From Streptomyces sp. NBC_00569 (GTDB lineage: Bacteria; Actinomycetota; Actinomycetes; Streptomycetales; Streptomycetaceae), in assembly GCF_036345255.1 (NCBI RefSeq), contig NZ_CP107783.1, positions 6,246,001 through 6,310,000 on the forward strand: DNA of 64,000 bases, in the 5' to 3' direction. Made by a program: the position numbers and the translations under genes. This document shows positions 1 through 64,000 of this stretch, in pieces (position 1 is the first letter of the stretch; the number at the start of each line of letters is the position of its first letter). The notes under the pieces are model-generated. The model was not told where the DNA came from and made no database searches. It worked only from the letters and a program-made list of their open reading frames with translations.

Positions 1-722
1 AGGATGTCGAGCGTGCCGTCCACGACCGGCTCCGGCATGAACCGCGTCATGAAGGCGCGGGCCTCGGCGCGGCTCAGTTCGGTGAACCGCACCTCGGCGC
101 CGATCGCCTCGCCGAGTGCCGCGGCCTGCTCGCGCGGTGAGACCGCCGCCGGTCCCGTCAGCTCGTAGGCCCGGCCCGCGTGACCGTCCTCGCGCAGCGC
201 GACGGCCGCCGCCGCGGCGATGTCCGCCGGGTCGATCACCGGCAGCGCCACATCGGCGAACGGGGCGGCGACGGTGCGGTGGGCGCGTACGGAGTCGGCC
301 CAGGCGAAGGCGTTCGAGGCGAATCCGCTGGGGCGCAGCAGCGTCCAGTCCAGGCCCGACTGGCGTACGGCCTCCTCGAACGCGTGCAGCGTGGTGTGCG
401 AGACGGCGTCGGGCCGCGTCACCGCCCCCTGCGAGGAGAGCAGGACCACTCGGCGCACGCCGGCCGCCTTCGCCGCGTCGAGGACGGCGGCCGGCGGCTC
501 CCCGGCCTGATGCAGTTCCGCGCCGATCAGCAGGAACAGCGCGTCGGCCCCCTCCAGCGCGGGCCGCAGACTCTCCGCGTCGCCGACGTCCGCCTGGACA
601 TGGCGTACGGGCAGGTCGGGCGCGAGGCGGCGCGATACAGCGGTGACCTGCTCGCCCGCGGCGGTCAGGGCGGCGACGAGCGGACGGCCGACGTTCCCGG
701 TGGCACCCGTGACAACGATCAT
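1..722 (-). CDS. NmrA-type NAD(P)-binding oxidoreductase, 3' end cut off
   Basis: The gene starts with ATG at 722 and runs off the window start with about 240 codons visible. The N-terminus reads MIVVTGATGNVGRPLV, a Rossmann motif with GxxGxxG spacing, followed by the pattern of atypical short-chain dehydrogenases of the NmrA/HSCARG group (LLSSQGAVTR, then LLRPSGFASN). These proteins bind NAD(P) and act as quinone or aldehyde reductases or as redox sensors; the substrate cannot be read here. It diverges from an HxlR regulator across 109 bases, a pairing typical of HxlR-controlled oxidoreductases, so I infer control by that regulator. The C-terminus is not seen. Confidence 0.85.
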   Translation of the reverse strand, partial: MIVVTGATGNVGRPLVAALTAAGEQVTAVSRRLAPDLPVRHVQADVGDAESLRPALEGADALFLLIGAELHQAGEPPAAVLDAAKAAGVRRVVLLSSQGAVTRPDAVSHTTLHAFEEAVRQSGLDWTLLRPSGFASNAFAWADSVRAHRTVAAPFADVALPVIDPADIAAAAAVALREDGHAGRAYELTGPAAVSPREQAAALGEAIGAEVRFTELSRAEARAFMTRFMPEPVVDGTLDI

Positions 723-793
723 GTTCAACTCCCTTGTCCTGCGGGGGTCTTGGTGCCCCGCTCGGTTCTCGAAAGCTAGCATCCTGAGTAAAG

Positions 794-803
794 TAGGTAC
801 CTA
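794..803. promoter_or_regulatory. Palindrome between nmrA-like and HxlR genes, candidate HxlR operator
   Basis: TAGGTACCTA is a perfect 10-base palindrome 28 bases before the HxlR start, in an AT-richer patch of the divergent intergenic region. HxlR-family regulators commonly bind short GTAC-centred palindromes in such gaps. Binding is an inference. Confidence 0.45.
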
Positions 804-831
804 GAGGAAAGCGACTTCCCGGGAGGGCTGT

Positions 832-1317
832 ATGAGCGGCAGTACGCGGTGGCAGGGCGGCGGGCCCGAGCAGGCCTGCCCGATCTCACCGGTCCTCGAC
901 ATCGTCTTCAGCCGCTGGACCACGCCGATCCTGTGGGCGCTCAACGAGTACGGCACCCAGCGCTTCGTGCAGCTCCAGCGCGCCATCGGCACCATCACGC
1001 CGAAGGTGCTCACACAGCGCCTGCGGCAGATGGAGCGCGACGGACTCGTCGTGCGCACGTACTACCCGGAGGTGCCGCCCCGGGTCGAGTACGAGATCAG
1101 CGACCTGGGCCGCAGCCTCGCCCCGCTGTTCGCGATGCTCGCCGAGTGGTCGTCCGGACATCTGCCCCTGGTCGAGGAGGCCCGGCAGAGATTCGACGCG
1201 GGGGAGTCGACGGGGACGTCTCCGGCAACGGGGTCGACTCCGGTCACGGGGCCGTCCCTCACGAGGGGGTCGTCCCCGGCCGCCGGGCGCTCTCCTGCTG
1301 CCGGCCCCGCCCGGTGA
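832..1317 (+). CDS. HxlR-family transcriptional regulator
   Basis: This 161-residue protein carries a winged helix (residues about 15-110) with HxlR hallmarks: CPISPVLDIVFSRWTTPIL, then TPKVLTQRLRQMERDGLV and PRVEYEISDLGRSL. Cys16 sits where redox-sensing family members such as YodB and QorR have their sensor cysteine, so thiol sensing of quinones or electrophiles is plausible but unproven. The C-terminal 40 residues are a low-complexity Thr/Pro/Ser/Gly tail not normal for the family. The start has a GGGAGGG ribosome site four bases ahead. Its TGA overlaps the GTG of the following histidine kinase, so regulator and two-component system are translationally coupled. Confidence 0.93.
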   Translation: MSGSTRWQGGGPEQACPISPVLDIVFSRWTTPILWALNEYGTQRFVQLQRAIGTITPKVLTQRLRQMERDGLVVRTYYPEVPPRVEYEISDLGRSLAPLFAMLAEWSSGHLPLVEEARQRFDAGESTGTSPATGSTPVTGPSLTRGSSPAAGRSPAAGPAR

Positions 1318-2579
1318 CCTCTCTCGCCGCCTCCCTGCGTGACCCCTCCTACCTGCGCGGCAGTGCCCCGTGGCGCGCCGCCGGGTATCTCGCGGGAGGG
1401 GTGCTCGTCGGGGCGCCGCTCCTGGTCGCTTTCGTGACGCTCGGCGTCGCGGGCGCCGCGCTCTCCCTCGTCCTCGTGGGGCTGCCGCTGCTCGCCCTGC
1501 TCGCGCTCGCCGGGGTCCCGGTCGGGGCGCTGGAGCGACGGCGGCTGCGGCCCCTGACCGGGCAGGCGGCGCCCAGCCCGCACCGCACCCCGGCCGAGCC
1601 CGGCGCCACGGCCTGGCTGCGGCTGCGCCTCGGTGAACAGGCGACCTGGCGTGAACTCGCCCATGCCGTGCTCCTCGCGTTCGTCCTGTGGCCGCTCGAC
1701 CTGCTGGTCCTGGCCTGCACGATCGGCCTGGCGGGAGCGCTGGCGGCGGCGCCGCTGCAGCTCGCGAGCGCCGGACACGACACCCGGGTCGTGAAGCTCT
1801 GGCTCATCGACTCGTACGGGCAGGGCGCCCTGTGCACCGTCGCCGGGCTCGCCCTGCTCGCGGTGCTCCTCTACCCGCTCGGCGCCTACGCCGCGGCCCG
1901 GGGCGCGCTCGCCCGGCTGCTGCTCGCGCCCCGCGAGACGGAGGAGGAGGCGCGGCTCACGGAGGTCACCAGGTCGCGGGCGCGCCTGGTCGCCGCGTTC
2001 GAGGCCGAGCGGCGCCGCATCGAGCGCGACCTGCACGACGGTGCCCAACAGCGCCTGGTCGCCCTCACGATGAGCCTCGGACTCGCCCGCCTCGACGCCC
2101 CCGCGACGGGACCGCTCGCCGAACGCATCGCCGCCGCGCACGACGAGGCCGGCCACGTCCTCGTGGAGCTACGGGAGTTGATCCACGGCATCCATCCCCA
2201 GGTCCTCGCCGACTACGGGCTTGCGGCCGCCCTCGACGACGCCGCCGACCGCTCGGCCGTCCCCGTCGACACCCGCATCGAACTGCCCCGGCTGCCCGGA
2301 CCCGTCGAGTCCGCCGCCTACTTCGCGGTGTGCGAGGCCCTCGCCAACACCGCCAAGCACAGCGGCGCCACCCGCGCGCGGCTGACCGCACGCCACGAGC
2401 GCGGCCGCCTCGTCATCGACGTGCACGACGACGGGGGCGGCGGCGCCGACCCCTCGCGCGGCAGCGGGCTCACCGGACTCGCCGACCGGCTCGCCGTCCT
2501 CGATGGCACACTGACGATCACCAGCCCGGCCGGCGGGCCGACCGCACTGTCCCTGGAGATTCCGTGCCCAGCGCTCTGA
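1314..2579 (+). CDS. NarL-type sensor histidine kinase
   Basis: The GTG at 1314 overlaps the HxlR stop by four bases. The 421-residue protein has hydrophobic helices at about 24-68, 116-148 and 175-200, a HisKA_3 dimerization box with predicted phospho-acceptor His241 ([13 protein letters not shown]), and a HATPase domain with the N box near [11 protein letters not shown] and a G box near [10 protein letters not shown] and [11 protein letters not shown]. It would autophosphorylate and pass the phosphate to the response regulator encoded next, whose start overlaps this gene by 16 bases. The large membrane-associated N-terminal part has no recognizable sensor domain, so the signal may be membrane-linked. 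No family member can be named. Confidence 0.93.
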
Positions 2580-3223
2580 GAGTGGTCCTCGCCGAGGACG
2601 CCGTGCTGCTGCGCGAGGGCCTCGTGGGCCTGCTCGCCCGGTTCGGGCACGAGGTGGTCGCCGCGGTCGGTGACGCGGACGCGCTGCGCACCGCCGTCGC
2701 CGAGCACACGCCGGACCTCGTCCTCACCGACGTACGGATGCCGCCCGGCTTCCAGGACGAGGGCCTGCGCGCCGCGCTCGCCCTGCGCGCGGACCGCCCC
2801 GGCCTGCCGGTCCTGGTCCTCAGTCAGTACGTGCAGCGCTCGTACGCGGCCGAGCTCCTCGACACGGGCGATGGCACCGGCGTCGGCTATCTGCTCAAGG
2901 ACCGTGTCGGGCAGGTCGAGCAGTTCGTCGAGGCGGTGGAACGGGTTGCCTCCGGCGGCACGGTCGTCGACCCCGAAGTGGTACGCCAGCTGCTGCGCCG
3001 TCGCCGCGACCCCCTGGAGCGCCTCACCCCGCGCGAGCGCGAGGTCCTCGCCCTGGTCGCCGAGGGCAGGTCGAACGGCGCGATCGCCCGGGACCTGGTG
3101 GTGAGCGAGGCCGCGGTCGGCAAGCACATCGGCAACATCCTGGGAAAACTGGACCTGCCACCGGCCGACGACTCGGACACCCATCGAAGGGTGCTGGCGG
3201 TGCTGGCGTACCTGCGGGCGTAA
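2564..3223 (+). CDS. NarL/FixJ-family response regulator
   Basis: The 219-residue protein starts at GTG 2564 inside the end of the kinase gene. The receiver domain has the acidic pair in [10 protein letters not shown], phosphorylatable Asp56 ([10 protein letters not shown]) and the conserved lysine (YLLKDRVG). The C-terminal LuxR helix-turn-helix runs from [18 protein letters not shown] to [13 protein letters not shown]. It is the cognate partner of the upstream kinase. Targets are unknown; the HxlR gene in the same operon is an obvious possibility. The gene ends just before the terminator hairpin of the tRNA-Lys repeat region. Confidence 0.94.
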
Positions 3224-3227
3224 AGAA

Positions 3228-3303
3228 CGAAGGCCCCCCACTTGCGTGGAGGGCCTTCGCCTGTCGGTGCGCCGCCAGGGACTCGAACCCCGGACCCGCT
3301 GAT
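3228..3303 (-). repeat. Truncated tRNA-Lys 3' fragment plus terminator, copy 1 of a 76-base direct repeat
   Basis: Bases 3228-3303 are identical to 3376-3451, an exact 148-base offset. The unit contains a terminator-like hairpin (3228-3259) and the last 36 bases of tRNA-Lys: 3' half of the anticodon stem, variable loop, T arm and acceptor 3' strand (3268-3303). The tRNA 5' half is missing; instead the sequence changes abruptly at 3304. It lies downstream of the intact tRNA-Lys on the same strand. It could be a decayed tandem duplication or a tRNA-targeted integration scar. Confidence 0.9.
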
Positions 3304-3314
3304 GCTGTGTCTTT

Positions 3315-3334
3315 CCGGGGGGCGACCCCCGGAC
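3315..3334. repeat. GC hairpin in the spacer of the tRNA-Lys repeat
   Basis: Bases 3315-3322 (TCCGGGGG) and 3327-3334 (CCCCCGGA) form an 8-base perfect stem around a GCGA loop. The 72-base spacer holding it (3304-3375) recurs with about three substitutions at 17470-17541. It may be a structural element of the transcript downstream of tRNA-Lys. Confidence 0.6.
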
Positions 3335-3375
3335 CCCCAGCCGCATTCGCCGCGTCGGAGTGGGTCCGTCAATGG

Positions 3376-3407
3376 CGAAGGCCCCCCACTTGCGTGGAGG
3401 GCCTTCG
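3376..3407. terminator. Terminator hairpin of tRNA-Lys
   Basis: CGAAGGCCCCC and GAGGGCCTTCG face each other around CACTTGCGTG, directly downstream of the minus-strand tRNA-Lys. The same hairpin recurs at 3228-3259, where it can also end the response regulator gene. There is no long U tract, as is usual in Streptomyces terminators. Confidence 0.8.
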
Positions 3408-3415
3408 CCTGTCGG

Positions 3416-3489
3416 TGCGCCGCCAGGGACTCGAACCCCGGACCCGCTGATTAAGAGTCAGCTGCTCTAACCAACTGAGCTAGCGGCGC
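3416..3489 (-). tRNA. tRNA-Lys (anticodon CTT)
   Basis: Read on the minus strand the gene folds fully: acceptor stem GCGCCGC/GCGGCGC, D arm with AGCTCAGTTGGTTAGAGC, anticodon stem GCTGA/TCAGC with loop CTCTTAA, and T arm with GGTTCGAGTCC. The anticodon CTT reads AAG. The discriminator base is A and CCA is not fully encoded. A second copy with the same sequence lies at 17582-17655. Confidence 0.97.
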
Positions 3490-3550
3490 CTGCTGACTCG
3501 AAAATAATACCTGGTCCTGAGGGGTGCTTCGCACACCCCGGCTGTGGGTC

Positions 3551-4309
3551 CTAGATCGCCAGGGAGAGCAGGACCGGGGCCGCCCCGCGGTTCAGCGTGT
3601 CCGCCGCGTGGTGCAGGCGGTGGGCGTGCTCGATCGGGAGGGACAGCGCCAGCGCGCCCACCGAGGAGCCTGCCGTGATCGGGACGGCCGCGCACACCGT
3701 GCCCACCGCGTACTCCTGGAGGTCGAGGACCGGCACCGTCGCGGGCTGGGCGTCGAGCCTGGAGAGCAGGACGCGCTCGTTCGTGATCGTGCGCGAGGTG
3801 AGGCGGGCCATCTTGTGGCGGGAGAGGTGGTCGCGCCGCCCGTTGAGGTCGAGCTGGCCGAGGAGGCTCTTGCCGATCGCGCTGGCGTGCGCCGCGGAGC
3901 GGAAGTCCACCCACTCGTTGACCGCGGGGGTCGTGGGGTCCTGGGCGAACTGGGTGATGCGGATCTCGCCGTCCACGTACCGGCTGAGATAGACCGCCGC
4001 GCCCACCGTCTCGCGCAGCCGGTCGAGGGTGCGCTGGAGGCTCGAGGCGAGCGCGTCCGCGCGGCCCTGCGCCGAGCCGAGGCTGGTCAGCGTCTCGCCC
4101 GTGACGTACGCGCCGTCGGAGGCCTGTTCCACGTACCCCTCGCGGCGCAGCATGCGCAGCAGTGGGGTGAGCCGGTCGGCGGGGAGCCCGGTCTCGTTGC
4201 TGAGCTCGGTGCCGGTGACGCCGACGCCGCGTCGCGCGACGGTTTCGAGCACACGAAGGGCGTGCTGCACCGAGTGGTGCTGCGCGATCGGCTCGTGCTT
4301 CAGCGCCAC
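3551..4309 (-). CDS. IclR-family transcriptional regulator
   Basis: This 252-residue protein has an N-terminal winged helix (about 10-75: SVQHALRVLETVAR, then GTELSNETGLPADRLTPLLRMLRREGYVE) and an IclR effector-binding domain (about 90-250) with the family pattern SAIGKSLLGQLDLNGRRDHLSRHKMARLT and VCAAVPITAGSSVGALALSLP. I chose GTG 4309 because an AGGGGGAT ribosome site precedes it by five bases; a TTG at 4324 is also open but lies before that site. IclR proteins sense small organic acids or related metabolites. Its place at the edge of the Ehu importer and breakdown genes suggests it controls them. Confidence 0.9.
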   Translation of the reverse strand: MALKHEPIAQHHSVQHALRVLETVARRGVGVTGTELSNETGLPADRLTPLLRMLRREGYVEQASDGAYVTGETLTSLGSAQGRADALASSLQRTLDRLRETVGAAVYLSRYVDGEIRITQFAQDPTTPAVNEWVDFRSAAHASAIGKSLLGQLDLNGRRDHLSRHKMARLTSRTITNERVLLSRLDAQPATVPVLDLQEYAVGTVCAAVPITAGSSVGALALSLPIEHAHRLHHAADTLNRGAAPVLLSLAI

Positions 4310-4394
4310 GGTATCCCCCTGCAAGGACCGGTTCCGGACAGCTGGCCTCGGTCCACGATAGCCGTCAAGGGGCCTTTGTGGGGCGCCTGTTGGC

Positions 4395-4457
4395 GACTTT
4401 GGTGGCGCGCTCCGGGGCTGTCAGCAGGAACGCGCCACCCTGGCATATGCCAAAGTC
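4395..4457. promoter_or_regulatory. Nested inverted repeats with TGGCATATGCCA between IclR and ehuA
   Basis: GACTTTGG (4395-4402) pairs with CCAAAGTC (4450-4457), and inside it TGGCGCG (4403-4409) pairs with CGCGCCA (4431-4437). The right part also contains the perfect palindrome TGGCATATGCCA (4441-4452). The region lies between the ehuA stop and the IclR start, so it could be the IclR promoter-operator or a transcript hairpin. The palindrome recurs at 18363-18374. Confidence 0.5.
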
Positions 4458-4506
4458 ATGCCCCAGGTTCGGGACCTCGGTGCTTATCGGCCCTCACCGG
4501 CCGTGG

Positions 4507-5322
4507 TCACAGGACCGCGCTGAGAAATTCCCGCGTCCGCTCGTGCTCCGGATCGCTGAAGATCTTCTCCGGCGACCCGGATTCGATGACCCGGCCCGCG
4601 TCGAACATCAGGACCTGGTCCGAGATGTCACGGGCGAAGTTCATCTCGTGGGTCACGCAGAGCATCGTGATGTCCGTGGTGTGCGCGATGTCGCGCAGCA
4701 CGTCCAGGACACCGGCGACGAGCTCCGGGTCGAGCGCGGAGGTGACCTCGTCGAGGAGCAGCACCTGCGGTCGCATCGCGAGGGCGCGCGCGATGGCGAC
4801 GCGCTGCTGCTGGCCGCCGGAGAGCTGCGTCGGATACGCGTCGCAGCGGTCGCCGAGACCGACCATGTCGAGCAGCTCGCGGGCGCGCTGCTCCGCCTCG
4901 TCCTTGGAGAGGCCGAGCACGGTGACCGGCGCCTCCATGATGTTGCGCAGGACCTTCATGTTCGGGAAGAGGTTGAACTGCTGGAAGACCATCCCGATGT
5001 TCTTGCGGACCTCGCGGATGTGCTTCTCGCCGGCCGGGACGAGCTGGCCGGCCTTCTCCTCGTGCGTGAGGTAGTCGCCGTTGACCTTGATCGTGCCCTC
5101 GTCGGGCTTGATCAGGGTCATCAGGAGCCGCAGGATCGTCGTCTTGCCGGAGCCCGACGGGCCGATCAGCGTGACGTGCTTGCCGGAGTCGACGGAGAAG
5201 TCGAGCTCGTCGAGGACGGTGTTGCCGCCGAAGCGCTTGACGACCTTGTCGAAGCGGATCAGCTCGCTGCCGTCCACCTTGGGGTTCGGCTGGTCTGTGG
5301 GGAGGTTCGCGTCAGCGGACAA
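4507..5322 (-). CDS. ehuA: EhuA-type ABC importer ATP-binding protein
   Basis: This is the cytoplasmic ATPase of a polar amino acid/ectoine-type importer. It shows Walker A (GPSGSGKTT), Q loop (MVFQQFNLFP), ABC signature (LSGGQQQRVAIARAL), Walker B (VLLLDEVTSALDP) and H loop (CVTHEM). I place the start at TTG 5322, with GGAG eight bases ahead, giving 271 residues and an 11-base overlap with the upstream permease. An upstream GTG at 5385 would add an unusual Ser/Pro tail and overlap by 74 bases. The closest family I recognize is EhuA of ectoine/hydroxyectoine transporters; the substrate is inferred from that resemblance only. Confidence 0.85.
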   Translation of the reverse strand: MSADANLPTDQPNPKVDGSELIRFDKVVKRFGGNTVLDELDFSVDSGKHVTLIGPSGSGKTTILRLLMTLIKPDEGTIKVNGDYLTHEEKAGQLVPAGEKHIREVRKNIGMVFQQFNLFPNMKVLRNIMEAPVTVLGLSKDEAEQRARELLDMVGLGDRCDAYPTQLSGGQQQRVAIARALAMRPQVLLLDEVTSALDPELVAGVLDVLRDIAHTTDITMLCVTHEMNFARDISDQVLMFDAGRVIESGSPEKIFSDPEHERTREFLSAVL

Positions 5323-5980
5323 GACGTCGCTCCAGGGCTCGGAGGAGGAGGGAGGAGGGGTAGGCGATGACGATGAAGGCGACACCCACGACGGTCAGGG
5401 CCTCCGTGTACTGGAAGGTCTGGGCCGCTTCCAGGCGGGACCGCTGAAGCAGTTCGAGCACGCCGATCCCGGCGAGCAGCGGGGTGTCCTTCAGCATCGC
5501 GATCACGTAGTTGCCGAGCGCCGGGATCACGCGGCGGATGGCCTGCGGCAGGATCACCGCCGTCCACGTCCTGCGGTACGGCAGGCTCAGCGCCCGTGCC
5601 GCCTCCCACTGGCCGGCGGGCACGGCCTCGATGCCCGCGCGGTAGACCTGCGCGGTGTACGTCGAGTAGTGCAGGCCGATGGCGACGATGCCGGTGGTCA
5701 GGGCGGAGAACTGGATGCCCCACTCCGGCAGCACGAAGTACAGGAAGAAGAGCTGCACGAGCAGCGGGGTGTTGCGGATGAACTCGGTGACGATGCCCAC
5801 CGGCCAGCGCACGAAGCGCGTCGGGGCGCGGAAGGCGATGGCCCAGACCAGGCCGAGGCTGAAGGAGATCAGCGAGCCGAGGACGAGGGCCTGGAGCGTG
5901 ACGAGCACGCCGTCCCAGAAGTGCGGCATGAAGTCGGCGACGGCCGACCAGTCCCAGGTGCCGGATGCGGTGGTGATCAC
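5312..5980 (-). CDS. ehuD: EhuD-type ABC importer permease
   Basis: A 222-residue integral membrane protein of the HisM/GlnP class with about five transmembrane helices. It contains the EFIRNTPLLVQLFFLYFVLPEWG stretch typical of amino-acid permeases and the EAA loop for ATPase contact (EAARALSLPYRRTWTAVILPQAIRRVIPALGN). Start GTG 5980 has a GGGAGGTGG ribosome site and overlaps the stop of the other permease by four bases (GTGA). It would form a heterodimeric channel with the ehuC product. Confidence 0.88.
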   Translation of the reverse strand: MITTASGTWDWSAVADFMPHFWDGVLVTLQALVLGSLISFSLGLVWAIAFRAPTRFVRWPVGIVTEFIRNTPLLVQLFFLYFVLPEWGIQFSALTTGIVAIGLHYSTYTAQVYRAGIEAVPAGQWEAARALSLPYRRTWTAVILPQAIRRVIPALGNYVIAMLKDTPLLAGIGVLELLQRSRLEAAQTFQYTEALTVVGVAFIVIAYPSSLLLRALERRLVR

Positions 5981-6723
5981 GCGCCGCCACCTCCCGCGCT
6001 GGTGGGAACGGGAGCGGTCTCCGTCGTCTGACGGATGTTGAGCTTGCGCATGAGGCCGGTTCCCGGGTCGGGGCGCCGGCCTAGGCCGGCCTTGGTCTTG
6101 CGCTCGAGCGCGCGCATCCCGCGCGTGAGCAGGAACGCGATCACGAAGTAGATGACCAGGGTGATCGCGTAGATCTGGGCGCTCTCCTGGGTGGCGAGGC
6201 GCACCAGGTACGCGGCGAACGAGACGTCACCGATGCCGAGCAGCGAGACCAGGGCGGTGCCCTTGAGGAGCTCGACCAGCAGGTTCGAGAACGGCGGGAT
6301 CATCTCCGGCACGGCCTGCGGCAGCAGGATCAGCCGCATCCGCTGCCAGGGGGTGAAGCTCAGCGCGACCCCCGCTTCGCGCTGGGCGGGCGCCACGGCG
6401 TTGAGCGCGCCGCGCACCACCTCGGCGCCGTACGCGCCGTAGGACAGGCCGAGCGCCAGGACCGCGGCCCACATCGGGACCAGCGACCAGCCGGCGAGCT
6501 GCGGCAGCACGAAGAAGATCCAGAACATCAGGATCAGGGCCGACGTGCCGCGGAAGACCTCGGTGTAGAAGCCGGCGAGGAAGCGCACGATCTTCAGCCG
6601 GTGCGTGCGGGCCATGCCCACCCCGAAGGCGACGACGGTCGCGAGGGCCGCGCTGTACACGGTGAGCTGGATCGTGATCCAGATGCCCGGAAGGACCCAG
6701 TGTTCCCACAGTCCCGCTGTCAT
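5977..6723 (-). CDS. ehuC: EhuC-type ABC importer permease
   Basis: A 248-residue membrane protein, partner of EhuD. It has about five membrane helices, the EVFRGTSALILMFWIFFVLPQLAG motif of the family, and the EAA loop REAGVALSFTPWQRMRLILLPQAVPEMIPPF. I chose ATG 6723 because GAGGAG lies eight bases ahead and the ATGA overlaps the lipoprotein stop; GTG 6729 would sit only two bases from that site. The last 40 residues are a charged then Pro/Gly-rich cytoplasmic tail. Confidence 0.88.
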   Translation of the reverse strand: MTAGLWEHWVLPGIWITIQLTVYSAALATVVAFGVGMARTHRLKIVRFLAGFYTEVFRGTSALILMFWIFFVLPQLAGWSLVPMWAAVLALGLSYGAYGAEVVRGALNAVAPAQREAGVALSFTPWQRMRLILLPQAVPEMIPPFSNLLVELLKGTALVSLLGIGDVSFAAYLVRLATQESAQIYAITLVIYFVIAFLLTRGMRALERKTKAGLGRRPDPGTGLMRKLNIRQTTETAPVPTSAGGGGA

Positions 6724-7637
6724 TTGCACAGCTCCTCTGCGGTCAGCTTCGTCATCTCGGCCTGGGTGAAGCCGAACGGCCGCAGGATGCGGAAGAGCTC
6801 GCCGCTCGCCTTCATCTTGTGGATCTCCTTGTTGAAGGCGTCGCGCATCTGGGTGTCGTTCGAGCGGAACGTGAATCCGCCGCCGTCGATGTGCTTCTTG
6901 CCTCCGACCAGGGGAGCGAACGGCTCGGTGTGCTCGGCCCTGCGGCTCTTCTTCGTCACCTCGCGCGTGGTGAGGGCGGTGCCGGCGAACACGTCGATGC
7001 GTCCCGCCTCCACGGCGTTCAGGCCGGCGACCTGGTCCTGGAGGATGACGATGTCGCTCTCCTTGTAGCCCGCCTCGACCGCGTAGGCGATCTCCGCGTA
7101 GCCGGTGCCCGTGCCGAACTTCGCCTTCGCCTTCACGCAGTCCGCGTAGTCGTGCAGGTCCTTCGGGTTGCCCTTGCGGACGATGAAGGAGTCGAGCATC
7201 TGGTACTCGGGGTCCGAGAAGATGACCTGCTGGCAGCGCTCCTTGTTGATGTACATCCCGGCCGACACCACGTCGAACTGCTGGGTCTGCAGGCCGGGTA
7301 TCAGGGAGCTGAAGTCGGTCGCGACGGGCTGGACATGGCCGACACCGAGCCGTTTGAAGATGACCTTGGCGAGTTCGACGGCCTCACCCGTGAACTTTCC
7401 GCTGTCGTCGATGTAGCCGTAGGGCACCTCGCCCGCGATCCCCAGACGCACCGTCCCCTGGGCCTGGAGGCGCGCGAGCGTGTCGCCGTCCGGTACGCGG
7501 CTGCAACCCGCGGCCCCGACGGCGCCGGCCGCGCCGAGAGCGGTGGCACCGATGAGCAGAGATCGTCGGCGTATGCCCTTTCTGTTGGCTTCTAGGCTTC
7601 GTGTTCCTTCTGTGACGTTCCAAATAGGTGGAGCCAT
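6720..7637 (-). CDS. ehuB: EhuB-type solute-binding lipoprotein
   Basis: The extracellular binding component of the importer, 305 residues from ATG 7637. The N-terminus has an Arg-rich segment, a hydrophobic stretch and a lipobox GAAGC, so it should be exported and lipid-anchored. The rest is an SBP_bac_3 fold: VRLGIAGEVPYGYIDDSGKFTGEAVELAKVIF, then FDVVSAGMYINKERCQQVIFS and a C-terminal FRILRPFGFTQAEM typical of EhuB. The start is uncertain; longer open reading exists upstream but has no good ribosome site. It diverges from the DUF3830 gene across 88 bases, a probable shared control region. Confidence 0.87.
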   Translation of the reverse strand: MAPPIWNVTEGTRSLEANRKGIRRRSLLIGATALGAAGAVGAAGCSRVPDGDTLARLQAQGTVRLGIAGEVPYGYIDDSGKFTGEAVELAKVIFKRLGVGHVQPVATDFSSLIPGLQTQQFDVVSAGMYINKERCQQVIFSDPEYQMLDSFIVRKGNPKDLHDYADCVKAKAKFGTGTGYAEIAYAVEAGYKESDIVILQDQVAGLNAVEAGRIDVFAGTALTTREVTKKSRRAEHTEPFAPLVGGKKHIDGGGFTFRSNDTQMRDAFNKEIHKMKASGELFRILRPFGFTQAEMTKLTAEELCK

Positions 7638-7725
7638 GGGCGCGCGGCTACCCGACTCGACACGACCTATGCGTATCAATTCAAGCCCCTGATGCGAGCG
7701 GGGCGCCCTTGACCCAGGGGGGAGC

Positions 7726-8247
7726 ATGGGGCTGAACATGGAGGGCATGGCCGACCGATACATCGAAGTCTCCCTCGCCAAGCGGGGAGTTCAGTGCACG
7801 GCAAAGCTGCTCGACGACCGCGCTCCGCTGACTTGCGCGGCGGTGTGGGACGCGCTTCCACTGGGCTCCGACGTCTACCACGCGAAATACGCGCGCAACG
7901 AGATCTACGCCCTTTTCCCGGCATTCGCGGACCGGGAGCCACCTCTGGAGAATCCGACCATCACCCCCATTCCGGGGGACCTCTGCTATTTCTCCTTTTC
8001 CGGTACGGAACTGGGGACCCAGGCATACGGCTATGAATCCGGCGCCGAGCTCAGGCCCGGCGCGGCCGTCGTCGACCTCGCCCTCTTCTACGAGCGCAAC
8101 AACCTGCTGATCAACGGCGACGTCGGCTGGGTCCCCGGCATCGTCTGGGGCCAGGTCGTGGAAGGCCTCGACCGGATGGCCGAGGCCTGCCAGGACCTGT
8201 GGCGCGGCGGCGCGCTGGGCGAGACGCTCGCGTTCAGGCGGGCGTAG
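7726..8247 (+). CDS. DUF3830 family protein
   Basis: The 173-residue product matches the DUF3830 family as I know it (YIEVSLAKRGVQCTAKLLDDRAPLTCAAVWDALPL, then FYERNNLLINGDVGWVPG). The family is thought to adopt a cyclophilin-like beta barrel and is often found beside amidases and amino-acid-type importers; its function is unknown. Three in-frame ATGs (7726, 7738, 7747) compete; comparison with the family favours a short N-terminus beginning MADRYIEV, but none has a well-placed ribosome site. It converges on the amidase gene with a 14-base overlap of coding ends, which suggests a compact co-evolved locus. Confidence 0.8.
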   Translation: MGLNMEGMADRYIEVSLAKRGVQCTAKLLDDRAPLTCAAVWDALPLGSDVYHAKYARNEIYALFPAFADREPPLENPTITPIPGDLCYFSFSGTELGTQAYGYESGAELRPGAAVVDLALFYERNNLLINGDVGWVPGIVWGQVVEGLDRMAEACQDLWRGGALGETLAFRRA

Positions 8248-9637
8248 GCGCCGGAATCCCGGCGATCCCCGCCTCGTACAAGGTGTGCGCGGCACGCAGG
8301 ACCAGTGCGTCCGCGTGCCGCGCGCCGACGATCTGAAGGCCCACCGGAAGCCCGTCCGCGTCCACCCCGACCGGGACGGTCGCCGCCGGCTGCTGCGTCA
8401 GGTTGAACGGGTACGTGAACGGCGTCCACCCCGTCCAGCGCCGCAGCCCCGACCCCTTGGGCACCTCGACGCCCGCCTCGAACGCCGTCAGCGGCAGCGT
8501 CGGCGTCACCAGCAGGTCGTACGACGAGTGGAACCGGCCCATCCGCCGGCCGAGTTCGGCCCGCACGTCGACCGCGGCGAGATAGGTGAGCGCGCTGACC
8601 CCGGACCCCTGCGCACAGATCTCGCGAAGGCCCGGATCGAGGAGGGCGCGCTGTGCGGGCGACAGGTTCTGCGTCACCCGTGCCGCCCCGCTGAACCACA
8701 GGGTGTGGAACGCCTCGACCGGGTCCGTGACGTCCGGATCGGCCTCCTCCACGTACGCCCCGAGCCCGGCGAGCCCCTCCACCGCCTTGCGGACCGCCGC
8801 CGCGACCGCCGGCCGCACCGCGACCTGCCCGCCGAACGACGGCGAGAACGCGACGCGCAGGCCCCGCACCCCGCCCCGCAGCCCGTCGCGGAAGCCGCTC
8901 CCGACCGGGCCGAGCTGCGACCAGTCACGCCAGTCCGCGCCCGTGATCACGTCCATCATCAGCGCCGCGTCGGCCGCGTCCCGTGTCATCGGCCCCACAT
9001 GCGCGAGGGTCCCGAACGCGGACGCGGGATAGAGCGGCACGCGCCCGTACGTCGGCTTCAGACCGAAGATCCCGCAGAATGCCGCCGGGATCCGCACCGA
9101 TCCGCCGCCGTCGGTGCCCAGCGACAGCGGGCCCGCGCCGAGCGCCACCGCCGCCGCGCTGCCGCCGCTCGATCCGCCCGAGGTGCGCGAGACGTCGTAC
9201 GGATTGCGGGTCACGCCCGACAGCGGCGAGTCCGTGACGCCCTTCCAGCCGAACTCCGGCGTCGTCGTGCGGCCCACGAACACGGCACCGTGCTCGCGCA
9301 GCCGCGCCACGGACGGCGCGTCCTCCTCCCACGCGCCCTCGGCGCGCACCGTGCGCGAGCCGCGCAGCGTCGGCCCGCCGCGCATCAGCAGGATGTCCTT
9401 CACCGACACCGGGACCCCGTCCACCAGGCCCTGCGGCTCACCTCTGCGCCAGCGCTCCGCGCTCGCCTCCGCCTGCGCGAGGGCGGTCTCCGCGTCGAGC
9501 CGCACGAAGGCGTTGACCGCGGGATCCACCTCCTCGATGCGGCGCAGGACGGCCCGCGTGGCATCGACGGGGCTGAACCCGCCCTTGCGATAGCCGTCGA
9601 CGAGCGCTTCCGCGGTCAGCTCGGTGAGCTCGGTCAT
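8234..9637 (-). CDS. Amidase-signature family amidase
   Basis: This 467-residue enzyme belongs to the amidase-signature superfamily. The Ser-cisSer-Lys triad is visible: Lys80 (PVSVKD), Ser156 in the SRTSGGSSGGSAAA loop, and nucleophile Ser180 (GTDGGGSVRIPAAFCG). It would hydrolyse a carboxamide to acid and ammonia in the cytoplasm. The length is normal for bacterial family members. The D-2-hydroxyacid dehydrogenase gene lies 57 bases upstream on the same strand, so the two probably form an operon. Context suggests the amide comes from the compound taken up by the Ehu system; the true substrate is unknown. Confidence 0.9.
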   Translation of the reverse strand: MTELTELTAEALVDGYRKGGFSPVDATRAVLRRIEEVDPAVNAFVRLDAETALAQAEASAERWRRGEPQGLVDGVPVSVKDILLMRGGPTLRGSRTVRAEGAWEEDAPSVARLREHGAVFVGRTTTPEFGWKGVTDSPLSGVTRNPYDVSRTSGGSSGGSAAAVALGAGPLSLGTDGGGSVRIPAAFCGIFGLKPTYGRVPLYPASAFGTLAHVGPMTRDAADAALMMDVITGADWRDWSQLGPVGSGFRDGLRGGVRGLRVAFSPSFGGQVAVRPAVAAAVRKAVEGLAGLGAYVEEADPDVTDPVEAFHTLWFSGAARVTQNLSPAQRALLDPGLREICAQGSGVSALTYLAAVDVRAELGRRMGRFHSSYDLLVTPTLPLTAFEAGVEVPKGSGLRRWTGWTPFTYPFNLTQQPAATVPVGVDADGLPVGLQIVGARHADALVLRAAHTLYEAGIAGIPAPTPA

Positions 9638-9694
9638 CCGCTCTCCTCAGGTCGATCCGGGAGTGCCGATCCGAGGCGTGATCCTCCGGATCGG

Positions 9695-10642
9695 TCAGTG
9701 TCCGGGGACATACCCACGTTTCTTGTCGACCACGTTCGGAAGGGGCTCCCCGGACGCCCACTTCTCGTAGAACTCCACGAACTGGCGCGACAGTTCGTCC
9801 CGCCAGCCGACCGTGTCGCCGCTCATGTGCGGGGAGACGATCAGGCCGGGCGCGGTCCACAGGGCGCTGTCCTGGGGCAGCGGCTCGTGCTCGAACACGT
9901 CGAGCGCGGCGCCCGCGATCCACCGCTTGGCCAGCGCGTCCGCGAGATCGTCCTCGACGACGAGCTGCCCTCGGCCCACGTTGATGAAGCGGGCGGACGG
10001 CTGCATCATCCCGAAGAGCCGCGCGTCGAACATGCCGCGCGTGTCGTCGGTCAGCGGCGCCGCGCACACCACCCAGTCCGCGCGGGCCATCAGCCGGCCG
10101 AGATCCGCCGGCCCGTGCACGCCGGCCCGCGCGGTGCGCCCGACGAGCGCCGTCGTGATCCCGAGCGCCTTCAGCGTCGTGACGATCGCCCGGCCGATCG
10201 GCCCGGAACCCACGACGCACGCCCGGGTACCCGCGACGCGCTGCGTCTCGCGGTGGCGCCATGCGCGCTCGCCCTGGAGGGCGAGCGTGCGCGGCAGGTC
10301 CTTCGCCATGGCGAGGACGAGCGCGCCGACGTACTCGGCGATCGGCTGGTCGAAGACGCCGCGCGCGTTCGTCACGACCGTGTCCGACGCGGCGAGTTCC
10401 GGGCACATCAGACGGTCGACGCCCGCGCTCGCGGTGTGCACCCAGCGCGGGCGCGGGCCCTCGCCGGGCCAGGCGCGGCGCACCGCGTCGGACAGGAAGT
10501 CCCAGACGAGCAGCACGTCGGCCGAGGGGAGTTGAGAGGCGAGCGTCGACTCGTCGGCGTGCACGACATGCGCCCGTCCCATGAGCCGGCCCAGGCGCGG
10601 CGGGGGGTCGTCGTCGAGTACCAGCAGGGTCACTTCAGACAC
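9695..10642 (-). CDS. D-2-hydroxyacid dehydrogenase family protein
   Basis: A 315-residue NAD-dependent oxidoreductase. The nucleotide motif is CVVGSGPIGRAIV. The catalytic Arg lies in the NVGRG region, the Glu in DVFEHEPLP, and the His in SPHMSGDT, all in family positions. It should interconvert a 2-oxoacid and a D-2-hydroxyacid. GTG 10642 has GGAG five bases ahead. It is transcribed away from the isomerase genes and toward the amidase. The annotation as a dehydrogenase is firm; the substrate is not. Confidence 0.9.
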   Translation of the reverse strand: MSEVTLLVLDDDPPPRLGRLMGRAHVVHADESTLASQLPSADVLLVWDFLSDAVRRAWPGEGPRPRWVHTASAGVDRLMCPELAASDTVVTNARGVFDQPIAEYVGALVLAMAKDLPRTLALQGERAWRHRETQRVAGTRACVVGSGPIGRAIVTTLKALGITTALVGRTARAGVHGPADLGRLMARADWVVCAAPLTDDTRGMFDARLFGMMQPSARFINVGRGQLVVEDDLADALAKRWIAGAALDVFEHEPLPQDSALWTAPGLIVSPHMSGDTVGWRDELSRQFVEFYEKWASGEPLPNVVDKKRGYVPGH

Positions 10643-10767
10643 ATTCGCTCCGGTCGTCGGGCCGCGCGCCGAGGGTCATCGGGCCGGGAATCGGCTGGTC
10701 GTCGAGCCGGTCACCGGGCCGGCCATCGGCTGAAACCGTTTCGCAACGATGGTCCGTTTCATTGGTA

Positions 10768-10832
10768 GGAAAAAGTGCGGATTGACCACGCTGGCACCCG
10801 AACCTACCTTCGTCAACAGAGGCACTTTTTCC
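10768..10832 (+). promoter_or_regulatory. Sigma-70-like promoter framed by an 11-base inverted repeat
   Basis: TTGACC (10782-10787), a 17-base spacer and TACCTT (10805-10810) form a good vegetative promoter for the isomerase genes. It sits exactly between GGAAAAAGTGC (10768-10778) and GCACTTTTTCC (10822-10832), a perfect inverted repeat. A repressor bound to both arms would cover the promoter; the IclR protein of the cluster is the natural candidate. The implied transcript has a leader of about 100 bases. Confidence 0.6.
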
Positions 10833-10919
10833 GATGCCCAGCCCTGTCCCGACGTCCCGGCCCGCCGGCCGGCTCTCCGCTGCATCGTCTCGAACGTCTC
10901 AAGAGACTTGGGGCCTGTC

Positions 10920-11738
10920 ATGGACGTCTCCTTCCTCGGTGGACCGCACCCGCAACGCGGTGTCGGTGTCGTCGCCCCCTTCGACTTCGCCCTCGACCGC
11001 GAACTGTGGCGCTGGGTTCCCGACGAGGTGTCACTGCACCTCACCCGTACCCCGTACGTACCCGTCGAGGTCAGCCTGGACCTGGCCCGTCTGGTCAGTG
11101 AGCACGAAACGCTCGGCGAGGCGGTGCGCGCGCTGAGCGCCGCCGAACCCGAGGTCCTCGCGTACGCCTGTACGTCGGGCAGCTTCGTCGGCGGCATCGC
11201 GGGCGAACGCGCCATGTGCGAGGCCATGTTCCGGTCGGGTGAACGCCCTTCCGTCACCACGTCGGGCGCGCTCCTCGAAGCGCTCGATGAGCTGGGCGCC
11301 CGCCGTATCGCCCTGGTCACGCCGTACACGCGGTCGGTGACCGAGTCGCTGGAGGAGTATCTGGCCGAGGCCGGCATCACCGTCACGGGCCGCGCCTTCC
11401 TCGGTCTGACCCGGCACATCTGGAAGGTTCCGTACCGGGACGTGGCCGACATGGCGAGGGGCGCCGCCCGCCTGGACGCCGACGCGCTGTTCATCAGCTG
11501 CACGAACCTGCCGACGTACGACGTCATCCCGCAGCTTGAGGCCGAGCTGCGGATCCCGGTGATCTCAGCCAATCAGGTCACGGTGTGGGCAGCGCTGCGC
11601 AGGCTGGGTACCCGTGCCGTGGGGCCGTATCAGGCGCTGCTCGACGAGTCGGCGCGCCACTGGCCGGCCCGCGAGTTGCCGCAGCTGCCGCAGGAACCGG
11701 CCGGTGAGCTGCCGGAAGAACAGGAAGGGTGGGCATGA
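10920..11738 (+). CDS. Maleate isomerase / EutA-like Asp/Glu racemase superfamily protein
   Basis: The 272-residue protein belongs to the arylmalonate decarboxylase/maleate cis-trans isomerase group, which also includes EutA of ectoine utilization. Both catalytic cysteines are present: Cys84 in AYACTSGSF and Cys194 in FISCTNLPTYD, one in each Rossmann-like half. Such enzymes attack a double bond or abstract an alpha proton by cysteine chemistry. The start is ATG 10920; a longer in-frame stretch from 10749 runs through the promoter and lacks family sequence. Its ATGA overlap with a paralogue suggests the two products act together, perhaps as a heteromer. Confidence 0.87.
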   Translation: MDVSFLGGPHPQRGVGVVAPFDFALDRELWRWVPDEVSLHLTRTPYVPVEVSLDLARLVSEHETLGEAVRALSAAEPEVLAYACTSGSFVGGIAGERAMCEAMFRSGERPSVTTSGALLEALDELGARRIALVTPYTRSVTESLEEYLAEAGITVTGRAFLGLTRHIWKVPYRDVADMARGAARLDADALFISCTNLPTYDVIPQLEAELRIPVISANQVTVWAALRRLGTRAVGPYQALLDESARHWPARELPQLPQEPAGELPEEQEGWA

Positions 11739-12466
11739 CCGCAGTCGGATTTCTCTACCCGGGACACTCCGCCGAGGACGACTATCCGCGTATCGAAATG
11801 CTGATCGACAGCGATGTGAGGCTGCCGGTCGTCCACACCGACATCGGTGAGGACGCGCACCGCGTCGACGCGCTGATCGAGATGGGCTCCCCGCAGCGGC
11901 TCGCCGCCGGAGTCGAGGAGCTGCGCCTGTCCGGCGCCGAGGCGGTCGTCTGGGCGTGCACCAGCGGCAGCTTCGTGCGGGGCTGGGAGGGCGCGCACGA
12001 GCAGGTGCGGGACCTGGCCAAGGCCGCGGGCCTGCCCGCCTCCAGTACGTCGTTCGCGTTCGCCCACGCCGTGGGCGAGGTCGGCGCGCGCAGCGTCGCG
12101 ATCGCGGCGACGTACCCGGAGGACGTGGCGGACCACTTCCGCACGTTCCTGAAGGCGGCGGGGACCGAGGTCGTCTCGGTGCGCGGCAGCGGCATCATCA
12201 CGGCGGCCGAGGTCGGCACCTGGGGATGGCCGGAGGTCAGGGCGATGGCGGAGGCGGGCGATCACGCGGACGCGCAGGCGCTGCTCCTGCCGGACACGGC
12301 CCTGCACACAGCGGCCTACGTCCGTGACCTGGAGCAGGAGCTGGGCAAGCCGGTCCTGACGGCCAACCAGGTCACCGTGTGGGAGGCGCTGCGGCTCGCG
12401 GGGCGGCGCGTGAACGCACCGGCGCTCGGCACGCTCTTCACGAAGGAGCCCCTGGTGCAGATGTGA
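11735..12466 (+). CDS. EutA-like isomerase paralogue lacking the second catalytic Cys
   Basis: This 243-residue paralogue of the upstream protein starts at ATG 11735, seven bases after AGGAAGG, overlapping the previous stop. It keeps the first cysteine (Cys75, VVWACTSGSF) but in the second half the SCTNLPT motif of its partner is replaced by PDTALHT, putting Asp187 where Cys194 stands in the partner. It also lacks about 30 residues of the N-terminal region. A single-cysteine site resembles arylmalonate decarboxylase-type members, so it may be a decarboxylase, a different isomerase, or a regulatory subunit. Which of these holds cannot be told from sequence. Confidence 0.82.
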   Translation: MTAVGFLYPGHSAEDDYPRIEMLIDSDVRLPVVHTDIGEDAHRVDALIEMGSPQRLAAGVEELRLSGAEAVVWACTSGSFVRGWEGAHEQVRDLAKAAGLPASSTSFAFAHAVGEVGARSVAIAATYPEDVADHFRTFLKAAGTEVVSVRGSGIITAAEVGTWGWPEVRAMAEAGDHADAQALLLPDTALHTAAYVRDLEQELGKPVLTANQVTVWEALRLAGRRVNAPALGTLFTKEPLVQM

Positions 12467-12563
12467 TCCCTGTCAGGCCTTCGGAACAAGGCGCCCGGAA
12501 TAAACCGGAGCCATCCTCCGTTAAGTCCCGGCGCAGACAGCACCGTACTTACAGGAGGACTCC

Positions 12564-13655
<1,092 letters not shown>

Positions 13656-13667
13656 CCCGGCCGGCCG

Positions 13668-13701
13668 GGGGTGCCGCCTCGCTCGGGGGAGGCGGCACCC
13701 C
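13668..13701. terminator. Hairpin terminator after the LLM oxidoreductase
   Basis: GGGGTGCCGCCTC (13668-13680) and GAGGCGGCACCCC (13689-13701) form a 13-base perfect stem with an eight-base loop, between two convergent genes, so it can serve both. Confidence 0.85.
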
Positions 13702-13749
13702 GCGGTCTTCCACCACCGCGGGGAAGCCGTGCCGTCAGAAGCCGTGCCG

Positions 13750-15702
13750 TCAGGAAGCCGTCAGCAGCGCGGAGATACGATCCGGCGCCACCGGGCGTGA
13801 GTACAGCCAGCCCTGTCCCGTGTCGCAGCCGATCTGGCGCAGGCGCGCTGCTTGCGCCGCCGTCTCCACGCACTCCGCGGTGACCGTGAGACCGAGCCGG
13901 TGCGCGAGCTGCACCATGGCCTCGACGATGACGGCGTCCGCGGGGGTCGCGTGCTCGCCCCCGTCGTCGTACTGGAATCCGCGCACGAACGAGCCGTCCA
14001 GCTTCAGGACCGACACCGGGAGCCGGCTCAGATACGCGAGGTTCGAGTAGCCGGTGCCGAAGTCGTCGATGGCGATGTGCACGCCCATGTCGCTCAGCGA
14101 CTGCAGGGCCTGGAGGGGGCGGCCCGCCGAGCCCATCACCGCCGACTCCGTCAGTTCCAACTGGAGGAGTTCCGGAGCGAGTCCGGTCTCCGCGAGGACC
14201 TCGGCGACATCCGCCACCAGGTCCGAGTCCCATACCTGACGCACCGCCACGTTCACGCTCACGTAGACCGGCGGCGCCTCGGGGTGCTCCAGCTGCCAGC
14301 TGCGCGCCTGCCGGCACGCCGTGCGCAGGATCCACCGGCCCAGCTGCACGATGGAGCCGTCCTCCTCGGCCAGTCCGATGAACCGATTCGGCGTGAGCAT
14401 TCCGAACTGGGGATGGTCCCAGCGCACGAGCGCCTCGACGCCGCGCAGCACTCCGTCACCCAGATTCACCAGCGGCTGGTACTCGAGGACGAACTCGCCG
14501 CGCTCCACCGCGGGACGCAGGCCCGACGACAGGGCCTGGCGGGTCATCCGGTGCGCGTTGCGCTCCGGGTCGAAGAGCGTCCAGCGCGCCTTGCCGTCGG
14601 CCTTCGCCCAGTACAGCGTGGTGTCCGCGGCCTGCATCAGACCCGTCGCGGTCGTGCCCTCCATGTGCCGCTCCACGACCCCGATCGAGGCCGACACGGC
14701 GAGCCGCTGCCCTGACAGGTCGAACGGTTCCTGGACCGAGCGGAGCACCGACTCGGCGAGCCCCGCAAGCTGTTCCGTACCGGCCGAGTCCTCCACGAGC
14801 AGCGCGAACTCGTCGCCGCCGAGCCGCGCCACCAGCGGCGCCGCGGCCCTCTGGCCGTAGCCGATCCGGTCGGCGCAGCGCGTCAGGCGCTCGGCGACGG
14901 CGGCGAGCAGCCGGTCCCCGATGCCGTGCCCGAGCGTGTCGTTGACCGCCTTGAACCCGTCGAGGTCGAGATAGCACAGCCCGATCCGGCCGCTGCCCGC
15001 CCCGTCGTACGCGCCCGCCTCCAGCGCGGCGGAGAGCCGCTCGAAGAACAGCGTGCGGTTCGGCAGCCGGGTCACCGGGTCGTGCATCTGCAAGTGCCGC
15101 AGCCGCGCCTGGAGTTCACGGCGGGCGCTGATGTCGGTGAGGGAGAGCAGCACCGTACGGCCGCCCGGCACCGGCGAGACGGTGACCTGCACCCACACGG
15201 AGTGCCCGTCGGGGTGCTTGATCCTGCGGGTGCACGTCAGCCGCGCCTGCCGCCCGCGCAGTACCTCCTGGTACGTGTGCCAGGTGCGGGAGTCGGACGC
15301 CAGGTCCACCAGTTCCGCCGCCGTGTGCCCGGTCAGCCGGCCGGGGTCCTCCACGCCGAGCATCACGGCGAGCGCGGCGTTCGCGGTGACCACCTGGCCC
15401 CGGCGGTCCACCACGGCCAGGGCGAGGGGTGCGGCGAGGAACGCCGAGAGGTAGGGCGCGGGCGGAGGAGGGGGCTCGACGCCGAGCGCCTCGTGGGCCC
15501 GGGCGTCCGGGCCCGTGCGTACGGAGTCCGGGGCGGCGGCGTGCGGGGGCGCCGCCACCGCTGCGGAACTCTCCGTGACGGCGCGGCGGGTGGAGTCGGG
15601 TGCCGCGCCGGCCGCGGTCATCGGCCCTTCGGACATTCCGCTCACCGCTCGCTCCCGCAGTGCAGTCGTTCCGGGGGTCCGGGAGGGTTGCTCCCGGGTC
15701 AT
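13750..15702 (-). CDS. PAS-GGDEF-EAL cyclic di-GMP turnover protein
   Basis: The protein (650 residues from ATG 15702) has a Ser/Ala/Pro-rich N-terminus, a PAS domain (about 85-200: LALAVVDRRGQVVTANAALAV), a GGDEF domain (about 215-370) with the intact RLGGDEF active site, and an EAL domain (about 395-645) with EAL, NVAVRQ, ELTESAVM, IDDFGTGYSNL, KLDGSFV and AECVE. Both halves keep their catalytic motifs, so it may make and degrade c-di-GMP. In Streptomyces c-di-GMP controls development through BldD. No membrane segment is evident. The start is uncertain: ATG 15636 is an alternative and neither has a strong ribosome site. Confidence 0.9.
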   Translation of the reverse strand: MTREQPSRTPGTTALRERAVSGMSEGPMTAAGAAPDSTRRAVTESSAAVAAPPHAAAPDSVRTGPDARAHEALGVEPPPPPAPYLSAFLAAPLALAVVDRRGQVVTANAALAVMLGVEDPGRLTGHTAAELVDLASDSRTWHTYQEVLRGRQARLTCTRRIKHPDGHSVWVQVTVSPVPGGRTVLLSLTDISARRELQARLRHLQMHDPVTRLPNRTLFFERLSAALEAGAYDGAGSGRIGLCYLDLDGFKAVNDTLGHGIGDRLLAAVAERLTRCADRIGYGQRAAAPLVARLGGDEFALLVEDSAGTEQLAGLAESVLRSVQEPFDLSGQRLAVSASIGVVERHMEGTTATGLMQAADTTLYWAKADGKARWTLFDPERNAHRMTRQALSSGLRPAVERGEFVLEYQPLVNLGDGVLRGVEALVRWDHPQFGMLTPNRFIGLAEEDGSIVQLGRWILRTACRQARSWQLEHPEAPPVYVSVNVAVRQVWDSDLVADVAEVLAETGLAPELLQLELTESAVMGSAGRPLQALQSLSDMGVHIAIDDFGTGYSNLAYLSRLPVSVLKLDGSFVRGFQYDDGGEHATPADAVIVEAMVQLAHRLGLTVTAECVETAAQAARLRQIGCDTGQGWLYSRPVAPDRISALLTAS

Positions 15703-16010
15703 CACAGTCCGGGTGGCGAACGGCCTTCGCAGCCGGGCCCGCAGGAAAGTGTGCCGATCATAGAGGCAGCCCCGAGGCGCGATCCAGCCTTGCCCGCCCG
15801 ATCCGCCGGTTCGGCGGCATCCCGGGGTAGCCGGCAGATCGTTTCTGCCCTTCCCTGGCACTGCTTTTGGTCTCCCGCGATCATGCGTGACGTTCCGTGA
15901 CCGCTTGGGGTGTCGCCTCCTCACCCGACCGGGCCAGATAAACAGGGCGAAGTAGTACAAATCATCACACTCTGGGTTGGGTGTCCCGCTTTCCCCATCC
16001 GGAGGTCGAC
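15703..16010. other. Divergent intergenic region, 308 bases
   Basis: This gap separates the GGDEF-EAL gene from the M6 protease gene and must hold both promoters. Apart from the GGAGG ribosome site at its right end I see no convincing operator, RNA or small gene in it. Confidence 0.6.
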
Positions 16011-17282
16011 TTGCCGCGTCCGCTGCCACCCGGTGGAGTGGAGAGGCCCCGCCTGCGCTCCGCCGGTGCGGCCCTCACCGCGTTCGCCGCCATGGCCGCC
16101 ACGTCCCTGGTCGCGGGCCCCGCGGTCGCGGCCCCGTACGCGGGACCGTGCGCGCTGGAGCGCACGGCGGCCCACCACTCGGAGGGCCTCGACACCTGGA
16201 ACAACGCCTACCCGCGCCCGGTCCGGACCCTCAACGCGGTGATGGTCTTCCTCTCCTTCCCCGACTCCCGGCCGACGGCCACCCCTGAGGAACTCACGGC
16301 CGACTACTTCCCCGCCACCAGCGACTTCTACGAGCGGTCCTCCTACGGGAAGTTCCACCTGGTCCCGCACCCGCAGCGCCACTGGCTCCGCATGCCGCAC
16401 ACCTCGACGTCGTACGCCATAGAGCGCGACTGGGACGTCGCGCACCGCGGCGCCTATCTGCGCGACGCCCTCGCCACGGCCGACCCGCACACCGACTTCA
16501 GCAAGTTCGACATCGTCTACTTCGTCGCCGACCCCGACGCCCCGGGCGTCGACTCGGACGCCACGAAGGTCGTCAACTTCGACCGGCCGATGCGCGCCGA
16601 CGGCACGGACATCAAGCGCATCGTCACCGTCTTCGAGCAGCATCCGCCCGACCGCAACGTCCTGGCCCACGAGACGGGCCACGTCTTCGACCTTCCGGAC
16701 CTCTACCACCGGCCGACCGACGGCAAGGGCGACTGGGACACGTACGTCGGTGACTGGGATGTCATGGGCAGTCAGTTCGGGCTCGCGCCCGACCTCTTCG
16801 GCTGGCACAAGTGGAAGCTGGGGTGGCTGGCCCGGCGGCAGGTCGTGTGCGTGACGGGCAGCCGGCGGCTCACCCTCGAACCCCTGACGTCCGCACCCGC
16901 GCGTCCGGGCGCGGCGCCCGGAACCAACGGTGCGCCCTTCGGCGTGGGCGCCGGGACGAAGCTCGCCGTCGTACGCACCGGGGAGGACAGTGCGATCGCT
17001 CTGGAGGCCCGCAGCGCCGACGGCAACGACGCGGCGACGTGCTCCGAAGGCATCCTCGTCTACCGCGTGCGCAACGAGACTCCCTCCGGCAGCGGCCCGA
17101 TCGAGGTGCTCGACGCACACCCCCACACGGACGCGTGCTACGGCGACTCGGTCTCTCCACCGCTCGCGGACGCACCGGTACGGGTGGGCGAGAGCTTCAA
17201 GGTACCGGGCGAGAACGTACGGGTGAAGGTCGAGGGGCGCACGCGGTCGGGGTCTTGGACGGTCAAGGTCGAGACGGGCTGA
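16011..17282 (+). CDS. Secreted M6-family metalloprotease domain protein
   Basis: A 423-residue exported zinc protease. The signal peptide (about 1-40) ends with AVA. The zinc motif is His220-Glu-Thr-Gly-His224 (LAHETGHVFDLPDLYH), followed by GDWDVMGSQFG, the pattern of M6 (immune-inhibitor-A-like) peptidases. A C-terminal beta-rich domain of about 130 residues follows. I start at TTG 16011 because CGGAGG lies five bases ahead; an upstream GTG at 15981 lacks such a site. It likely degrades extracellular protein during growth on complex substrates. The gene ends just before the second tRNA-Lys repeat region. Confidence 0.88.
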   Translation: MPRPLPPGGVERPRLRSAGAALTAFAAMAATSLVAGPAVAAPYAGPCALERTAAHHSEGLDTWNNAYPRPVRTLNAVMVFLSFPDSRPTATPEELTADYFPATSDFYERSSYGKFHLVPHPQRHWLRMPHTSTSYAIERDWDVAHRGAYLRDALATADPHTDFSKFDIVYFVADPDAPGVDSDATKVVNFDRPMRADGTDIKRIVTVFEQHPPDRNVLAHETGHVFDLPDLYHRPTDGKGDWDTYVGDWDVMGSQFGLAPDLFGWHKWKLGWLARRQVVCVTGSRRLTLEPLTSAPARPGAAPGTNGAPFGVGAGTKLAVVRTGEDSAIALEARSADGNDAATCSEGILVYRVRNETPSGSGPIEVLDAHPHTDACYGDSVSPPLADAPVRVGESFKVPGENVRVKVEGRTRSGSWTVKVETG

Positions 17283-17392
17283 ACGACTGTCGCGGTGGCC
17301 GCGTCGCTGTACCGGCGTACCGGCGTACCGGCGCACCGCTGTCGCAAGGAGTGGCAATTTCTCCGAGCGCCCGCCCCGCACCGGCATACGCA

Positions 17393-17469
17393 AGAAGCCC
17401 CTCGCTCTTGCGTGGGGGGCCTTCGCTTGTCTGTGCGCCGCCAGGGACTCGAACCCCGGACCCGCTGAT
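17393..17469 (-). repeat. Truncated tRNA-Lys 3' fragment plus decayed hairpin, second locus
   Basis: Bases 17434-17469 repeat the last 36 bases of tRNA-Lys, 148 bases from the intact gene, exactly the arrangement at 3268-3303. The adjoining hairpin (about 17393-17425) is an imperfect version of the tRNA terminator. The 72-base spacer 17470-17541 matches 3304-3375 with about three changes. Confidence 0.88.
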
Positions 17470-17541
17470 GCTGTGTCTTTCCGGGGGGCGACCCCCGGGC
17501 CCCCGGCCGCCTTCGCCGCGTCGGAGTGGGTCCGTCAATGG

Positions 17542-17573
17542 CGAAGGCCCCCCACTTGCGTGGGGGGCCTTCG
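17542..17573. terminator. Terminator hairpin of the second tRNA-Lys
   Basis: CGAAGGCCCCCC and GGGGGGCCTTCG face each other around a short loop directly downstream of the minus-strand tRNA. It differs from the first locus hairpin by one base that perfects the stem. Confidence 0.8.
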
Positions 17574-17581
17574 CTTGTCTG

Positions 17582-17655
17582 TGCGCCGCCAGGGACTCGA
17601 ACCCCGGACCCGCTGATTAAGAGTCAGCTGCTCTAACCAACTGAGCTAGCGGCGC
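17582..17655 (-). tRNA. tRNA-Lys (anticodon CTT), second copy
   Basis: The 74 bases are identical in sequence and fold to the copy at 3416-3489, with anticodon CTT in loop CTCTTAA. It has the same orientation, so the two copies form a direct repeat about 14 kb apart. Its first ten bases overlap the end of the upstream protein gene on the same strand. Confidence 0.97.
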
Positions 17656-18272
17656 CTGCTGACGTCGTAGACCTTAGCATCCTGATCCGGGCCAGGAAAA
17701 ATCGATATCCGCACCGCAGGTTTGGCGCTCGCGCGGGCCGCCCGGACGCAGGCCCAGAGCATGACCTCGGGTCCCGGCAACCAGGGGTGGCGGGTGTCCG
17801 GGGCGACCACCCAGCGTGAGTCGGCGTGGGGTCCCCCGGCGTGGTCGGTGCCCCCGGCCGGCGGCGGGACGGTCACGGCGTCACCGGTTCCATGGCACAG
17901 GAGGGGCGGCACGGCGGGGCCCCACTCCTCCCACTCCAGGAGCGAGGGCAGCCGGTGGGCGGTGCCGGGTGCCGTGAACAGGAGCATGCGGCCGCGGTGC
18001 GCGGCGACCGGGCCCGAGCCGGGGCCGTCCTCCCACAGCGCGTCCAACATCCGGCGCCCGAACATCGACGGCACGTTCACCACGTCGAAGGCGGTGCCGC
18101 AGGGCAGCACCACGGGGGCGCCGGGCCGGGACTCCCAGAACGCGAGGGTGCTGCGCGGATGCGTTCCTGCCGAGGCGAGCCACGCGGCGCCCTCCCGAGT
18201 GGCGCCCGCGATGTCGAACCGGTCGTACCGGGTCAGCGGGCCGGTGCTGTTCTGGCGATATGCGGCGCTCAT
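17646..18272 (-). CDS. Primase/polymerase-like protein, catalytic acids not evident
   Basis: A 208-residue protein of a conserved Streptomyces family usually labelled bifunctional DNA primase/polymerase N-terminal-like. Recognizable blocks are TLAFWESRPGAPVVLPCG, FDVVNVP, LLEWEEWGP, WVVAPDTRHPWLPG and QDAKVYDVSRRR. Active Prim-Pol domains carry a D-h-D/E metal site after the conserved beta strand; here I see only one Asp (AFDVVNV), so catalysis is doubtful. The start is ATG 18272, with a weak ribosome site. The stop codon TAG lies inside the 5' end of the tRNA-Lys gene, so processing of a shared transcript would remove it. Confidence 0.75.
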   Translation of the reverse strand: MSAAYRQNSTGPLTRYDRFDIAGATREGAAWLASAGTHPRSTLAFWESRPGAPVVLPCGTAFDVVNVPSMFGRRMLDALWEDGPGSGPVAAHRGRMLLFTAPGTAHRLPSLLEWEEWGPAVPPLLCHGTGDAVTVPPPAGGTDHAGGPHADSRWVVAPDTRHPWLPGPEVMLWACVRAARASAKPAVRISIFPGPDQDAKVYDVSRRR

Positions 18273-18361
18273 GGCATTTACATCTACCGGCCGTGAGCGC
18301 GCGACTTCCCAGGGTTGCCGGAAATCGGGACAGGAGGGGGCGGGGTGGAGTATCTTGCCCC

Positions 18362-18375
18362 CTGGCATATGCCAG
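18362..18375. promoter_or_regulatory. Palindrome CTGGCATATGCCAG upstream of the primase-like gene
   Basis: A perfect 14-base palindrome 90 bases before the start of the primase-like gene. Its 12-base core also occurs at 4441-4452. It looks like an operator for an unidentified dimeric regulator. Confidence 0.45.
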
Positions 18376-18409
18376 ATGATCTTTACGGGGTGTGGTTGCC
18401 GCGGCGTCG

Positions 18410-18763
18410 CTAGGGCCGGTTCTCGGCGGGCCCGCGCATCAGGTCGCGGCCGAACTCGACCATCTTCTTCGCGTAGTCCTCGGTCCACTGCGCCTGCTCG
18501 GCGATCGCCGCGGCCGTCAGGCGGTCGAAGCGGCGCGGGTCGGCGAGCTGGGCCGCAGCCAGGGCCTGGAACTCCACGGACCGGTCGGCCGCAGCGCGGA
18601 ACGCGTGCGTCAGCTCCGTGGCGCGGGCGAGCAGCTCGCTCGGGTCCTCGATCGCCTCCAGGTCGAAGAAGTGCTCCGGGTCCGCGGCGGCCTCGGCCGG
18701 CTCGAAGAGCAGCGGGGCCGGACGCATCCGCCTCTCGGTACGGGCCCGCTCGGGCTCGGCCAT
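18410..18763 (-). CDS. Small conserved acidic protein, unknown function
   Basis: A 117-residue protein from ATG 18763, with GGAGGAA well placed. It has no signal peptide or membrane helix. The sequence is alpha-helical in character (DPSELLARATELTHAFRAAADRSVEFQALAAAQLADPRRFDRLTAAAIAE cannot be tied to a named domain by me) and ends with GRDLMRGPAENRP. It stands alone between the helicase operon and the primase-like gene, same strand, 91 bases after the helicase stop. I do not recognize its function. Confidence 0.8.
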   Translation of the reverse strand: MAEPERARTERRMRPAPLLFEPAEAAADPEHFFDLEAIEDPSELLARATELTHAFRAAADRSVEFQALAAAQLADPRRFDRLTAAAIAEQAQWTEDYAKKMVEFGRDLMRGPAENRP

Positions 18764-18854
18764 GATGTTCCTCCTCGTACGGTGTGCAGCCCGCGTCGCC
18801 GCCGGGGCCACCTTCTATTCTCCGCAGGCCCGCAAGAGCGCCCCGTTGTTCAGT

Positions 18855-20231
18855 TCAAGGCGTCCACGCCACCCGGTGTTCCGTGAGGCGGGCCAGTACC
18901 GCGTGATTCGCCTCCCAGCCGTCCGGGAATTTCACCGTCACCCCCAGTTGGACCGGTTCCGTCGACGGGTGGTCGTCCAGCAGGTCGGGGACGCCCGCGC
19001 GGCAGACCACGATGCACGCGTGGCGGTGGCGGGACGCCAGGACGCACAGACGGCCGGTCTCCAGGTGGAACGCCGTCGCGTCGGGGCGGCCCGAGAGCGG
19101 GTGCAGGACGACCGTGACGTCGAACTCGCGGCCCTGCAGCCGGTTCGCCGTGTCCACGGTGACGTCCGTGACGCCGAGCTCCGCGAGCGCCGAGCGCACC
19201 GCCGCCGCCTGGTCGCGATGCGCCGTGCCGACCGCGATGCGGTCCGCCGTGAGCGGGGACGGGTCGGGGCCGCGCTCCGAGAGCGTGACGCCGCCGCGGT
19301 CGAGCAGCCGCCGCACCACCTGGGCCAGGGCCCGAACCGCCTCGGGGTCCGTGCGGGGCGTGTGACCGGCCGGGAGTTCGAGCAGGCCCCAGCCCGACTC
19401 CGCCGCCTCGTCGATCACCCGGTCCGGGCCCGAGCCGTCGGACGCCACCGTGAACCCCAGGCTGCGGTCGCCGTGGTCCGTACCGCTGCGGAAGGGCGTG
19501 TACGGGTAGAAGGCGCCGGAGACCAGCGGCGCGGCGGACGCCGGGAGGCGCCAGGAGACCGGGAGCCGGTGCTGCGGCAGCTCGGGGTTGTGCGCCAGGA
19601 GCGTCGTCACGGCGGACGCCGAAGGGTCGTACGACAGGCCCGCCCACTGTTCGGCCCCGACGATCGCGAACGGGTCCAGCTGGCCCGGATCACCCACGAA
19701 CAGCGCCCGCTCGAACAGGCCCGCCACGGCGAGCAGCGCGTCCGAACGCATCTGGTACGCCTCGTCGACGATGGCGTGCTGCCAGGGGTCGATGTCCTTG
19801 ACGTGCGCCCACTTCGCGGCCGTCGAGATGACGACCGGCAGCGGCGCCAGGTCACCGGCCTTGGTCGACTTGCGCACGTTGACCAGGTCGTCGAGTGCCT
19901 TGTCGTACGGGTCGGGGTCGCTGCTGTGCAGGCGCCCGACGGGCAGCTCGGGGTTCTTCTCGGCGAGGCGCAGGACGAGGTCGTCGACCTGCGCGTTCGT
20001 CTGGGCGATGACCATCAACGGACGTCCCGCCTCGGCCAGTTCGAGCGCGGCCCGCACCACGAGCGTCGACTTCCCGGCGCCGGGCGGGGAGTCCACGACG
20101 GTGCCGCGGGCCGTGCCGTGCAGGGTGTCGTGGAGGATCGCGTCGGTGGCGCGGCCGGCCGCCGCCCCCGGGTCGAACGGGGTGTCGCCGCTCGTGCCCG
20201 AGCGGCCGGGCTGATGCGGTGCGGCCGTCAC
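18855..20231 (-). CDS. SF1B Upf1/Dna2-like helicase
   Basis: A compact 458-residue superfamily 1 helicase. Motif I is SPPGAGKST (Lys54), motif II VDEA (Asp156-Glu157), motif III GDPGQLDP (180-187), motif IV around VSWRLPASAAPLVSGAFY, motif V NRLQGREFDVTVV, and motif VI the region LCVLASRHRHACIVVCR. The order and the sWRLP...FY pattern are of the Upf1/Dna2/AAA_12 type, normally 5'-3' helicases. It lacks a large inserted domain. GTG 20231 overlaps the preceding stop by four bases (GTGA), so it is coupled to the unknown 532-residue protein and, through it, to a Cas4-like nuclease. I infer that these work as a nuclease-helicase complex on DNA ends or flaps. Confidence 0.87.
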   Translation of the reverse strand: MTAAPHQPGRSGTSGDTPFDPGAAAGRATDAILHDTLHGTARGTVVDSPPGAGKSTLVVRAALELAEAGRPLMVIAQTNAQVDDLVLRLAEKNPELPVGRLHSSDPDPYDKALDDLVNVRKSTKAGDLAPLPVVISTAAKWAHVKDIDPWQHAIVDEAYQMRSDALLAVAGLFERALFVGDPGQLDPFAIVGAEQWAGLSYDPSASAVTTLLAHNPELPQHRLPVSWRLPASAAPLVSGAFYPYTPFRSGTDHGDRSLGFTVASDGSGPDRVIDEAAESGWGLLELPAGHTPRTDPEAVRALAQVVRRLLDRGGVTLSERGPDPSPLTADRIAVGTAHRDQAAAVRSALAELGVTDVTVDTANRLQGREFDVTVVLHPLSGRPDATAFHLETGRLCVLASRHRHACIVVCRAGVPDLLDDHPSTEPVQLGVTVKFPDGWEANHAVLARLTEHRVAWTP

Positions 20232-21826
20232 AGCAGATCCTCCGTGGTCACGGCGTCCGGCGCCTCAGGCACCGGTGCGCCCGAGCCGTCCATGTGCGGC
20301 GGGCCGCCGTGGGTCCACGGCGTCTCTTCCGGGTCCGGCAGCTTCGGGCCGCCCCGCTGCTCGTGCTCGAAGAGCGTGAAGCACACCTGGTCACCCTTCT
20401 CCGGGACGGACCCCGGCTCCGGCTCCTTGCCGCGGCCCATCTTGTCCAGGACGCGCAGGACGACCCCGCCCCCGGCGTCGTACGACACGAACTCCGCGGC
20501 CTGCGGCTTGCCGTCGAGCGAGCGGTACACCTTCGTGCGCTCGTCGAGATGCGGCACGTCGTCGGTGCGGACGGTGATCAGGGGCCGCGGCCGGTTCTTC
20601 TCGTTGTACGCCGGCACCGACTCGGTCACCTCGCCCGCGAACGCCTCCCCGGTGAGCCGTCGGCCCGCCATGACCAGCGGGTCGTCGAGCGCCTCCTGCG
20701 CGTCCAGCCTGGCCTGTTCTCGCTCGCGCGTCGCCAGCTTGTTGGCCGCCGTCACCGCGTCGTCGCGGCGCGGCTGCGGCGGCTCGCCCGCGGCGACGCG
20801 GTCCCGGTGGCCGGTGAACGACCAGCGGTCGCGCGTCCAGCGCTCCGCGGCGCGTGGCCCCTCGGGGAGCGTGCACAGCGCGTCCAGGCCACGCCACACC
20901 GCGTCCCACGTGGGCCGGGTCCGGCTCTCGACGAGCGCGTGGATCTCGCGCTCGGCCGCCGTCAGCGCGGCCAGCCTCATGTCCGCCTCGATGCCGTCCT
21001 CGGCGGCGGCCAGCAGGGTGCGGGCCTTGTTGTAGCGCTCGATCGCGGGTGCCAGCAGCTTGTTGTCGAACGCGGGGTCGGTGGCCGGGCCGGCGGGCGG
21101 GCAGACGAGCTGGCCGTCCTTGTCCCGGGCCAGCTCGGCGCGGAGCGCGGCCTCGGCGCCCGACGCGCCCTCCGGGGCCTCGATCCAGGCGAGCAGCGAG
21201 CCCAGGTGCTGGTCCTCCAGGGTGGACTGGCCCGTCGCCCAGTGCCGGGACAGCAGGTCCGTCATGGCGAGCAGCAGCGCGGAACCGGGAACCCTGGCCC
21301 GCTCCCCGAAGTGCGTCAGCCAGCGGCCCAGGAGCGGGACGTGGGGCGGCGCGGGATACGGCGCTTCGGGCTCCTGCTCGGCGGTGCGGCGGAACCGCAT
21401 CGAGCGCCCCAGAAGCCGTACGAACTCGATGCCGGAGCGGCTCGGCAGGATCAGCTGGGGCGCGTCCGCGCACAGCTCGACCTCCACCTTGACCCGCTTG
21501 CCGGTCGTGGGGTCCGTCTCGGCGCGCTCGGCGGCCTCGACGTCGGCCGCGAACCCGTCGACGTACGGCAGGACGATCCCTGCCAGCTCGGCGAGGAAGG
21601 CGAAGCGCAGGTCGCGGTCGCGGGGCTGGGGCACCACGAGAAGCCGGGGCGAGGTGCGCTCCGTGCCGACGAGCGCGCCGAGCGGGGCGCCCGCCTCGCC
21701 GGCCGTGATGAGCGGGACGAGGACGAGGGGGCGCTGCGACAGATGACGGTGCCGCACGGTCGCGACCGGCTGGGCGCGCCCGCTCTGCACGGCCTCCAGA
21801 CGGGCCAGATCGTTGATCAGGGCCAT
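20228..21826 (-). CDS. Unknown 532-residue middle protein of nuclease-helicase operon
   Basis: I do not recognize this protein. It has no signal peptide, membrane helix or Walker motif. The N-terminal third is beta-rich (PLVLVPLITAGEAG, PRLLVVPQPRDRDLRFAFLAELAG). The middle (about 250-400) is strongly helical and charged, possibly coiled. The C-terminal part (about 400-500: PLITVRTDDVPHLDERTKVY, FVSYDAGGGVVLRVLD, DQVCFTLFEHE) looks like a small beta domain. ATG 21826 has GAGGAGG ahead and overlaps the nuclease stop by 10 bases; its own stop overlaps the helicase start. The tight coupling suggests a scaffold or DNA-clamp subunit of the same complex. Confidence 0.85.
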   Translation of the reverse strand: MALINDLARLEAVQSGRAQPVATVRHRHLSQRPLVLVPLITAGEAGAPLGALVGTERTSPRLLVVPQPRDRDLRFAFLAELAGIVLPYVDGFAADVEAAERAETDPTTGKRVKVEVELCADAPQLILPSRSGIEFVRLLGRSMRFRRTAEQEPEAPYPAPPHVPLLGRWLTHFGERARVPGSALLLAMTDLLSRHWATGQSTLEDQHLGSLLAWIEAPEGASGAEAALRAELARDKDGQLVCPPAGPATDPAFDNKLLAPAIERYNKARTLLAAAEDGIEADMRLAALTAAEREIHALVESRTRPTWDAVWRGLDALCTLPEGPRAAERWTRDRWSFTGHRDRVAAGEPPQPRRDDAVTAANKLATREREQARLDAQEALDDPLVMAGRRLTGEAFAGEVTESVPAYNEKNRPRPLITVRTDDVPHLDERTKVYRSLDGKPQAAEFVSYDAGGGVVLRVLDKMGRGKEPEPGSVPEKGDQVCFTLFEHEQRGGPKLPDPEETPWTHGGPPHMDGSGAPVPEAPDAVTTEDLL

Positions 21827-23061
21827 GACGGCGCCTCCTCTCCGCGCGCGCCGAGCGCCTCGCCCCGCAGCCGGGCCGCCCGGCGCAGGGCGGCGACCGC
21901 CGGGTCCAGCGGGTCGCCGGAGTGGCCGTGGGCGGCCGAGAGGACCTCGTCGACCGTGGTCAGACCGCCCAGCTCGGCCCGAAGGCCGCGGCCGAGCGAG
22001 GTGACCGCGCCCTGATCACGGGCCCGGTCGCGGCAGTGGAACGCCAGCTCGCACGCGGCCAGGCACTCCGGCGCGTATGTCGCCGGCACCGACTCGACCG
22101 CCTCCGTCAGCTCGTCCGCGGGCAGCGTGACGTCGAAGCAGGTGCCTTCGGGCAGCGCGTCCGCGATGTCCTCGATGCGGGTGAGCCGCTCCAGCTGCCG
22201 CCGTGTCACCGACAGCTGCTTGCGCACGTCGACGGCGGATGCCGCCGGAAGGTTGCTGAAGTCCTTGGGGCAGACGAGCAGGACCCGGTGCCTGACCTCG
22301 GGCGCCGGATCCAGGTGCCCGGCGACCCGCTCGAGGGCCAGCACGTACACCGCGGCCTGGCGGGCCGCGGCGCCGACCTTCGCCGCGTCCGCGCTGCCGT
22401 CGATCATCGGGAAGGACTTGATCTCGACGACCGTCCACGTCCCGTCGGGGTGCACGACCACTGCGTCCGGTTCGAGGAAGGCCGGGGTGCCCGCGACGTC
22501 CAGGGCGAGCATCGGGTGCTCCAGGAACGTCCAGGCGCCGGAGGCGGCCGCTTCCGCCGTCGCCTCACGCAGCGCGAGCGCCGTACGGGCCGTGCGGCCC
22601 TCGGGTCCGGCCGCCGTCAGATCCGGCGTACGGGCCCGGCCCGGCACCGGCTCCGGGCCGCCGCCCATGCGCTCGTGCACGAGCCGGAGCAGCTCCGTGC
22701 CCCCGTCGGCCTTGACCTTCGCCTCGAACGCGTTTCCCCGCATGAACGCGAACTGTGACTGGCCGAAACCGGACGGCGCCCCGAGCGCGTCCGCGAGCCG
22801 CGCCTTGTCGACGCCCGCCCCGTCGAGCAGCGCGCGCCGCCGGCACCCGGGGTTCGCCGCGAGCGCGGCCAGCGCCCGCGCGTCGAGCGCCCGTGGCGGT
22901 ATGTCACTGCCACGCAGCTCAGCGAGCTTTCCCCAGACTCTCGGCTTCGCTCGGGCAGGGGAGGCCCCAGTCGGCAGTGCCGTCCCTCGCGTCGGAGGAG
23001 CGGGCACCCGGGCCGCCGCCCGGTCCTGCACTGACCTTGCGCTGTCGGGGAATTCGCTCAC
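21817..23061 (-). CDS. Cas4/RecB-like PD-(D/E)XK nuclease with Fe-S cysteine pattern
   Basis: The 414-residue protein (GTG 23061) carries the RecB nuclease core in order: RGNAFE (Glu113), LEPDAVVV (Asp199), VVEIKSF (Glu213, Lys215) and QAAVY (Gln235, Tyr239, the QxxxY motif). Around it lie Cys73 (NPGCRRR) and Cys333-x3-Cys337-x5-Cys343, the layout of the 4Fe-4S cluster in Cas4, AddB and Dna2. It should be a cytoplasmic single-strand or end-dependent DNA nuclease. It opens a coupled operon with the unknown protein and the helicase. Its first 143 bases overlap the end of the PAP2 gene in another frame; no in-frame ATG or GTG after that overlap gives a complete domain. Confidence 0.85.
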   Translation of the reverse strand: MSEFPDSARSVQDRAAARVPAPPTRGTALPTGASPARAKPRVWGKLAELRGSDIPPRALDARALAALAANPGCRRRALLDGAGVDKARLADALGAPSGFGQSQFAFMRGNAFEAKVKADGGTELLRLVHERMGGGPEPVPGRARTPDLTAAGPEGRTARTALALREATAEAAASGAWTFLEHPMLALDVAGTPAFLEPDAVVVHPDGTWTVVEIKSFPMIDGSADAAKVGAAARQAAVYVLALERVAGHLDPAPEVRHRVLLVCPKDFSNLPAASAVDVRKQLSVTRRQLERLTRIEDIADALPEGTCFDVTLPADELTEAVESVPATYAPECLAACELAFHCRDRARDQGAVTSLGRGLRAELGGLTTVDEVLSAAHGHSGDPLDPAVAALRRAARLRGEALGARGEEAPSWP

Positions 23062-23932
23062 CCGCCGAAGTCTGGCACTCCCCACTGACAATCGAGGACG
23101 CCGCCGTGGAGGCCGGGGCGGGGAAGGTGCGGCCGGGCCGTGCGGAACCGGCCACGGGCGCGCTGCGCACACGGGCCCGTGCGAGGTCCGCTGCCCGCAC
23201 CACGCGTCGGCTGACCAGGAACCCGAGGCCCATCACGGCGACCCCGGCGAGCGCGTCGAAGAGGTAGTGGTTCGCGGTGCCCATCACCACGAAGGCGGTG
23301 ATCAGCGGGTAGGCGATGCCGGCCGCCCTGACCAGCGGCGTACGGCCGTGGCGCCACAGCATGACCCCACACCACATCGCCCAGCCGACGTGCAGGCTGG
23401 GCATCGCCGCGTACTGGTTGGTCATGCCGCCGAGCCCGCGCGGCGCGCTGGCCTGGCCGCCCCACCAGCCCCACGAGCTGTACTGGGCCATGGTGTCGAC
23501 GAATCCGTGGCCGGGGGACAGCAGGCGCGGCGGGCAGGTCGGTACGAGGGTGAAGCCGATCAGGCCGATCAGAGTGGAGGTCATCAGCCAGGTCCGGGCG
23601 GCGCGGAAGTGGACGGCGCGGCTGCGGAAGAGCCAGATCAGGATGCCCGGAGTGACGAGGTAGTGCAGTGAGGCGTACCAGAAGTCGGCGGGGACACCGA
23701 TCCAGGCCTCGGCGGTGAAGAGACGGTTCAGCGGGTGTTCGAGGTTGAGATGGAGTGCCTTCTCGGCCCGGAGTATCGCGAGGCCGTGGTCGACGGCGCT
23801 CGCCTCGTCCCCGCGCACCATGAGCCGGCCCGCCGAATAGGCGGCGTACACCATCACGATCAGCGGCAGTTCGGTCCACCAGCGCAGCCGGTCGCCTGTC
23901 GCCGCAGTGGACGGTGCCTCGGTCTGCGACAT
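22919..23932 (-). CDS. PAP2-family membrane phosphatase (Aur1/Ipt1-like)
   Basis: A 337-residue protein with about six membrane helices in the first 250 residues. The PAP2 catalytic signatures are AAMPSLHVGWAMW (PSLH) and GTANHYLFDALAG (HxxxD). It probably dephosphorylates or transfers a lipid-linked phosphate at the outer face of the membrane; actinobacterial relatives are linked to polyprenol or phosphoinositide metabolism. ATG 23932 has GGGGGAG seven bases ahead. The last 90 residues are a hydrophilic Ser/Pro/Gly-rich tail, partly encoded in DNA shared with the nuclease gene, and may be read-out of non-selected sequence. Confidence 0.88.
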   Translation of the reverse strand: MSQTEAPSTAATGDRLRWWTELPLIVMVYAAYSAGRLMVRGDEASAVDHGLAILRAEKALHLNLEHPLNRLFTAEAWIGVPADFWYASLHYLVTPGILIWLFRSRAVHFRAARTWLMTSTLIGLIGFTLVPTCPPRLLSPGHGFVDTMAQYSSWGWWGGQASAPRGLGGMTNQYAAMPSLHVGWAMWCGVMLWRHGRTPLVRAAGIAYPLITAFVVMGTANHYLFDALAGVAVMGLGFLVSRRVVRAADLARARVRSAPVAGSARPGRTFPAPASTAASSIVSGECQTSAGERIPRQRKVSAGPGGGPGARSSDARDGTADWGLPCPSEAESLGKAR

Positions 23933-24155
23933 CAGGCCGCTCCCCCTTAACTCCCTGTACGGCGGCCCGTGGCCACGTGGACCACTTTACGGTGTATGTG
24001 TCCGCCTGGAAGGGGCGCCTCCGACCCACGAAGACGCAACGATCGCCCGGTGGGTTGCCTGAATCCCGGGTGAGCGATGATGGAACGAGCGGGCGCGCCT
24101 GGCCTGACTTATCGGTACATGGCAGCCCTTTTCAGTCCCCTCGGAAAGGTCACTC

Positions 24156-24761
24156 ATGGCACCGCGCATCCTGTTGGCCCGGCATGGACAGACGGAATGG
24201 TCACTGTCCGGGCGGCACACCGGCAGGACCGACATCCCCCTCCTCGAAGAGGGACGGCGCGGCGCGAAGCTCCTCGGTGAACGTCTGCACCGGTCGCCCC
24301 TCGACGGACTCCCCGGCGCCGAGGTCCGCACCAGCCCCCTCTCCCGCGCGCGAGAGACCTGCGAACTCGCCGGCTTCGGCGAGCGCGCCACGGAGTGGGA
24401 CACGCTCATGGAGTGGGACTACGGCGCGTACGAGGGCCTGACCCCCGCCCAGATCCAGGAGCGGCGCCCCGGCTGGTTCATCTGGCGCGACGGCGTTCCC
24501 GAGGGCGAGACCCTGGAGCAGATGACCGCCCGCGCCGACGAGGTCGTCGCCTGGGCCAGATCCGAGAACCGCGACGCCCTGGTCTTCGCGCACGGCCACA
24601 TGCTGCGCTCCATCGGCGCCCGCTGGCTGGGCCTCCCGCTGGACTTCGCGGCCCGCATCCGCCTCAACCCGACGTCCCTGTCGGTCCTCGGCTGGGCCTA
24701 CGGGGAACCCGCGATCGAGTCGTGGAACGACATCGGCCACCTCGCGGGCCACGAGGGCTAG
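24156..24761 (+). CDS. Histidine phosphatase family protein
   Basis: A 201-residue cytoplasmic phosphatase of the phosphoglycerate-mutase-like superfamily. The catalytic motif LARHGQTEW is at residues 7-15, followed by [17 protein letters not shown], the acid in [13 protein letters not shown], and the second His in [17 protein letters not shown]. Small-molecule phosphatase activity is likely; the substrate is unknown. It stands alone, with a 223-base gap upstream in which I see no distinct feature. Confidence 0.92.
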
Positions 24762-24821
24762 GGCCTTTCTGCCGGACGGGACCGGGCTGGGCTCACGGGG
24801 TCCTGGAGACGCCGGCGGTGC

Positions 24822-26219
24822 TCACGCCGTGCGCGGCGCCGACGCGTGCTGCTCCAGGAACGCCGAGACGCCCGACGCCCTGCGGTGCGGAAGGAGCACG
24901 CGCGCGGTGGTTGCCAGCATCGACTGGATGCGCGACGACTGGACCTCGGTCAGCAGATGCAGGACCCGCATCCCCGCGGACGCGGCCTCGTCGGGCTGGC
25001 CCGCGCGCGCCAGGTCGTCGGCCAGCTCCGCCGTGTACAGGGCGATGTTCCGGGTGAAGTGCGGGTCCTGGAGGGCCGCGGCGCGGCGCGCGTGCCGGGC
25101 CGCGCGCGTCCAGTCGCCGAGCGCCGAGTAGCACTGCGCCTCCAGGCCCTCCAGCTCGGCCTCGCCGTAGAACGTCATCCACTCCGGGTCGTCGTCCGAC
25201 CGCCCGCGCGCGAAGAGGGCCTGCGCCCGGGCCAGTGCCCGCTCGCACCCCCTGCGGTCGCCGAGCCCCGCCCAGCCGCCCGCCTCGCGCAGCGCGAGCA
25301 GCGACAGGAGCCGTGGCGACGCCAGCTGGGCCGCGACGCGCGTGGCCGCCTGCGCCGCCCGCACCGCCTCTCTCGGCCGCCCCGCGTCCCGCGCCAGGAA
25401 CGCCGTGTTGCAGAACGCGTGCGCCTCCAGCGCCGGGTCGCCCGCCACGCGCGCGGTGGCCAGTGCCTCCGCATAGTGCGAGCGCGCGTCGTCGAATCGG
25501 CCCGAGTCGTGCGCCAACCAGCCGACGGAGATGGCCAGTTCACCCGCCCCGGCCTGGAGCCGCTCGGCCGTGCCGGGCGCCGCCGTCCCCGCGTCGAGCA
25601 GTGCGAACGCGGTACGCAGCGGGGCCGCGGCTCTCTTGTAGAGCCCGTCGGCGCCGTGCCGGTCGTCGAGCAGCCGGATCCGGCGGATGGCCTCCTCGAC
25701 CGCGCCGACACCGGCCTCGGGCGCCGCGCGCCCGCCGTGGCCCGCGGCGGTTGACCTCGCCGCATGGGCTGCCGTGCCGTCGGCCGCGATGCCGAGGGGC
25801 GCCAGGGAGGCGATGGCCACGGTGGCCGTCCCTCCGGTCATGAATGCGCGACGCCGCACGTCGCTCTCCTCGTCGTGGTGCGGGAACTCGAACTCGGTGC
25901 GCGCGAGGGGTACGGGCTCCGCGGGGCGTGCCGCCCTGCCGCGTACGGCCGAGCGGGGCACGAACCCCAGATCCGTGAGCGAACGGCCGGGGAACATATG
26001 CAGGAACACCCGCTCGTACGCGTAGTTGGGACAGCGGATCTCGCCGGCCTCCACCCGCCCGATGTAGCGCGCGTCGCAGCTGACCCGCTCGCCGATCTCC
26101 CGGGCGGCGCGTCGCACCGCGGCCGCGAACTCGCCAGGAGAGCGCTGCCCACGCAGCCGCCTGAAGGCGAGATTCGGCCGCGGGGACTGCGCTGACGATG
26201 CCACCGGTGACGGCGTCAT
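24822..26219 (-). CDS. TPR-containing regulator with N-terminal HTH-like region
   Basis: A 465-residue protein from ATG 26219. The N-terminal 90 residues ([28 protein letters not shown], then SCDARYIGRVEAGEIRCPNYAYERVFLHMF) look like an XRE-type DNA-binding domain. A Tat/hydrophobic-like segment (RRRAFMTGGTATVAIASLAPLG, about 128-150) follows, then TPR-like helical repeats (about 200-450: SHYAEALATARVAGDPALEAHAF, ALGDWTRAARHARRAAALQD). Streptomyces have many such regulators, several affecting development and antibiotic production. The gene is divergent from a small conserved protein, a frequent pairing. No specific name is justified. Confidence 0.85.
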   Translation of the reverse strand: MTPSPVASSAQSPRPNLAFRRLRGQRSPGEFAAAVRRAAREIGERVSCDARYIGRVEAGEIRCPNYAYERVFLHMFPGRSLTDLGFVPRSAVRGRAARPAEPVPLARTEFEFPHHDEESDVRRRAFMTGGTATVAIASLAPLGIAADGTAAHAARSTAAGHGGRAAPEAGVGAVEEAIRRIRLLDDRHGADGLYKRAAAPLRTAFALLDAGTAAPGTAERLQAGAGELAISVGWLAHDSGRFDDARSHYAEALATARVAGDPALEAHAFCNTAFLARDAGRPREAVRAAQAATRVAAQLASPRLLSLLALREAGGWAGLGDRRGCERALARAQALFARGRSDDDPEWMTFYGEAELEGLEAQCYSALGDWTRAARHARRAAALQDPHFTRNIALYTAELADDLARAGQPDEAASAGMRVLHLLTEVQSSRIQSMLATTARVLLPHRRASGVSAFLEQHASAPRTA

Positions 26220-26507
26220 GACCGGGCCCTCTCGTGCGAACCGTGCCGGATCACCGGGGAGTTGGGCCTCTGTGGGCCCTGGTGCAACCCCTGTTCCGAC
26301 GGGGCACGAAGGTACCTGCTGTAACGACTCCGACACGCAGTGTTTAGCTACAAACGGGATATCTCACCCCGCATCCGCCATGAAGTGCCATCCTTTGCGG
26401 CGGCGTGCCGCCGTAGCTGTTGACGCCTACGGGCGTTGAACCTTGCGGGGCCGGAGCGGTCGCGTTCCGGTCGTGCAACCCGTACGCGAGAGCGAGGAGG
26501 GGCTGAC

Positions 26508-26945
26508 GTGTTGGAGGCATCACTTTCGACGGCGCGGCACCGGCCGACCCAGGATCACAGCGCGCCACCCCGTGACAGCGCGTCCTGCGACGTGGTGACC
26601 GTCCCGGCCCGCCAGGGCCTCGAAGCGGTCGACATCCTGCGCCGCGGCGCCACCGAGGCCGTCGGCCCGGTCCTGCACGACGGGGACTGCGACACCCTCG
26701 GCTTCCTCGTGCCGCCGGGCACCGCCGACGCCTGGGACGTCCCCGGCAGCGCCTGCACCCACACCCCCGCGTCCCCCTCGCCGGAGCGAGGCCCCGGTGC
26801 GGGGCCCGTGCCGCCCGCCCCCGTCGAGGGCGGCGGCTGGCTGCTCCCTCCCGGCGGGGCCGAGCTCGTCACCGACCCGGCGGTCCTGCGGGCGGCGCTC
26901 GGCGAGGCGGCCCGCATGATCGAAGCCGCGGACAACTGCCGCTGA
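26508..26945 (+). CDS. Conserved Streptomyces protein divergent from TPR regulator, unknown
   Basis: A 145-residue protein from GTG 26508, preceded by GAGGAGGGG. Longer in-frame reading upstream is Arg-rich and looks non-coding. It has two conserved-looking blocks, CDVVTVPARQGLEAVDIL with VGPVLHDGDCDTLGFLVPPGTAD, and EGGGWLLPPGGAEL with AALGEAARMIEAADNCR, separated by a Pro-rich linker. No domain is recognized. The block order resembles small proteins that accompany HTH-TPR regulators in Streptomyces, so it may be its partner or target; this is inference. Confidence 0.78.
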   Translation: MLEASLSTARHRPTQDHSAPPRDSASCDVVTVPARQGLEAVDILRRGATEAVGPVLHDGDCDTLGFLVPPGTADAWDVPGSACTHTPASPSPERGPGAGPVPPAPVEGGGWLLPPGGAELVTDPAVLRAALGEAARMIEAADNCR

Positions 26946-26963
26946 GGCCTGGCCGCCGGTCCC

Positions 26964-27038
26964 TCGCGGCCCCTGGCTTCGCGGCCCCTGGCTTCGCGGC
27001 CCCTGGCTTCGCGGCCCCTGGCCTCGCGGCCGCTGGGC
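26964..27038. repeat. Five tandem copies of a 15-base unit
   Basis: The unit TCGCGGCCCCTGGCT occurs perfectly three times (26964-27008), then with one change (27009-27023) and in degenerate form (27024-27038). It lies 31 bases before the methyltransferase start and is in no gene. Copy number may vary between strains. Confidence 0.9.
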
Positions 27039-27069
27039 CGACTCGTCCCCGCCCGTCGATAATGGGCAG

Positions 27070-27945
27070 ATGGCAAGGGCAAAGAACAAGCAGGCCGGAG
27101 CGGCCCGCGGCGGCCGGGGGGCCGTCGTCGAGGCCGTCGACGGCGGGCTCGCCGAGCTGATACCCGACCGGGACCGGCCGCGCGCCTGGACGCTGCTCGT
27201 GGACGGCGCCCCGCAGTCGCACGTCGACCTCGACGATCCCGGGCACCTGGAATTCGAGTACCAGCGCAGGATCGGCCACGTCATCGACCTCGCCGTGGAC
27301 AAGGGCCGTCCCGTGCACGCCGTGCACCTGGGAGGCGGCGCCTTCACCCTCGCCCGCTACATCGCCGCGACCCGCCCCCGCTCCACCCAGCAAGTGGTCG
27401 AGCGCGACGAGGCACTCGTCCAACTGGTGCGCCGCGAGCTGCCGTTGGACCCCGGCACCCGGATCCGCGTCCGCACCGGCGACGCCCGCGAGGGCCTCGC
27501 GAAACTCCCCGACGGCTGGGCCGACCTCCTGATAGCCGACGTGTTCAGCGGAGCGCGTACGCCCGCGCACCTCACCAGCACCGAGTTCCTCGCCGAGGTA
27601 CGCCGCGTGGTCAAGCCCGGCGGGTGCTACGTCGCCAACCTCGCCGACGGGCCGCCCCTCGCGCATCTGCGCGGCCAGATCGCCACCGCCGCGGCCGTCT
27701 TCCCCGAGCTCGCCCTCGTCGCCGACCCGGCCGTCCTGCGCGGCAAGCGCTTCGGCAACGCGGTGCTTGTCGCCTCCGACCGGGTCCTGCCCGTAGCCGA
27801 ACTGACCCGGCGCGCGGCCGGCGATCCGCATCCCGCCCGCGTCGAACACGGCAAGGCCCTCTCGGACTTCACCGGGGGCGCCGGTGCCGTCAGCGACTCG
27901 CGCGCCGTCGCTTCGCCTGCTCCACCGCCGTCCGTATTCCGGTGA
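27070..27945 (+). CDS. Spermidine-synthase-like methyltransferase-fold protein
   Basis: A 291-residue protein with the spermidine synthase/methyltransferase Rossmann fold: QSHVDLDDPGHLEFEYQRRIGHVID, then AVHLGGGAFTLARYIAATRP (cofactor loop), VVERDEALVQLVRREL, RTGDAREGLAKLPDGWADLLIADVFSG. The QSHVD...FEY opening is typical of actinobacterial spermidine-synthase-like proteins, many of which lack true aminopropyltransferase activity. ATG 27070 is the only sensible start. The C-terminal 30 residues are a low-complexity tail. Function remains unassigned. Confidence 0.88.
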   Translation: MARAKNKQAGAARGGRGAVVEAVDGGLAELIPDRDRPRAWTLLVDGAPQSHVDLDDPGHLEFEYQRRIGHVIDLAVDKGRPVHAVHLGGGAFTLARYIAATRPRSTQQVVERDEALVQLVRRELPLDPGTRIRVRTGDAREGLAKLPDGWADLLIADVFSGARTPAHLTSTEFLAEVRRVVKPGGCYVANLADGPPLAHLRGQIATAAAVFPELALVADPAVLRGKRFGNAVLVASDRVLPVAELTRRAAGDPHPARVEHGKALSDFTGGAGAVSDSRAVASPAPPPSVFR

Positions 27946-27999
27946 CGGGGGGCCGAGGAGGCGTCCCGGGCAGGCCGGGATGGGTGGTCGTGCGCGTGG

Positions 28000-28554
28000 T
28001 CAGTACTTCGCCACTTCCACGCTCGGCGCGTGGTCGTGCCACGTACAGAACACCGAGACCTTGTCCGTGCCCGAGGTGAACTCCACCCTGATCCACGTCG
28101 AGTCCTTCCACACCTGCACCGACCAGCCGGCCGCGGGTGTCGCCGACACCAGCGTCGCCGAGTCCTTGCCCAGGTCGAACACGGCACGGCCGCCCTGCGT
28201 CGTGTAGCCCTTCACCGTGCCGGACGCCGACGGCGACGCGGGCGGCTTCGCGGAGGTGCTCGGTCGCGGCGTGCGGCTCGCGGACGGGGTGGCCGGGCCA
28301 GGGGAGCGCGACGGCTTCCGCGATGCGGAGTGTGACGGCGACGCCGGTGGCGACGACGACTCCGGGCGGTGCGTCGACGACGCCCGCGCGTCCACCGCTC
28401 CCGCGGCGATCGGTACCGCGCGCGGCGGGTCGTACGCGGTGCCCGCCATCACCGTGTGCACGCCCCACCACGACAGCGTGACGGCCGCACCGGTGGCCAG
28501 GAGCCAGGCCGCCGTGTGAACAAGTCCTCTGCGCATGGGGTGCATCGCGGCCAT
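28000..28554 (-). CDS. Exported or membrane-anchored protein with Ser/Pro linker, unknown
   Basis: A 184-residue protein. The N-terminus has a membrane helix or signal (LVHTAAWLLATGAAVTLSWWGV), then a Ser/Pro/Ala-rich linker (about 60-115), then a compact beta domain of about 65 residues (YTTQGGRAVFDLGKDSATLV, WSVQVWKDSTWIRVEF, VSVFCTWHD). The starts at 28554, 28545 and 28536 are all in frame; I list the longest. The layout suggests a small surface domain held away from the membrane. It is divergent from an OmpR-type response regulator, 101 bases away, and could be its target or sensor accessory. Confidence 0.75.
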   Translation of the reverse strand: MAAMHPMRRGLVHTAAWLLATGAAVTLSWWGVHTVMAGTAYDPPRAVPIAAGAVDARASSTHRPESSSPPASPSHSASRKPSRSPGPATPSASRTPRPSTSAKPPASPSASGTVKGYTTQGGRAVFDLGKDSATLVSATPAAGWSVQVWKDSTWIRVEFTSGTDKVSVFCTWHDHAPSVEVAKY

Positions 28555-28655
28555 ACTGCCGCACCCGCCCCACCCGTGTCCCGGGGGGACCGGCGTTGCA
28601 CCGGACCTGGGCGGAAGGAGGACCGGGGTCCCCCGTATGGCGTACGGTGCCGCCC

Positions 28656-29363
28656 ATGGCAAGTGTGCTCGTGGTCGAGGACGACCAGTTCGTGCGCTCG
28701 GCCCTCATCCGGCACCTGACCGAGGCCTCCCACACCGTACGGAGCGTCGGCACGGCCCTGGAGGCGCTGCGCGAGGTCGCCCATTTCCGTTTCGACGTCG
28801 TGATTCTCGACCTCGGACTACCCGATCTGGACGGATCCGAGGCGTTGAAGATGCTGCGCGGCATCACCGACGTACCCGTGATCATCGCCACGGCCCGCGA
28901 CGACGAGACCGAGATCGTCCGGCTTCTCAACGACGGCGCCGACGACTACCTCACCAAGCCGTTCTCGCCCGAGCACCTGTCCGCGCGCATGGCCGCCGTG
29001 CTGCGCCGCGCGCGCTCCAGCGCCGCCGCCGAGCCGCCCTCGCGCCTCCTCCAGGTCGGCGGCCTCGCGATAGACCCGCTGCGGCGCCAGGCCGAGCTGG
29101 ACGGGGCGCGGCTCGATCTCACCCGGCGCGAGTTCGACCTGCTCACCTTCCTCGCGGGCCGGCCCGGCGTCGTCGTCCCCCGCAAGGAACTTCTCGCCGA
29201 GGTGTGGCAGCAGTCGTACGGGGACGATCAGACCATCGACGTCCATCTGTCGTGGCTGCGGCGGAAATTGGGCGAAACGGCCGCGCGGCCGCGCTATCTG
29301 CACACTCTGCGGGGCGTCGGTGTGAAGCTGGAGCCGCCGCGGACGGAGGGCGGGCCGGCATGA
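28656..29363 (+). CDS. OmpR/PhoB-family response regulator
   Basis: A 235-residue two-domain regulator. The receiver has VLVVEDDQF, phosphorylatable Asp52 (VVILDLGLPD) and the lysine in YLTKPFSPEHL. The C-terminal winged helix has LTRREFDLLTFLAGRPG and TIDVHLSWLRRKLGE, ending in LRGVGVKL. ATG 28656 is chosen because the extra upstream residues do not belong to a receiver. The stop overlaps the kinase start by four bases. Confidence 0.95.
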   Translation: MASVLVVEDDQFVRSALIRHLTEASHTVRSVGTALEALREVAHFRFDVVILDLGLPDLDGSEALKMLRGITDVPVIIATARDDETEIVRLLNDGADDYLTKPFSPEHLSARMAAVLRRARSSAAAEPPSRLLQVGGLAIDPLRRQAELDGARLDLTRREFDLLTFLAGRPGVVVPRKELLAEVWQQSYGDDQTIDVHLSWLRRKLGETAARPRYLHTLRGVGVKLEPPRTEGGPA

Positions 29364-30823
29364 GGTGGGCCCTGGTCAAGGTGTGCCTCGCCGTCACCGC
29401 CATGGTCGTGGTGGCCTTCGCGGTTCCTCTCGGCCTCGTCATCAAGGAGATGGCCAGGGACCGCGCCTTCTCGAACGCCGAGCGGACCGCCGCCGCGATC
29501 GGGCCCACCCTCTCCATCACCACCGACCGTGACGAACTGACGCGCGCCGTCGCCTCCACCGAGGCCGGTGCCGACGGCCGTATGGCCGTGTACATCCCGG
29601 CCGCCGGTGGCGCCCCGGCGATCCAGGTCGGCACGTCACGCGCCGGTGACGGGCACGTCGGCCTCCGCCAGGCCACCGTCGCCGATGTGCCCGGCGGGTC
29701 CGTGTGGCTCCAGCCCATCGCCGTCAGCTCCGGCATCGCCGTCGTCGAGGTGTTCGTGCCGGAGTCCGAGGTCACCAACGGGGTCGCCACCGCGTGGCTG
29801 GTGCTGGCCGGGGTCGGTGTCGCCCTCGTCATAGGGTCCGTGGCCGTCGCCGACCGGCTCGGCGTACGCATGGTGCAGCCCGCCCAGCGCCTCGTCTCCG
29901 CCGCGCACGAACTGGGCGAGGGGAAGCTCGGGGCCCGCGTGCCGGAGGAAGGTCCTACGGAACTCCGGCTCGCCGCCGTCGCGTTCAACTCCATGGCCGA
30001 TCAGGTCGTCCAGCTTCTCGCCAACGAGCGGGAGTTGGCCGCCGACCTCTCGCATCGGCTGCGCACGCCCCTCACCGTTCTGCGGCTCAACGCCGTCTCG
30101 CTGGGGGAAGGCGCCGCCGCCGACCAGACCCGCGCCGCCGTCGAGCAGCTGGAGCGCGAGGTCGACACCATCATCCGTACCGCTCGCGACGCCAAGCCGC
30201 AGACCGCCGCCGCGGGACCCGGGGCCGGGTGCGACGCCGCCGAGGTCATCCGCGAGCGCATGGACTTCTGGTCCGCGCTCGCCGAGGACGAGGGGCGCAA
30301 GGTGCGCGTCGCCGGGGTCGACCGGCCTGTACGCATCCCTGTGGTCCGGGGGGAGTTGGCCGCCGCGCTCGACGCGCTGCTCGGGAATGTCTTCCGGCAC
30401 ACGCCCGAGGGCACCGCCTTCGCCGTCGACGTGCACAGCGGCGAGGACGCCGTGATCGTGCTCGTCTCCGACGCCGGGCCCGGGATCCTGGACCCGGACG
30501 CCGCGATGGCCCGCGGGCGCGGGTCCGGCAGCGACGGGTCCACCGGGCTCGGGCTCGACATCGTCCGCCGGCTCGCCGAGTCGACCGGGGGAGATGTGCG
30601 CATCGGGTCCTCCGTGCTCGGGGGGACCGAGGTGCGGATCTGGGTGCAGCTGGACGGGCGGGGGCCCGGTGGCGCTGTGCGGCGGGGGCATCGGGGCGGG
30701 GTGCGACGTGGGCGCAAGCGGGGCGCGGGCGGCTCGGGGGGTTCCTCAGGGGTTGGCCCGGGTGCCGGGCCGGGCGCTGGGTCCGGGGCGGGCCCGGGTG
30801 CCGGGTCCGGTGCCGCTGTGTAG
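29360..30823 (+). CDS. HAMP-containing sensor histidine kinase
   Basis: The 487-residue partner of the response regulator. Two membrane helices (about 8-28 and 143-165) flank an extracytoplasmic domain of about 115 residues. A HAMP region follows (to about 215), then the HisKA helix with His232 (ELAADLSHRLRTPLTVLRL) and a HATPase domain (LLGNVFRHTPEG, VSDAGPGI, GSTGLGLDIVRRLAE). After about residue 430 the protein ends in an Arg/Gly region and GPGAGPGAGSGAG repeats, unusual for a kinase and probably disordered. The signal is unknown. Confidence 0.93.
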   Translation: MRWALVKVCLAVTAMVVVAFAVPLGLVIKEMARDRAFSNAERTAAAIGPTLSITTDRDELTRAVASTEAGADGRMAVYIPAAGGAPAIQVGTSRAGDGHVGLRQATVADVPGGSVWLQPIAVSSGIAVVEVFVPESEVTNGVATAWLVLAGVGVALVIGSVAVADRLGVRMVQPAQRLVSAAHELGEGKLGARVPEEGPTELRLAAVAFNSMADQVVQLLANERELAADLSHRLRTPLTVLRLNAVSLGEGAAADQTRAAVEQLEREVDTIIRTARDAKPQTAAAGPGAGCDAAEVIRERMDFWSALAEDEGRKVRVAGVDRPVRIPVVRGELAAALDALLGNVFRHTPEGTAFAVDVHSGEDAVIVLVSDAGPGILDPDAAMARGRGSGSDGSTGLGLDIVRRLAESTGGDVRIGSSVLGGTEVRIWVQLDGRGPGGAVRRGHRGGVRRGRKRGAGGSGGSSGVGPGAGPGAGSGAGPGAGSGAAV

Positions 30824-30850
30824 TCGGGTGGGGCCTCATCGTTTCGAGGT

Positions 30851-30862
30851 TGGTCTCTACCT
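30851..30862. promoter_or_regulatory. DasR-like site upstream of the GH18 chitinase
   Basis: TGGTCTCTACCT matches the DasR responsive element core TGGTCTAGACCA at 9 of 12 positions, 135 bases before the chitinase start. DasR control of chitinases by N-acetylglucosamine metabolites is established in Streptomyces; this individual site is inferred. Confidence 0.5.
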
Positions 30863-30996
30863 TTAATCCGTCCCGATGGCTTCCTTAAGCCCTCCATAAG
30901 AACGTCAACCGCCGGTGCTGGTGCCCCATTTGCCGGGTTCCGGATCGCTAGCGTGCTGCCGCACCCCCACCCCCGTAAAGCTAAGGCAGGCACGCG

Positions 30997-32478
30997 ATGA
31001 GCAGCACGCACCGGCGCAGGATCAGCGGCAGGAACAAGGCGATAGGCGGGCTCGTCGCCGCGGCCGTCGTGGGCGGCGGCGCCTTCCTGTTCACCGGTAC
31101 GGCGCAGGCCGCGGGGGTCGGCGCCGCGTACACCAGGACCAGCGAGTGGTCCGGCGGTTACACCGCCCAGTACGTCGTCAAGAACGACTCGGACAAGGCC
31201 CGGTCGGACTGGAAGCTCGAATTCGACCTGCCGTCCGGCACCAAGCTCGGCTCCCTGTGGAACGCCGAGTCGTCCGTGTCCGGCTCGCATGTCACCGTGA
31301 CGCCCGCCTCCTGGGACAAGGAAGGCATCGCCGCGGGGAAGTCCGTGACCGTCGGGTTCGTCGTCACCGGCGACGCCGATCCGGCCAGGTGTCTCATCGA
31401 CGGCGCCAAGTGCTCCGTGGACGACGGGGCCACGCCCGAACCCAGCGGACGCCCCACGGAGTCCGCGACTCCCACCCCGAGCGCCAGTGCCTCCGCCCCG
31501 GCCACCGCCAAGCCCACCGAGACCGCCACGTCGACGGCGAGCCCGTCGCCGTCCTCGTCCTCCGGCACCGGTTCGGGCTCCGCCGCCGCGGCGGGCTTCG
31601 CCCCGTACGTCGACACCTCGCTCTATCCGAAGTTCGACCTGGTCGCCTCCTCCAAGGCCACCGGCGTCAAGGAGTTCAACCTCGCCTTCCTCACCTCCGG
31701 CGGCTCCTGCACCCCGAAGTGGGGCGGCGTGACCGACCTGGGCAGTGACGAAGTCGCCGCCCAGATCGGCGACCTGAGGGCCGCCGGCGGCGATGTGCGA
31801 GTCTCGTTCGGTGGCGCATCCGGTACCGAGCTGGCGCAGGCCTGTTCCTCGGCCTCCGACCTCGCGGCGGCGTACCAGAAGGTCATCGACCAGTTCAAGC
31901 TCACCAAGGTCGACTTCGACGTCGAGGGCGGCGCCCTGCCGGACACGGCCGCCAACACCAAGCGTGCCCAGGCCATCGCCACGCTGCAGAAGAACAACCC
32001 CGGGCTGAACGTCTCCTTCACGCTCCCGGTGATGCCCGAGGGCCTCACGTCCGACGGCGTGAACTTCCTGAAGAACGCCAAGTCCAACGGCGTCTCGACC
32101 GACCTCGTCAACATCATGGCGATGGACTACGGCGCCTCTTACAGCGGCGACATGGGTACGTACGCCGAGCAGGCCGCCACCGCCACGCAGGCGCAGATCA
32201 AGAGCGCGCTCGGACTGTCCGACGCCGCTGCCTGGAAGGCCGTCGCGATCACCCCGATGATCGGCGTCAACGACGTCTCGTCCGAGGTCTTCAAGGTCGA
32301 CGACGCCACGCAGCTGGTGGCCTTCGCCAAGGAGAAGGGACTGGGCGGTCTGTCGATGTGGTCCGCCACCCGCGACAAGGCGTGTGAGGGCGGGGCGTCC
32401 AACTCGGCCCAGCCGACCTGCTCCTCGATCGAGCAGTCGGCCGACGCCTTCCAGAAGGCCTTCGCCTCCTTCAAGTAG
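30997..32478 (+). CDS. Secreted GH18 chitinase with cellulose/chitin-binding CBM2
   Basis: A 493-residue exported glycoside hydrolase. The signal peptide (1-38) ends TAQAA. A CBM2-type domain (about 40-140, conserved WSGGYTAQYVVKN and disulfide Cys132/Cys139) is joined by a Ser/Thr/Pro linker (about 145-195) to a GH18 barrel (about 200-493). The catalytic DxDxE is Asp306-Phe-Asp308-Val-Glu310. The barrel resembles the small chitinase C/GH18 bacterial type (YVDTSLYPKFDLV, GGLSMWSATRDK). It would cut chitin outside the cell, with DasR-type control and the hexosaminidase and glmS genes nearby. A strong terminator follows. Confidence 0.93.
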   Translation: MSSTHRRRISGRNKAIGGLVAAAVVGGGAFLFTGTAQAAGVGAAYTRTSEWSGGYTAQYVVKNDSDKARSDWKLEFDLPSGTKLGSLWNAESSVSGSHVTVTPASWDKEGIAAGKSVTVGFVVTGDADPARCLIDGAKCSVDDGATPEPSGRPTESATPTPSASASAPATAKPTETATSTASPSPSSSSGTGSGSAAAAGFAPYVDTSLYPKFDLVASSKATGVKEFNLAFLTSGGSCTPKWGGVTDLGSDEVAAQIGDLRAAGGDVRVSFGGASGTELAQACSSASDLAAAYQKVIDQFKLTKVDFDVEGGALPDTAANTKRAQAIATLQKNNPGLNVSFTLPVMPEGLTSDGVNFLKNAKSNGVSTDLVNIMAMDYGASYSGDMGTYAEQAATATQAQIKSALGLSDAAAWKAVAITPMIGVNDVSSEVFKVDDATQLVAFAKEKGLGGLSMWSATRDKACEGGASNSAQPTCSSIEQSADAFQKAFASFK

Positions 32479-32497
32479 TACCCCCACGGGAAGCTGT

Positions 32498-32539
32498 GCG
32501 CCCCGGCCGGATCTTGGTCCCCCCACTCGGCCGGGGCGC
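32498..32539. terminator. Terminator after the GH18 chitinase
   Basis: GCGCCCCGGCCG (32498-32509) and CGGCCGGGGCGC (32528-32539) form a perfect 12-base stem with an 18-base loop, 20 bases after the chitinase stop. Confidence 0.85.
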
Positions 32540-32768
32540 GCGTGCTTTTGGGTGTGCCGCTGTTTCGCTCAGTTCGATTTCTGGTGCGGGCTCGATGCGG
32601 GCTGCTCAGGTTCGCTCTTGGGTGCGGGGCCGCGGGGGCATGTACGTGCTCGCTGTTCTACGGGTGCCCGTCAGCGAGTTGGTCGCCTGTGCGTGGTGCT
32701 GTGGCTGCGCGCGCACATGCCCCCACGTCCCCTCCCGTCTCGTACGCGGTCGATCGCCGGTGGGTGCC
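32540..32768. other. Intergenic stretch without recognized feature
   Basis: The 229 bases between the chitinase terminator and the end of bglC contain no gene, RNA or clear hairpin that I can support. Reading frames here have poor codon bias. Confidence 0.55.
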
Positions 32769-34229
32769 TTAGTTCGCCGGCGGGAGTTGGTTGGTGCGGG
32801 ACGCCTGTGCGTACCAGTGCGCGCTCGACTTCGGCGTACGCTTCTGGGTCGCGTAGTCCACGTAGACGGCCCCGAAGCGCTTCTCGTAGCCGTACGCCCA
32901 CTCGAAGTTGTCCATCAGCGACCAGAGGTAGTAGCCGCGGACGTCCGCGCCGTCCTTGATCGCGCGGTGGACGGTGGACAGGTGGCCGTGGAGGTACGCG
33001 ATGCGCTCCGGGTCGTGGATCCGGCCTTCCGGGTCCGGCTTGTCGTCGTACGCGGCGCCGTTCTCCGTGATGTACAGCGGCAGGCCCGGCGCCTCCCTGG
33101 TGTAGCGCATGATCAGGTCGTGCAGGCCCGTCGGGTCGATGGTCCAGCCCATCTCCGTGCGCTCGCCCGGGGACTGGTGGAAGGCGACGTCGTCCGCTCC
33201 CGGCCAGGGGGAGTGGTCGCTCGCGCCGTGGCCGTCGGATCGGGTCGTGGGGGCCGACGGGGCCGAGGAGACCAGGGACGGGGTGTAGTAGTTCAGGCCC
33301 AGCGCGTCCAGTGGCTGGTGGATCGCTGCCAGGTCGGTGGCGTGGATGAAGGACCAGTCCGTGATGGTCGCGGTGTCCGTGATCAGGTCCGCCGGGTACT
33401 CCCCGTGCAGCATCGGGCCGTGGAACACGCCGTTCGCCAGGTTGTCGATACGCCGGCGGGCATCGTTGTCGGCGGGGCTGTCGGGTGAAAGGGGCCTGAC
33501 CGTCGAGGAGTTGAGGCTTACTGCTACCTCTGCTCGGGATGGCAGGGTCTGGCGCAGTGCCTGTGTTGCCAGGCCGTGTGCCAGGTTGAGGTGGTGGGCC
33601 GCCCGGAGCGTCGCCGCCGGTTCCGTCCTGCCCGGCGCGTGCACACCCGAGCCGTAGCCCAGGAACGCACTGCACCAGGGCTCGTTGAGCGTGATCCAGA
33701 AGTCCACCCGGTCGCCCAGCGCCTCGCCGACGATGCCCGCGTACTCCGCGAAGCGGTACGCCGTGTCGCGCGCCGGCCAGCCGCCCGCGTCCTCCAGTTC
33801 CTGCGGCAGGTCCCAGTGGTAGAGCGTCAGGGCCGGCTTGATGCCCTGGGCGAGGAGTTCGTCCGTCAGGCGCCGGTAGAAGTCCAGGCCGCGCTGGACC
33901 GCCGGGCCGCGGCCCGTGGGCTGCACCCTCGGCCACGAGACCGAGAAGCGGTACGTGCCCAGGTCCAGGCCCTTCATGAGCGCCACGTCGTCCCGGTAGC
34001 GGTGGTAATGGTCCACCGCCGTGTCGCCCGTGTCGCCGCCCGCCGTCCTGCCCGGCGTATGGCTGAACGTGTCCCAGATCGACGGCGTCCTGCCGTCCTC
34101 CCGCACCGCCCCCTCGATCTGGTACGCCGATGTGGCCGCTCCCCAGAGGAAGTTCGGCGGGAAGGTGAGGGTGTCGGAGGATGTGAGAGTGGGGTCTGTT
34201 GTGGGTGTCTGGGTAATGGGCTTAGGCAT
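32769..34229 (-). CDS. bglC: GH1 beta-glucosidase BglC
   Basis: A 486-residue cytoplasmic GH1 enzyme that hydrolyses cellobiose and short cellodextrins to glucose. The barrel begins [19 protein letters not shown]; the acid/base is Glu183 (WITLNEPWC) and the nucleophile Glu389 (LYITENGAA). There is no signal peptide, fitting a substrate imported by CebEFG. It is the last gene of the ceb cluster, 66 bases after cebG. ATG 34229 is served by GGGAG, which lies inside a CebR box, so repressor and ribosome sites coincide. In Streptomyces bglC is a CebR target and part of the cellobiose sensing loop. Confidence 0.95.
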
Positions 34230-34242
34230 GGAAGCGCTCCCA
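34229..34242. promoter_or_regulatory. CebR box overlapping the bglC ribosome site
   Basis: Read on the coding strand TGGGAGCGCTTCCA differs by one base from the CebR consensus TGGGAGCGCTCCCA. It ends on the first base of the bglC start codon and contains the GGGAG ribosome site, so CebR binding would sit on the start of the gene. Confidence 0.88.
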
Positions 34243-34295
34243 TCGATAGGAAGTTGTGGGGTGGGGCCGCCGTTTGCGGCGGCCCCCGGGAAACG

Positions 34296-35201
34296 TCAGC
34301 CCTTTACCGCGCCCTGCATGATGCCGCCGACGATCTGCTTGCCGAACAGCAGGAACGCGATCAGGAGCGGCAGCGTGCCGAGCAGGGCGCCGGCCATGAT
34401 CACCGAGTCGTCGGGGATGTAGCCGGTGCCCAGTTGGTTGAGGGCCACCTGGACCGTCGGGTTCTCTCCGTTGAGCGCGATGATCGGCCACAGGAAGTCG
34501 TTCCACGCCATCACGAACGTCAGCAGCCCGAGCACCGCCATCGCCGGGCGCGCGGCCGGGAAGACCACGTGCCAGACGACCCGCAGACTGCTCGCCCCGT
34601 CGACCCGGGCGGCCTCTATGAGCTCGGTGGGCAGCGCCTGGACCAGGTACTGACGCATGAAGAACGTACCGAAGGCGCTGACCAGGGTCGGCAGGATGAC
34701 CGTCTGCAGATGGTTCGCCCAGCCCAGGTCCGTCATCCACAAGTACAGCGGAACGACGGCCAGTTGGGGCGGGATCATCATCGTGCCGATGGTCATCAGC
34801 AGCAGCGTGGTCGAGAACCGGAAACGTAGTTTGGCGAAGGCGAAACCGGCGAGCGTGGAGAACAGCACCGTGCCGACGGTGATGGTCGCCGCCACGAGGA
34901 TGGTGTTCCACATCGCGGTGCCCATGCCGGCCTGGTTCCAGGCGGTCTCCAGGTTCTTGAAGAGGTTTCCGCCGAACCAGAAGGGGGGTGGTGTCTGAGC
35001 GAGACGGGCGTTGGTGCGTGAGGCCGCGATCGTCGTCCACAGCAGCGGGGCGAGCGAGATCACGGCGAACAGGGTCAGCACGAGATACGTGACCGGACCC
35101 GCGTGCAGCTGCTTGCCCGCGCCCAGGATCCGCCGCCGACGCGGCGGTTCGGTGTCCTGACCGTCGACCTGAGGCGGTGTCGCGTCGGTGATGGTGGTCA
35201 T
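34296..35201 (-). CDS. cebG: Cellobiose/cellotriose ABC permease CebG
   Basis: A 301-residue permease with about six membrane helices, MalG class. It has the EAA loop (ELIEAARVDGASSLRVVWHVVFPAARPAMAV) and the family end FGKQIVGGIMQGAVKG. The ATG overlaps the cebF stop (ATGA at 35198-35201). With CebF it forms the channel for cello-oligosaccharides. No ATPase is encoded here; Streptomyces importers of this type share the ATPase MsiK encoded elsewhere. Confidence 0.94.
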   Translation of the reverse strand: MTTITDATPPQVDGQDTEPPRRRRILGAGKQLHAGPVTYLVLTLFAVISLAPLLWTTIAASRTNARLAQTPPPFWFGGNLFKNLETAWNQAGMGTAMWNTILVAATITVGTVLFSTLAGFAFAKLRFRFSTTLLLMTIGTMMIPPQLAVVPLYLWMTDLGWANHLQTVILPTLVSAFGTFFMRQYLVQALPTELIEAARVDGASSLRVVWHVVFPAARPAMAVLGLLTFVMAWNDFLWPIIALNGENPTVQVALNQLGTGYIPDDSVIMAGALLGTLPLLIAFLLFGKQIVGGIMQGAVKG

Positions 35202-36229
35202 TGGGATTTCCTCAGCCGTCGGGTGATCAGCAGGTTGACCGCGGCCACGATGAGCAGGATCAGGAACATCGACCAGGCGATCGCGGACGCCTTGCCGAGG
35301 TTGCCGACGATCCAGCCCTGGTCGTACATGTACAGGCCGAGCGTCTGGTACTGGTGCTCGGACCCGCCCTTGGTGCCGCTGACACCGCCGAACAGCAGGG
35401 GCTCGCCGAAGAGCTGGGTCGCGCCGATCGTGGAGACGACCACGGTGAACAGGATCGTCGGACGCAGCATCGGAATGGTCACGTGCCGGAACTGCTGCCA
35501 GCGGTTCGCGCCGTCCAGGGCCGCCGACTCGTACAGGTCGGCCGGGATGGCCTGCATCGCCGCCAGATAGATCAGCGCGTTGTACCCGGTCCACCGCCAG
35601 ATCACGATCGACGAGACCGCCGCCTGCGAACCCCAGTCGGATTCACGCCAGTTGACCGGGTCGATGCCGATCAGGTCGAGCGCCCAGTTGATCATGCCGG
35701 TGTCGGGCGAGAAGAGCAGCACGAAGACGAGCGTCGCCGCCGCCACCGAGGTGGCGTACGGGGTGAGCATGATGACGCGCCACACGGTGGAGCCGCGCAG
35801 CCGGTAGTTGAGCATGTGCGCGAGCCAGATCGCCGCCACCAGCTGCGGCACGGTCGAGAGCACGCCGATGGTGAACGTGTTCTTCAGCGCGTTCCAGAAG
35901 AAGTCCGACTGGAAGAGGTTCGTGTAGTTGTCCAGGCCCGCCCAGGTCTGGCCGTCCAGGTTCGACAGCTGCACATGGTGCAGCGAGTACCAGGCGGTGT
36001 AGAGCAGCGGCACCAGTGAGAAGGCGCCGAAGATGACGAAGAAGGGGGAGATGAACGCGTACGGGGACGCCTTCATGTCCCAGCGGTACAGCCGGCTGCG
36101 CCAGGTGCCGGCGCCTGTCGGCGCCGTACCGCGACCCTGAGCGCCCCGGGCCGCGCCCGGCTCCTGGGAGCCGGGCGCGGTGTCGGCGCTCGTCGCGGAC
36201 TGCGCGAGAGCCTCGTCGGAGCTGGTCAC
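35198..36229 (-). CDS. cebF: Cellobiose/cellotriose ABC permease CebF
   Basis: A 343-residue MalF-class permease. After a hydrophilic N-terminal tail (about 60 residues) come six membrane helices and the EAA loop (DLYESAALDGANRWQQFRHVTIPMLRPTI). GTG 36229 overlaps the cebE stop (GTGA), marking translational coupling in the cebEFG operon. Much longer in-frame reading upstream is inside cebE and not real. Confidence 0.94.
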   Translation of the reverse strand: MTSSDEALAQSATSADTAPGSQEPGAARGAQGRGTAPTGAGTWRSRLYRWDMKASPYAFISPFFVIFGAFSLVPLLYTAWYSLHHVQLSNLDGQTWAGLDNYTNLFQSDFFWNALKNTFTIGVLSTVPQLVAAIWLAHMLNYRLRGSTVWRVIMLTPYATSVAAATLVFVLLFSPDTGMINWALDLIGIDPVNWRESDWGSQAAVSSIVIWRWTGYNALIYLAAMQAIPADLYESAALDGANRWQQFRHVTIPMLRPTILFTVVVSTIGATQLFGEPLLFGGVSGTKGGSEHQYQTLGLYMYDQGWIVGNLGKASAIAWSMFLILLIVAAVNLLITRRLRKSQ

Positions 36230-37554
36230 TGGTCGAGCACGTCCTTGACTTCCTTGGTGGCCGCGTCCCAGCCCTGCGCGGGCGACTTGCCCTTCTGCTC
36301 GACCTGGAGGATGCCGGTGTCGGTGATCGCGGTGCCGATCGGCTGGTCCTTGACGCCGAAGATCTGGACCGGGATGGTCTTCGCCGAGTCGGAGAAGATC
36401 TGCGTCAGGGGCGCGTCGGAGAAGAACGTGGTCGTCGCGGCCTGCGGCTTCAGGTCGGCGTACGCCGAAGGTGTCGACGGGAAGCTGGCCTGCTTGGCGA
36501 AGACCTTCGCCTGCTGCGCGGGCGCGGTCAGCCACTTCGCCAGGGCGATGGCCTCCTTCTGGTGCTTGCTCGCCGTCGGCACACCGATGAACGAGCCGCC
36601 CCAGTTGGCCGCGGTCGGCGCGGCCGCCACGTCCCACTTGCCCTTGCCGGAGTCACCGGACTTCTCCTGGATGTAGCCGAGCATCCACGCGGGGCAGGCC
36701 ACCGTGGCGAAGGTGCCGTTGGCGAAGCCCTGGTCCCACGGCTTGTCGAACTGCTTCAGCTTGGCCGACATGTTGCTCGTCGCGACCTCCATGGCGGCGT
36801 TCCAGGACTTCTTCACCCCCGTGGACTTGTCCCAGATGACGCTGCCGTCCTTGTCGTAGTACCGCTCCTTCTCACCGCCGAGCGCCGCGTTGTAGACGGA
36901 GGACGCGGAGTCCACGTACTTGGTGCCGTTCGGCGCCTTCTTCATGTACTGCTTGCCGAGGTCGACGTACTTGTTCCAGTCGCCCTTCCACTGCGCGGCG
37001 AGCTTGGTGCGGTCGGTCTCCAGACCGGCCTTCTCGAACAGGTCCTTGCGGTAGCAGATCGCCATCGGGCCGACGTCCGTGCCGAGCCCGATGAGCTTGC
37101 CGTCCTTGGTGGTGGCCTGGGAGTTCTTCCAGTCCAGCCACTGCGACTTGTCGACCTCCTTGCCGAGGTCGACGAACTTGTCGGCCTGCGTCTGGACGGC
37201 CTCGGTGATGTTGCCGACCTCGATTGCCTGGATGTCGTCCGTGCCGGACCCGGCCTGCAGCCGGGTAAGCGTCTTCGGCCAGTAGACGTCGGTGCGGGTG
37301 GTGACGTTCTCCTTGATCGTCACGCCCGGGTGCAGCTTCATGTACTCGTCGTACAGCCCGGCCTGCTTGTAGCCGAAGACGCCGAACGTGCCGATCGTGA
37401 CCGTGGTGCCGCCCTTGTTGCCGGAACCACCGCCCGAGCCGCCGTCGGATCCTGAGTCGTCATCGGTCGCGCATCCGGCGAGCAGCCCTGTGGCCAGGGC
37501 TGCGACGACCGCGAAGGTCATCGCGCGTCGGGACGTGCGGGCAGTCGTGCGCAT
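36226..37554 (-). CDS. cebE: Cello-oligosaccharide-binding lipoprotein CebE
   Basis: A 442-residue solute-binding lipoprotein. The N-terminus from ATG 37554 (GGAGGA four bases ahead) has arginines, a hydrophobic stretch and lipobox LLAGC, then an acidic Ser/Gly spacer. The mature part is an SBP_bac_1 fold (TVTIGTFGVFGYKQAGLYDEYMK) with many aromatic residues suited to stacking on sugars. It delivers cellobiose and cellotriose to CebFG. It is the first gene of the operon, downstream of a perfect CebR box. Confidence 0.95.
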   Translation of the reverse strand: MRTTARTSRRAMTFAVVAALATGLLAGCATDDDSGSDGGSGGGSGNKGGTTVTIGTFGVFGYKQAGLYDEYMKLHPGVTIKENVTTRTDVYWPKTLTRLQAGSGTDDIQAIEVGNITEAVQTQADKFVDLGKEVDKSQWLDWKNSQATTKDGKLIGLGTDVGPMAICYRKDLFEKAGLETDRTKLAAQWKGDWNKYVDLGKQYMKKAPNGTKYVDSASSVYNAALGGEKERYYDKDGSVIWDKSTGVKKSWNAAMEVATSNMSAKLKQFDKPWDQGFANGTFATVACPAWMLGYIQEKSGDSGKGKWDVAAAPTAANWGGSFIGVPTASKHQKEAIALAKWLTAPAQQAKVFAKQASFPSTPSAYADLKPQAATTTFFSDAPLTQIFSDSAKTIPVQIFGVKDQPIGTAITDTGILQVEQKGKSPAQGWDAATKEVKDVLDQ

Positions 37555-37676
37555 TGCGTCCTCCAAAGTACTCACTTGCTCTGAAGTGCCAGCCCCGGCC
37601 AACTGCCTTGCTACGCCCATTCATTCACGTGCGGCTCGGGCGGGGAACGTGCGGCTTCTGTATACGCCCAGTAGAG

Positions 37677-37690
37677 TGGGAGCGCTCCCA
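37677..37690. promoter_or_regulatory. CebR box in the cebE-cebR intergenic region
   Basis: TGGGAGCGCTCCCA is a perfect palindrome identical to the established CebR box, 123 bases before cebE and 119 before cebR. CebR represses the cebEFG operon until cellobiose binds it. Confidence 0.95.
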
Positions 37691-37808
37691 TAGGTGATGT
37701 GTTGAAGGGTCGCCGCTCGGCCCGGGGGTGTCAAGACGCCGAGCAGCGGCAACTTGGTGCGGTTATCGGGCTGTTAGATTCCGCGTGAGACTTGGGGAGG
37801 TGGGAGCC

Positions 37809-38855
37809 ATGGCGGCTCGCGGCACTCACGGCAGGCGTCCGACCCTTGAGGAGGTCGCGGCCCGGGCGGGCGTGGGCCGGGGCACGGTCTCCCGGGTGAT
37901 CAACGGTTCGCCCCGGGTGAGCGACGCGACCCGCGCCGCGGTCGAGGCGGCCGTCGCCGAACTCGGCTACGTGCCGAACACGGCGGCCCGCGCCCTCGCG
38001 GCCAACCGCACCGACGCCATCGCCCTCGTCGTGCCCGAACCGGAGACACGTTTCTTCGCGGAGCCCTACTTCTCCGACATGCTGCGCGGCGTCGGTGCCG
38101 AGCTCGCCGAGACCGAGATGCAGCTCCTGCTGATCTTCGCGGGCAACGACCGGGAGCGGCAGCGTCTCGCCCAGTACCTCGCGGCGCACCGCGTCGACGG
38201 CGTCCTGCTGGTGTCCGTCCACGCCGACGACCCGCTCCCCGATCTGCTCAGCCAGCTGGAGATCCCCGCCGTCATCAGCGGCCGCCGCTCCGCCGCCGAG
38301 ACGCTGCCCTCGGTGGACTCCGACAACTTCGCGGGCGCGTACTCGGCCGTCGGGCACCTCCTGAGCCGCGGCCGCACCCGCATCGCCACGATCACCGGCC
38401 GTCTCGACGTGTACGGCGCCCAGCGCCGCGTCGACGGCTACCGCGCCGCCGTCGAGGCGGCCGGCCGTGAGGTGGACGAGCGGCTCATCGTGCCGGGGGA
38501 CTTCACGGAGGAGGGCGGCCGGCGCGCGATGGCCGCGCTGCTGGAGCGCTGCCCCGAGGTGGACGCGGTGTTCGCCGGGTCGGACGTGATGGCTGCCGGT
38601 GCCCGCCAGGTGCTGCGCGAGGCCGGCCGCCGTATCCCCGACGACGTCGCCCTGATCGGCTACGACGACTCGGCGATCGCGCGGCACATGGACCCGCCCC
38701 TGACCAGCGTGCGCCAGCCCATCGAGGAGATGGGCCGCGCCATGATCGACCTGCTCCTCGCCGAGATCGCCGACCGGCGCCCGGCCGCGTCCCGCACACT
38801 CGACGGCCGCCAGCTGGTTCTTCCGAACGAACTGGTGGAGCGCGCTTCTTCCTGA
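37809..38855 (+). CDS. cebR: LacI-family repressor CebR
   Basis: A 348-residue repressor: helix-turn-helix at about 12-60 (TLEEVAARAGVGRGTVSRVINGSPRVSDATRAAV) with the LacI hinge (AARALAANRT), then a periplasmic-binding-like effector domain (ALVVPEPETRFFAEPYFSDM to DVALIGYDDSAIARHMDPPLTSVRQPIEEMG). ATG 37809 has GGGAGGTGGGAG ahead. It is divergent from cebEFG-bglC and its boxes lie before cebE and bglC. Cellobiose is the inducer in characterized homologues. Confidence 0.95.
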   Translation: MAARGTHGRRPTLEEVAARAGVGRGTVSRVINGSPRVSDATRAAVEAAVAELGYVPNTAARALAANRTDAIALVVPEPETRFFAEPYFSDMLRGVGAELAETEMQLLLIFAGNDRERQRLAQYLAAHRVDGVLLVSVHADDPLPDLLSQLEIPAVISGRRSAAETLPSVDSDNFAGAYSAVGHLLSRGRTRIATITGRLDVYGAQRRVDGYRAAVEAAGREVDERLIVPGDFTEEGGRRAMAALLERCPEVDAVFAGSDVMAAGARQVLREAGRRIPDDVALIGYDDSAIARHMDPPLTSVRQPIEEMGRAMIDLLLAEIADRRPAASRTLDGRQLVLPNELVERASS

Positions 38856-38915
38856 GGGACCCGCGTCGGCCTCGGGGGCGGGCGTGTCGTCCCGAGCGGC
38901 GCGGGGCGTCACAAC

Positions 38916-38953
38916 GAGCAAGGCCCCGGTTCTTTCGAACCGGGGCCTTGCTC
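38916..38953. terminator. Perfect 17-base hairpin between cebR and tRNA-His
   Basis: GAGCAAGGCCCCGGTTC (38916-38932) and its complement (38937-38953) enclose a TTTC loop. It lies just after tRNA-His and just after cebR, so it can end both transcripts. Confidence 0.92.
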
Positions 38954-38959
38954 ATTCAG

Positions 38960-39033
38960 GGTGAGTGACGGGACTTGAACCCGCGGCCACCTGGACCACA
39001 ACCAGGTGCTCTACCAACTGAGCTACACCCACC
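38960..39033 (-). tRNA. tRNA-His (anticodon GTG)
   Basis: On the minus strand: acceptor GTGGGTG/CACTCAC, D arm AGCTCAGTTGGTAGAGC, anticodon stem CCTGG/CCAGG with loop TTGTGGT (anticodon GTG), T arm with GGTTCAAGTCC. The extra G at 39033 can pair with C73, the histidine-tRNA identity element. CCA is not encoded. Confidence 0.96.
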
Positions 39034-39153
39034 ATGTCCGGTCGTATGTCGTTCTTCCGACCGGCCGAGAAAAAGTGTACAGGGTCCGAAGGGGTGCTCG
39101 CGCACCCCTTTTCCGGACCCCGTACACAGGGGTCGGAAATGCGGTGCGAGGCG

Positions 39154-39756
39154 CTACTCCGCAGGCGGCGCGTGCTTGGCCGCGATCTTCTTCGCGGTGT
39201 CGGAGTCCGGTCCCGGCTGCGGGACGAAGACCGCCTCGCGGTAGTAGCGCAGCTCGACGATGGAGTCGCGGATGTCGGCGAGCGCGCGGTGGTTGCCGTT
39301 CTTTTCCGGACTGTTGAAGTACGCCCTCGGGTACCAGCGGCGCGCCAGTTCCTTGACCGAGGACACATCGACGATCCGGTAGTGGAGGTAGTCCTCCAGC
39401 GTCGGCATGTCCCGCAGCAGGAATCCGCGGTCGGTGCCGACCGAGTTCCCGCACAGGGGCGCCTTGCCCGGTTCCTTGACGTGCTCGCGTACGTACGCGA
39501 GGACCTGCTCCTCGGCGTCGGCGAGCGTCGTGCCGCCCGCGAGCTCGTCGAGGAGGCCCGAGGCGGTGTGCATCTGCCGCACCACCTCGGGCATGGTCTC
39601 CAGGGCCTCGGCCGGCGGGCGGATCACGATGTCCACGCCGTCGCCGAGTACGTTCAGCTCAGAGTCGGTGACCAGTGCGGCCACCTCGATGAGCGCGTCA
39701 TTCGCCAGCGAGAGCCCGGTCATCTCGCAGTCGATCCACACCATGCGATCGTTCAT
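39154..39756 (-). CDS. ornA: Oligoribonuclease OrnA
   Basis: A 200-residue DEDDh 3'-5' exonuclease that degrades oligoribonucleotides of two to five residues and linear pGpG from c-di-GMP. Exo motifs are visible: VWIDCEMTGL (DxE), the middle Asp region GNSVGTDRGFLLRDMP, and HRALADIRDSIVELRYYR (HxxxxD). Start ATG 39756. It lies 10 bases downstream of adpA on the same strand, the arrangement known in Streptomyces, where loss of ornA affects growth and aerial mycelium. Confidence 0.96.
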   Translation of the reverse strand: MNDRMVWIDCEMTGLSLANDALIEVAALVTDSELNVLGDGVDIVIRPPAEALETMPEVVRQMHTASGLLDELAGGTTLADAEEQVLAYVREHVKEPGKAPLCGNSVGTDRGFLLRDMPTLEDYLHYRIVDVSSVKELARRWYPRAYFNSPEKNGNHRALADIRDSIVELRYYREAVFVPQPGPDSDTAKKIAAKHAPPAE

Positions 39757-39766
39757 GCGCCTTACC

Positions 39767-40978
39767 CTACGGCGCACTCCTCTGGCCCGGCAGACTCGCG
39801 CGCCCCGCCGCATACGCATCCGAGCTCGGTTTGCCCGGATCTGTCGGCAGTGAGGCGGTGGGTCCCGGGTAGCTTCCGGCCGCCGCGGTACGCCGTGACT
39901 GCGCCGGGACCGGGGTCTCCGGCCCTGGCGCCGCCGCGATCTCCACCGGCTTCTCCTGCTGCGGCCTGCGCGCCCGGTAGGCCGCGCGGTACGCGGCCGG
40001 GGACGAGCCGAGCTGGCGCCGGAAGTGCCCGCGCAGGGCGACCGGCGAACGGAAGCCGCAGCGCCCGGCGACCTCGTCGACAGAGTAGTCGGAGGTCTCC
40101 AGGAGCCGCTGCGCCTGCAGCACCCGCTGGGTGATCAGCCACTGCAGGGGAGCGCTTCCGGTCAGGGAGCGGAACCGGCGGTCGAAGGTGCGGCGGCTCA
40201 TGTAGGCGCGCGCGGCGAGGGTCTCCACGTCGAACTGCTCGTGGAGGTGCTCCAGCGCCCAGGCGACGACCTCGGCCAGCGGGTCGGCGCCGATCTCCTC
40301 AGGTAAAGACCTGTCGAGGTAGCGCTCCTGGCCGCCGCTGCGGCGCGGCGGGACCACGAGTCTGCGGGCGAGCGCTCCGGCCGCCTCGTTGCCGTGGTCC
40401 GTGCGCACGATGTGCAGGCACAGGTCGATGCCGGCCGCGGTCCCGGCGCTCGTCAGGACGTCACCGTCGTCCACGAAGAGCTCGCGCGGGTCCACGTGCA
40501 CCGACGGGTAGCGCTTGGCCAGCGTCGGCGCGTACATCCAGTGGGTGGTCGCCGGGCGGCCGTCGAGCAGGCCGGCCGCGGCGAGCACGAAGGCGCCGGT
40601 GCAGAGGCCGACGATGCGCGCGCCTTCCTCGTGCGCGCGGCGCAGCGCGTCGAGGGCCTCCTCCGGGGGCGGCGAGGTGATCGACCGCCACGCGGGCACG
40701 ACGACGGTGCCCGCCCGCGAGATCGCGTCGAGCCCGTGGGGCGCGGTGAGTTCGAGGCCGCCCGTCGTGCGCAGCGGGCCTTCCTCACCGGCGGACACCA
40801 GCAGCCGGTAACGCGGAACCCCGGCGTCCTGGCGGTCGATGCCGAACACGGAGAGCGGAATGGAACTTTCGAAGATGGGTCCGCCGCTGAACAGCAGCAC
40901 CGCGACTATTTCCCGGCGGCGTCGCCCGGAAAGCTTCCGAGCTGCCGCCTCCGGCGCAGCAGTGGAGTCGTGGCTCAT
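39767..40978 (-). CDS. adpA: Developmental regulator AdpA (AraC/GlxA type), TTA codon at Leu225
   Basis: A 403-residue master regulator of morphological differentiation and secondary metabolism. It has an N-terminal DJ-1/ThiJ-like dimerization domain (about 23-205: VAVLLFSGGPIFESSIPLSVFG, RIVGLCTGAFVLAAAGLLDG) and an AraC-type double helix-turn-helix (about 235-345: AARAYMSRRTFDRRFRSLTG, DEVAGRCGFRSPVALRGHFRRQLG). The linker contains a TTA codon (40304-40306, Leu225), so translation should need the bldA tRNA. The C-terminal 60 residues are a disordered Pro/Ala tail as in other AdpA proteins. The family regulates its own promoter; one near-match to TGGCSNGWWY lies at 41160-41169. Confidence 0.97.
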   Translation of the reverse strand: MSHDSTAAPEAAARKLSGRRRREIVAVLLFSGGPIFESSIPLSVFGIDRQDAGVPRYRLLVSAGEEGPLRTTGGLELTAPHGLDAISRAGTVVVPAWRSITSPPPEEALDALRRAHEEGARIVGLCTGAFVLAAAGLLDGRPATTHWMYAPTLAKRYPSVHVDPRELFVDDGDVLTSAGTAAGIDLCLHIVRTDHGNEAAGALARRLVVPPRRSGGQERYLDRSLPEEIGADPLAEVVAWALEHLHEQFDVETLAARAYMSRRTFDRRFRSLTGSAPLQWLITQRVLQAQRLLETSDYSVDEVAGRCGFRSPVALRGHFRRQLGSSPAAYRAAYRARRPQQEKPVEIAAAPGPETPVPAQSRRTAAAGSYPGPTASLPTDPGKPSSDAYAAGRASLPGQRSAP

Positions 40979-41385
40979 CCCGCTAAGCCCCCCTCGGTGG
41001 TCGCGGCGCCCTTAGTAGTGTGACGGGCTTGTCGCTCCAGCACGTTTCCCCTCGGTCCTGCAGAGTCCCCCGCCGATGGACAGTCATGATCGAATCTACT
41101 GTGTCCGGTGGTCCCGTCGTGACCAGTTGGGGATCCGGCACATTGTCGACATGGCAACTTGGCGTGAAGCATTCGATCACGAAGCGTGGCACTCGGGGGC
41201 GTTGCAGGGAAGTGCGCCTCAACTCAGTGGCCGGTCCCCGTAGGGCGCAAGCGCCTTCTACGGTCCTTTCATGCCTGGTGGCACGGGGGTTGGAGGCGGG
41301 TGACGGCAAGAAATGCGCGGCCGGGCGAAGTTGGCTGAAAATATACGCGGTAGTGCGCGGAAACCAGTCAGCCCTCCGGCGCACA
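40979..41385. other. adpA upstream region, 407 bases
   Basis: This gene-free stretch precedes adpA and, on its right, follows the end of a small membrane-protein gene on the same strand. It should contain the adpA promoter(s) and long leader. TGGCGTGAAG at 41160-41169 matches the AdpA consensus at nine of ten positions. It is less GC-rich near 41325-41385 (AAATATACGCGG). I see no small gene. Confidence 0.55.
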
Positions 41386-41754
41386 TCATCCCGTGCGGTG
41401 ACCGCCCTTGCGCGCCCCCGGCACCGTCCCGCCACGCCGGCCCCGGTGGCCGCAGGACCGTACCGGAGCCGGCCGCGCCGCGCACCGCTCGGACCGGCGC
41501 AGAAGCACCCGGCAGGCCCCGGTCACCGCGGCGAGGCCGAGTGCCGCTCCCGCCGCCCCGGCCAGTGAGATGCCGTACCCCACCAGGACGACCGGGACCA
41601 GGACGCAGCTGAACGCGGCCCAGCGGACGACATCGCTCACCGTGTCCGAGCCGGACGGCTCCGTGTTCTCCCGTCGGCCCTCGTGCGCGCTCTCGGGCGG
41701 CCGTCGCTCGCTTGGAGCGGCGTCGGGCGGGTACACGATGGACGGTCCGGGCAC
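41386..41754 (-). CDS. Small membrane protein, unknown function
   Basis: A 122-residue protein from GTG 41754, with AGGGAG six bases ahead. The N-terminal 50 residues are polar (PGPSIVYPPDAAPSERRPPE), followed by two adjacent hydrophobic helices (VVRWAAFSCVLVPVVLVGYG and ISLAGAAGAALGLAAVTGAC) and a basic, Cys-containing C-terminus. It looks like a helical-hairpin inner-membrane protein with a positive tail inside. I recognize it as conserved in Streptomyces near adpA but cannot assign a role. Confidence 0.75.
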   Translation of the reverse strand: MPGPSIVYPPDAAPSERRPPESAHEGRRENTEPSGSDTVSDVVRWAAFSCVLVPVVLVGYGISLAGAAGAALGLAAVTGACRVLLRRSERCAARPAPVRSCGHRGRRGGTVPGARKGGHRTG

Positions 41755-42084
41755 GGCGCACTCCCTGTTGCTGTGGGTACGCCCGTTCAACGCGTGGTGG
41801 TCCGGCCGGTCACTCGGCCGAACCGGGGGCTCCCGGACCGTACGCAAACCGTCTGTACGAGGCAGCAACCATTGCCATACGGGCGCGGCCTCGGGCATGC
41901 TCCCCTGAACGCCGCGGAGCGTGCGCTTAACCGGGCAGACGACTCTGGGCAGAGGAGGAGTGTCGCCGTACCCTTGGGGGTATGGGCTTGGGAAGATGAT
42001 TCCCGGACACAGCTCCGCCGCTCCCTGTCGTCCCTCCACCAAGGATCCTCCGAGGATCCAGAGGACCTAATCGCCGAGATACCC
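41755..42084. other. Divergent intergenic region, 330 bases
   Basis: The gap between the small membrane protein and the universal stress protein holds both promoters. The only notable element is the GTACCCTTGGGGGTAT dyad at 41968-41983. The reading frames crossing it start far upstream and lack codon bias, so I do not call a gene. Confidence 0.55.
41968..41983. promoter_or_regulatory. CsoR-like dyad upstream of the universal stress protein gene
   Basis: GTACCCTTGGGGGTAT has TACCC and GGGTA arms around a G/C centre, the type of operator bound by CsoR copper sensors in Streptomyces. It lies about 100 bases before the gene. No copper gene is nearby, so the assignment is speculative. Confidence 0.35.
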
Positions 42085-42609
42085 ATGGCCGGTCACGAAT
42101 TCCCTGAACCCGCGGACCGCAAGCGGCAGGTCGCCGATCCCACGGCGACCCCCCAGGCGGCGGAAGAAACACGTCAGTCCTGCGATCCCGCCTTCAAGCA
42201 CGGAGTGGTCGTCGGCTTCGACGGCTCGACCTCCAGCGAGCGGGCCCTCGCCTACGCCATCGGCATGGCTTACCGCTCGGGCTCCGGCCTGATCATCGTT
42301 CACGTCGCCAACCGGCTGCCCACCACGGTGTGGGCGGGCTGCGAGCCGCCGGTCTTCGTGGATGTGCCGGACCACCGCACCGAGGTGCTCGGTCTCGAAC
42401 TCGCCTGTGCGGACTACCTGTCCGAGGTGCCCTGGATCCTGGTCGAGCGCGGCGGCGACATCTGCCACGAACTCGAAGAGGTGGGCCGGGAGTACGAGGC
42501 CGACGCGATCGTCGTCGGCTCCACCCACGGGATCGTCGGCCGGATCTTCGGCTCGGTCGCGGGACGGCTCGCGCGGCGCGCCAGGCGTCCGGTCATCGTC
42601 ATCCCTTAA
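42085..42609 (+). CDS. Universal stress protein (UspA family)
   Basis: A 174-residue single-domain USP after a 45-residue polar N-terminus. The fold is evident from GVVVGFDGSTSSERALAYAIGMAYRSGSGLIIVHV and the C-terminal DAIVVGSTHGIVGRIFGSVAGRLARRARRPVIVIP. The nucleotide loop GSTHG...GSVA departs slightly from the canonical G-2x-G-9x-G-S motif, so ATP binding is uncertain. The start ATG 42085 has only a weak ribosome site; no better one is in frame. Role: stress or dormancy physiology in general terms. Confidence 0.88.
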   Translation: MAGHEFPEPADRKRQVADPTATPQAAEETRQSCDPAFKHGVVVGFDGSTSSERALAYAIGMAYRSGSGLIIVHVANRLPTTVWAGCEPPVFVDVPDHRTEVLGLELACADYLSEVPWILVERGGDICHELEEVGREYEADAIVVGSTHGIVGRIFGSVAGRLARRARRPVIVIP

Positions 42610-42757
42610 TTCCCTTTGGCCCCAGGCGAGATGGGTAAATCCTACTCGCGCGTAGAGGTGCTTTGTGCCTTTGTGAAGGGTACATACCGGTCGCTGGACC
42701 ATCGCAGGGCCCAGTACCGCGCGCAGCACAACTGCACCCGCACGAAGGGAGCCCGCC

Positions 42758-43327
42758 GTGGACAAAGACGTCTCCGCGGGAAGCACGACCTCCACTCTCG
42801 GCCATCTCGCCCTGGGACTCACCCTGTTGGCCTTCGGCCTCGGTCATACCGAAGTGATCGACGGTGTGACGGCCGCGAATGCCGTATCCCTCGCGACGTA
42901 CGTCGGTGGCATCGCCCTGTTCGTCGCCGGTCTGCTCGCCTACCGCGCCAGTGACGCCTCGACGGGTACGGCCTTCGCCGCGCTCGGCGCGTTCTGGTTC
43001 ACCTGGGGTGTCACGGCGGGCGACGCCATGGCGGCCAACGCGCAAGGGCTGTTCATGCTCCTGTTCGCGATGCTCGCGCTGAGCCTGACCCTCGGGGCGT
43101 CCGGCTCCGGGACCCTGGTGCGCGGGGCGTACGCGGCGCTGTGCGTGGCGCTGCTGCTGCTCGCCGTGGCGGCGTTCGGTGACACGGCCGGGCTCGCCAA
43201 GGTCGGCGGCTGGTTCGCCGCGGTGGGCGGGCTCATCGCCTGGTACGCGGCGACGGCGGCGCTGGGCGGGCTGCCCACTGCTCTGCCCGGGCGTGCTGCC
43301 GGCCGGGGGGTGACGGCCACCGGCTGA
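42758..43327 (+). CDS. GPR1/FUN34/YaaH-family transporter
   Basis: A 189-residue membrane protein with six helices, matching the acetate/succinate transporter family in size and pattern (LGLTLLAFGLGHTEVI, YVGGIALFVAGLLAYRASDASTGTAFAALGAFWFTWG). GTG 42758 has GAAGGGAG ahead. It lies 148 bases after the stress protein on the same strand. Members move acetate or other short monocarboxylates; the N-terminal NPAPLG signature of the family is not clearly present, so the substrate is open. Confidence 0.85.
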   Translation: MDKDVSAGSTTSTLGHLALGLTLLAFGLGHTEVIDGVTAANAVSLATYVGGIALFVAGLLAYRASDASTGTAFAALGAFWFTWGVTAGDAMAANAQGLFMLLFAMLALSLTLGASGSGTLVRGAYAALCVALLLLAVAAFGDTAGLAKVGGWFAAVGGLIAWYAATAALGGLPTALPGRAAGRGVTATG

Positions 43328-43332
43328 CAGCC

Positions 43333-43362
43333 GGGGGCCGGGGAATGGGCGCCCCGGCCCCC
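43333..43362. terminator. Hairpin terminator after the YaaH-type transporter
   Basis: GGGGGCCGGGG (43333-43343) pairs with CCCCGGCCCCC (43352-43362), an 11-base perfect stem with an eight-base loop, a few bases after the stop. Confidence 0.85.
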
Positions 43363-43369
43363 CTCGAAG

Positions 43370-43413
43370 GAACGGGTCCCTGTGCGCTTGGTGGCGCGCG
43401 CGGGGACCCGTTC
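43370..43413. terminator. Second hairpin, likely glmS terminator
   Basis: GAACGGGTCCC (43370-43380) pairs with GGGACCCGTTC (43403-43413) around a 22-base loop, 27 bases beyond the glmS stop. It serves the minus strand. Confidence 0.75.
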
Positions 43414-43439
43414 TCGTGTACTCGTACTGCGGGGGCCGA

Positions 43440-45257
43440 CTACTCCACCGTGACGGACTTCGCCAGGTTGCGGGGCTTGTCGATGTCGCGGCCGAGGGCC
43501 AATGCCGTGTGGTAGGCGAGGAGTTGGAGCGGGATGCCCATGAGGATCGGGTCGAGCTCGTCCTCGTTCTTCGGGACGACGATCGTGCGGTCGGCCTTCT
43601 CCTGCTCCTGGTGCGCGACGGCGAGGATGCGGCCGGAACGGGCCTTGATCTCCTCGAGGGCGGCGCGGTTCTTCTCCAGCAGGTCGTCGTCCGGGACGAT
43701 CGCGACCGTGGGGAGCGCCGGCTCGATCAGGGCGAGCGGGCCGTGCTTCAGCTCGGAGGCGGGATAGGCCTCGGCGTGGATGTACGAGACCTCCTTGAGC
43801 TTGAGCGAGGCCTCGCGGGCGACGGGGTAGCCACGGACACGGCCGATGAACATCATCGAGCGGGCGTCCGCGTACTCCTCGGCGATCTTCTTGATCGCCT
43901 CTTCCTGCTCCAGGATCTCGGTGATCTGGCCGGGGAGCTTGCGCAGGCCCTCGATGATCCGCTTGCCGTCGGCGACGGACAGGTCGCGGATGCGGCCGAG
44001 GTGGAGGGCGAGGAGCGCGAAGGCGACCGTGGTGTTGGTGAAGCACTTGGTCGAGACGACGCAGACCTCGGGGCCCGCGTGGACGTACACGCCGGCGTCC
44101 GACTCGCGGGCGATGGCCGAGCCGACGACGTTCACGACGCCGAAGACGCGGGCGCCCTTGCGCTTCAGCTCCTGCACGGCGGCCAGGACGTCGTACGTCT
44201 CGCCGGACTGGGAGACCGCGATGTAGAGGGTGTCGGGGTCGACGACCGGGTTGCGGTAGCGGAACTCGGAGGCCGGCTCGGCGTCCGCGGGGATGCGGGC
44301 CAGCTCCTCGATCATCTGCGCGCCGATCAGGCCCGCGTGGTACGAGGTGCCGCAGCCCAGGATCTTCACGCGGCGCACGCTGCGCGCCTCGCGGGCGTCG
44401 AGGTTGAGGCCGCCCAGGTGCACGGCGGAGAAGCGCTCGTCGATGCGGCCGCGCAGGACGCGGTCGACCGCCTCCGGCTGCTCGAAGATCTCCTTGTGCA
44501 TGTACGTGTCGTGGCCGCCCATGTCGTACGAGGCGGCCTCCCACTCGACGGTGGTCGGCGACGCGGTCGTGCGCGTGCCCTCCGTCGTGTAGGTGCGGAA
44601 GTCGTCGGCCTTGAGGGTGGCCATCTCGCCGTCGTCGAGGGTCACGATCTGGCGGGTGTGGGCGACCAGGGCGGCGATGTCCGAGGCGACGAACATCTCC
44701 TTCTCGCCGATGCCGAGGACGACCGGGGAGCCGTTGCGGGCCACCACGATGCGGTCGGGGAAGTCGGCGTGCAGGACGGCGATGCCGTACGTGCCCTCGA
44801 TCAGCCGGAGCGCGTCGCGGACCTTGTCCTCGAGCTTCTCGGCGGGGGAGCGGGCGATGAGGTGGGTGAGGACCTCGGTGTCCGTCTCGGAGAGGAAGGT
44901 GACGCCCTCGGCGGTCAGCTTGGCGCGCAGGTCGGCGGCGTTGTCGACGATGCCGTTGTGGACGACGGCGACCTTGTTGTCCGCGGACATGTGAGGGTGC
45001 GCGTTCTCGTCGGACGGTGCGCCGTGGGTCGCCCAGCGGGTGTGGGCGATGCCCGTGGTGCCCTTGAAGCGGGCGGGCACCTTGGCCTCCAGGTCGCGTA
45101 CGCGGCCCTTGGCCTTCACCATTTTCAGGCCGCCGGCCTTCGGGCTGGTGATGACGACGCCCGCGGAGTCGTAGCCGCGGTACTCCAGGCGCTGCAGCCC
45201 CTCGAGCAGCAGCGGTGCCACGTCACGCTTACCGATGTAACCGACAATTCCGCACAT
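43440..45257 (-). CDS. glmS: Glucosamine-6-phosphate synthase GlmS
   Basis: A 605-residue glutamine:fructose-6-phosphate amidotransferase, the first step of UDP-GlcNAc and wall precursor synthesis. Cys2 (MCGIVGYIG) is the N-terminal nucleophile of the glutaminase domain (1-230), with HTRWATHG typical. Two SIS sugar-isomerase domains follow (about 285-430 and 455-590: GCGTSYHAG, SQSGETYD) and the conserved C-terminus NLAKSVTVE. Full length. A small conserved gene lies 16 bases upstream on the same strand. The setting beside hexosaminidase and chitinase genes joins synthesis and recovery of amino sugar. No glmS ribozyme is seen. Confidence 0.98.
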   Translation of the reverse strand: MCGIVGYIGKRDVAPLLLEGLQRLEYRGYDSAGVVITSPKAGGLKMVKAKGRVRDLEAKVPARFKGTTGIAHTRWATHGAPSDENAHPHMSADNKVAVVHNGIVDNAADLRAKLTAEGVTFLSETDTEVLTHLIARSPAEKLEDKVRDALRLIEGTYGIAVLHADFPDRIVVARNGSPVVLGIGEKEMFVASDIAALVAHTRQIVTLDDGEMATLKADDFRTYTTEGTRTTASPTTVEWEAASYDMGGHDTYMHKEIFEQPEAVDRVLRGRIDERFSAVHLGGLNLDAREARSVRRVKILGCGTSYHAGLIGAQMIEELARIPADAEPASEFRYRNPVVDPDTLYIAVSQSGETYDVLAAVQELKRKGARVFGVVNVVGSAIARESDAGVYVHAGPEVCVVSTKCFTNTTVAFALLALHLGRIRDLSVADGKRIIEGLRKLPGQITEILEQEEAIKKIAEEYADARSMMFIGRVRGYPVAREASLKLKEVSYIHAEAYPASELKHGPLALIEPALPTVAIVPDDDLLEKNRAALEEIKARSGRILAVAHQEQEKADRTIVVPKNEDELDPILMGIPLQLLAYHTALALGRDIDKPRNLAKSVTVE

Positions 45258-45273
45258 ATGTGACTGATCCCCT

Positions 45274-45531
45274 CTAGCCGTAGACGATGCGCCGCAGCTG
45301 CCGCAGGGACAGCTCGGGCGGCGCGACCGCGCGGTACTTCAGGTCCGCCGAGATCCGTTCGAAGATCTCCGCGTTCACCAGGCCCTGACCCTGGAGCTCG
45401 CGGTGGCGGCGACGGACGAACACCTCGGTCGTCTCGTCGAAGTAGGCGAGCACGTCCTGGATCACCCGCAGTGCCTCGCCCCGGTTCAGGGGCGAACTGC
45501 GCGTCAGATGATCGACAAGTTCGTCGTGCAC
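45274..45531 (-). CDS. Small conserved protein upstream of glmS, unknown
   Basis: An 85-residue protein from GTG 45531, eight bases after AGGA; a TTG at 45567 would add twelve residues. It is mostly helical and charged (VHDELVDHLTRSSPLNRGEALRVIQDV, FDETTEVFVRRRHRELQGQG, LSLRQLRRIVYG). It is only 16 bases from glmS, in the same direction, so probably one operon. I recognize it as a conserved Streptomyces companion of glmS but know no function. Confidence 0.8.
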   Translation of the reverse strand: MHDELVDHLTRSSPLNRGEALRVIQDVLAYFDETTEVFVRRRHRELQGQGLVNAEIFERISADLKYRAVAPPELSLRQLRRIVYG

Positions 45532-45728
45532 TCGGATGATCCTGGAGGAAGAGGGGACTGTTCGCAAGAATTCTGCCCGATTTCGGGCAGAGGTGCGTCA
45601 TCCGGCGCGGGCGCCGGGGTTCTTGGGGCAGCTGTGGTCAAGGCTTGAAGGGCGCCATGCCGCTTGTTCCCGCTGCGTTCACATGCCGTATCCGGCCGGT
45701 ATGAGTGACCCGAGCAACTTTTCCGGTC

Positions 45729-47324
45729 ATGGACATTCCCCGTATGGGCGTACCCGAGCAGCTTGCCGACCGGAGCCTGGCCGAGCAGCACGAGTACCTG
45801 CGCAGCAAGTTCTCCCGCCGCACGATGATGCGCGGCGGCGCCGTCACCCTGGGCGCGATAGCGGGCGGCGCCTTCGTGCCGGGCGCCGCGAGCGCCGCCG
45901 TCCCCACGCAGACCGGGCGGACCCCCGGCCACGTACCCGCCGCCCAGAAGGTCGACGGCGCGCTCGTCGCGCCCTTCGCCCGCCACCTCGCCTACGGCAC
46001 GGACGCCCGCACCGAGATGACCGTCTCCTGGCAGGTCCCGGTCGCCGTCAAGAACCCGTACATCCGCGTCGGAGTCCACCCCTGGGACCTGTCGCGGAAG
46101 ATCGAGGCCGAGGTCCGGCCCCTCTACACCCCGGCCGGGGTCGGCACCGGCGCCGACCACACCCAGTACTACCTCCACGCCCAGCTGACCCGGCTGCGCC
46201 CCGGCACCACCTATTACTACGGCGTCGGCCACGACGGCTTCGACCCGGCGGCCGCACATCTGGCCGGCACGCTCGGCACCTTCAGGACGGCGCCCTCGCA
46301 CCGCGAGCCGTTCACCTTCACGGCCTTCGGCGACCAGGGCGTCAGCTACCACGCGCTGGCCAACGACAGCCTGATCCTGGCGCAGAACCCGGCGTTCCAC
46401 CTGCACGCCGGAGACATCGCCTACGCCGACCCGTCGGGTTCGGGCCAGACCGCCGACACGTTCGACGCCCGCACCTGGGACCAGTTCCTCGCCCAGACGG
46501 AGTCCGTCGCCAAGCAGGTGCCGTGGATGGTCGCGTACGGCAACCACGACATGGAGGCCTGGTACGCGCCGCACGGCTACGGCAGTCAGCAGGCCCGCTT
46601 CACCCTGCCGGACAACGGCCCCGACGCGAAGAACTTGCCCGGCGTCTACTCCTTCGTGCACGGCAACACGGCGGTCATCTCGCTCGACGCCAACGACGTG
46701 TCCTGGGAGATCCCGGCCAACCTCGGCCTGTCCGGCGGCACACAGACCTCGTGGTTCGAGCGCCAGCTGAAGAAGTTCCGCGCCGACCGCGACATCGACT
46801 TCATCGTGGTCTTCTTCCACCACTGCGCGTACTGCACCGCCACGAGCCACGCCTCCGAGGGTGGTGTGCGCAAGGAGTGGGTGCCGCTGTTCGAGAAGTA
46901 CACCGTCGACCTCGTCATCAACGGGCACAACCACGTCTACGAGCGCACCGACGTGCTCAAGGGCGACCGGGTCACCAAGGAGCTGCCGATCGGCGGCACG
47001 GCGTACCCCGAGACGGACGGCATCGTCTACGTCACCGCGGGCGCCGCGGGCCGGAGCCTGTACGCGTTCCCGGTCGACGACACGTACGAGGGGCACGAGA
47101 AGGAGATCGACCCCTTCACGTCCTTCGTCGTCCAGCCCGACGGCAGCAAGAAGAACATCACCGTCGACTGGTCGCGCGTGCGCTACACGAACTACTCGTT
47201 CCTGCGCGTCGACGTGGAGCCGGCGCCGGCGGGCCACACGGCGAAGCTGACGGTGCGGGGCCTCGCGGAGACCGGTGAGGAGATCGATCGCTTCGTCATC
47301 GCGCGCAAGGTGCGGCGGGGCTGA
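45729..47324 (+). CDS. Secreted purple-acid-phosphatase-type metallophosphoesterase
   Basis: A 531-residue exported phosphatase. The N-terminus carries a twin-arginine signal (KFSRRTMMRGGAVTLGAIAGGAF, with GAASAA cleavage). A fibronectin-like N-terminal domain of purple acid phosphatases (about 70-190) is followed by the metallophosphoesterase domain with all five metal motifs: FGDQG, HAGDIAYAD, YGNHDME, FFHHCAYC and NGHNHVYER. It should release phosphate from extracellular esters. Start ATG 45729 or GTG 45705 are both possible; neither has a strong ribosome site. Confidence 0.9.
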   Translation: MDIPRMGVPEQLADRSLAEQHEYLRSKFSRRTMMRGGAVTLGAIAGGAFVPGAASAAVPTQTGRTPGHVPAAQKVDGALVAPFARHLAYGTDARTEMTVSWQVPVAVKNPYIRVGVHPWDLSRKIEAEVRPLYTPAGVGTGADHTQYYLHAQLTRLRPGTTYYYGVGHDGFDPAAAHLAGTLGTFRTAPSHREPFTFTAFGDQGVSYHALANDSLILAQNPAFHLHAGDIAYADPSGSGQTADTFDARTWDQFLAQTESVAKQVPWMVAYGNHDMEAWYAPHGYGSQQARFTLPDNGPDAKNLPGVYSFVHGNTAVISLDANDVSWEIPANLGLSGGTQTSWFERQLKKFRADRDIDFIVVFFHHCAYCTATSHASEGGVRKEWVPLFEKYTVDLVINGHNHVYERTDVLKGDRVTKELPIGGTAYPETDGIVYVTAGAAGRSLYAFPVDDTYEGHEKEIDPFTSFVVQPDGSKKNITVDWSRVRYTNYSFLRVDVEPAPAGHTAKLTVRGLAETGEEIDRFVIARKVRRG

Positions 47325-47331
47325 GACCACT

Positions 47332-47367
47332 GCGGGGCCCGCCCCTTCGGGAAGGGGCGGGCCCCGC
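47332..47367. terminator. Terminator after the metallophosphoesterase gene
   Basis: GCGGGGCCCGCCCCTT (47332-47347) pairs perfectly with 47352-47367 around CGGG, a 16-base stem beginning eight bases after the stop codon. Confidence 0.9.
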
Positions 47368-47451
47368 GCTGCGTCTCCCGCGGGCGCCGTCAACGCGCCT
47401 GACGGAAGGGCCAGTTCACCCAGGGTCTCTGTCGTCCACCCCGGTAAGAAT

Positions 47452-47463
47452 TGGTCTACACCC
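47452..47463. promoter_or_regulatory. DasR-like site before the GH20 hexosaminidase
   Basis: TGGTCTACACCC matches the DasR core TGGTCTAGACCA at 10 of 12 positions and lies about 105 bases before the start codon. GlcNAc-responsive control by DasR is expected for such a gene. Confidence 0.65.
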
Positions 47464-47568
47464 TTGACCCGCTCATGGGGCGGACGGTACCCATGGTGAC
47501 TGTTCGGCTGCACAGATGTGAAACCCCCCCGCGATCCACGACCTAGTCGCTCGTCGAAGGGACCGTTT

Positions 47569-49188
47569 GTGAGACAGCAACAGAAGCAGCGCCGCAGGAC
47601 CGCCCGGCTGTTCGGTTCGCTGCTGCTCGTCGCAGCCGCGGGGGTGTCCGCCGTCGGCGCCGCCCCGTCACCGGGTGCGGGATCCGCCGCCGCGACCCCG
47701 CTGGGCCAGGTGGTGCCCGCTCCGGCCTCGGTGGTCGCGGGCGGACCGGCGTACGAGATCACCTCGAAGACACGGATCCGCGTCGAGCGGGACTCGAAGG
47801 AGGCGCAGCGCGTCGCCGACTACCTCGCGGGCGTGCTCAGGCCCTCCACCGGCTACCGGCTGCCCATCACGGGCCAGGGCGGCCACGACGGCATCCGTCT
47901 CGAACTCAGCGGCAAAGCAAAGGACCTGGGGGACGAGGGGTACCGGCTCGTGTCCGGCCGCGGCTCCCTCACCATCACCGCCCACAAGGCCGCCGGTCTC
48001 TTCCACGGCGTGCAGACCCTGCGCCAGCAGCTGCCCGCCGAGGTGGAGAAGGGCAGCAGGCAGACCGGGCCGTGGCTCGTCGCGGGCGGCACCATCGAGG
48101 ACAGCCCCCGGTACGGCTACCGCGGCGCCATGCTCGACGTCTCCCGGCACTTCTTCGGGGTCGACAAGGTCAAGCGCTACATCGACGAACTCGCCCTGTA
48201 CAAGGTCAACAAGCTGCATCTGCACCTCAGTGACGACCAGGGGTGGCGCATCGCCGTCGACTCCTGGCCGAAGCTCGCCACGTACGGCGGGTCCACGCAG
48301 GTCGGCGGCGGGCAGGGCGGCTACTTCACCAAGGCCCAGTACAAGGAGATCGTCCGGTACGCCGCCTCGCGGTATCTGGAGGTCATCCCCGAGATCGACA
48401 TGCCGGGCCACACGAACGCGGCGCTCGCCTCGTACGCGGAGCTGAACTGCGACGGCGTCGCGCCGCCGCTCTACACCGGCACGAACGTCGGCTTCAGCTC
48501 GCTGTGCGTCAACAAGGACCGCACGTACGACTTCGTCGACGACGTGATCCGTGAGCTCGCCGCCATCACGCCCGGCAAGTACCTCCACATCGGCGGCGAC
48601 GAGGCGCACTCGACCAGCCATGAGGACTACGTCACGTTCATGGACAAGGTGCAGCCGATCGTCGCCAAGTACGGGAAGACCGTGATCGGCTGGCACCAGC
48701 TGACCGGCGCCACTCCGGCGAAGGGCGCCCTCGCCCAGTACTGGGGCCTCGACGGGACCAGCGCGGCCGAGAAGGCGCAGGTCGCGGCGGCGGCGCAGAA
48801 GGGGACGGGGATCGTCATGTCGCCGGCCGACCGTCTCTACCTCGACATGAAGTACAACAAGGACACCCCGCTCGGCCTCGCCTGGGCCGGGTACGTCGAG
48901 GTGCAGCGCTCGTACGACTGGAACCCGGGCAGCTACCTTCCGGGCGTTCCGGCGTCGGCCGTCCGGGGCGTCGAGGCGCCGCTGTGGTCGGAGACCCTGT
49001 CGACCTCCGCGCAGGTCGAGTACATGGCCTTCCCGAGGCTGCCGGGTGTCGCCGAACTGGGCTGGTCCCCGGAGGCCACGCACGACTGGGACACGTACAA
49101 GGTGCGGCTCGCGGCGCAGGCTCCGCGCTGGGACGCGCTCGGCATCGGCTACTACAAGTCGGCGCAGGTGCCCTGGCCCGCGGGCTAG
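47569..49188 (+). CDS. Secreted GH20 beta-N-acetylhexosaminidase
   Basis: A 539-residue exported exo-enzyme releasing GlcNAc from chitin oligomers and wall fragments. GTG 47569 follows GAAGGGA; signal peptide about 1-42. A GH20b alpha/beta domain (about 45-178) precedes the GH20 barrel (about 180-530) with RGAMLDVSRHFF, LHLHLSDDQGWR, EIDMPGHTNA and catalytic pair Asp344-Glu345 (IGGDEAHS). With the GH18 chitinase it can complete extracellular chitin breakdown. It converges on desD with a large hairpin between. Confidence 0.95.
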   Translation: MRQQQKQRRRTARLFGSLLLVAAAGVSAVGAAPSPGAGSAAATPLGQVVPAPASVVAGGPAYEITSKTRIRVERDSKEAQRVADYLAGVLRPSTGYRLPITGQGGHDGIRLELSGKAKDLGDEGYRLVSGRGSLTITAHKAAGLFHGVQTLRQQLPAEVEKGSRQTGPWLVAGGTIEDSPRYGYRGAMLDVSRHFFGVDKVKRYIDELALYKVNKLHLHLSDDQGWRIAVDSWPKLATYGGSTQVGGGQGGYFTKAQYKEIVRYAASRYLEVIPEIDMPGHTNAALASYAELNCDGVAPPLYTGTNVGFSSLCVNKDRTYDFVDDVIRELAAITPGKYLHIGGDEAHSTSHEDYVTFMDKVQPIVAKYGKTVIGWHQLTGATPAKGALAQYWGLDGTSAAEKAQVAAAAQKGTGIVMSPADRLYLDMKYNKDTPLGLAWAGYVEVQRSYDWNPGSYLPGVPASAVRGVEAPLWSETLSTSAQVEYMAFPRLPGVAELGWSPEATHDWDTYKVRLAAQAPRWDALGIGYYKSAQVPWPAG

Positions 49189-49204
49189 GGCACAGCAGGC
49201 GAGC

Positions 49205-49268
49205 GAGTGGGGCTTCCCGACCCGCGACGCAGTCGCTATGGACTGCAGCGTCTCGGGGAGCCCCACTC
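49205..49268. terminator. Bidirectional terminator between hexosaminidase and desD
   Basis: GAGTGGGGCTTCCCGA (49205 onward) pairs with TCGGGGAGCCCCACTC (ending 49268) with one G-U type mismatch, and an inner GACGCAGTC/GACTGC dyad extends it. It stands between convergent genes. Confidence 0.85.
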
Positions 49269-49272
49269 ACGT

Positions 49273-51045
49273 CTACGCGATCGGGTTCGGCAGTGTCCCG
49301 ATCAGCTGAAGGGCCCCCGCCGGGTCCGCGAGGTCCACCATCTGCTCGTTGTTGCGCAGCTGGAGCCGGTTGAGGCAGGACAGCGTGAACTCCGGGGCGA
49401 ACATGTCGTACTGCCGGAATTTGTCGGCGAGCTGGGGAGCCGACTCCTGGTAGTCGCGGACACAGTCGGCGACCGCCTGCCAGAACGTGTCCTCGTCCAG
49501 CACGCCCTCCGTGACCAGGTTCGCCGCGAGGAAGCGGAAGAAGCAGTCGAAGACGTCCGTGAAGACGGACAGCAGTTTCTGGTCGTCGGGAACCTCGACC
49601 CGGATCCGGTCGACGCCCGGCGGGAGGACCGCGTCGGGGTCCATGACCGCGATCTCCTCGGCGATGTCCTTGAAGATCGCCCGCTGGACCGTGCCGTCCT
49701 CACCGAGCACCAGGATGACGTTCTCGCCGTGCGGCATGTACACGAGGTCGTACGCGTAGAAGCTGTGCAGCAGCGGCGTGAGGTACGACCGCAGGTACGG
49801 GCGCAGCCACTCGGCGGGCGTCAGGCCCGAGCGCTCGACGAGGGCCGCGGCGAACGAGCGGCCGTCGGCGTCGACATGGAGCAGCGAGGCCATCGTGGCG
49901 AGGCGCTCCCCGTCGGCCAGGGACGGGACGGGCGACTCGCGCCACAGGGCGGCGAGCATTTTGCGGTACGGGGAGTAGCGGTCGGTCGCGGCCTCGTACT
50001 CCAGGTGCCGGTAGCCGACGGCGGCGCGCTCGCGGATGATCGAGAGACCGGTCGCTTTGAGGACCTCGTCGTTCTCGATGAGCTGGGCGAGCCAGTCGTT
50101 GATGGCCGGCGTGGCCTCCATGTACGAGGCGGACAGGCCGCGCATGAAGCCCATGTTGATGACGGACAGGGCCGTCTTCACGTAGTGCCGCTCCGGGTGC
50201 GACGCGTTGAAGAACGTGCGGATCGACTGCTGCGCGAGGTACTCGTCGTCGCCCTCGCCGAGGAGCACCAGACGGCGCTGGGCGACCTCGGCCGCGAAGG
50301 TGACCGAGAGCTTGTTCCACCACTGCCAGGGGTGGACGGGGATGAGCAGGTAGTCGTCCGGGTCCAAGCCCTGGTCCGTGAGCGTGGCGGCGAACCGCGC
50401 GAGGGTCTCCTCGCCGAGCTCGGCACGCAGGTGGGACTCGTAGTCGAGCCCGGCACCGGCCGTGAACGCGGCCCGCTCCCGTGTCGCCGCCAGCCAGATC
50501 AGCCGGATCGGGCTCGCGGTCTCGGGGGCGTACGAGAGGTACTCGTGGACGCCGAAGCCGAGCCTGCCGTTGTTGGCGACGAAGCAGGGGTGGCCCTCGG
50601 TCATGCCCGTCTCGATCTCCTGGAAGGAGCCGTCGAGTGCGAGGGAGGCCGCGGTCATCGGGGTCTTGGCGAGCTTGTAGCAGGTGCCGGAGAGGGTGGA
50701 GGAGATCTCCTCCAGGTAGACCGGCAGGATCGCGTCGCTCAGGCCGAGCGAGGTCTTCAGCTCGATGAGGAACTCCAGCGCGCTGAGCGGGAGTTCGGTG
50801 CCGTCGCGGTGACGCGAGATCGAGTCCGCGGCGACCTGCCAGTGGTCGAGACGCATGCGGCGGGCGGTGAAGCGGTACTCGGTCGCGCCGTCGTCGGAGC
50901 GCACCGAGTACCGGTCGTCGCCGAGGGACTCCGGCGTGAGGAGGCGCTCGTGGGTGAATTCGGCGAGTGCCTTGCGGATGAGGAGGCGGTTGGCCTCGGC
51001 CCAGCGCTCGGGGGAGAGATGGGTGACGGCGTCGGAGAGCGTCAT
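49273..51045 (-). CDS. desD: Desferrioxamine synthetase DesD (NIS synthetase)
   Basis: A 590-residue IucA/IucC-type ATP-dependent NIS synthetase that trimerizes and macrocyclizes N-hydroxy-N-succinyl-cadaverine into desferrioxamine E and related molecules. The N-terminal nucleotide region includes GHPCFVANNGRLGFG and PIRLIWLAATRE; the C-terminal FhuF-like region contains HGENVILVLGEDGTVQRAIFKDI. The ATG overlaps the desC stop (ATGA). It is the last gene of desABCD. Confidence 0.97.
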   Translation of the reverse strand: MTLSDAVTHLSPERWAEANRLLIRKALAEFTHERLLTPESLGDDRYSVRSDDGATEYRFTARRMRLDHWQVAADSISRHRDGTELPLSALEFLIELKTSLGLSDAILPVYLEEISSTLSGTCYKLAKTPMTAASLALDGSFQEIETGMTEGHPCFVANNGRLGFGVHEYLSYAPETASPIRLIWLAATRERAAFTAGAGLDYESHLRAELGEETLARFAATLTDQGLDPDDYLLIPVHPWQWWNKLSVTFAAEVAQRRLVLLGEGDDEYLAQQSIRTFFNASHPERHYVKTALSVINMGFMRGLSASYMEATPAINDWLAQLIENDEVLKATGLSIIRERAAVGYRHLEYEAATDRYSPYRKMLAALWRESPVPSLADGERLATMASLLHVDADGRSFAAALVERSGLTPAEWLRPYLRSYLTPLLHSFYAYDLVYMPHGENVILVLGEDGTVQRAIFKDIAEEIAVMDPDAVLPPGVDRIRVEVPDDQKLLSVFTDVFDCFFRFLAANLVTEGVLDEDTFWQAVADCVRDYQESAPQLADKFRQYDMFAPEFTLSCLNRLQLRNNEQMVDLADPAGALQLIGTLPNPIA

Positions 51046-51602
51046 ACGGCGGCCACCTCCGTGGCGGCGAGGAACTGCTCGCGCGTGCAGAAGCTGAGCA
51101 GCGCCTGCTTCTCGGGCTTCTGGATGACACGCGCGGGGACGAAGCCGACGGCCTCGTTCAGGGCGTGCACGGCCTTGTTGCGCACGTCGGGCTCGACGAC
51201 GACGCGCCGGGCCGCAGGGTCGGCGAACAGGAACTCCATCACCGTGGTGATCACGGCGCGGGTGAAGCCGGGGATGCGGACGTCGCTGGGCGCCGTCAGG
51301 AAGTGCATGCCGACGTCGCCGGGCTCGGGCTCGTACAGACCGACGAGTTCGACGTGCGCCGGGTCGTAGCGCTCCATGAGGAAGGCGGGTTCGCCGTCGT
51401 GGAGGCCTATGAACGCGTCGTGGTGCCCGGCGGCGGCTATCGCCATGTACTCGCGCTCCACGTCCTGCAGTTTCGCGTCCTGCATCAGCCAGAACGCGGC
51501 CTTGGGGTCGGTGACCCAGCGGTGCAGCAGCTCGGCGTCCGCGATCGGGTCGAGGGGGCGGATGCTGAAGGTGCCGGTGGGGGAGCCGGTGGGGGTGCTC
51601 AT
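51042..51602 (-). CDS. desC: Desferrioxamine acyltransferase DesC (GNAT)
   Basis: A 186-residue GNAT-fold acyl-CoA transferase that succinylates or acetylates N-hydroxycadaverine. It shows the family blocks [51 protein letters not shown] and [27 protein letters not shown]. The ATG overlaps the desB stop and its stop overlaps desD. Confidence 0.96.
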
Positions 51603-52879
51603 GCGGCGAACTCCTGGAACGCGATGGTCTTTTCTACGGGGTAGTACTCGGTGCCGAGCAGCTCACGGATGATGTACGCGTTGCGGTACGCGCCCATGCC
51701 CAGGTCTGGCGAGGTGATCGAGTGCGTGTGCACGCCGGCGTTCTGGACGAACACGCCGCGGCCCGTGGTGTCGACGGAGTAGTTGCGGGCGAGGTCGAAG
51801 CGGCCCCGGCTGTCCCAGTTGAGGCGGTCACGGACCGGCTCCAGGAAGGCGGGCGTCTCGTACTTGTAGCCCGTGGCCAGGATCAGGCCGTCGGTGCGCA
51901 GCTCGAAGTCCTTGTCCTGCTCCTCCTGGCGCAGGCCGAGCGTGTACGTGCCGTTCTCGTAACTCGCGCTCTGCAGAGCCGAGTTGGTGAGCAGCCGGGT
52001 GGGGACGGGGCCGGCCAGGTTCTTCTGGTAGAGCAGGTCGAAGATCTCGTTGATGAGGTCGCCGTCGATGCCCTTGAAGAGGTTCTTCTGCTGGGTCTCC
52101 AGGCGGTAGCGGGTCTCCTCGGGCAGCGCGTGGAAGTAGTCCACGTACTCGGGGGAGGTCATCTCCAGCGTCAGCTTCGTGTACTCGAGGGGGAAGAAGC
52201 GCGGGGAGCGGGTGACCCAGTTGAGGCGGTAGCCGTGGACGTCGATCTCGCTGAGGAGGTCGTAGTAGATCTCCGCCGCGGACTGGCCGCTGCCGACGAG
52301 GGTGATCGAGTCCTTCCGCTGGAGCTCCTGCTTGTGGTGCAGGTAGCGGGAGTTGTGGATCGCGTCGCCGCCGAGGCCCCGGCAGGGCTCGGGGATGTGC
52401 GGCGGGGTGCCGGTGCCGAGGACGAGGCGCGGCGCGCGGTAGGTCTCGCCTCCCTCGGTGCTCACGACGTACACCTCGGCGGCCTCGTCGTACGAGACCC
52501 GCGTGACGGTCGTGCCGAAGCGGATGCTGGTGAGTTTCGCGGCGGCCCAGCGGCAGTAGTCGTTGTACTCGGTCCGCAGGGGATAGAAGTTCTCGCGGAT
52601 GTAGAAGGAGTACAGCCGTCCCGATTCCTTGAGGTAGTTCAGGAAGGAGTACGGGGAGGTCGGGTCGGCGAGCGTGACCAGGTCCGACATGAACGGCGTC
52701 TGGAGGTGGGCGCCCTCGAGGAACATCCCCGAGTGCCACTCGAAGTCCGGCTTGGACTCCAGGAAGACGCCGTTCAGTTCGGCTATCGGCTCGGTGAGGG
52801 CGGCCAGGCCGAGGTTGAAGGGGCCGAGGCCGATCCCGATGAAGTCGAGGGGATCAGGGGACTCAGGAAGCTTCGACAA
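51599..52879 (-). CDS. desB: Cadaverine N-monooxygenase DesB
   Basis: A flavin-dependent N-hydroxylating monooxygenase that converts cadaverine to N-hydroxycadaverine with NADPH and oxygen. The FAD motif [14 protein letters not shown] is near the N-terminus, the NADPH motif [14 protein letters not shown] about residue 200, and the C-terminal ATGYKYE is the family signature. I prefer TTG 52879, with GGGAGAG five bases ahead, giving 426 residues and a 17-base overlap with desA; ATG 52906 is in frame upstream but has no ribosome site. Confidence 0.96.
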
Positions 52880-54314
52880 GGTTCTCTCCCAGGTACTGCT
52901 CGGCATGGCCGGCGATCAGATCGAGGACCGCGACGATGTCGTCGACGGTGGTCTCGGGGTTGAGCAGGGTGAACTTCAGGTAGTGGCGGCCGCCCACCTT
53001 GGTGCCCGCGACGATGGCGTCGCCGGAGGCGAACAGGGCCTTGCGGGCGTACAGGTTGGCGCGGTCGATCTCGGCGGGGTCGGTGACGCCGGCCGGGATG
53101 TGGCGGAAGACGAGGGTGGACAGCTGCGGCTCGACGACGACGTCGAACCGGGGGTCCGCGGCGAGCAGCTCCCAGGCCTTCCCGGCCAGGTCGCACACCT
53201 CGTCGAAGAGCTGCCCGACACCGTCGGCTCCCATCACGCGCAGTGTCATCCACAGCTTGAGCGCGTCGAAGCGGCGGGTCGTCTGGAGGGACTTGTCGAC
53301 CTGGTTGGGGATGCGCTCGGTGACCATGCGGCGCGGGTTGAGGTAGTCGGCGTGGTACGTGGCGTGCCGCAGGGTGGCCGTGTCGCGGACCAGCACGGCG
53401 CTCGAACTCACGGGCTGGAAGAACGACTTGTGGTAGTCGACGGTCACGGAGTCGGCGCGCTCGATGCCGTCGAGGAGGTGCCGGTTCTTGACGGAGGCGA
53501 GGAGCCCGCAGCCGTACGCGGCGTCGACGTGCATCCAGGTGCCGTACTGGGCGCAGAGCTCGGCGATCTCGGGGAGCGGGTCGATGGAGCCGAAGTCGGT
53601 GGTCCCTGCCGTGGCGACGACCGCCATGGGCACGAGCCCCTCCTCGCGGCAGCGCTCCAGCTCCCGCGCGAGGGCGACGGTCTGCATCCGCTTGTCGCGG
53701 TCCACGGGGATGGTGACCACGGCGTCAGGGCCGAGGCCGAGGAGCGTCGCGGACTTCTTGACACTGAAGTGGCTGACCTCGGAGGCGAACACCCGCATCC
53801 TCGTGGGGTGTTCGGCGTGCTCCGACTTGGTCTCGTCGCGGGCGAGCAGCAGCGCCTGGAGGTTGGACTGGGAGCCGCCGGAGGTGAAGACGCCGTCGGC
53901 GGCGGGGCCGAGGCCGATACGGCTCGTGGTCCAGTCGATGAGCTTGCGCTCGATCAGGGTGCCGCCGGCCGACTGGTCCCAGGTGTCGAGGGAGGAGTTG
54001 ACCGCGGAGAGCACGGCCTCGCCGACCACGGCCGGGATGACGACCGGGCAGTTGAGGTGGGCGAGGTAGCGCGGGTGGTGGAAGTAGACCGCGTCGCGGA
54101 GGTAGACCTCTTCGAGCTCGTCCAGGGCGGCGGTGGTGTCGAGGAGGGGCTTGTCCAGGTCCACGGCGTCGATGCGGGGGGTGAGCTCGTCGACCGTGAC
54201 CCCGGTGAACGGCCGGTCGGTGGTGGCGAGTTTGGCCGCCACCCGCTCGATTCCCTCGGTCACGGAACGGCGGTAGTGCTCCGCGGTCGTGTCGTTGAGC
54301 AGGTGCGAGCGCAT
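52863..54314 (-). CDS. desA: Lysine decarboxylase DesA
   Basis: A 483-residue PLP enzyme of the aromatic-amino-acid decarboxylase fold that makes cadaverine from lysine, committing it to desferrioxamine. Seen are [13 protein letters not shown], the stacking His182 ([11 protein letters not shown]), Asp264 (HVDAAYGCG) and the PLP lysine Lys296 ([10 protein letters not shown]). ATG 54314 has GGAGGA six bases ahead. It is the first gene of the operon, behind an iron box at 54398-54420. Confidence 0.97.
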
Positions 54315-54397
54315 GAACGATCCTCCGGGTGGGGGCAGGAATGCGGGTGAGCGGGGAAGGCGGGCGGCATGGGAGAGGGGCGAGGCCCCAGCACTTG

Positions 54398-54420
54398 ACT
54401 TAGGTTAGCCTAACCTAAGT
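54398..54420. promoter_or_regulatory. Iron box (DmdR/IdeR type) of desABCD
   Basis: The core TTAGGTTAGCCTAACCTAA (54400-54418) lies inside a perfect inverted repeat of 11 bases per arm around one central base. This is the established binding site type for the iron repressor DmdR1 in Streptomyces; it places desABCD under iron repression. Confidence 0.95.
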
Positions 54421-54467
54421 TGTGCTTGCGACCCCGCCCCTCATGAGTGGCCGGAATGTGCTGACCG

Positions 54468-55355
54468 TCAGTCCTCGGCGGCGGCCTCCTGGGCCTCGGC
54501 GACGCGCAGACCGTCCTCGCTGAGCCCCTTGCGCCAGTAGCCGACGAACGTCACCGACCGCTTGTCGTAGGCGCGTTCGCGCACGAGATGGCGGCGCAGC
54601 TGCTTCATGGTTCCGGACTCGCCCGCGAGCCAGGCGTACGGACTGGACGCGTCCGGCAGGTCGGCCGCGCGGATCGCGTCCAGCGCGGACGGCGCATTCT
54701 CGTCACGCACGAGCCAGGTGACGGTGACGTCCCCCGAGGTCTCGATCGCCGGGATGTCCGCGCGGTGCGGGACCTCCAGCCAGACGTGCGCGGGCAGTTC
54801 CGGCGGCAGCCAGGCGAGGATGCCCAGGGCGGCGGGCAGGGCGGTCTCGTCGCCCCACATCAGGACGTGGTCGGCGCCCTCGTGGGGGCGGCAGCGCACG
54901 GCCGTGTTGTCGGCGACCGCCGGGCCGAGGACCGTCACGCGGTCACCGGCCTTCGCCGCCTCGGCCCAGACGCAGGCGGGGCCCGCGCCGCCGGGGCCGT
55001 CGTGGTGCAGGACGAAGTCGATGTCGACCTCGCCGGGTTCACCGGGCGCGCGGCGCTGCCCGCTGACGGTGTACGAGCGCATCACGGCCCGCACGTCGTC
55101 CGGGAGCGCCCGGTATGCGGCGTGCCAGGCGCGGCCGTCGTCACCCGGCTCGGCGGCCGGCAGGACGGGGGCCTCCTGGCCCGGCCGCGGCAGGAACAGC
55201 GACAGGCTCTGGTCGCGGCCTCCGGTGTGGAAGTCCACGAGGTCGGGCCCCGTGAACGTCACGCGCTGCAGCGACGGACCGAGCCGCCGCGTCCGCGCGA
55301 CCTGGAGGTCGAAGAACCGGAAGGGTGCGATCGCGGGGGACTCGGTCGTCGTCAT
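54468..55355 (-). CDS. desF: Siderophore-interacting protein DesF (ferric-siderophore reductase type)
   Basis: A 295-residue FAD-binding protein of the SIP/ViuB group that reduces ferric siderophore in the cytoplasm. It has an N-terminal FAD domain (VARTRRLGPSLQRVTFTG, MRSYTVSGQRR) and a C-terminal NAD(P) region ending SVTFVGYWRKGLSEDG, the family signature. It begins five bases after desE on the same strand, so uptake and iron release are co-expressed from the desE iron box. Confidence 0.94.
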   Translation of the reverse strand: MTTTESPAIAPFRFFDLQVARTRRLGPSLQRVTFTGPDLVDFHTGGRDQSLSLFLPRPGQEAPVLPAAEPGDDGRAWHAAYRALPDDVRAVMRSYTVSGQRRAPGEPGEVDIDFVLHHDGPGGAGPACVWAEAAKAGDRVTVLGPAVADNTAVRCRPHEGADHVLMWGDETALPAALGILAWLPPELPAHVWLEVPHRADIPAIETSGDVTVTWLVRDENAPSALDAIRAADLPDASSPYAWLAGESGTMKQLRRHLVRERAYDKRSVTFVGYWRKGLSEDGLRVAEAQEAAAED

Positions 55356-55360
55356 GTGTG

Positions 55361-56404
55361 TCAGCCGACCTTCTTCGCCTTCTCGATGGCCTCGGCGAGG
55401 TCCTCGAGGATCGGGGCGCACTTGGCGTACGAGTAGATGGGCTCGGTGACGCGGGGGATGACCTGGCCGGCCTTGACGGCGGGCAGCTGCTTCCAGGTGG
55501 CCTTGTCGAGGTCGGCGGGCTGGATGGCCGACGTCCGGTTGTCCATCATGATGATGTCCGCCGGGTGGGCGTCGATGTTCTCCCAGCTGAGGTTCTCGAA
55601 CCAGCCGCCGCTGGCCTTCTTCGCCTTCTCCGTGGGCTCCACGATGTTCACGCCGAGCGACTTGAAGTACTCCAGGTCGGCGGAGAGGTTGGAGCCGGAG
55701 ACGTAGAAGATGTCCTGGCTCGCGGAGCCGATGAGCACCCGGATCTCGGGGCGGGCCTTGGCGGCCTTGCGCAGGCGGGCGGCCGCGTCCTCGAAGCGCT
55801 TCTTCGCCTTGACGGTCTTCTCGGCCTTCACGTCCGCGCCGAGCGACCCGGCGAGTTCGAGCAGGCGCGCCAGCGGCTGGGTCATCTGCCGGTCGTAGAC
55901 GGAGATGCCGACGCTCGGGGCGAGCTCGAGGATCTTGTCCGCGGACTCCTCGGGGACGTACCAGAGGGTGCCCTTCTCGTCGAACATCGTCGAGACGAGG
56001 AGGTCGGGGGCGAGCGCCGCGTACTTCTCGATCTTGAACTCGCCCCAGGTGTTGCCGATGACCGTCAGCTTGCTGACGTCCATGTCGCCGGCCTGCACGT
56101 CGGCCTTGCCGCCCTTGGTCGTCGTCGGGCCGAAGACGCCCTTGACCTCGATGCCGTAGTCGAACAGGGCGGCGGCGACACCGGTGAACGCGACGATGTT
56201 CGCCGGGGTCTTGTCGCTCTTCGCCGTCGTGCCGCGGTCGTCCTTGAAGGACCAGGGGCCGGACTTGGCGCTGCCCGACTTGGCGCCCGAGCCACTGTCC
56301 TTGGAATCGCTGCCGCAGGCGGCGAGCGCGGCTCCGAGGCCGAGGGCGCCGCCCGCGGCGAGGATGCCGCGACGGGAAGGGGTGGTGAGACGGGCATGGC
56401 GCAT
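55361..56404 (-). CDS. desE: Ferrioxamine-binding lipoprotein DesE
   Basis: A 347-residue siderophore-binding lipoprotein. The signal peptide has a Tat-like start and lipobox ALAACGS. The mature protein is a class III binding fold with the long rigid helix (TPANIVAFTGVAAALFDYG, IDAHPADIIMMDNRT). It delivers ferrioxamine B/E to an ABC importer whose other parts are not in the window. Iron box 50-70 bases upstream. Confidence 0.95.
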   Translation of the reverse strand: MRHARLTTPSRRGILAAGGALGLGAALAACGSDSKDSGSGAKSGSAKSGPWSFKDDRGTTAKSDKTPANIVAFTGVAAALFDYGIEVKGVFGPTTTKGGKADVQAGDMDVSKLTVIGNTWGEFKIEKYAALAPDLLVSTMFDEKGTLWYVPEESADKILELAPSVGISVYDRQMTQPLARLLELAGSLGADVKAEKTVKAKKRFEDAAARLRKAAKARPEIRVLIGSASQDIFYVSGSNLSADLEYFKSLGVNIVEPTEKAKKASGGWFENLSWENIDAHPADIIMMDNRTSAIQPADLDKATWKQLPAVKAGQVIPRVTEPIYSYAKCAPILEDLAEAIEKAKKVG

Positions 56405-56454
56405 GACAGTGGCTGCTTTCGTGACGAACGGAGGGCCGCTGGCCGGATTCTGGC

Positions 56455-56473
56455 TTAGGTTAACCTAACCTAA
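56455..56473. promoter_or_regulatory. Iron box (DmdR/IdeR type) of desEF
   Basis: TTAGGTTAACCTAACCTAA differs at one position from the desABCD box. It lies within a longer near-perfect dyad (56452-56476), 51 bases before the desE start. Confidence 0.94.
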
Positions 56474-56508
56474 GCCGTTGTCCAGAGGGCCCCCTCGCCG
56501 CCGCCCTC

Positions 56509-57669
56509 TCAGCCCGTCAGGCCCAGCTCCCGCGCGATCAGCATGCGCTGCACCTCGCTCGTGCCCTCGCCGATCTCGAGGATCTTGGAGTCGCGCCACA
56601 TACGGGCCACCGGGTACTCGTTCATGAAGCCGTAGCCCCCGTGGATCTGCGTGGCCTCTCGCGCGTTGTCGACCGCGATCGTCGACGAGTAGAGCTTGGC
56701 GAGCGCCGCCTCCTTCTTGAACGGCTCCCCGCTCACCAGCCGCGAGGCCGCGTCACGCCACGCGAGGCGGGACGTGTGCGCCTTCATCTCCATGTCGGCG
56801 ATCTTGAACTGGATCGCCTGGTACGAGCCGATGTTGCGGCCGAACGCGTGCCGCTCCTTGGCGTACTTCACGGACTCGTCCACGCAGCCCTGCGCCAGAC
56901 CGGTCGCCAGCGCGGCGATCGCGATGCGGCCCTCGTCCAAAATCCGCAGGAACTGGGCGAATCCGCGGCCCTGTTCGCCGAGCAGGTTCGCCGCGGGGAC
57001 CCGCACGTCGTCGAAGTGCAGCTCACGCGTGTCCGACGCGTTCCAGCCGACCTTCGAGTACGGCGCCGCCACCGTGAAGCCCGGGGTGCCGGACGGCACG
57101 ATGATCGAGGAGATCTGCGGCTTGCCCTCGGGGGAGCGGCCGGTGACCGCCGTGACCGTGACCAGACCGGTGATGTCCGTACCGGAGTTGGTGATGAAAC
57201 ACTTCGTGCCGTTGATCACCCACTCGCCGGTCGCCTCGTCGACCCTCGCCGTCGTACGGGTCGCGCCCGCGTCCGAGCCGCCGTCGGGCTCGGTCAGGCC
57301 GAACGCGCCGAGGATCTCGCCGGCGCACAGCCGCGGCAGCCACTCGGCCTTCTGCTCCTCGGTCCCGAACAGGTGGAGGGGCATCGCGCCGAGCGAGACG
57401 CCCGCCTCCAGCGTGATCGCCACGGACGAGTCGACACGCGCCAGCTCCTCCAGGGCGATCCCGAGGGCCAGATAGTCGCCGCCCATCCCGCCGTACTCCT
57501 CCGGGAAGGGCAGCCCGAACAGGCCCATGCGGCCCATCTCCCGCACGATCTCGTACGGGAACTCGTGCCGCTCGTAGAAGTCGCCGATCTTCGGGGCGAC
57601 GACGTCGTGCGCGAACTCCTCGATGGTGCGGCGGAGTTCTTCGTGCTCGCTGCTCAGGCGGTGGTCCAT
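56509..57669 (-). CDS. Acyl-CoA dehydrogenase of the leucine/branched-chain operon
   Basis: A 386-residue FAD-dependent acyl-CoA dehydrogenase. Conserved are ITLEAGVSLGAMPLHLFGTEEQK, FGLTEPDGGSDAG, FGRNIGSYQAIQFKIADM and catalytic base Glu368 in EIGEGTSEVQRMLIARE, the short-chain/isovaleryl numbering. It probably oxidizes isovaleryl- or isobutyryl-CoA, the entry step of branched-chain catabolism (S. coelicolor AcdH is of this kind). ATG 57669 is preceded by AGGAGC ten bases ahead; GTG 57678 would overlap the lyase stop. It is the last gene of the operon. Confidence 0.93.
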   Translation of the reverse strand: MDHRLSSEHEELRRTIEEFAHDVVAPKIGDFYERHEFPYEIVREMGRMGLFGLPFPEEYGGMGGDYLALGIALEELARVDSSVAITLEAGVSLGAMPLHLFGTEEQKAEWLPRLCAGEILGAFGLTEPDGGSDAGATRTTARVDEATGEWVINGTKCFITNSGTDITGLVTVTAVTGRSPEGKPQISSIIVPSGTPGFTVAAPYSKVGWNASDTRELHFDDVRVPAANLLGEQGRGFAQFLRILDEGRIAIAALATGLAQGCVDESVKYAKERHAFGRNIGSYQAIQFKIADMEMKAHTSRLAWRDAASRLVSGEPFKKEAALAKLYSSTIAVDNAREATQIHGGYGFMNEYPVARMWRDSKILEIGEGTSEVQRMLIARELGLTG

Positions 57670-57674
57670 CTTGT

Positions 57675-58646
57675 TCACTGCTCCTGTAGGGGCTGTGCCG
57701 TCTTCACGAGGGCGCGGACGGTGCGGGACGGGCTGGGCCGGCCCAGCTGTTCGGCCATCCACGCGCTGGTGGCGGTGAGACGGCCCAGGTCGACCCCGGT
57801 CTCGATGCCGAGGCCCGAAAGCATCCACACGAGGTCTTCGGTGGCGAGGTTTCCGGTGGCGCTCTTCGCGTAGGGGCAGCCGCCGAGGCCGCCCGCGGAG
57901 GCGTCCACGGTGGTCACTCCGTGCTGGAGCGCCGCGAGGGTGTTGGACAGGGCCTGGCCGTACGTGTCGTGGAAGTGCACGCCGATCGCGTTCGTCGGCA
58001 CGCCCTCCTCGTTGAGCTCGGCCAGGAGCGTCTGGACGTGGCCCGGCGTCGCGACGCCGATCGTGTCGCCGAGGCTCAGCTCGTCACAGCCCATGTCCAT
58101 CAGGGCCTTGGCGACCCGGACGACCTGGTGGACCGGGACGGCGCCCTCCCACGGGTCCCCGAAGCACATGGAGAGATAGCCGCGCACATGCGCCCGGCCC
58201 TCCTTGGCGCGGGTCACGACCGGCTCGAACATGGCGAGCGCCTCGTCCACCGTCCGGTTCAGATTGGCCTTGGCGAACGACTCCGTGGCGCTGGCGAACA
58301 CGGCGACGCGGCGCGCCCCGAGCGCGAGGGCCCTGTCCAGACCCCGCTCGTTCGGCACGAGCACGGGCAGGTGCGGGCGGGGCTCGATGTCCTGAAGGAG
58401 CGGGAACAGGGCTTCCGCGTCGGCCAGTTGGGGCACCCACTTGGGGTGCACGAAGCTGGTCGCCTCGATGGTGGTCAGGCCCGCGGCCGCGAGGCGGTGC
58501 ACGAACTCCGCCTTCACCTCCGTGGGGACCGTCGCCTTCTCGTTCTGCAGTCCGTCGCGCGCGCCGACCTCGTGGATCCGCACGCGCGCGGGCAGGTCCT
58601 GGGAGGGCACGACCATGGGCAGGGCGGTGGGTAGGGGGGTGCTCAT
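57675..58646 (-). CDS. hmgL: Hydroxymethylglutaryl-CoA lyase
   Basis: A 323-residue TIM-barrel lyase that splits HMG-CoA into acetyl-CoA and acetoacetate at the end of leucine breakdown. Motifs: [11 protein letters not shown] (metal Asp31), [18 protein letters not shown] (metal His pair) and the catalytic Cys257 in [11 protein letters not shown]. The ATG overlaps the accA1 stop (ATGA). Full length. Confidence 0.96.
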
Positions 58647-60586
58647 GCCGTCATCTCCTCGTGCGGCGTGACGACCGCGAGGATCTGGTCCATCGCGACG
58701 GTCGTGCCCGGTGTGACGTCCAGTTCGGCCACGGTGCCGGCGTGCGGGGCGGAGATGACGTGCTCCATCTTCATCGCCTCGACCACCAGCAGGCTCTGCC
58801 CCGCGGCCACCTCGTCGCCGACGGCCACCTTCACCACGGTGACCGTGCCGGGCATCGGCGCGGTGAGGGAGTCGGCGCCGGAGTGCCCGGCGCCGGTCAG
58901 CGAGGCCGCCACCGGGTCGAAGTCCTGCACGTGCCAGGCGTCGCCTTCGCGGCCCAGCCAGTCACCTGCCCGGTGGAAGGTGTGGGTCAGGCCGTCCAGA
59001 TGGACGGTGACGCTGTCGGGGCCGACGGTGTGGGTGCCGCGCGCGCGGTGCGTGACGGGTTCGAGTCCCGCGGCCTTGAGGTGGAAGTCGACCGGTGCGG
59101 GCGTGCCGCCCAGGCGCCAGCCGGTCGGCTGCGCGAACGGGTCGGTCCAGCCGGATCCCGACGGCGTCAGGGCCGCCCGGCGGACCGCGGCGGCCGCCTC
59201 GTACACCTCCTCCGGCACCTCGCCGGAGACCAGGCTGTCGGCCTCGCGCTCCACAAGCCCGGTGTCCAACTCGCCCGCCACGACCGCCGGGTGGGCGAGC
59301 AGCCGCCGCAGGAACCCGGCGTTCGTCGGCACGCCCAGCGTGACCGTCCCCGCGAGGGCGGCGCGCAGCTTGCGCAGGGCGGTCGCCCGGTCGGGCCCGT
59401 ACGCGATGACCTTCGACAGCATCGGGTCGTACAGGCTCCCGACCTCCGTGCCCTCGCTGAGGCCGGAGTCGGTGCGCACCCCGTCGCCCTGCGGCTCGCG
59501 CAGGGCGACGACCGTGCCGCCCGACGGCAGGAAGCCGCGCGAGGGGTCCTCGGCGCAGATCCGCGCCTCGACGGCGTGCCCGGTCAGCTCGATGTCGTCC
59601 TGCGTGTACGGCAGTCGCTCACCGGCGGCGACCCGCAGCTGCCACTCCACCAGGTCGACGCCGGTGACCAGCTCCGTGACCGGGTGCTCCACCTGGAGGC
59701 GGGTGTTCATCTCCATGAAGTAGTACGACGAAGGGTCGTTGCCCGGCACGATGAACTCCACCGTGCCCGCGCCGCGGTATCCGCACGAGCGCGCCGCCTG
59801 TACCGCGGCCTCGCCCATCGCCGCGCGGGTCGCCTCGTCGAGGAGGACGCTCGGCGCCTCCTCGATGATCTTCTGGTGGCGGCGCTGGAGGGAGCACTCG
59901 CGCTCACCCAGGTGGATCACGTGTCCGTGGCCGTCGGCCAGGACCTGGATCTCGATGTGCCGGGGGCGGTCGACCCAGCGCTCCACGAGCAGGGTGTCGT
60001 CGCCGAAGGAGGCGCGGGCCTCGCGGCGTGCGGCCGCGATCTCGTCGCCGAGCAGCGCCTCGTCACGCACCAGGCGCATGCCCTTGCCGCCGCCGCCCGC
60101 GGACGGCTTGAGCAGCACGGGCATGCCGATCTCACGTGCCGCGTCCGCCAGTTGGGCGTCGGTCAGGCCGCTGCCGGACGAGCCGGGCACGACCGGGACC
60201 CCGGCCGCCTTCACCGTCTCCTTGGCGCGGATCTTGTCGCCCATGAGGGAGATCGCGTCGGCGGAGGGGCCGATGAAGACGAGGCCGGCGTCGGCGCAGG
60301 CCCGCGCGAACGCGGCGTTCTCCGCGAGGAAGCCGTAGCCCGGGTGGACGGCCTGCGCGCCCGTGCGCGCGGCCGCTTCGAGGAGCCGGTCCACGCGGAG
60401 GTAGCTCTCGCCCGCGGGCGGCGGCCCGATGCGGACCGCCGTGTCGGCCTCGCGCACATGGCGGGCGTCGGCGTCGGCGTCGCTGTACACGGCCACCGAG
60501 CGGATGCCGAGGGCCCGCAGCGTACGGATGACGCGGACGGCGATCTCGCCGCGGTTGGCCACAAGAACGGTGTCGAACATGCTCAT
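58643..60586 (-). CDS. accA1: Acyl-CoA carboxylase biotin-containing alpha subunit
   Basis: A 647-residue protein with biotin carboxylase (about 1-445: ATP-grasp [30 protein letters not shown]), a BT-like linker domain, and C-terminal biotinyl domain with Lys606 in [10 protein letters not shown]. It makes carboxybiotin for the beta subunit encoded 13 bases upstream. The operon context (HMG-CoA lyase, isovaleryl-type dehydrogenase) points to 3-methylcrotonyl-CoA carboxylase activity. ATG 60586 has GGGGAGGG ahead; ATG 60580 is also possible. Confidence 0.95.
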
Positions 60587-60599
60587 GGGGTCCCTCCCC

Positions 60600-62222
60600 T
60601 CACATCCGGAAGACGCCGAAGCCGCCGGACTTCTCCGGCAGTGGCGCGTGGGCACAGGCGGTCAGGGCGAGGCCGAGGACCTGCCGGGTCTCCAGCGGGT
60701 CGATCACGCCGTCGTCCCAGAGCCGGGCCGTCGCGTAGTAGGCGTTCCCCTGCTCCTCGTACTGGGCCCGGATCGGAGCCTTGAAGGCGTCCTCGTCGTC
60801 GGCGGGCCACTGTTCGCCGCGCGCCTCCAGCTGGTCGCGCTTGACGGTCGCGAGGACGGAGGCGGCCTGCTCGCCGCCCATGACGGAGATCTTGGCGCCG
60901 GGCCACATCCACAGGAAGCGCGGCGAGTAGGCCCGGCCGCACATCGAGTAGTTCCCCGCGCCGTACGAGCCGCCGATCACGACGGTCAGCTTCGGTACAC
61001 GCGTGCAGGCCACGGCGGTGACCATCTTGGCGCCGTGCTTGGCGATCCCGCCCGCCTCGTAGTCACGCCCCACCATGAAGCCCGAGATGTTCTGCAGGAA
61101 CACCAGCGGGATGCCGCGCTGGTCGCACAGCTCGATGAAGTGCGCGCCCTTCTGGGCGGACTCGGAGAACAGGATGCCGTTGTTCGCGACGATCCCGACC
61201 GGGTGGCCGTGGATGCGGGCGAAGCCGGTGATGAGGGTCTGCCCGAACTCCGCCTTGAACTCGGCGAACCGCGAGCCGTCCACCACGCGCGCGATGACCT
61301 CCCGCACGTCGTACGGGGTGCGCGAGTCGACCGGCACCGCGCCGTACAGCCCCGCGGGGTCCACCTTCGGCTCGATCGCCGGGGTGACCGACCAGGGCAG
61401 CGGGCCGCGCTCCGGGAGCGTCGAGACGATCGTCCGCACGATCCGCAGCGCGTGCGCGTCGTCCTCGGCGAGATGGTCCGTGACGCCCGAGACCCGGGAG
61501 TGCACCTCGCCGCCGCCCAGCTCCTCGGCGGTGACGACCTCGCCGGTGGCGGCCTTCACCAGGGGCGGGCCGCCCAGGAAGATCGTGCCCTGATTGCGCA
61601 CGATCACGGCCTCGTCGCTCATCGCCGGGACGTACGCGCCGCCCGCCGTGCACGAGCCGAGGACCGCCGCGATCTGGGGGATGCCGGCGCCCGACATCCG
61701 TGCCTGGTTGTAGAAGATCCGCCCGAAGTGCTCGCGGTCGGGGAAGACCTCGTCCTGCATCGGCAGGAAGGCGCCGCCCGAGTCCACCAGATAGACGCAC
61801 GGCAGCCGGTTCTCCAGCGCCACCTCCTGGGCGCGCAGGTGCTTCTTCACCGTCATCGGGTAGTACGTGCCGCCCTTGACCGTCGCGTCATTGGCGACGA
61901 TCACGCACTCGCGGCCGCTGACCCGCCCGATCCCGGCGATCACCCCGGCGGCCGGGGCCTGGTCCCCGTACATCCCGTCGGCCGCGAGCGGCGCCAGCTC
62001 CAGGAACGGGGAGCCCGGGTCGAGCAGTGCGTCCACGCGGTCGCGCGGCAGCAGCTTGCCGCGCGCGGTGTGGCGGGCGCGGGCCCGCTCACCGCCGCCG
62101 AGCCGGGCCGCGGCCAGCTTGCCGCGCAGCTCGTCGGCCAGCGCCTCGTGCGCCGCCTCGTTGGCCTTCCAGGCCTCCGAGGCGGGGTCCGCCGCGCTCG
62201 TCAGCTCCGGTGCCTCCTGCAT
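60600..62222 (-). CDS. accD1: Acyl-CoA carboxylase carboxyltransferase beta subunit
   Basis: A 540-residue carboxyltransferase of the methylcrotonyl-CoA carboxylase type: [42 protein letters not shown] and [16 protein letters not shown] are characteristic of MCCase beta. It transfers the carboxyl group from biotin to the acyl-CoA. First gene of the operon, with GAGGGGAC before ATG 62222, divergent from a TetR gene. The promoter region contains two matching 16-base operators. Confidence 0.95.
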
Positions 62223-62266
62223 CCCGCAGTCCCCTCATTCGGCTCGCGTCGTCCGGCTCCCGCTCG

Positions 62267-62282
62267 GTTAATGAGCGTTAAC
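62267..62282. promoter_or_regulatory. TetR operator-like site 1
   Basis: GTTAATGAGCGTTAAC has perfect GTTAA/TTAAC arms with a six-base centre, 45 bases before accD1. Together with the next site it gives the consensus GTTAAYGASCGYTAAC. Confidence 0.8.
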
Positions 62283-62295
62283 GCGTTTCCTTCAG

Positions 62296-62311
62296 GTTAA
62301 CGACCGCTAAC
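62296..62311. promoter_or_regulatory. TetR operator-like site 2
   Basis: GTTAACGACCGCTAAC, 22 bases before the TetR start and 29 bases (start to start) from site 1, has the same arms and centre pattern. Binding by the adjacent TetR protein would repress both the operon and itself. Confidence 0.8.
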
Positions 62312-62333
62312 GTCGCTGTCTAGAATTACCTTC

Positions 62334-62921
62334 ATGGCCACCAGAACCGACGCCCCCACCCGCCGCGAGCAGATCCTCAAGGAAGCCGCGCGCTTGTTCG
62401 CCGAGCGCGGGTTCCATGGAGTCGGCGTCGACGAGATAGGTGCCGCGGTCGGCATCAGCGGCCCCGGGCTCTACCGCCACTTCGCGGGCAAGGACGCGAT
62501 GCTCGCGGAGCTGCTCGTCGGGATCAGCGGGCGGCTCCTGACCGGCGGCAAGCGCCGTCTCGCCGAGTCGGACGGCGGCGATCCCGAGGCGCTGCTCGAC
62601 TCGCTCATCGAGGGGCACATCGACTTCGCCCTCGACGACCGCCCCCTGATCACCCTGCACGACCGTGAGCTGGACCGCCTGCGCGACAGCGACCGCAAGC
62701 TGGTGCGCCAGCTCCAGCGCCAGTACGTCGAGCTGTGGGTGGAGGCGGTGCGCGAGGTCTATCCGGGCCTGGTCGAGCAGCCCGCGAGGGCCGCCGTGCA
62801 CGCGGTCTTTGGCCTGCTCAACTCGACCCCGCACCTCGGCAGGTCCGGCGGACTGCCCGGCCGTGAGGCGACGGCCGGCCTGCTGCACCGCATGGCCCGC
62901 GGGGCGTTCGAGGCCGCCTAG
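62334..62921 (+). CDS. TetR-family repressor of the acyl-CoA operon
   Basis: A 195-residue TetR protein. The helix-turn-helix is at about 12-60 (REQILKEAARLFAERGFHGVGVDEIGAAVGISGPGLYRHFAGKD). The C-terminal helical domain would bind an acyl-CoA or related ligand. It is divergent from accD1A1-hmgL-acyl-CoA dehydrogenase with two dyads between. TetR regulators AccR/AcdR are described for such operons in Streptomyces; I infer the same job here without assigning a name. Confidence 0.92.
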   Translation: MATRTDAPTRREQILKEAARLFAERGFHGVGVDEIGAAVGISGPGLYRHFAGKDAMLAELLVGISGRLLTGGKRRLAESDGGDPEALLDSLIEGHIDFALDDRPLITLHDRELDRLRDSDRKLVRQLQRQYVELWVEAVREVYPGLVEQPARAAVHAVFGLLNSTPHLGRSGGLPGREATAGLLHRMARGAFEAA

Positions 62922-63108
62922 GGGTCCCCCGTGCCGCGTCACCGGAGAGCCCTGGTGGCCCCGCTGCGCGGCCTCCCCGGCGCCTTGTGATCGCACGCAC
63001 CAGGCGCCGCCGGTCCCGTCCTCCGGGCGGACGACGGGAATCCGACGACGGGAACGCAGCGTGACGTGCGTCTCTGGACGCTCCAGAAACTGGCGGGTAA
63101 CCTACGCT

Positions 63109-63124
63109 GAGCAAGCGCTTAGTC
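63109..63124. promoter_or_regulatory. AAGCGCTT-centred dyad before the second acyl-CoA dehydrogenase
   Basis: GAGCAAGCGCTTAGTC has an AAGCGCTT core and partial outer symmetry, 33 bases before the start codon. Dyads of this kind are typical operators of TetR regulators of fatty acid or acyl-CoA genes in actinomycetes. No regulator is identified here. Confidence 0.5.
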
Positions 63125-63156
63125 GTGCAGTGATGCCGTTTCCGAAGGAGCAGGTC

Positions 63157-64000
63157 GTGCGCCGTACCGTTTACAACGAGGACCACGAGGCGTTCCGGGA
63201 CACCATCCGCGCCTTCATCGAGGCCGAGGTCGTGCCCGTCTACGACGAGTGGTTCGCGGCCGGGCAGGCCCCGCGCGACTTCTACTACAAGCTCGCCGAG
63301 CTCGGCGTCTTCGGTATCCGCGTGCCCGAGGAGTTCGGCGGCGCCGGCATCGACTCGTACAAGTTCGAGGCGGTGATGTACGAGGAGACCTCGCGCGCGG
63401 GCGTGCAGTTCGGCGGCTCCGGCGTGCACGTACTGCTCGGCCTTCCGTACATCAAGATGCTCGCCACCGACGAGCAGAAGAAGCGCTTCCTGCCGAAGTT
63501 CGTCTCCGGCGAGGAGATGTGGGCCCTCGCGATGACCGAGCCGGGCACCGGCTCCGACCTCGCGGGCATGAAGACCACCGCCAAGCTGAGCGAGGACGGC
63601 ACGCACTACGTCCTCAACGGCGCCAAGACCTTCATCACCGGCGGTGTCCACGCCGACAAGGTGATCGTCTGCGCCCGCACCGACGCGCCCACCGCCGAGG
63701 ACCGCCGCCACGGCATCTCCCTCTTCGCCGTGGACACCAAGTCCGAGGGCTACTCCATAGGCCGCAAGCTCGACAAGCTCGGCCTGAAGACCTCCGACAC
63801 CGCCGAGCTGGCGTTCGTCGACGTGAAGGTCCCCGTCGAGGACCTCCTCGGCGAGGAGAACAAGGGCTTCTACTACCTCGGCCACAACCTCGCCTCCGAG
63901 CGCTGGGGCATCGCCTTCGGCGCCTACGCGCAGGCCAAGGCCGCCGTCCGGTTCGCCAAGGAGTACGTCCAGGAGCGCGCCGTCTTCGGCAAGCCCGTCG
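63157..64000 (+). CDS. Acyl-CoA dehydrogenase, 3' end cut off
   Basis: About 281 codons are visible. The sequence is a full-type acyl-CoA dehydrogenase: FRDTIRAFIEAEVVPVYDEWFAAGQAP, ELGVFGIRVPEEFGGAGI, MWALAMTEPGTGSDLAGMKTT, LNGAKTFITGG and ERWGIAFGAYAQAKAAVRFA. The C-terminal catalytic region lies beyond the window. GTG 63157 is chosen because AAGGAG precedes it by seven bases; ATG 63133 is in frame but lies before that site. Chain-length preference cannot be told. Confidence 0.93.
   Translation, partial: MRRTVYNEDHEAFRDTIRAFIEAEVVPVYDEWFAAGQAPRDFYYKLAELGVFGIRVPEEFGGAGIDSYKFEAVMYEETSRAGVQFGGSGVHVLLGLPYIKMLATDEQKKRFLPKFVSGEEMWALAMTEPGTGSDLAGMKTTAKLSEDGTHYVLNGAKTFITGGVHADKVIVCARTDAPTAEDRRHGISLFAVDTKSEGYSIGRKLDKLGLKTSDTAELAFVDVKVPVEDLLGEENKGFYYLGHNLASERWGIAFGAYAQAKAAVRFAKEYVQERAVFGKPV

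Follow-up and report, generated by a model that had tools for sequence, protein, structure and literature searches.

A conserved three-gene operon of Streptomyces encodes a putative helicase-nuclease with parts ordered as in DNA2-like enzymes

An operon of three overlapping genes in Streptomyces sp. NBC_00569 (10.3 Mb, one contig) probably encodes a three-subunit helicase-nuclease that works like DNA2 and Bad, with a core copy serving in maintenance and those X-bearing copies that lie beside defence genes acting on mobile-element DNA. The operon lies in the 64,000-nucleotide stretch analysed here (the window), and its genes, designated NUC, MID and HEL, are arranged as follows:

21817-23061, minus strand: NUC, nuclease subunit, 414 amino acids counted from the GTG at 23061
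20228-21826, minus strand: MID, central subunit, 532 amino acids
18855-20231, minus strand: HEL, motor subunit, 458 amino acids

The overlaps anticipated by the original prediction are borne out: as read from the window sequence, NUC and MID share 10 nucleotides (atggccctga) and MID and HEL share 4 (gtga). The reading frame of NUC stays open to 23172, and its start codon is uncertain because, at 22919-23172, the open frame runs into the 3' end of a PAP2 gene that lies upstream, in a different frame of the same strand; the conserved portion of the protein starts near residue 44. No LexA-type box (GAACN4GTTC) was found upstream of NUC in the window or in the named Streptomyces loci that contain NUC.

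The three genes stay together well beyond this genome. Within the class, 70 of 394 genomes have MID: 39 of the 40 from the genus (the window's own included) and 31 of the 354 others, the latter in five further families. Of 118 genomes, the 15 that have NUC are also those that have MID and a strong HEL match; weaker HEL-like matches appear in 21 more. A sample of the phylum yielded matches in 15 of 396 genomes, one of them (G624) from another class; its locus, L215, retains the NUC-MID-HEL order with 4-nucleotide overlaps at both junctions, and a TM0106-family (TIGR03491) nuclease gene (5559-7214) follows HEL after 22 nucleotides. Among the 80 named Streptomyces loci, 75 contain both NUC and MID and the other five are cut off before NUC; in 64 of the 75, the NUC stop overlaps the MID start by 10 or 4 nucleotides, an approximate count since starts were chosen by script. 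Such overlaps recur across families, and no fusion of the genes was found in the loci surveyed for them. Within the genus the core locus is syntenic, and dN/dS values of 0.135-0.289 for the three genes against six Streptomyces genomes indicate purifying selection. In one genome of another family (G095, family f37, genus g61; L149 9932-12732), HEL and MID share a strand but are separated by ∼36 kb, and transposase-like genes immediately precede HEL.

Two further minus-strand genes follow HEL:

18410-18763, minus strand: 117-amino acid protein, with a homologue at 72 of the 80 named Streptomyces loci, a set that includes truncated contigs
17646-18488, minus strand: Prim-Pol domain protein (PF09250, Pfam E 1.1e-7), with a homologue at 69 of the 80 named Streptomyces loci

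The second is the primase/polymerase-like gene that had been noticed nearby on the same strand; no homologue of it turned up in the loci fetched from other families. A tRNA-Lys gene directly adjoins it (17581-18488), and the Prim-Pol gene could be a relic of an integrated element. The gene at 27070-27945 is spermidine-synthase-like by Pfam rather than a Prim-Pol. In S. coelicolor the region presumably carries the tags SCO2801-2812, of which SCO2807 is reported to be a membrane protein (PMC6767563).

Among the papers listed by searches of the open-licence literature, none was found to describe the three-gene system, although a description may have been missed. The claim that such a machine is not commonly described in actinomycetes thus agrees with that literature, although the genes themselves are near-universal in Streptomyces. 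Members of this genus are the main antibiotic producers, and a helicase-nuclease present in nearly all of them would be a further factor in how bacteria with linear chromosomes process DNA ends.

NUC belongs to the RecB/Cas4-type PD-(D/E)XK proteins and has four almost fully conserved cysteines. Sequence and alignment locate the following elements, including the cysteines originally reported:

22843-22845, minus strand: Cys73
22417-22473, minus strand: LEPD...EIK catalytic motif, residues 197-215 (Glu197, Asp199, Glu213, Lys215)
22033-22065, minus strand: C333-x3-C337-x5-C343

Among 235 NUC sequences, mostly from Streptomyces and hence not independent, Cys333, Cys337 and Cys343 are kept in all and Cys73 in 233; the catalytic residues Asp199, Glu213 and Lys215 are kept in 234, 231 and 232, respectively. 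A place within the PD-(D/E)XK clan is indicated by the profile clan and by the fold of a structure model, which matches Cas4, MGME1, EXO5, RecB, AddAB and DNA2 (the underlying alignment comprised the window and 69 of 189 candidate sequences, Streptomyces only). NUC has the PD-(D/E)XK core with QxxxY in common with Cas4, AddB, EXO5 and MGME1, and its cysteine layout is comparable to that of Cas4, AddB and DNA2; the four residues are putative Fe-S ligands. Nucleases of the Cas4/AddB/EXO5/MGME1 group usually space the first two C-terminal cysteines by x2 instead of x3, as the distant NUC of locus L164 also does. The four-cysteine RecB-type fold is that of Cas4, but no cas genes were found by Pfam among the ten neighbouring genes (13750-28554). 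Searches of Pfam, PADLOC and NCBIfam with the window's NUC returned only a chance-level match to DUF4440, with none to TIGR03491 in NCBIfam. The NUC profile against the PDB retrieved two designed helical-repeat proteins and one weak viral match, which we judged spurious. The NUC copies of loci L161, L168 and L169 have lost the catalytic Glu of the PD-(D/E)XK motif, and two of them also the catalytic Lys; all four cysteines are kept in each.

HEL is an SF1B motor of the Upf1/DNA2 type and lacks an N-terminal 1B domain. Its Pfam domains are AAA_11 and AAA_12, and the predicted Walker A Lys54 and GDPGQL motif are present:

20064-20087, minus strand: Walker A PPGAGKST of HEL, residues 49-56 (sequence and alignment)

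Lys54 and Asp156-Glu157 are kept in 238 of 238 HEL sequences, a set likewise dominated by Streptomyces and not independent. Against the PDB, the HEL profile matches DNA2 (E 9.6e-13) and IGHMBP2 (E 7e-12), aligning to residues 203-265 of the latter; Upf1 and a viral RNA helicase model are matched as well. The motor is thus distinct from the UvrD-type SF1A motor that characterizes AddAB, RecBCD and AdnAB. Only a short, variable stretch precedes domain 1A.

The central protein, which the original prediction left unrecognized, matches no family in Pfam, NCBIfam or PADLOC, and its profile retrieves nothing from the PDB. A structure model of moderate quality (alignment of the window and 79 of 197 candidate sequences, Streptomyces only) suggests the following parts:

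20828-21736, minus strand: MID residues 31-333, RNase H-like domain similar to the family-B DNA polymerase exonuclease domain (model)
20348-20773, minus strand: MID residues 352-493, stalk and beta-barrel resembling IGHMBP2 residues 3-146 (domain 1B)
20297-20323, minus strand: MID residues 502-510, C-terminal TPWTHGGPP, with WTH invariant in a 27-member MID alignment

On a rough reading of the model, the catalytic acids of the RNase H-like domain are apparently missing; no Pfam match to RNase_H_2 (PF13482) is listed for any of the 27 MID members, although the model has an RNase H-like fold. The model suggests that MID joins this domain to the stalk and 1B barrel that precede the motor in IGHMBP2, Upf1 and DNA2. 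Among the matches returned by Foldseek, to which the fold comparison is confined, unrelated folds rank above Upf1, and the match to the distant MID of L215 is confined to the first 292 of 500 profile positions, leaving out the 1B part; our confidence in a three-subunit helicase-nuclease is slightly lowered for these two reasons. TPWTHGGPP is among the most conserved stretches of MID and was not seen in the MID of L215. Viral relatives of MID were sought in a viral contig collection, and none of 29 pattern matches was confirmed.

Because MID residues 352-493 align to IGHMBP2 3-146 and HEL aligns to 203-265, MID followed by HEL covers the helicase in order, and the helicase itself seems to be split between two genes. 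To our knowledge, a Upf1-type helicase divided between two proteins is a new architecture; if real, it would offer a handle for reconstitution. We consider it unlikely that HEL is complete alone and MID an unrelated adaptor whose 1B match reflects a common barrel. The MID barrel does also match those of F1-ATPase, ferredoxin-reductase-like proteins and IF2, but the same MID segment holds stalk helices besides the barrel and precedes HEL in order, the stretch before domain 1A of HEL is short and variable, and MID-HEL pairs exist without NUC. Such pairs are found on plasmids of Rhodococcus, Mycolicibacterium, Xylanimonas and Euzebya, where a small HEL-like helicase follows a 388-448-amino acid protein; a profile of the four plasmid proteins matches the MID profile with E 5e-10 and a probability of 96.6% over 244 columns. 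On three of the four plasmids (L203, L205 and L206, from Rhodococcus, Xylanimonas and Mycolicibacterium), no NUC gene is annotated in the stretch and the pair is preceded by an AAA ATPase (MoxR in one annotation), a VWA-like protein and a small protein. These operons resemble the trio in the small helicase preceded by a MID-like protein and differ in having the AAA ATPase and VWA-like protein in place of an annotated NUC. The MID-HEL pair looks like a unit for which NUC, X, SbcCD or Wadjet serve as partners in different settings.

The closest parallels to the whole trio are single polypeptides. Eukaryotic DNA2, which is reported to be essential in eukaryotes (PMC7430649), likewise combines an Fe-S RecB-type nuclease with a Upf1-like motor but fuses them in one chain, whereas the trio consists of three separate frames. 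The same source describes Bad, a bacterial DNA2-like helicase-nuclease from Geobacillus with Walker A Lys815, as one polypeptide with a four-cysteine RecB-type nuclease, an unknown central part and an SF1B helicase in this order, adjoining a type III methyltransferase (PMC7430649). On that description the trio has the same order of parts in three genes, with one cut apparently between domains 1B and 1A, and a type III methyltransferase likewise lies near one X-type copy (L169); the likeness drawn here is one of order and kind of parts.

Fused actinobacterial nuclease-helicases of 1128-1435 amino acids permit a direct comparison. Seven of eight scanned (1128-1301 amino acids) carry RNase_H_2, a gap of ∼250 residues and then AAA_11/AAA_12, and both of two scanned match TIGR03491, the TM0106 family in which nuclease, RNase_H_2 and Upf1-like helicase share one chain. 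HEL is homologous to the fused helicases (profile E 6e-25 over 358 columns); NUC (E 0.0096, probability 4.3%) and MID (E 0.42) show no significant similarity to the fused profile. Since only HEL has profile homology to these proteins, we do not file the trio as a member of the DNA2/Bad group, and suggest that it probably works like DNA2 and Bad. The proposed resemblance to a split Dna2 is partly supported, in that the four-cysteine RecB nuclease and the Upf1-like SF1B motor stand. True descent of the trio by splitting of a TM0106/Bad-type fusion is accordingly improbable: the shared order of parts and the homology of HEL speak for it, but the comparisons of NUC and MID give no support, and none of the 27 MID members has a listed RNase_H_2 match. 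Less probable still is action on RNA, in surveillance or decay as for Upf1. The matches of HEL to Upf1 and to the viral RNA helicase model would fit, but DNA2 is the best-scoring solved helicase for HEL by sequence, RecB/Cas4-type PD-(D/E)XK nucleases such as the partner NUC form a group known for DNA, and the neighbours of the X-type copies act on DNA.

A helicase-nuclease working like DNA2 and Bad, the reading we prefer, could operate as follows. Co-translation would let the three chains fold together. HEL would supply two RecA-like motor domains, moving 5' to 3' if it behaves as its SF1B family does; MID would act as a scaffold, contributing the helicase stalk and 1B barrel missing from HEL and the apparently inactive RNase H-like domain; and NUC would be a Cas4/AddB-like nuclease with a structural Fe-S cluster. 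The complex may load on a free or flapped single strand and translocate, with NUC cutting the strand. The core Streptomyces copy would probably process DNA ends, flaps or forks, and X-bearing copies beside Wadjet, SbcCD-like or pPIWI-RE genes would probably degrade or process mobile-element DNA.

These X-bearing copies form a second type of trio, in which a fourth gene of ∼280 codons, X, precedes NUC (19 fetched loci). X of L187 has no PADLOC or Pfam match. Of 394 genomes, 22 contain the gene: 16 lie outside the genus, five are genus members with a second trio, and one further genus member (G269) has only a remnant. The window's genome lacks it. MID accompanies X in 21 of these genomes; in the remaining one, G087, X is partial and contains a stop. 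In a FastTree phylogeny of 43 concatenated trios, core Streptomyces trios form one clade without X and second copies fall in three separate lineages; X is also absent in f37 and in genera g47 and g64 of f18. With the root chosen on L164, its absence would represent loss. Three X-type loci have a Wadjet I system, a plasmid-destroying immune system, as neighbour:

L187, NZ_CP108489: trio 12-16 kb from a linear plasmid end
L188, NZ_CP027023: trio 3-7 kb from the end of a record labelled circular
L171, genome G348: trio 14-18 kb from a chromosome contig end

Streptomyces sp. WAC00288 and NBC_01244 are strains with such an operon. In all three loci, two of them on Streptomyces plasmids, the genes JetA-JetB-JetC-JetD come after X-NUC-MID-HEL on one strand (PADLOC on L187), with a 749-amino acid helicase between trio and Jet genes in L171, and divergent SbcD- and SMC-like genes lie on the other side (in pieces in L188). 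Wadjet II JetA/B and the start of JetC come directly after HEL in L163, and Wadjet II JetA/B lies beside SbcCD-like genes in L164. L168 and L169 contain pPIWI-RE island genes (Z/DinG and Y/REase proteins), and L169 also a ResIII gene besides its type III methyltransferase. By probes drawn from these loci, 9 of the 19 X-type loci adjoin Wadjet (5), SbcCD-like (7) or pPIWI-RE (2) genes, the nine not being independent since L187/L188 and L168/L169 are close pairs; the other ten adjoin none. JetA of Wadjet I is present in 1 of 40 genomes of the genus, 2.5 kb from a second trio, and in two Streptomyces records among ten plasmid records, both times beside a trio; the one other match among 55 genomes searched (G031, family f4) lies on a contig different from that of its trio. 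Chance placement of trio and Wadjet is unlikely, and since defence genes cluster, proximity is also compatible with the absence of a partnership. A telomere role, considered for the second copies near ends (L171, L187 and L188), was set aside, since other families have relatives too and the positions are accounted for at least as well by the defence neighbourhood.

The cellular role of the trio may be genome maintenance or defence. That its main function in every setting, core copy included, is immunity to plasmids and phages, as a partner of Wadjet-like SMC systems, is possible but doubtful. The Wadjet I, Wadjet II, pPIWI-RE and SbcCD-like neighbours, the rarity of Wadjet I JetA with all three Streptomyces occurrences beside a trio, and the separate lineages of second copies all favour it, but the core copy is nearly universal and syntenic in the genus, and probes for X, Wadjet, SbcCD-like and pPIWI-RE genes found nothing at 92 core Streptomyces loci (1.72 Mb). 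These probes derive from the X-type loci themselves, so that other defence genes near core loci would escape them, and the further defence checks at the core covered the ten neighbours and PF11855. The ten X-type loci lacking such neighbours by the probes used, and the close pairs among the rest, also weigh against an immune role throughout. More tentatively than the maintenance and mobile-element roles preferred above, we propose a new class in which the Upf1-type helicase is divided between MID and HEL; with X, it would process ends as a partner of Wadjet I/II and SbcCD-like SMC systems and degrade the DNA these open, and the X-less version would be domesticated as a core Streptomyces maintenance machine. 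The link of some X-type copies to Wadjet and SbcCD-like genes makes it a testable idea that SMC-type plasmid restriction works with a helicase-nuclease partner to clear away the cut DNA.

X-like genes also occur on Streptomyces linear plasmids (L208-L210). Their tested partners do not match the NUC, MID or HEL profiles, and the order there is HU, the X-like gene, a 624-708-amino acid protein and a protein of ∼180-200 amino acids.
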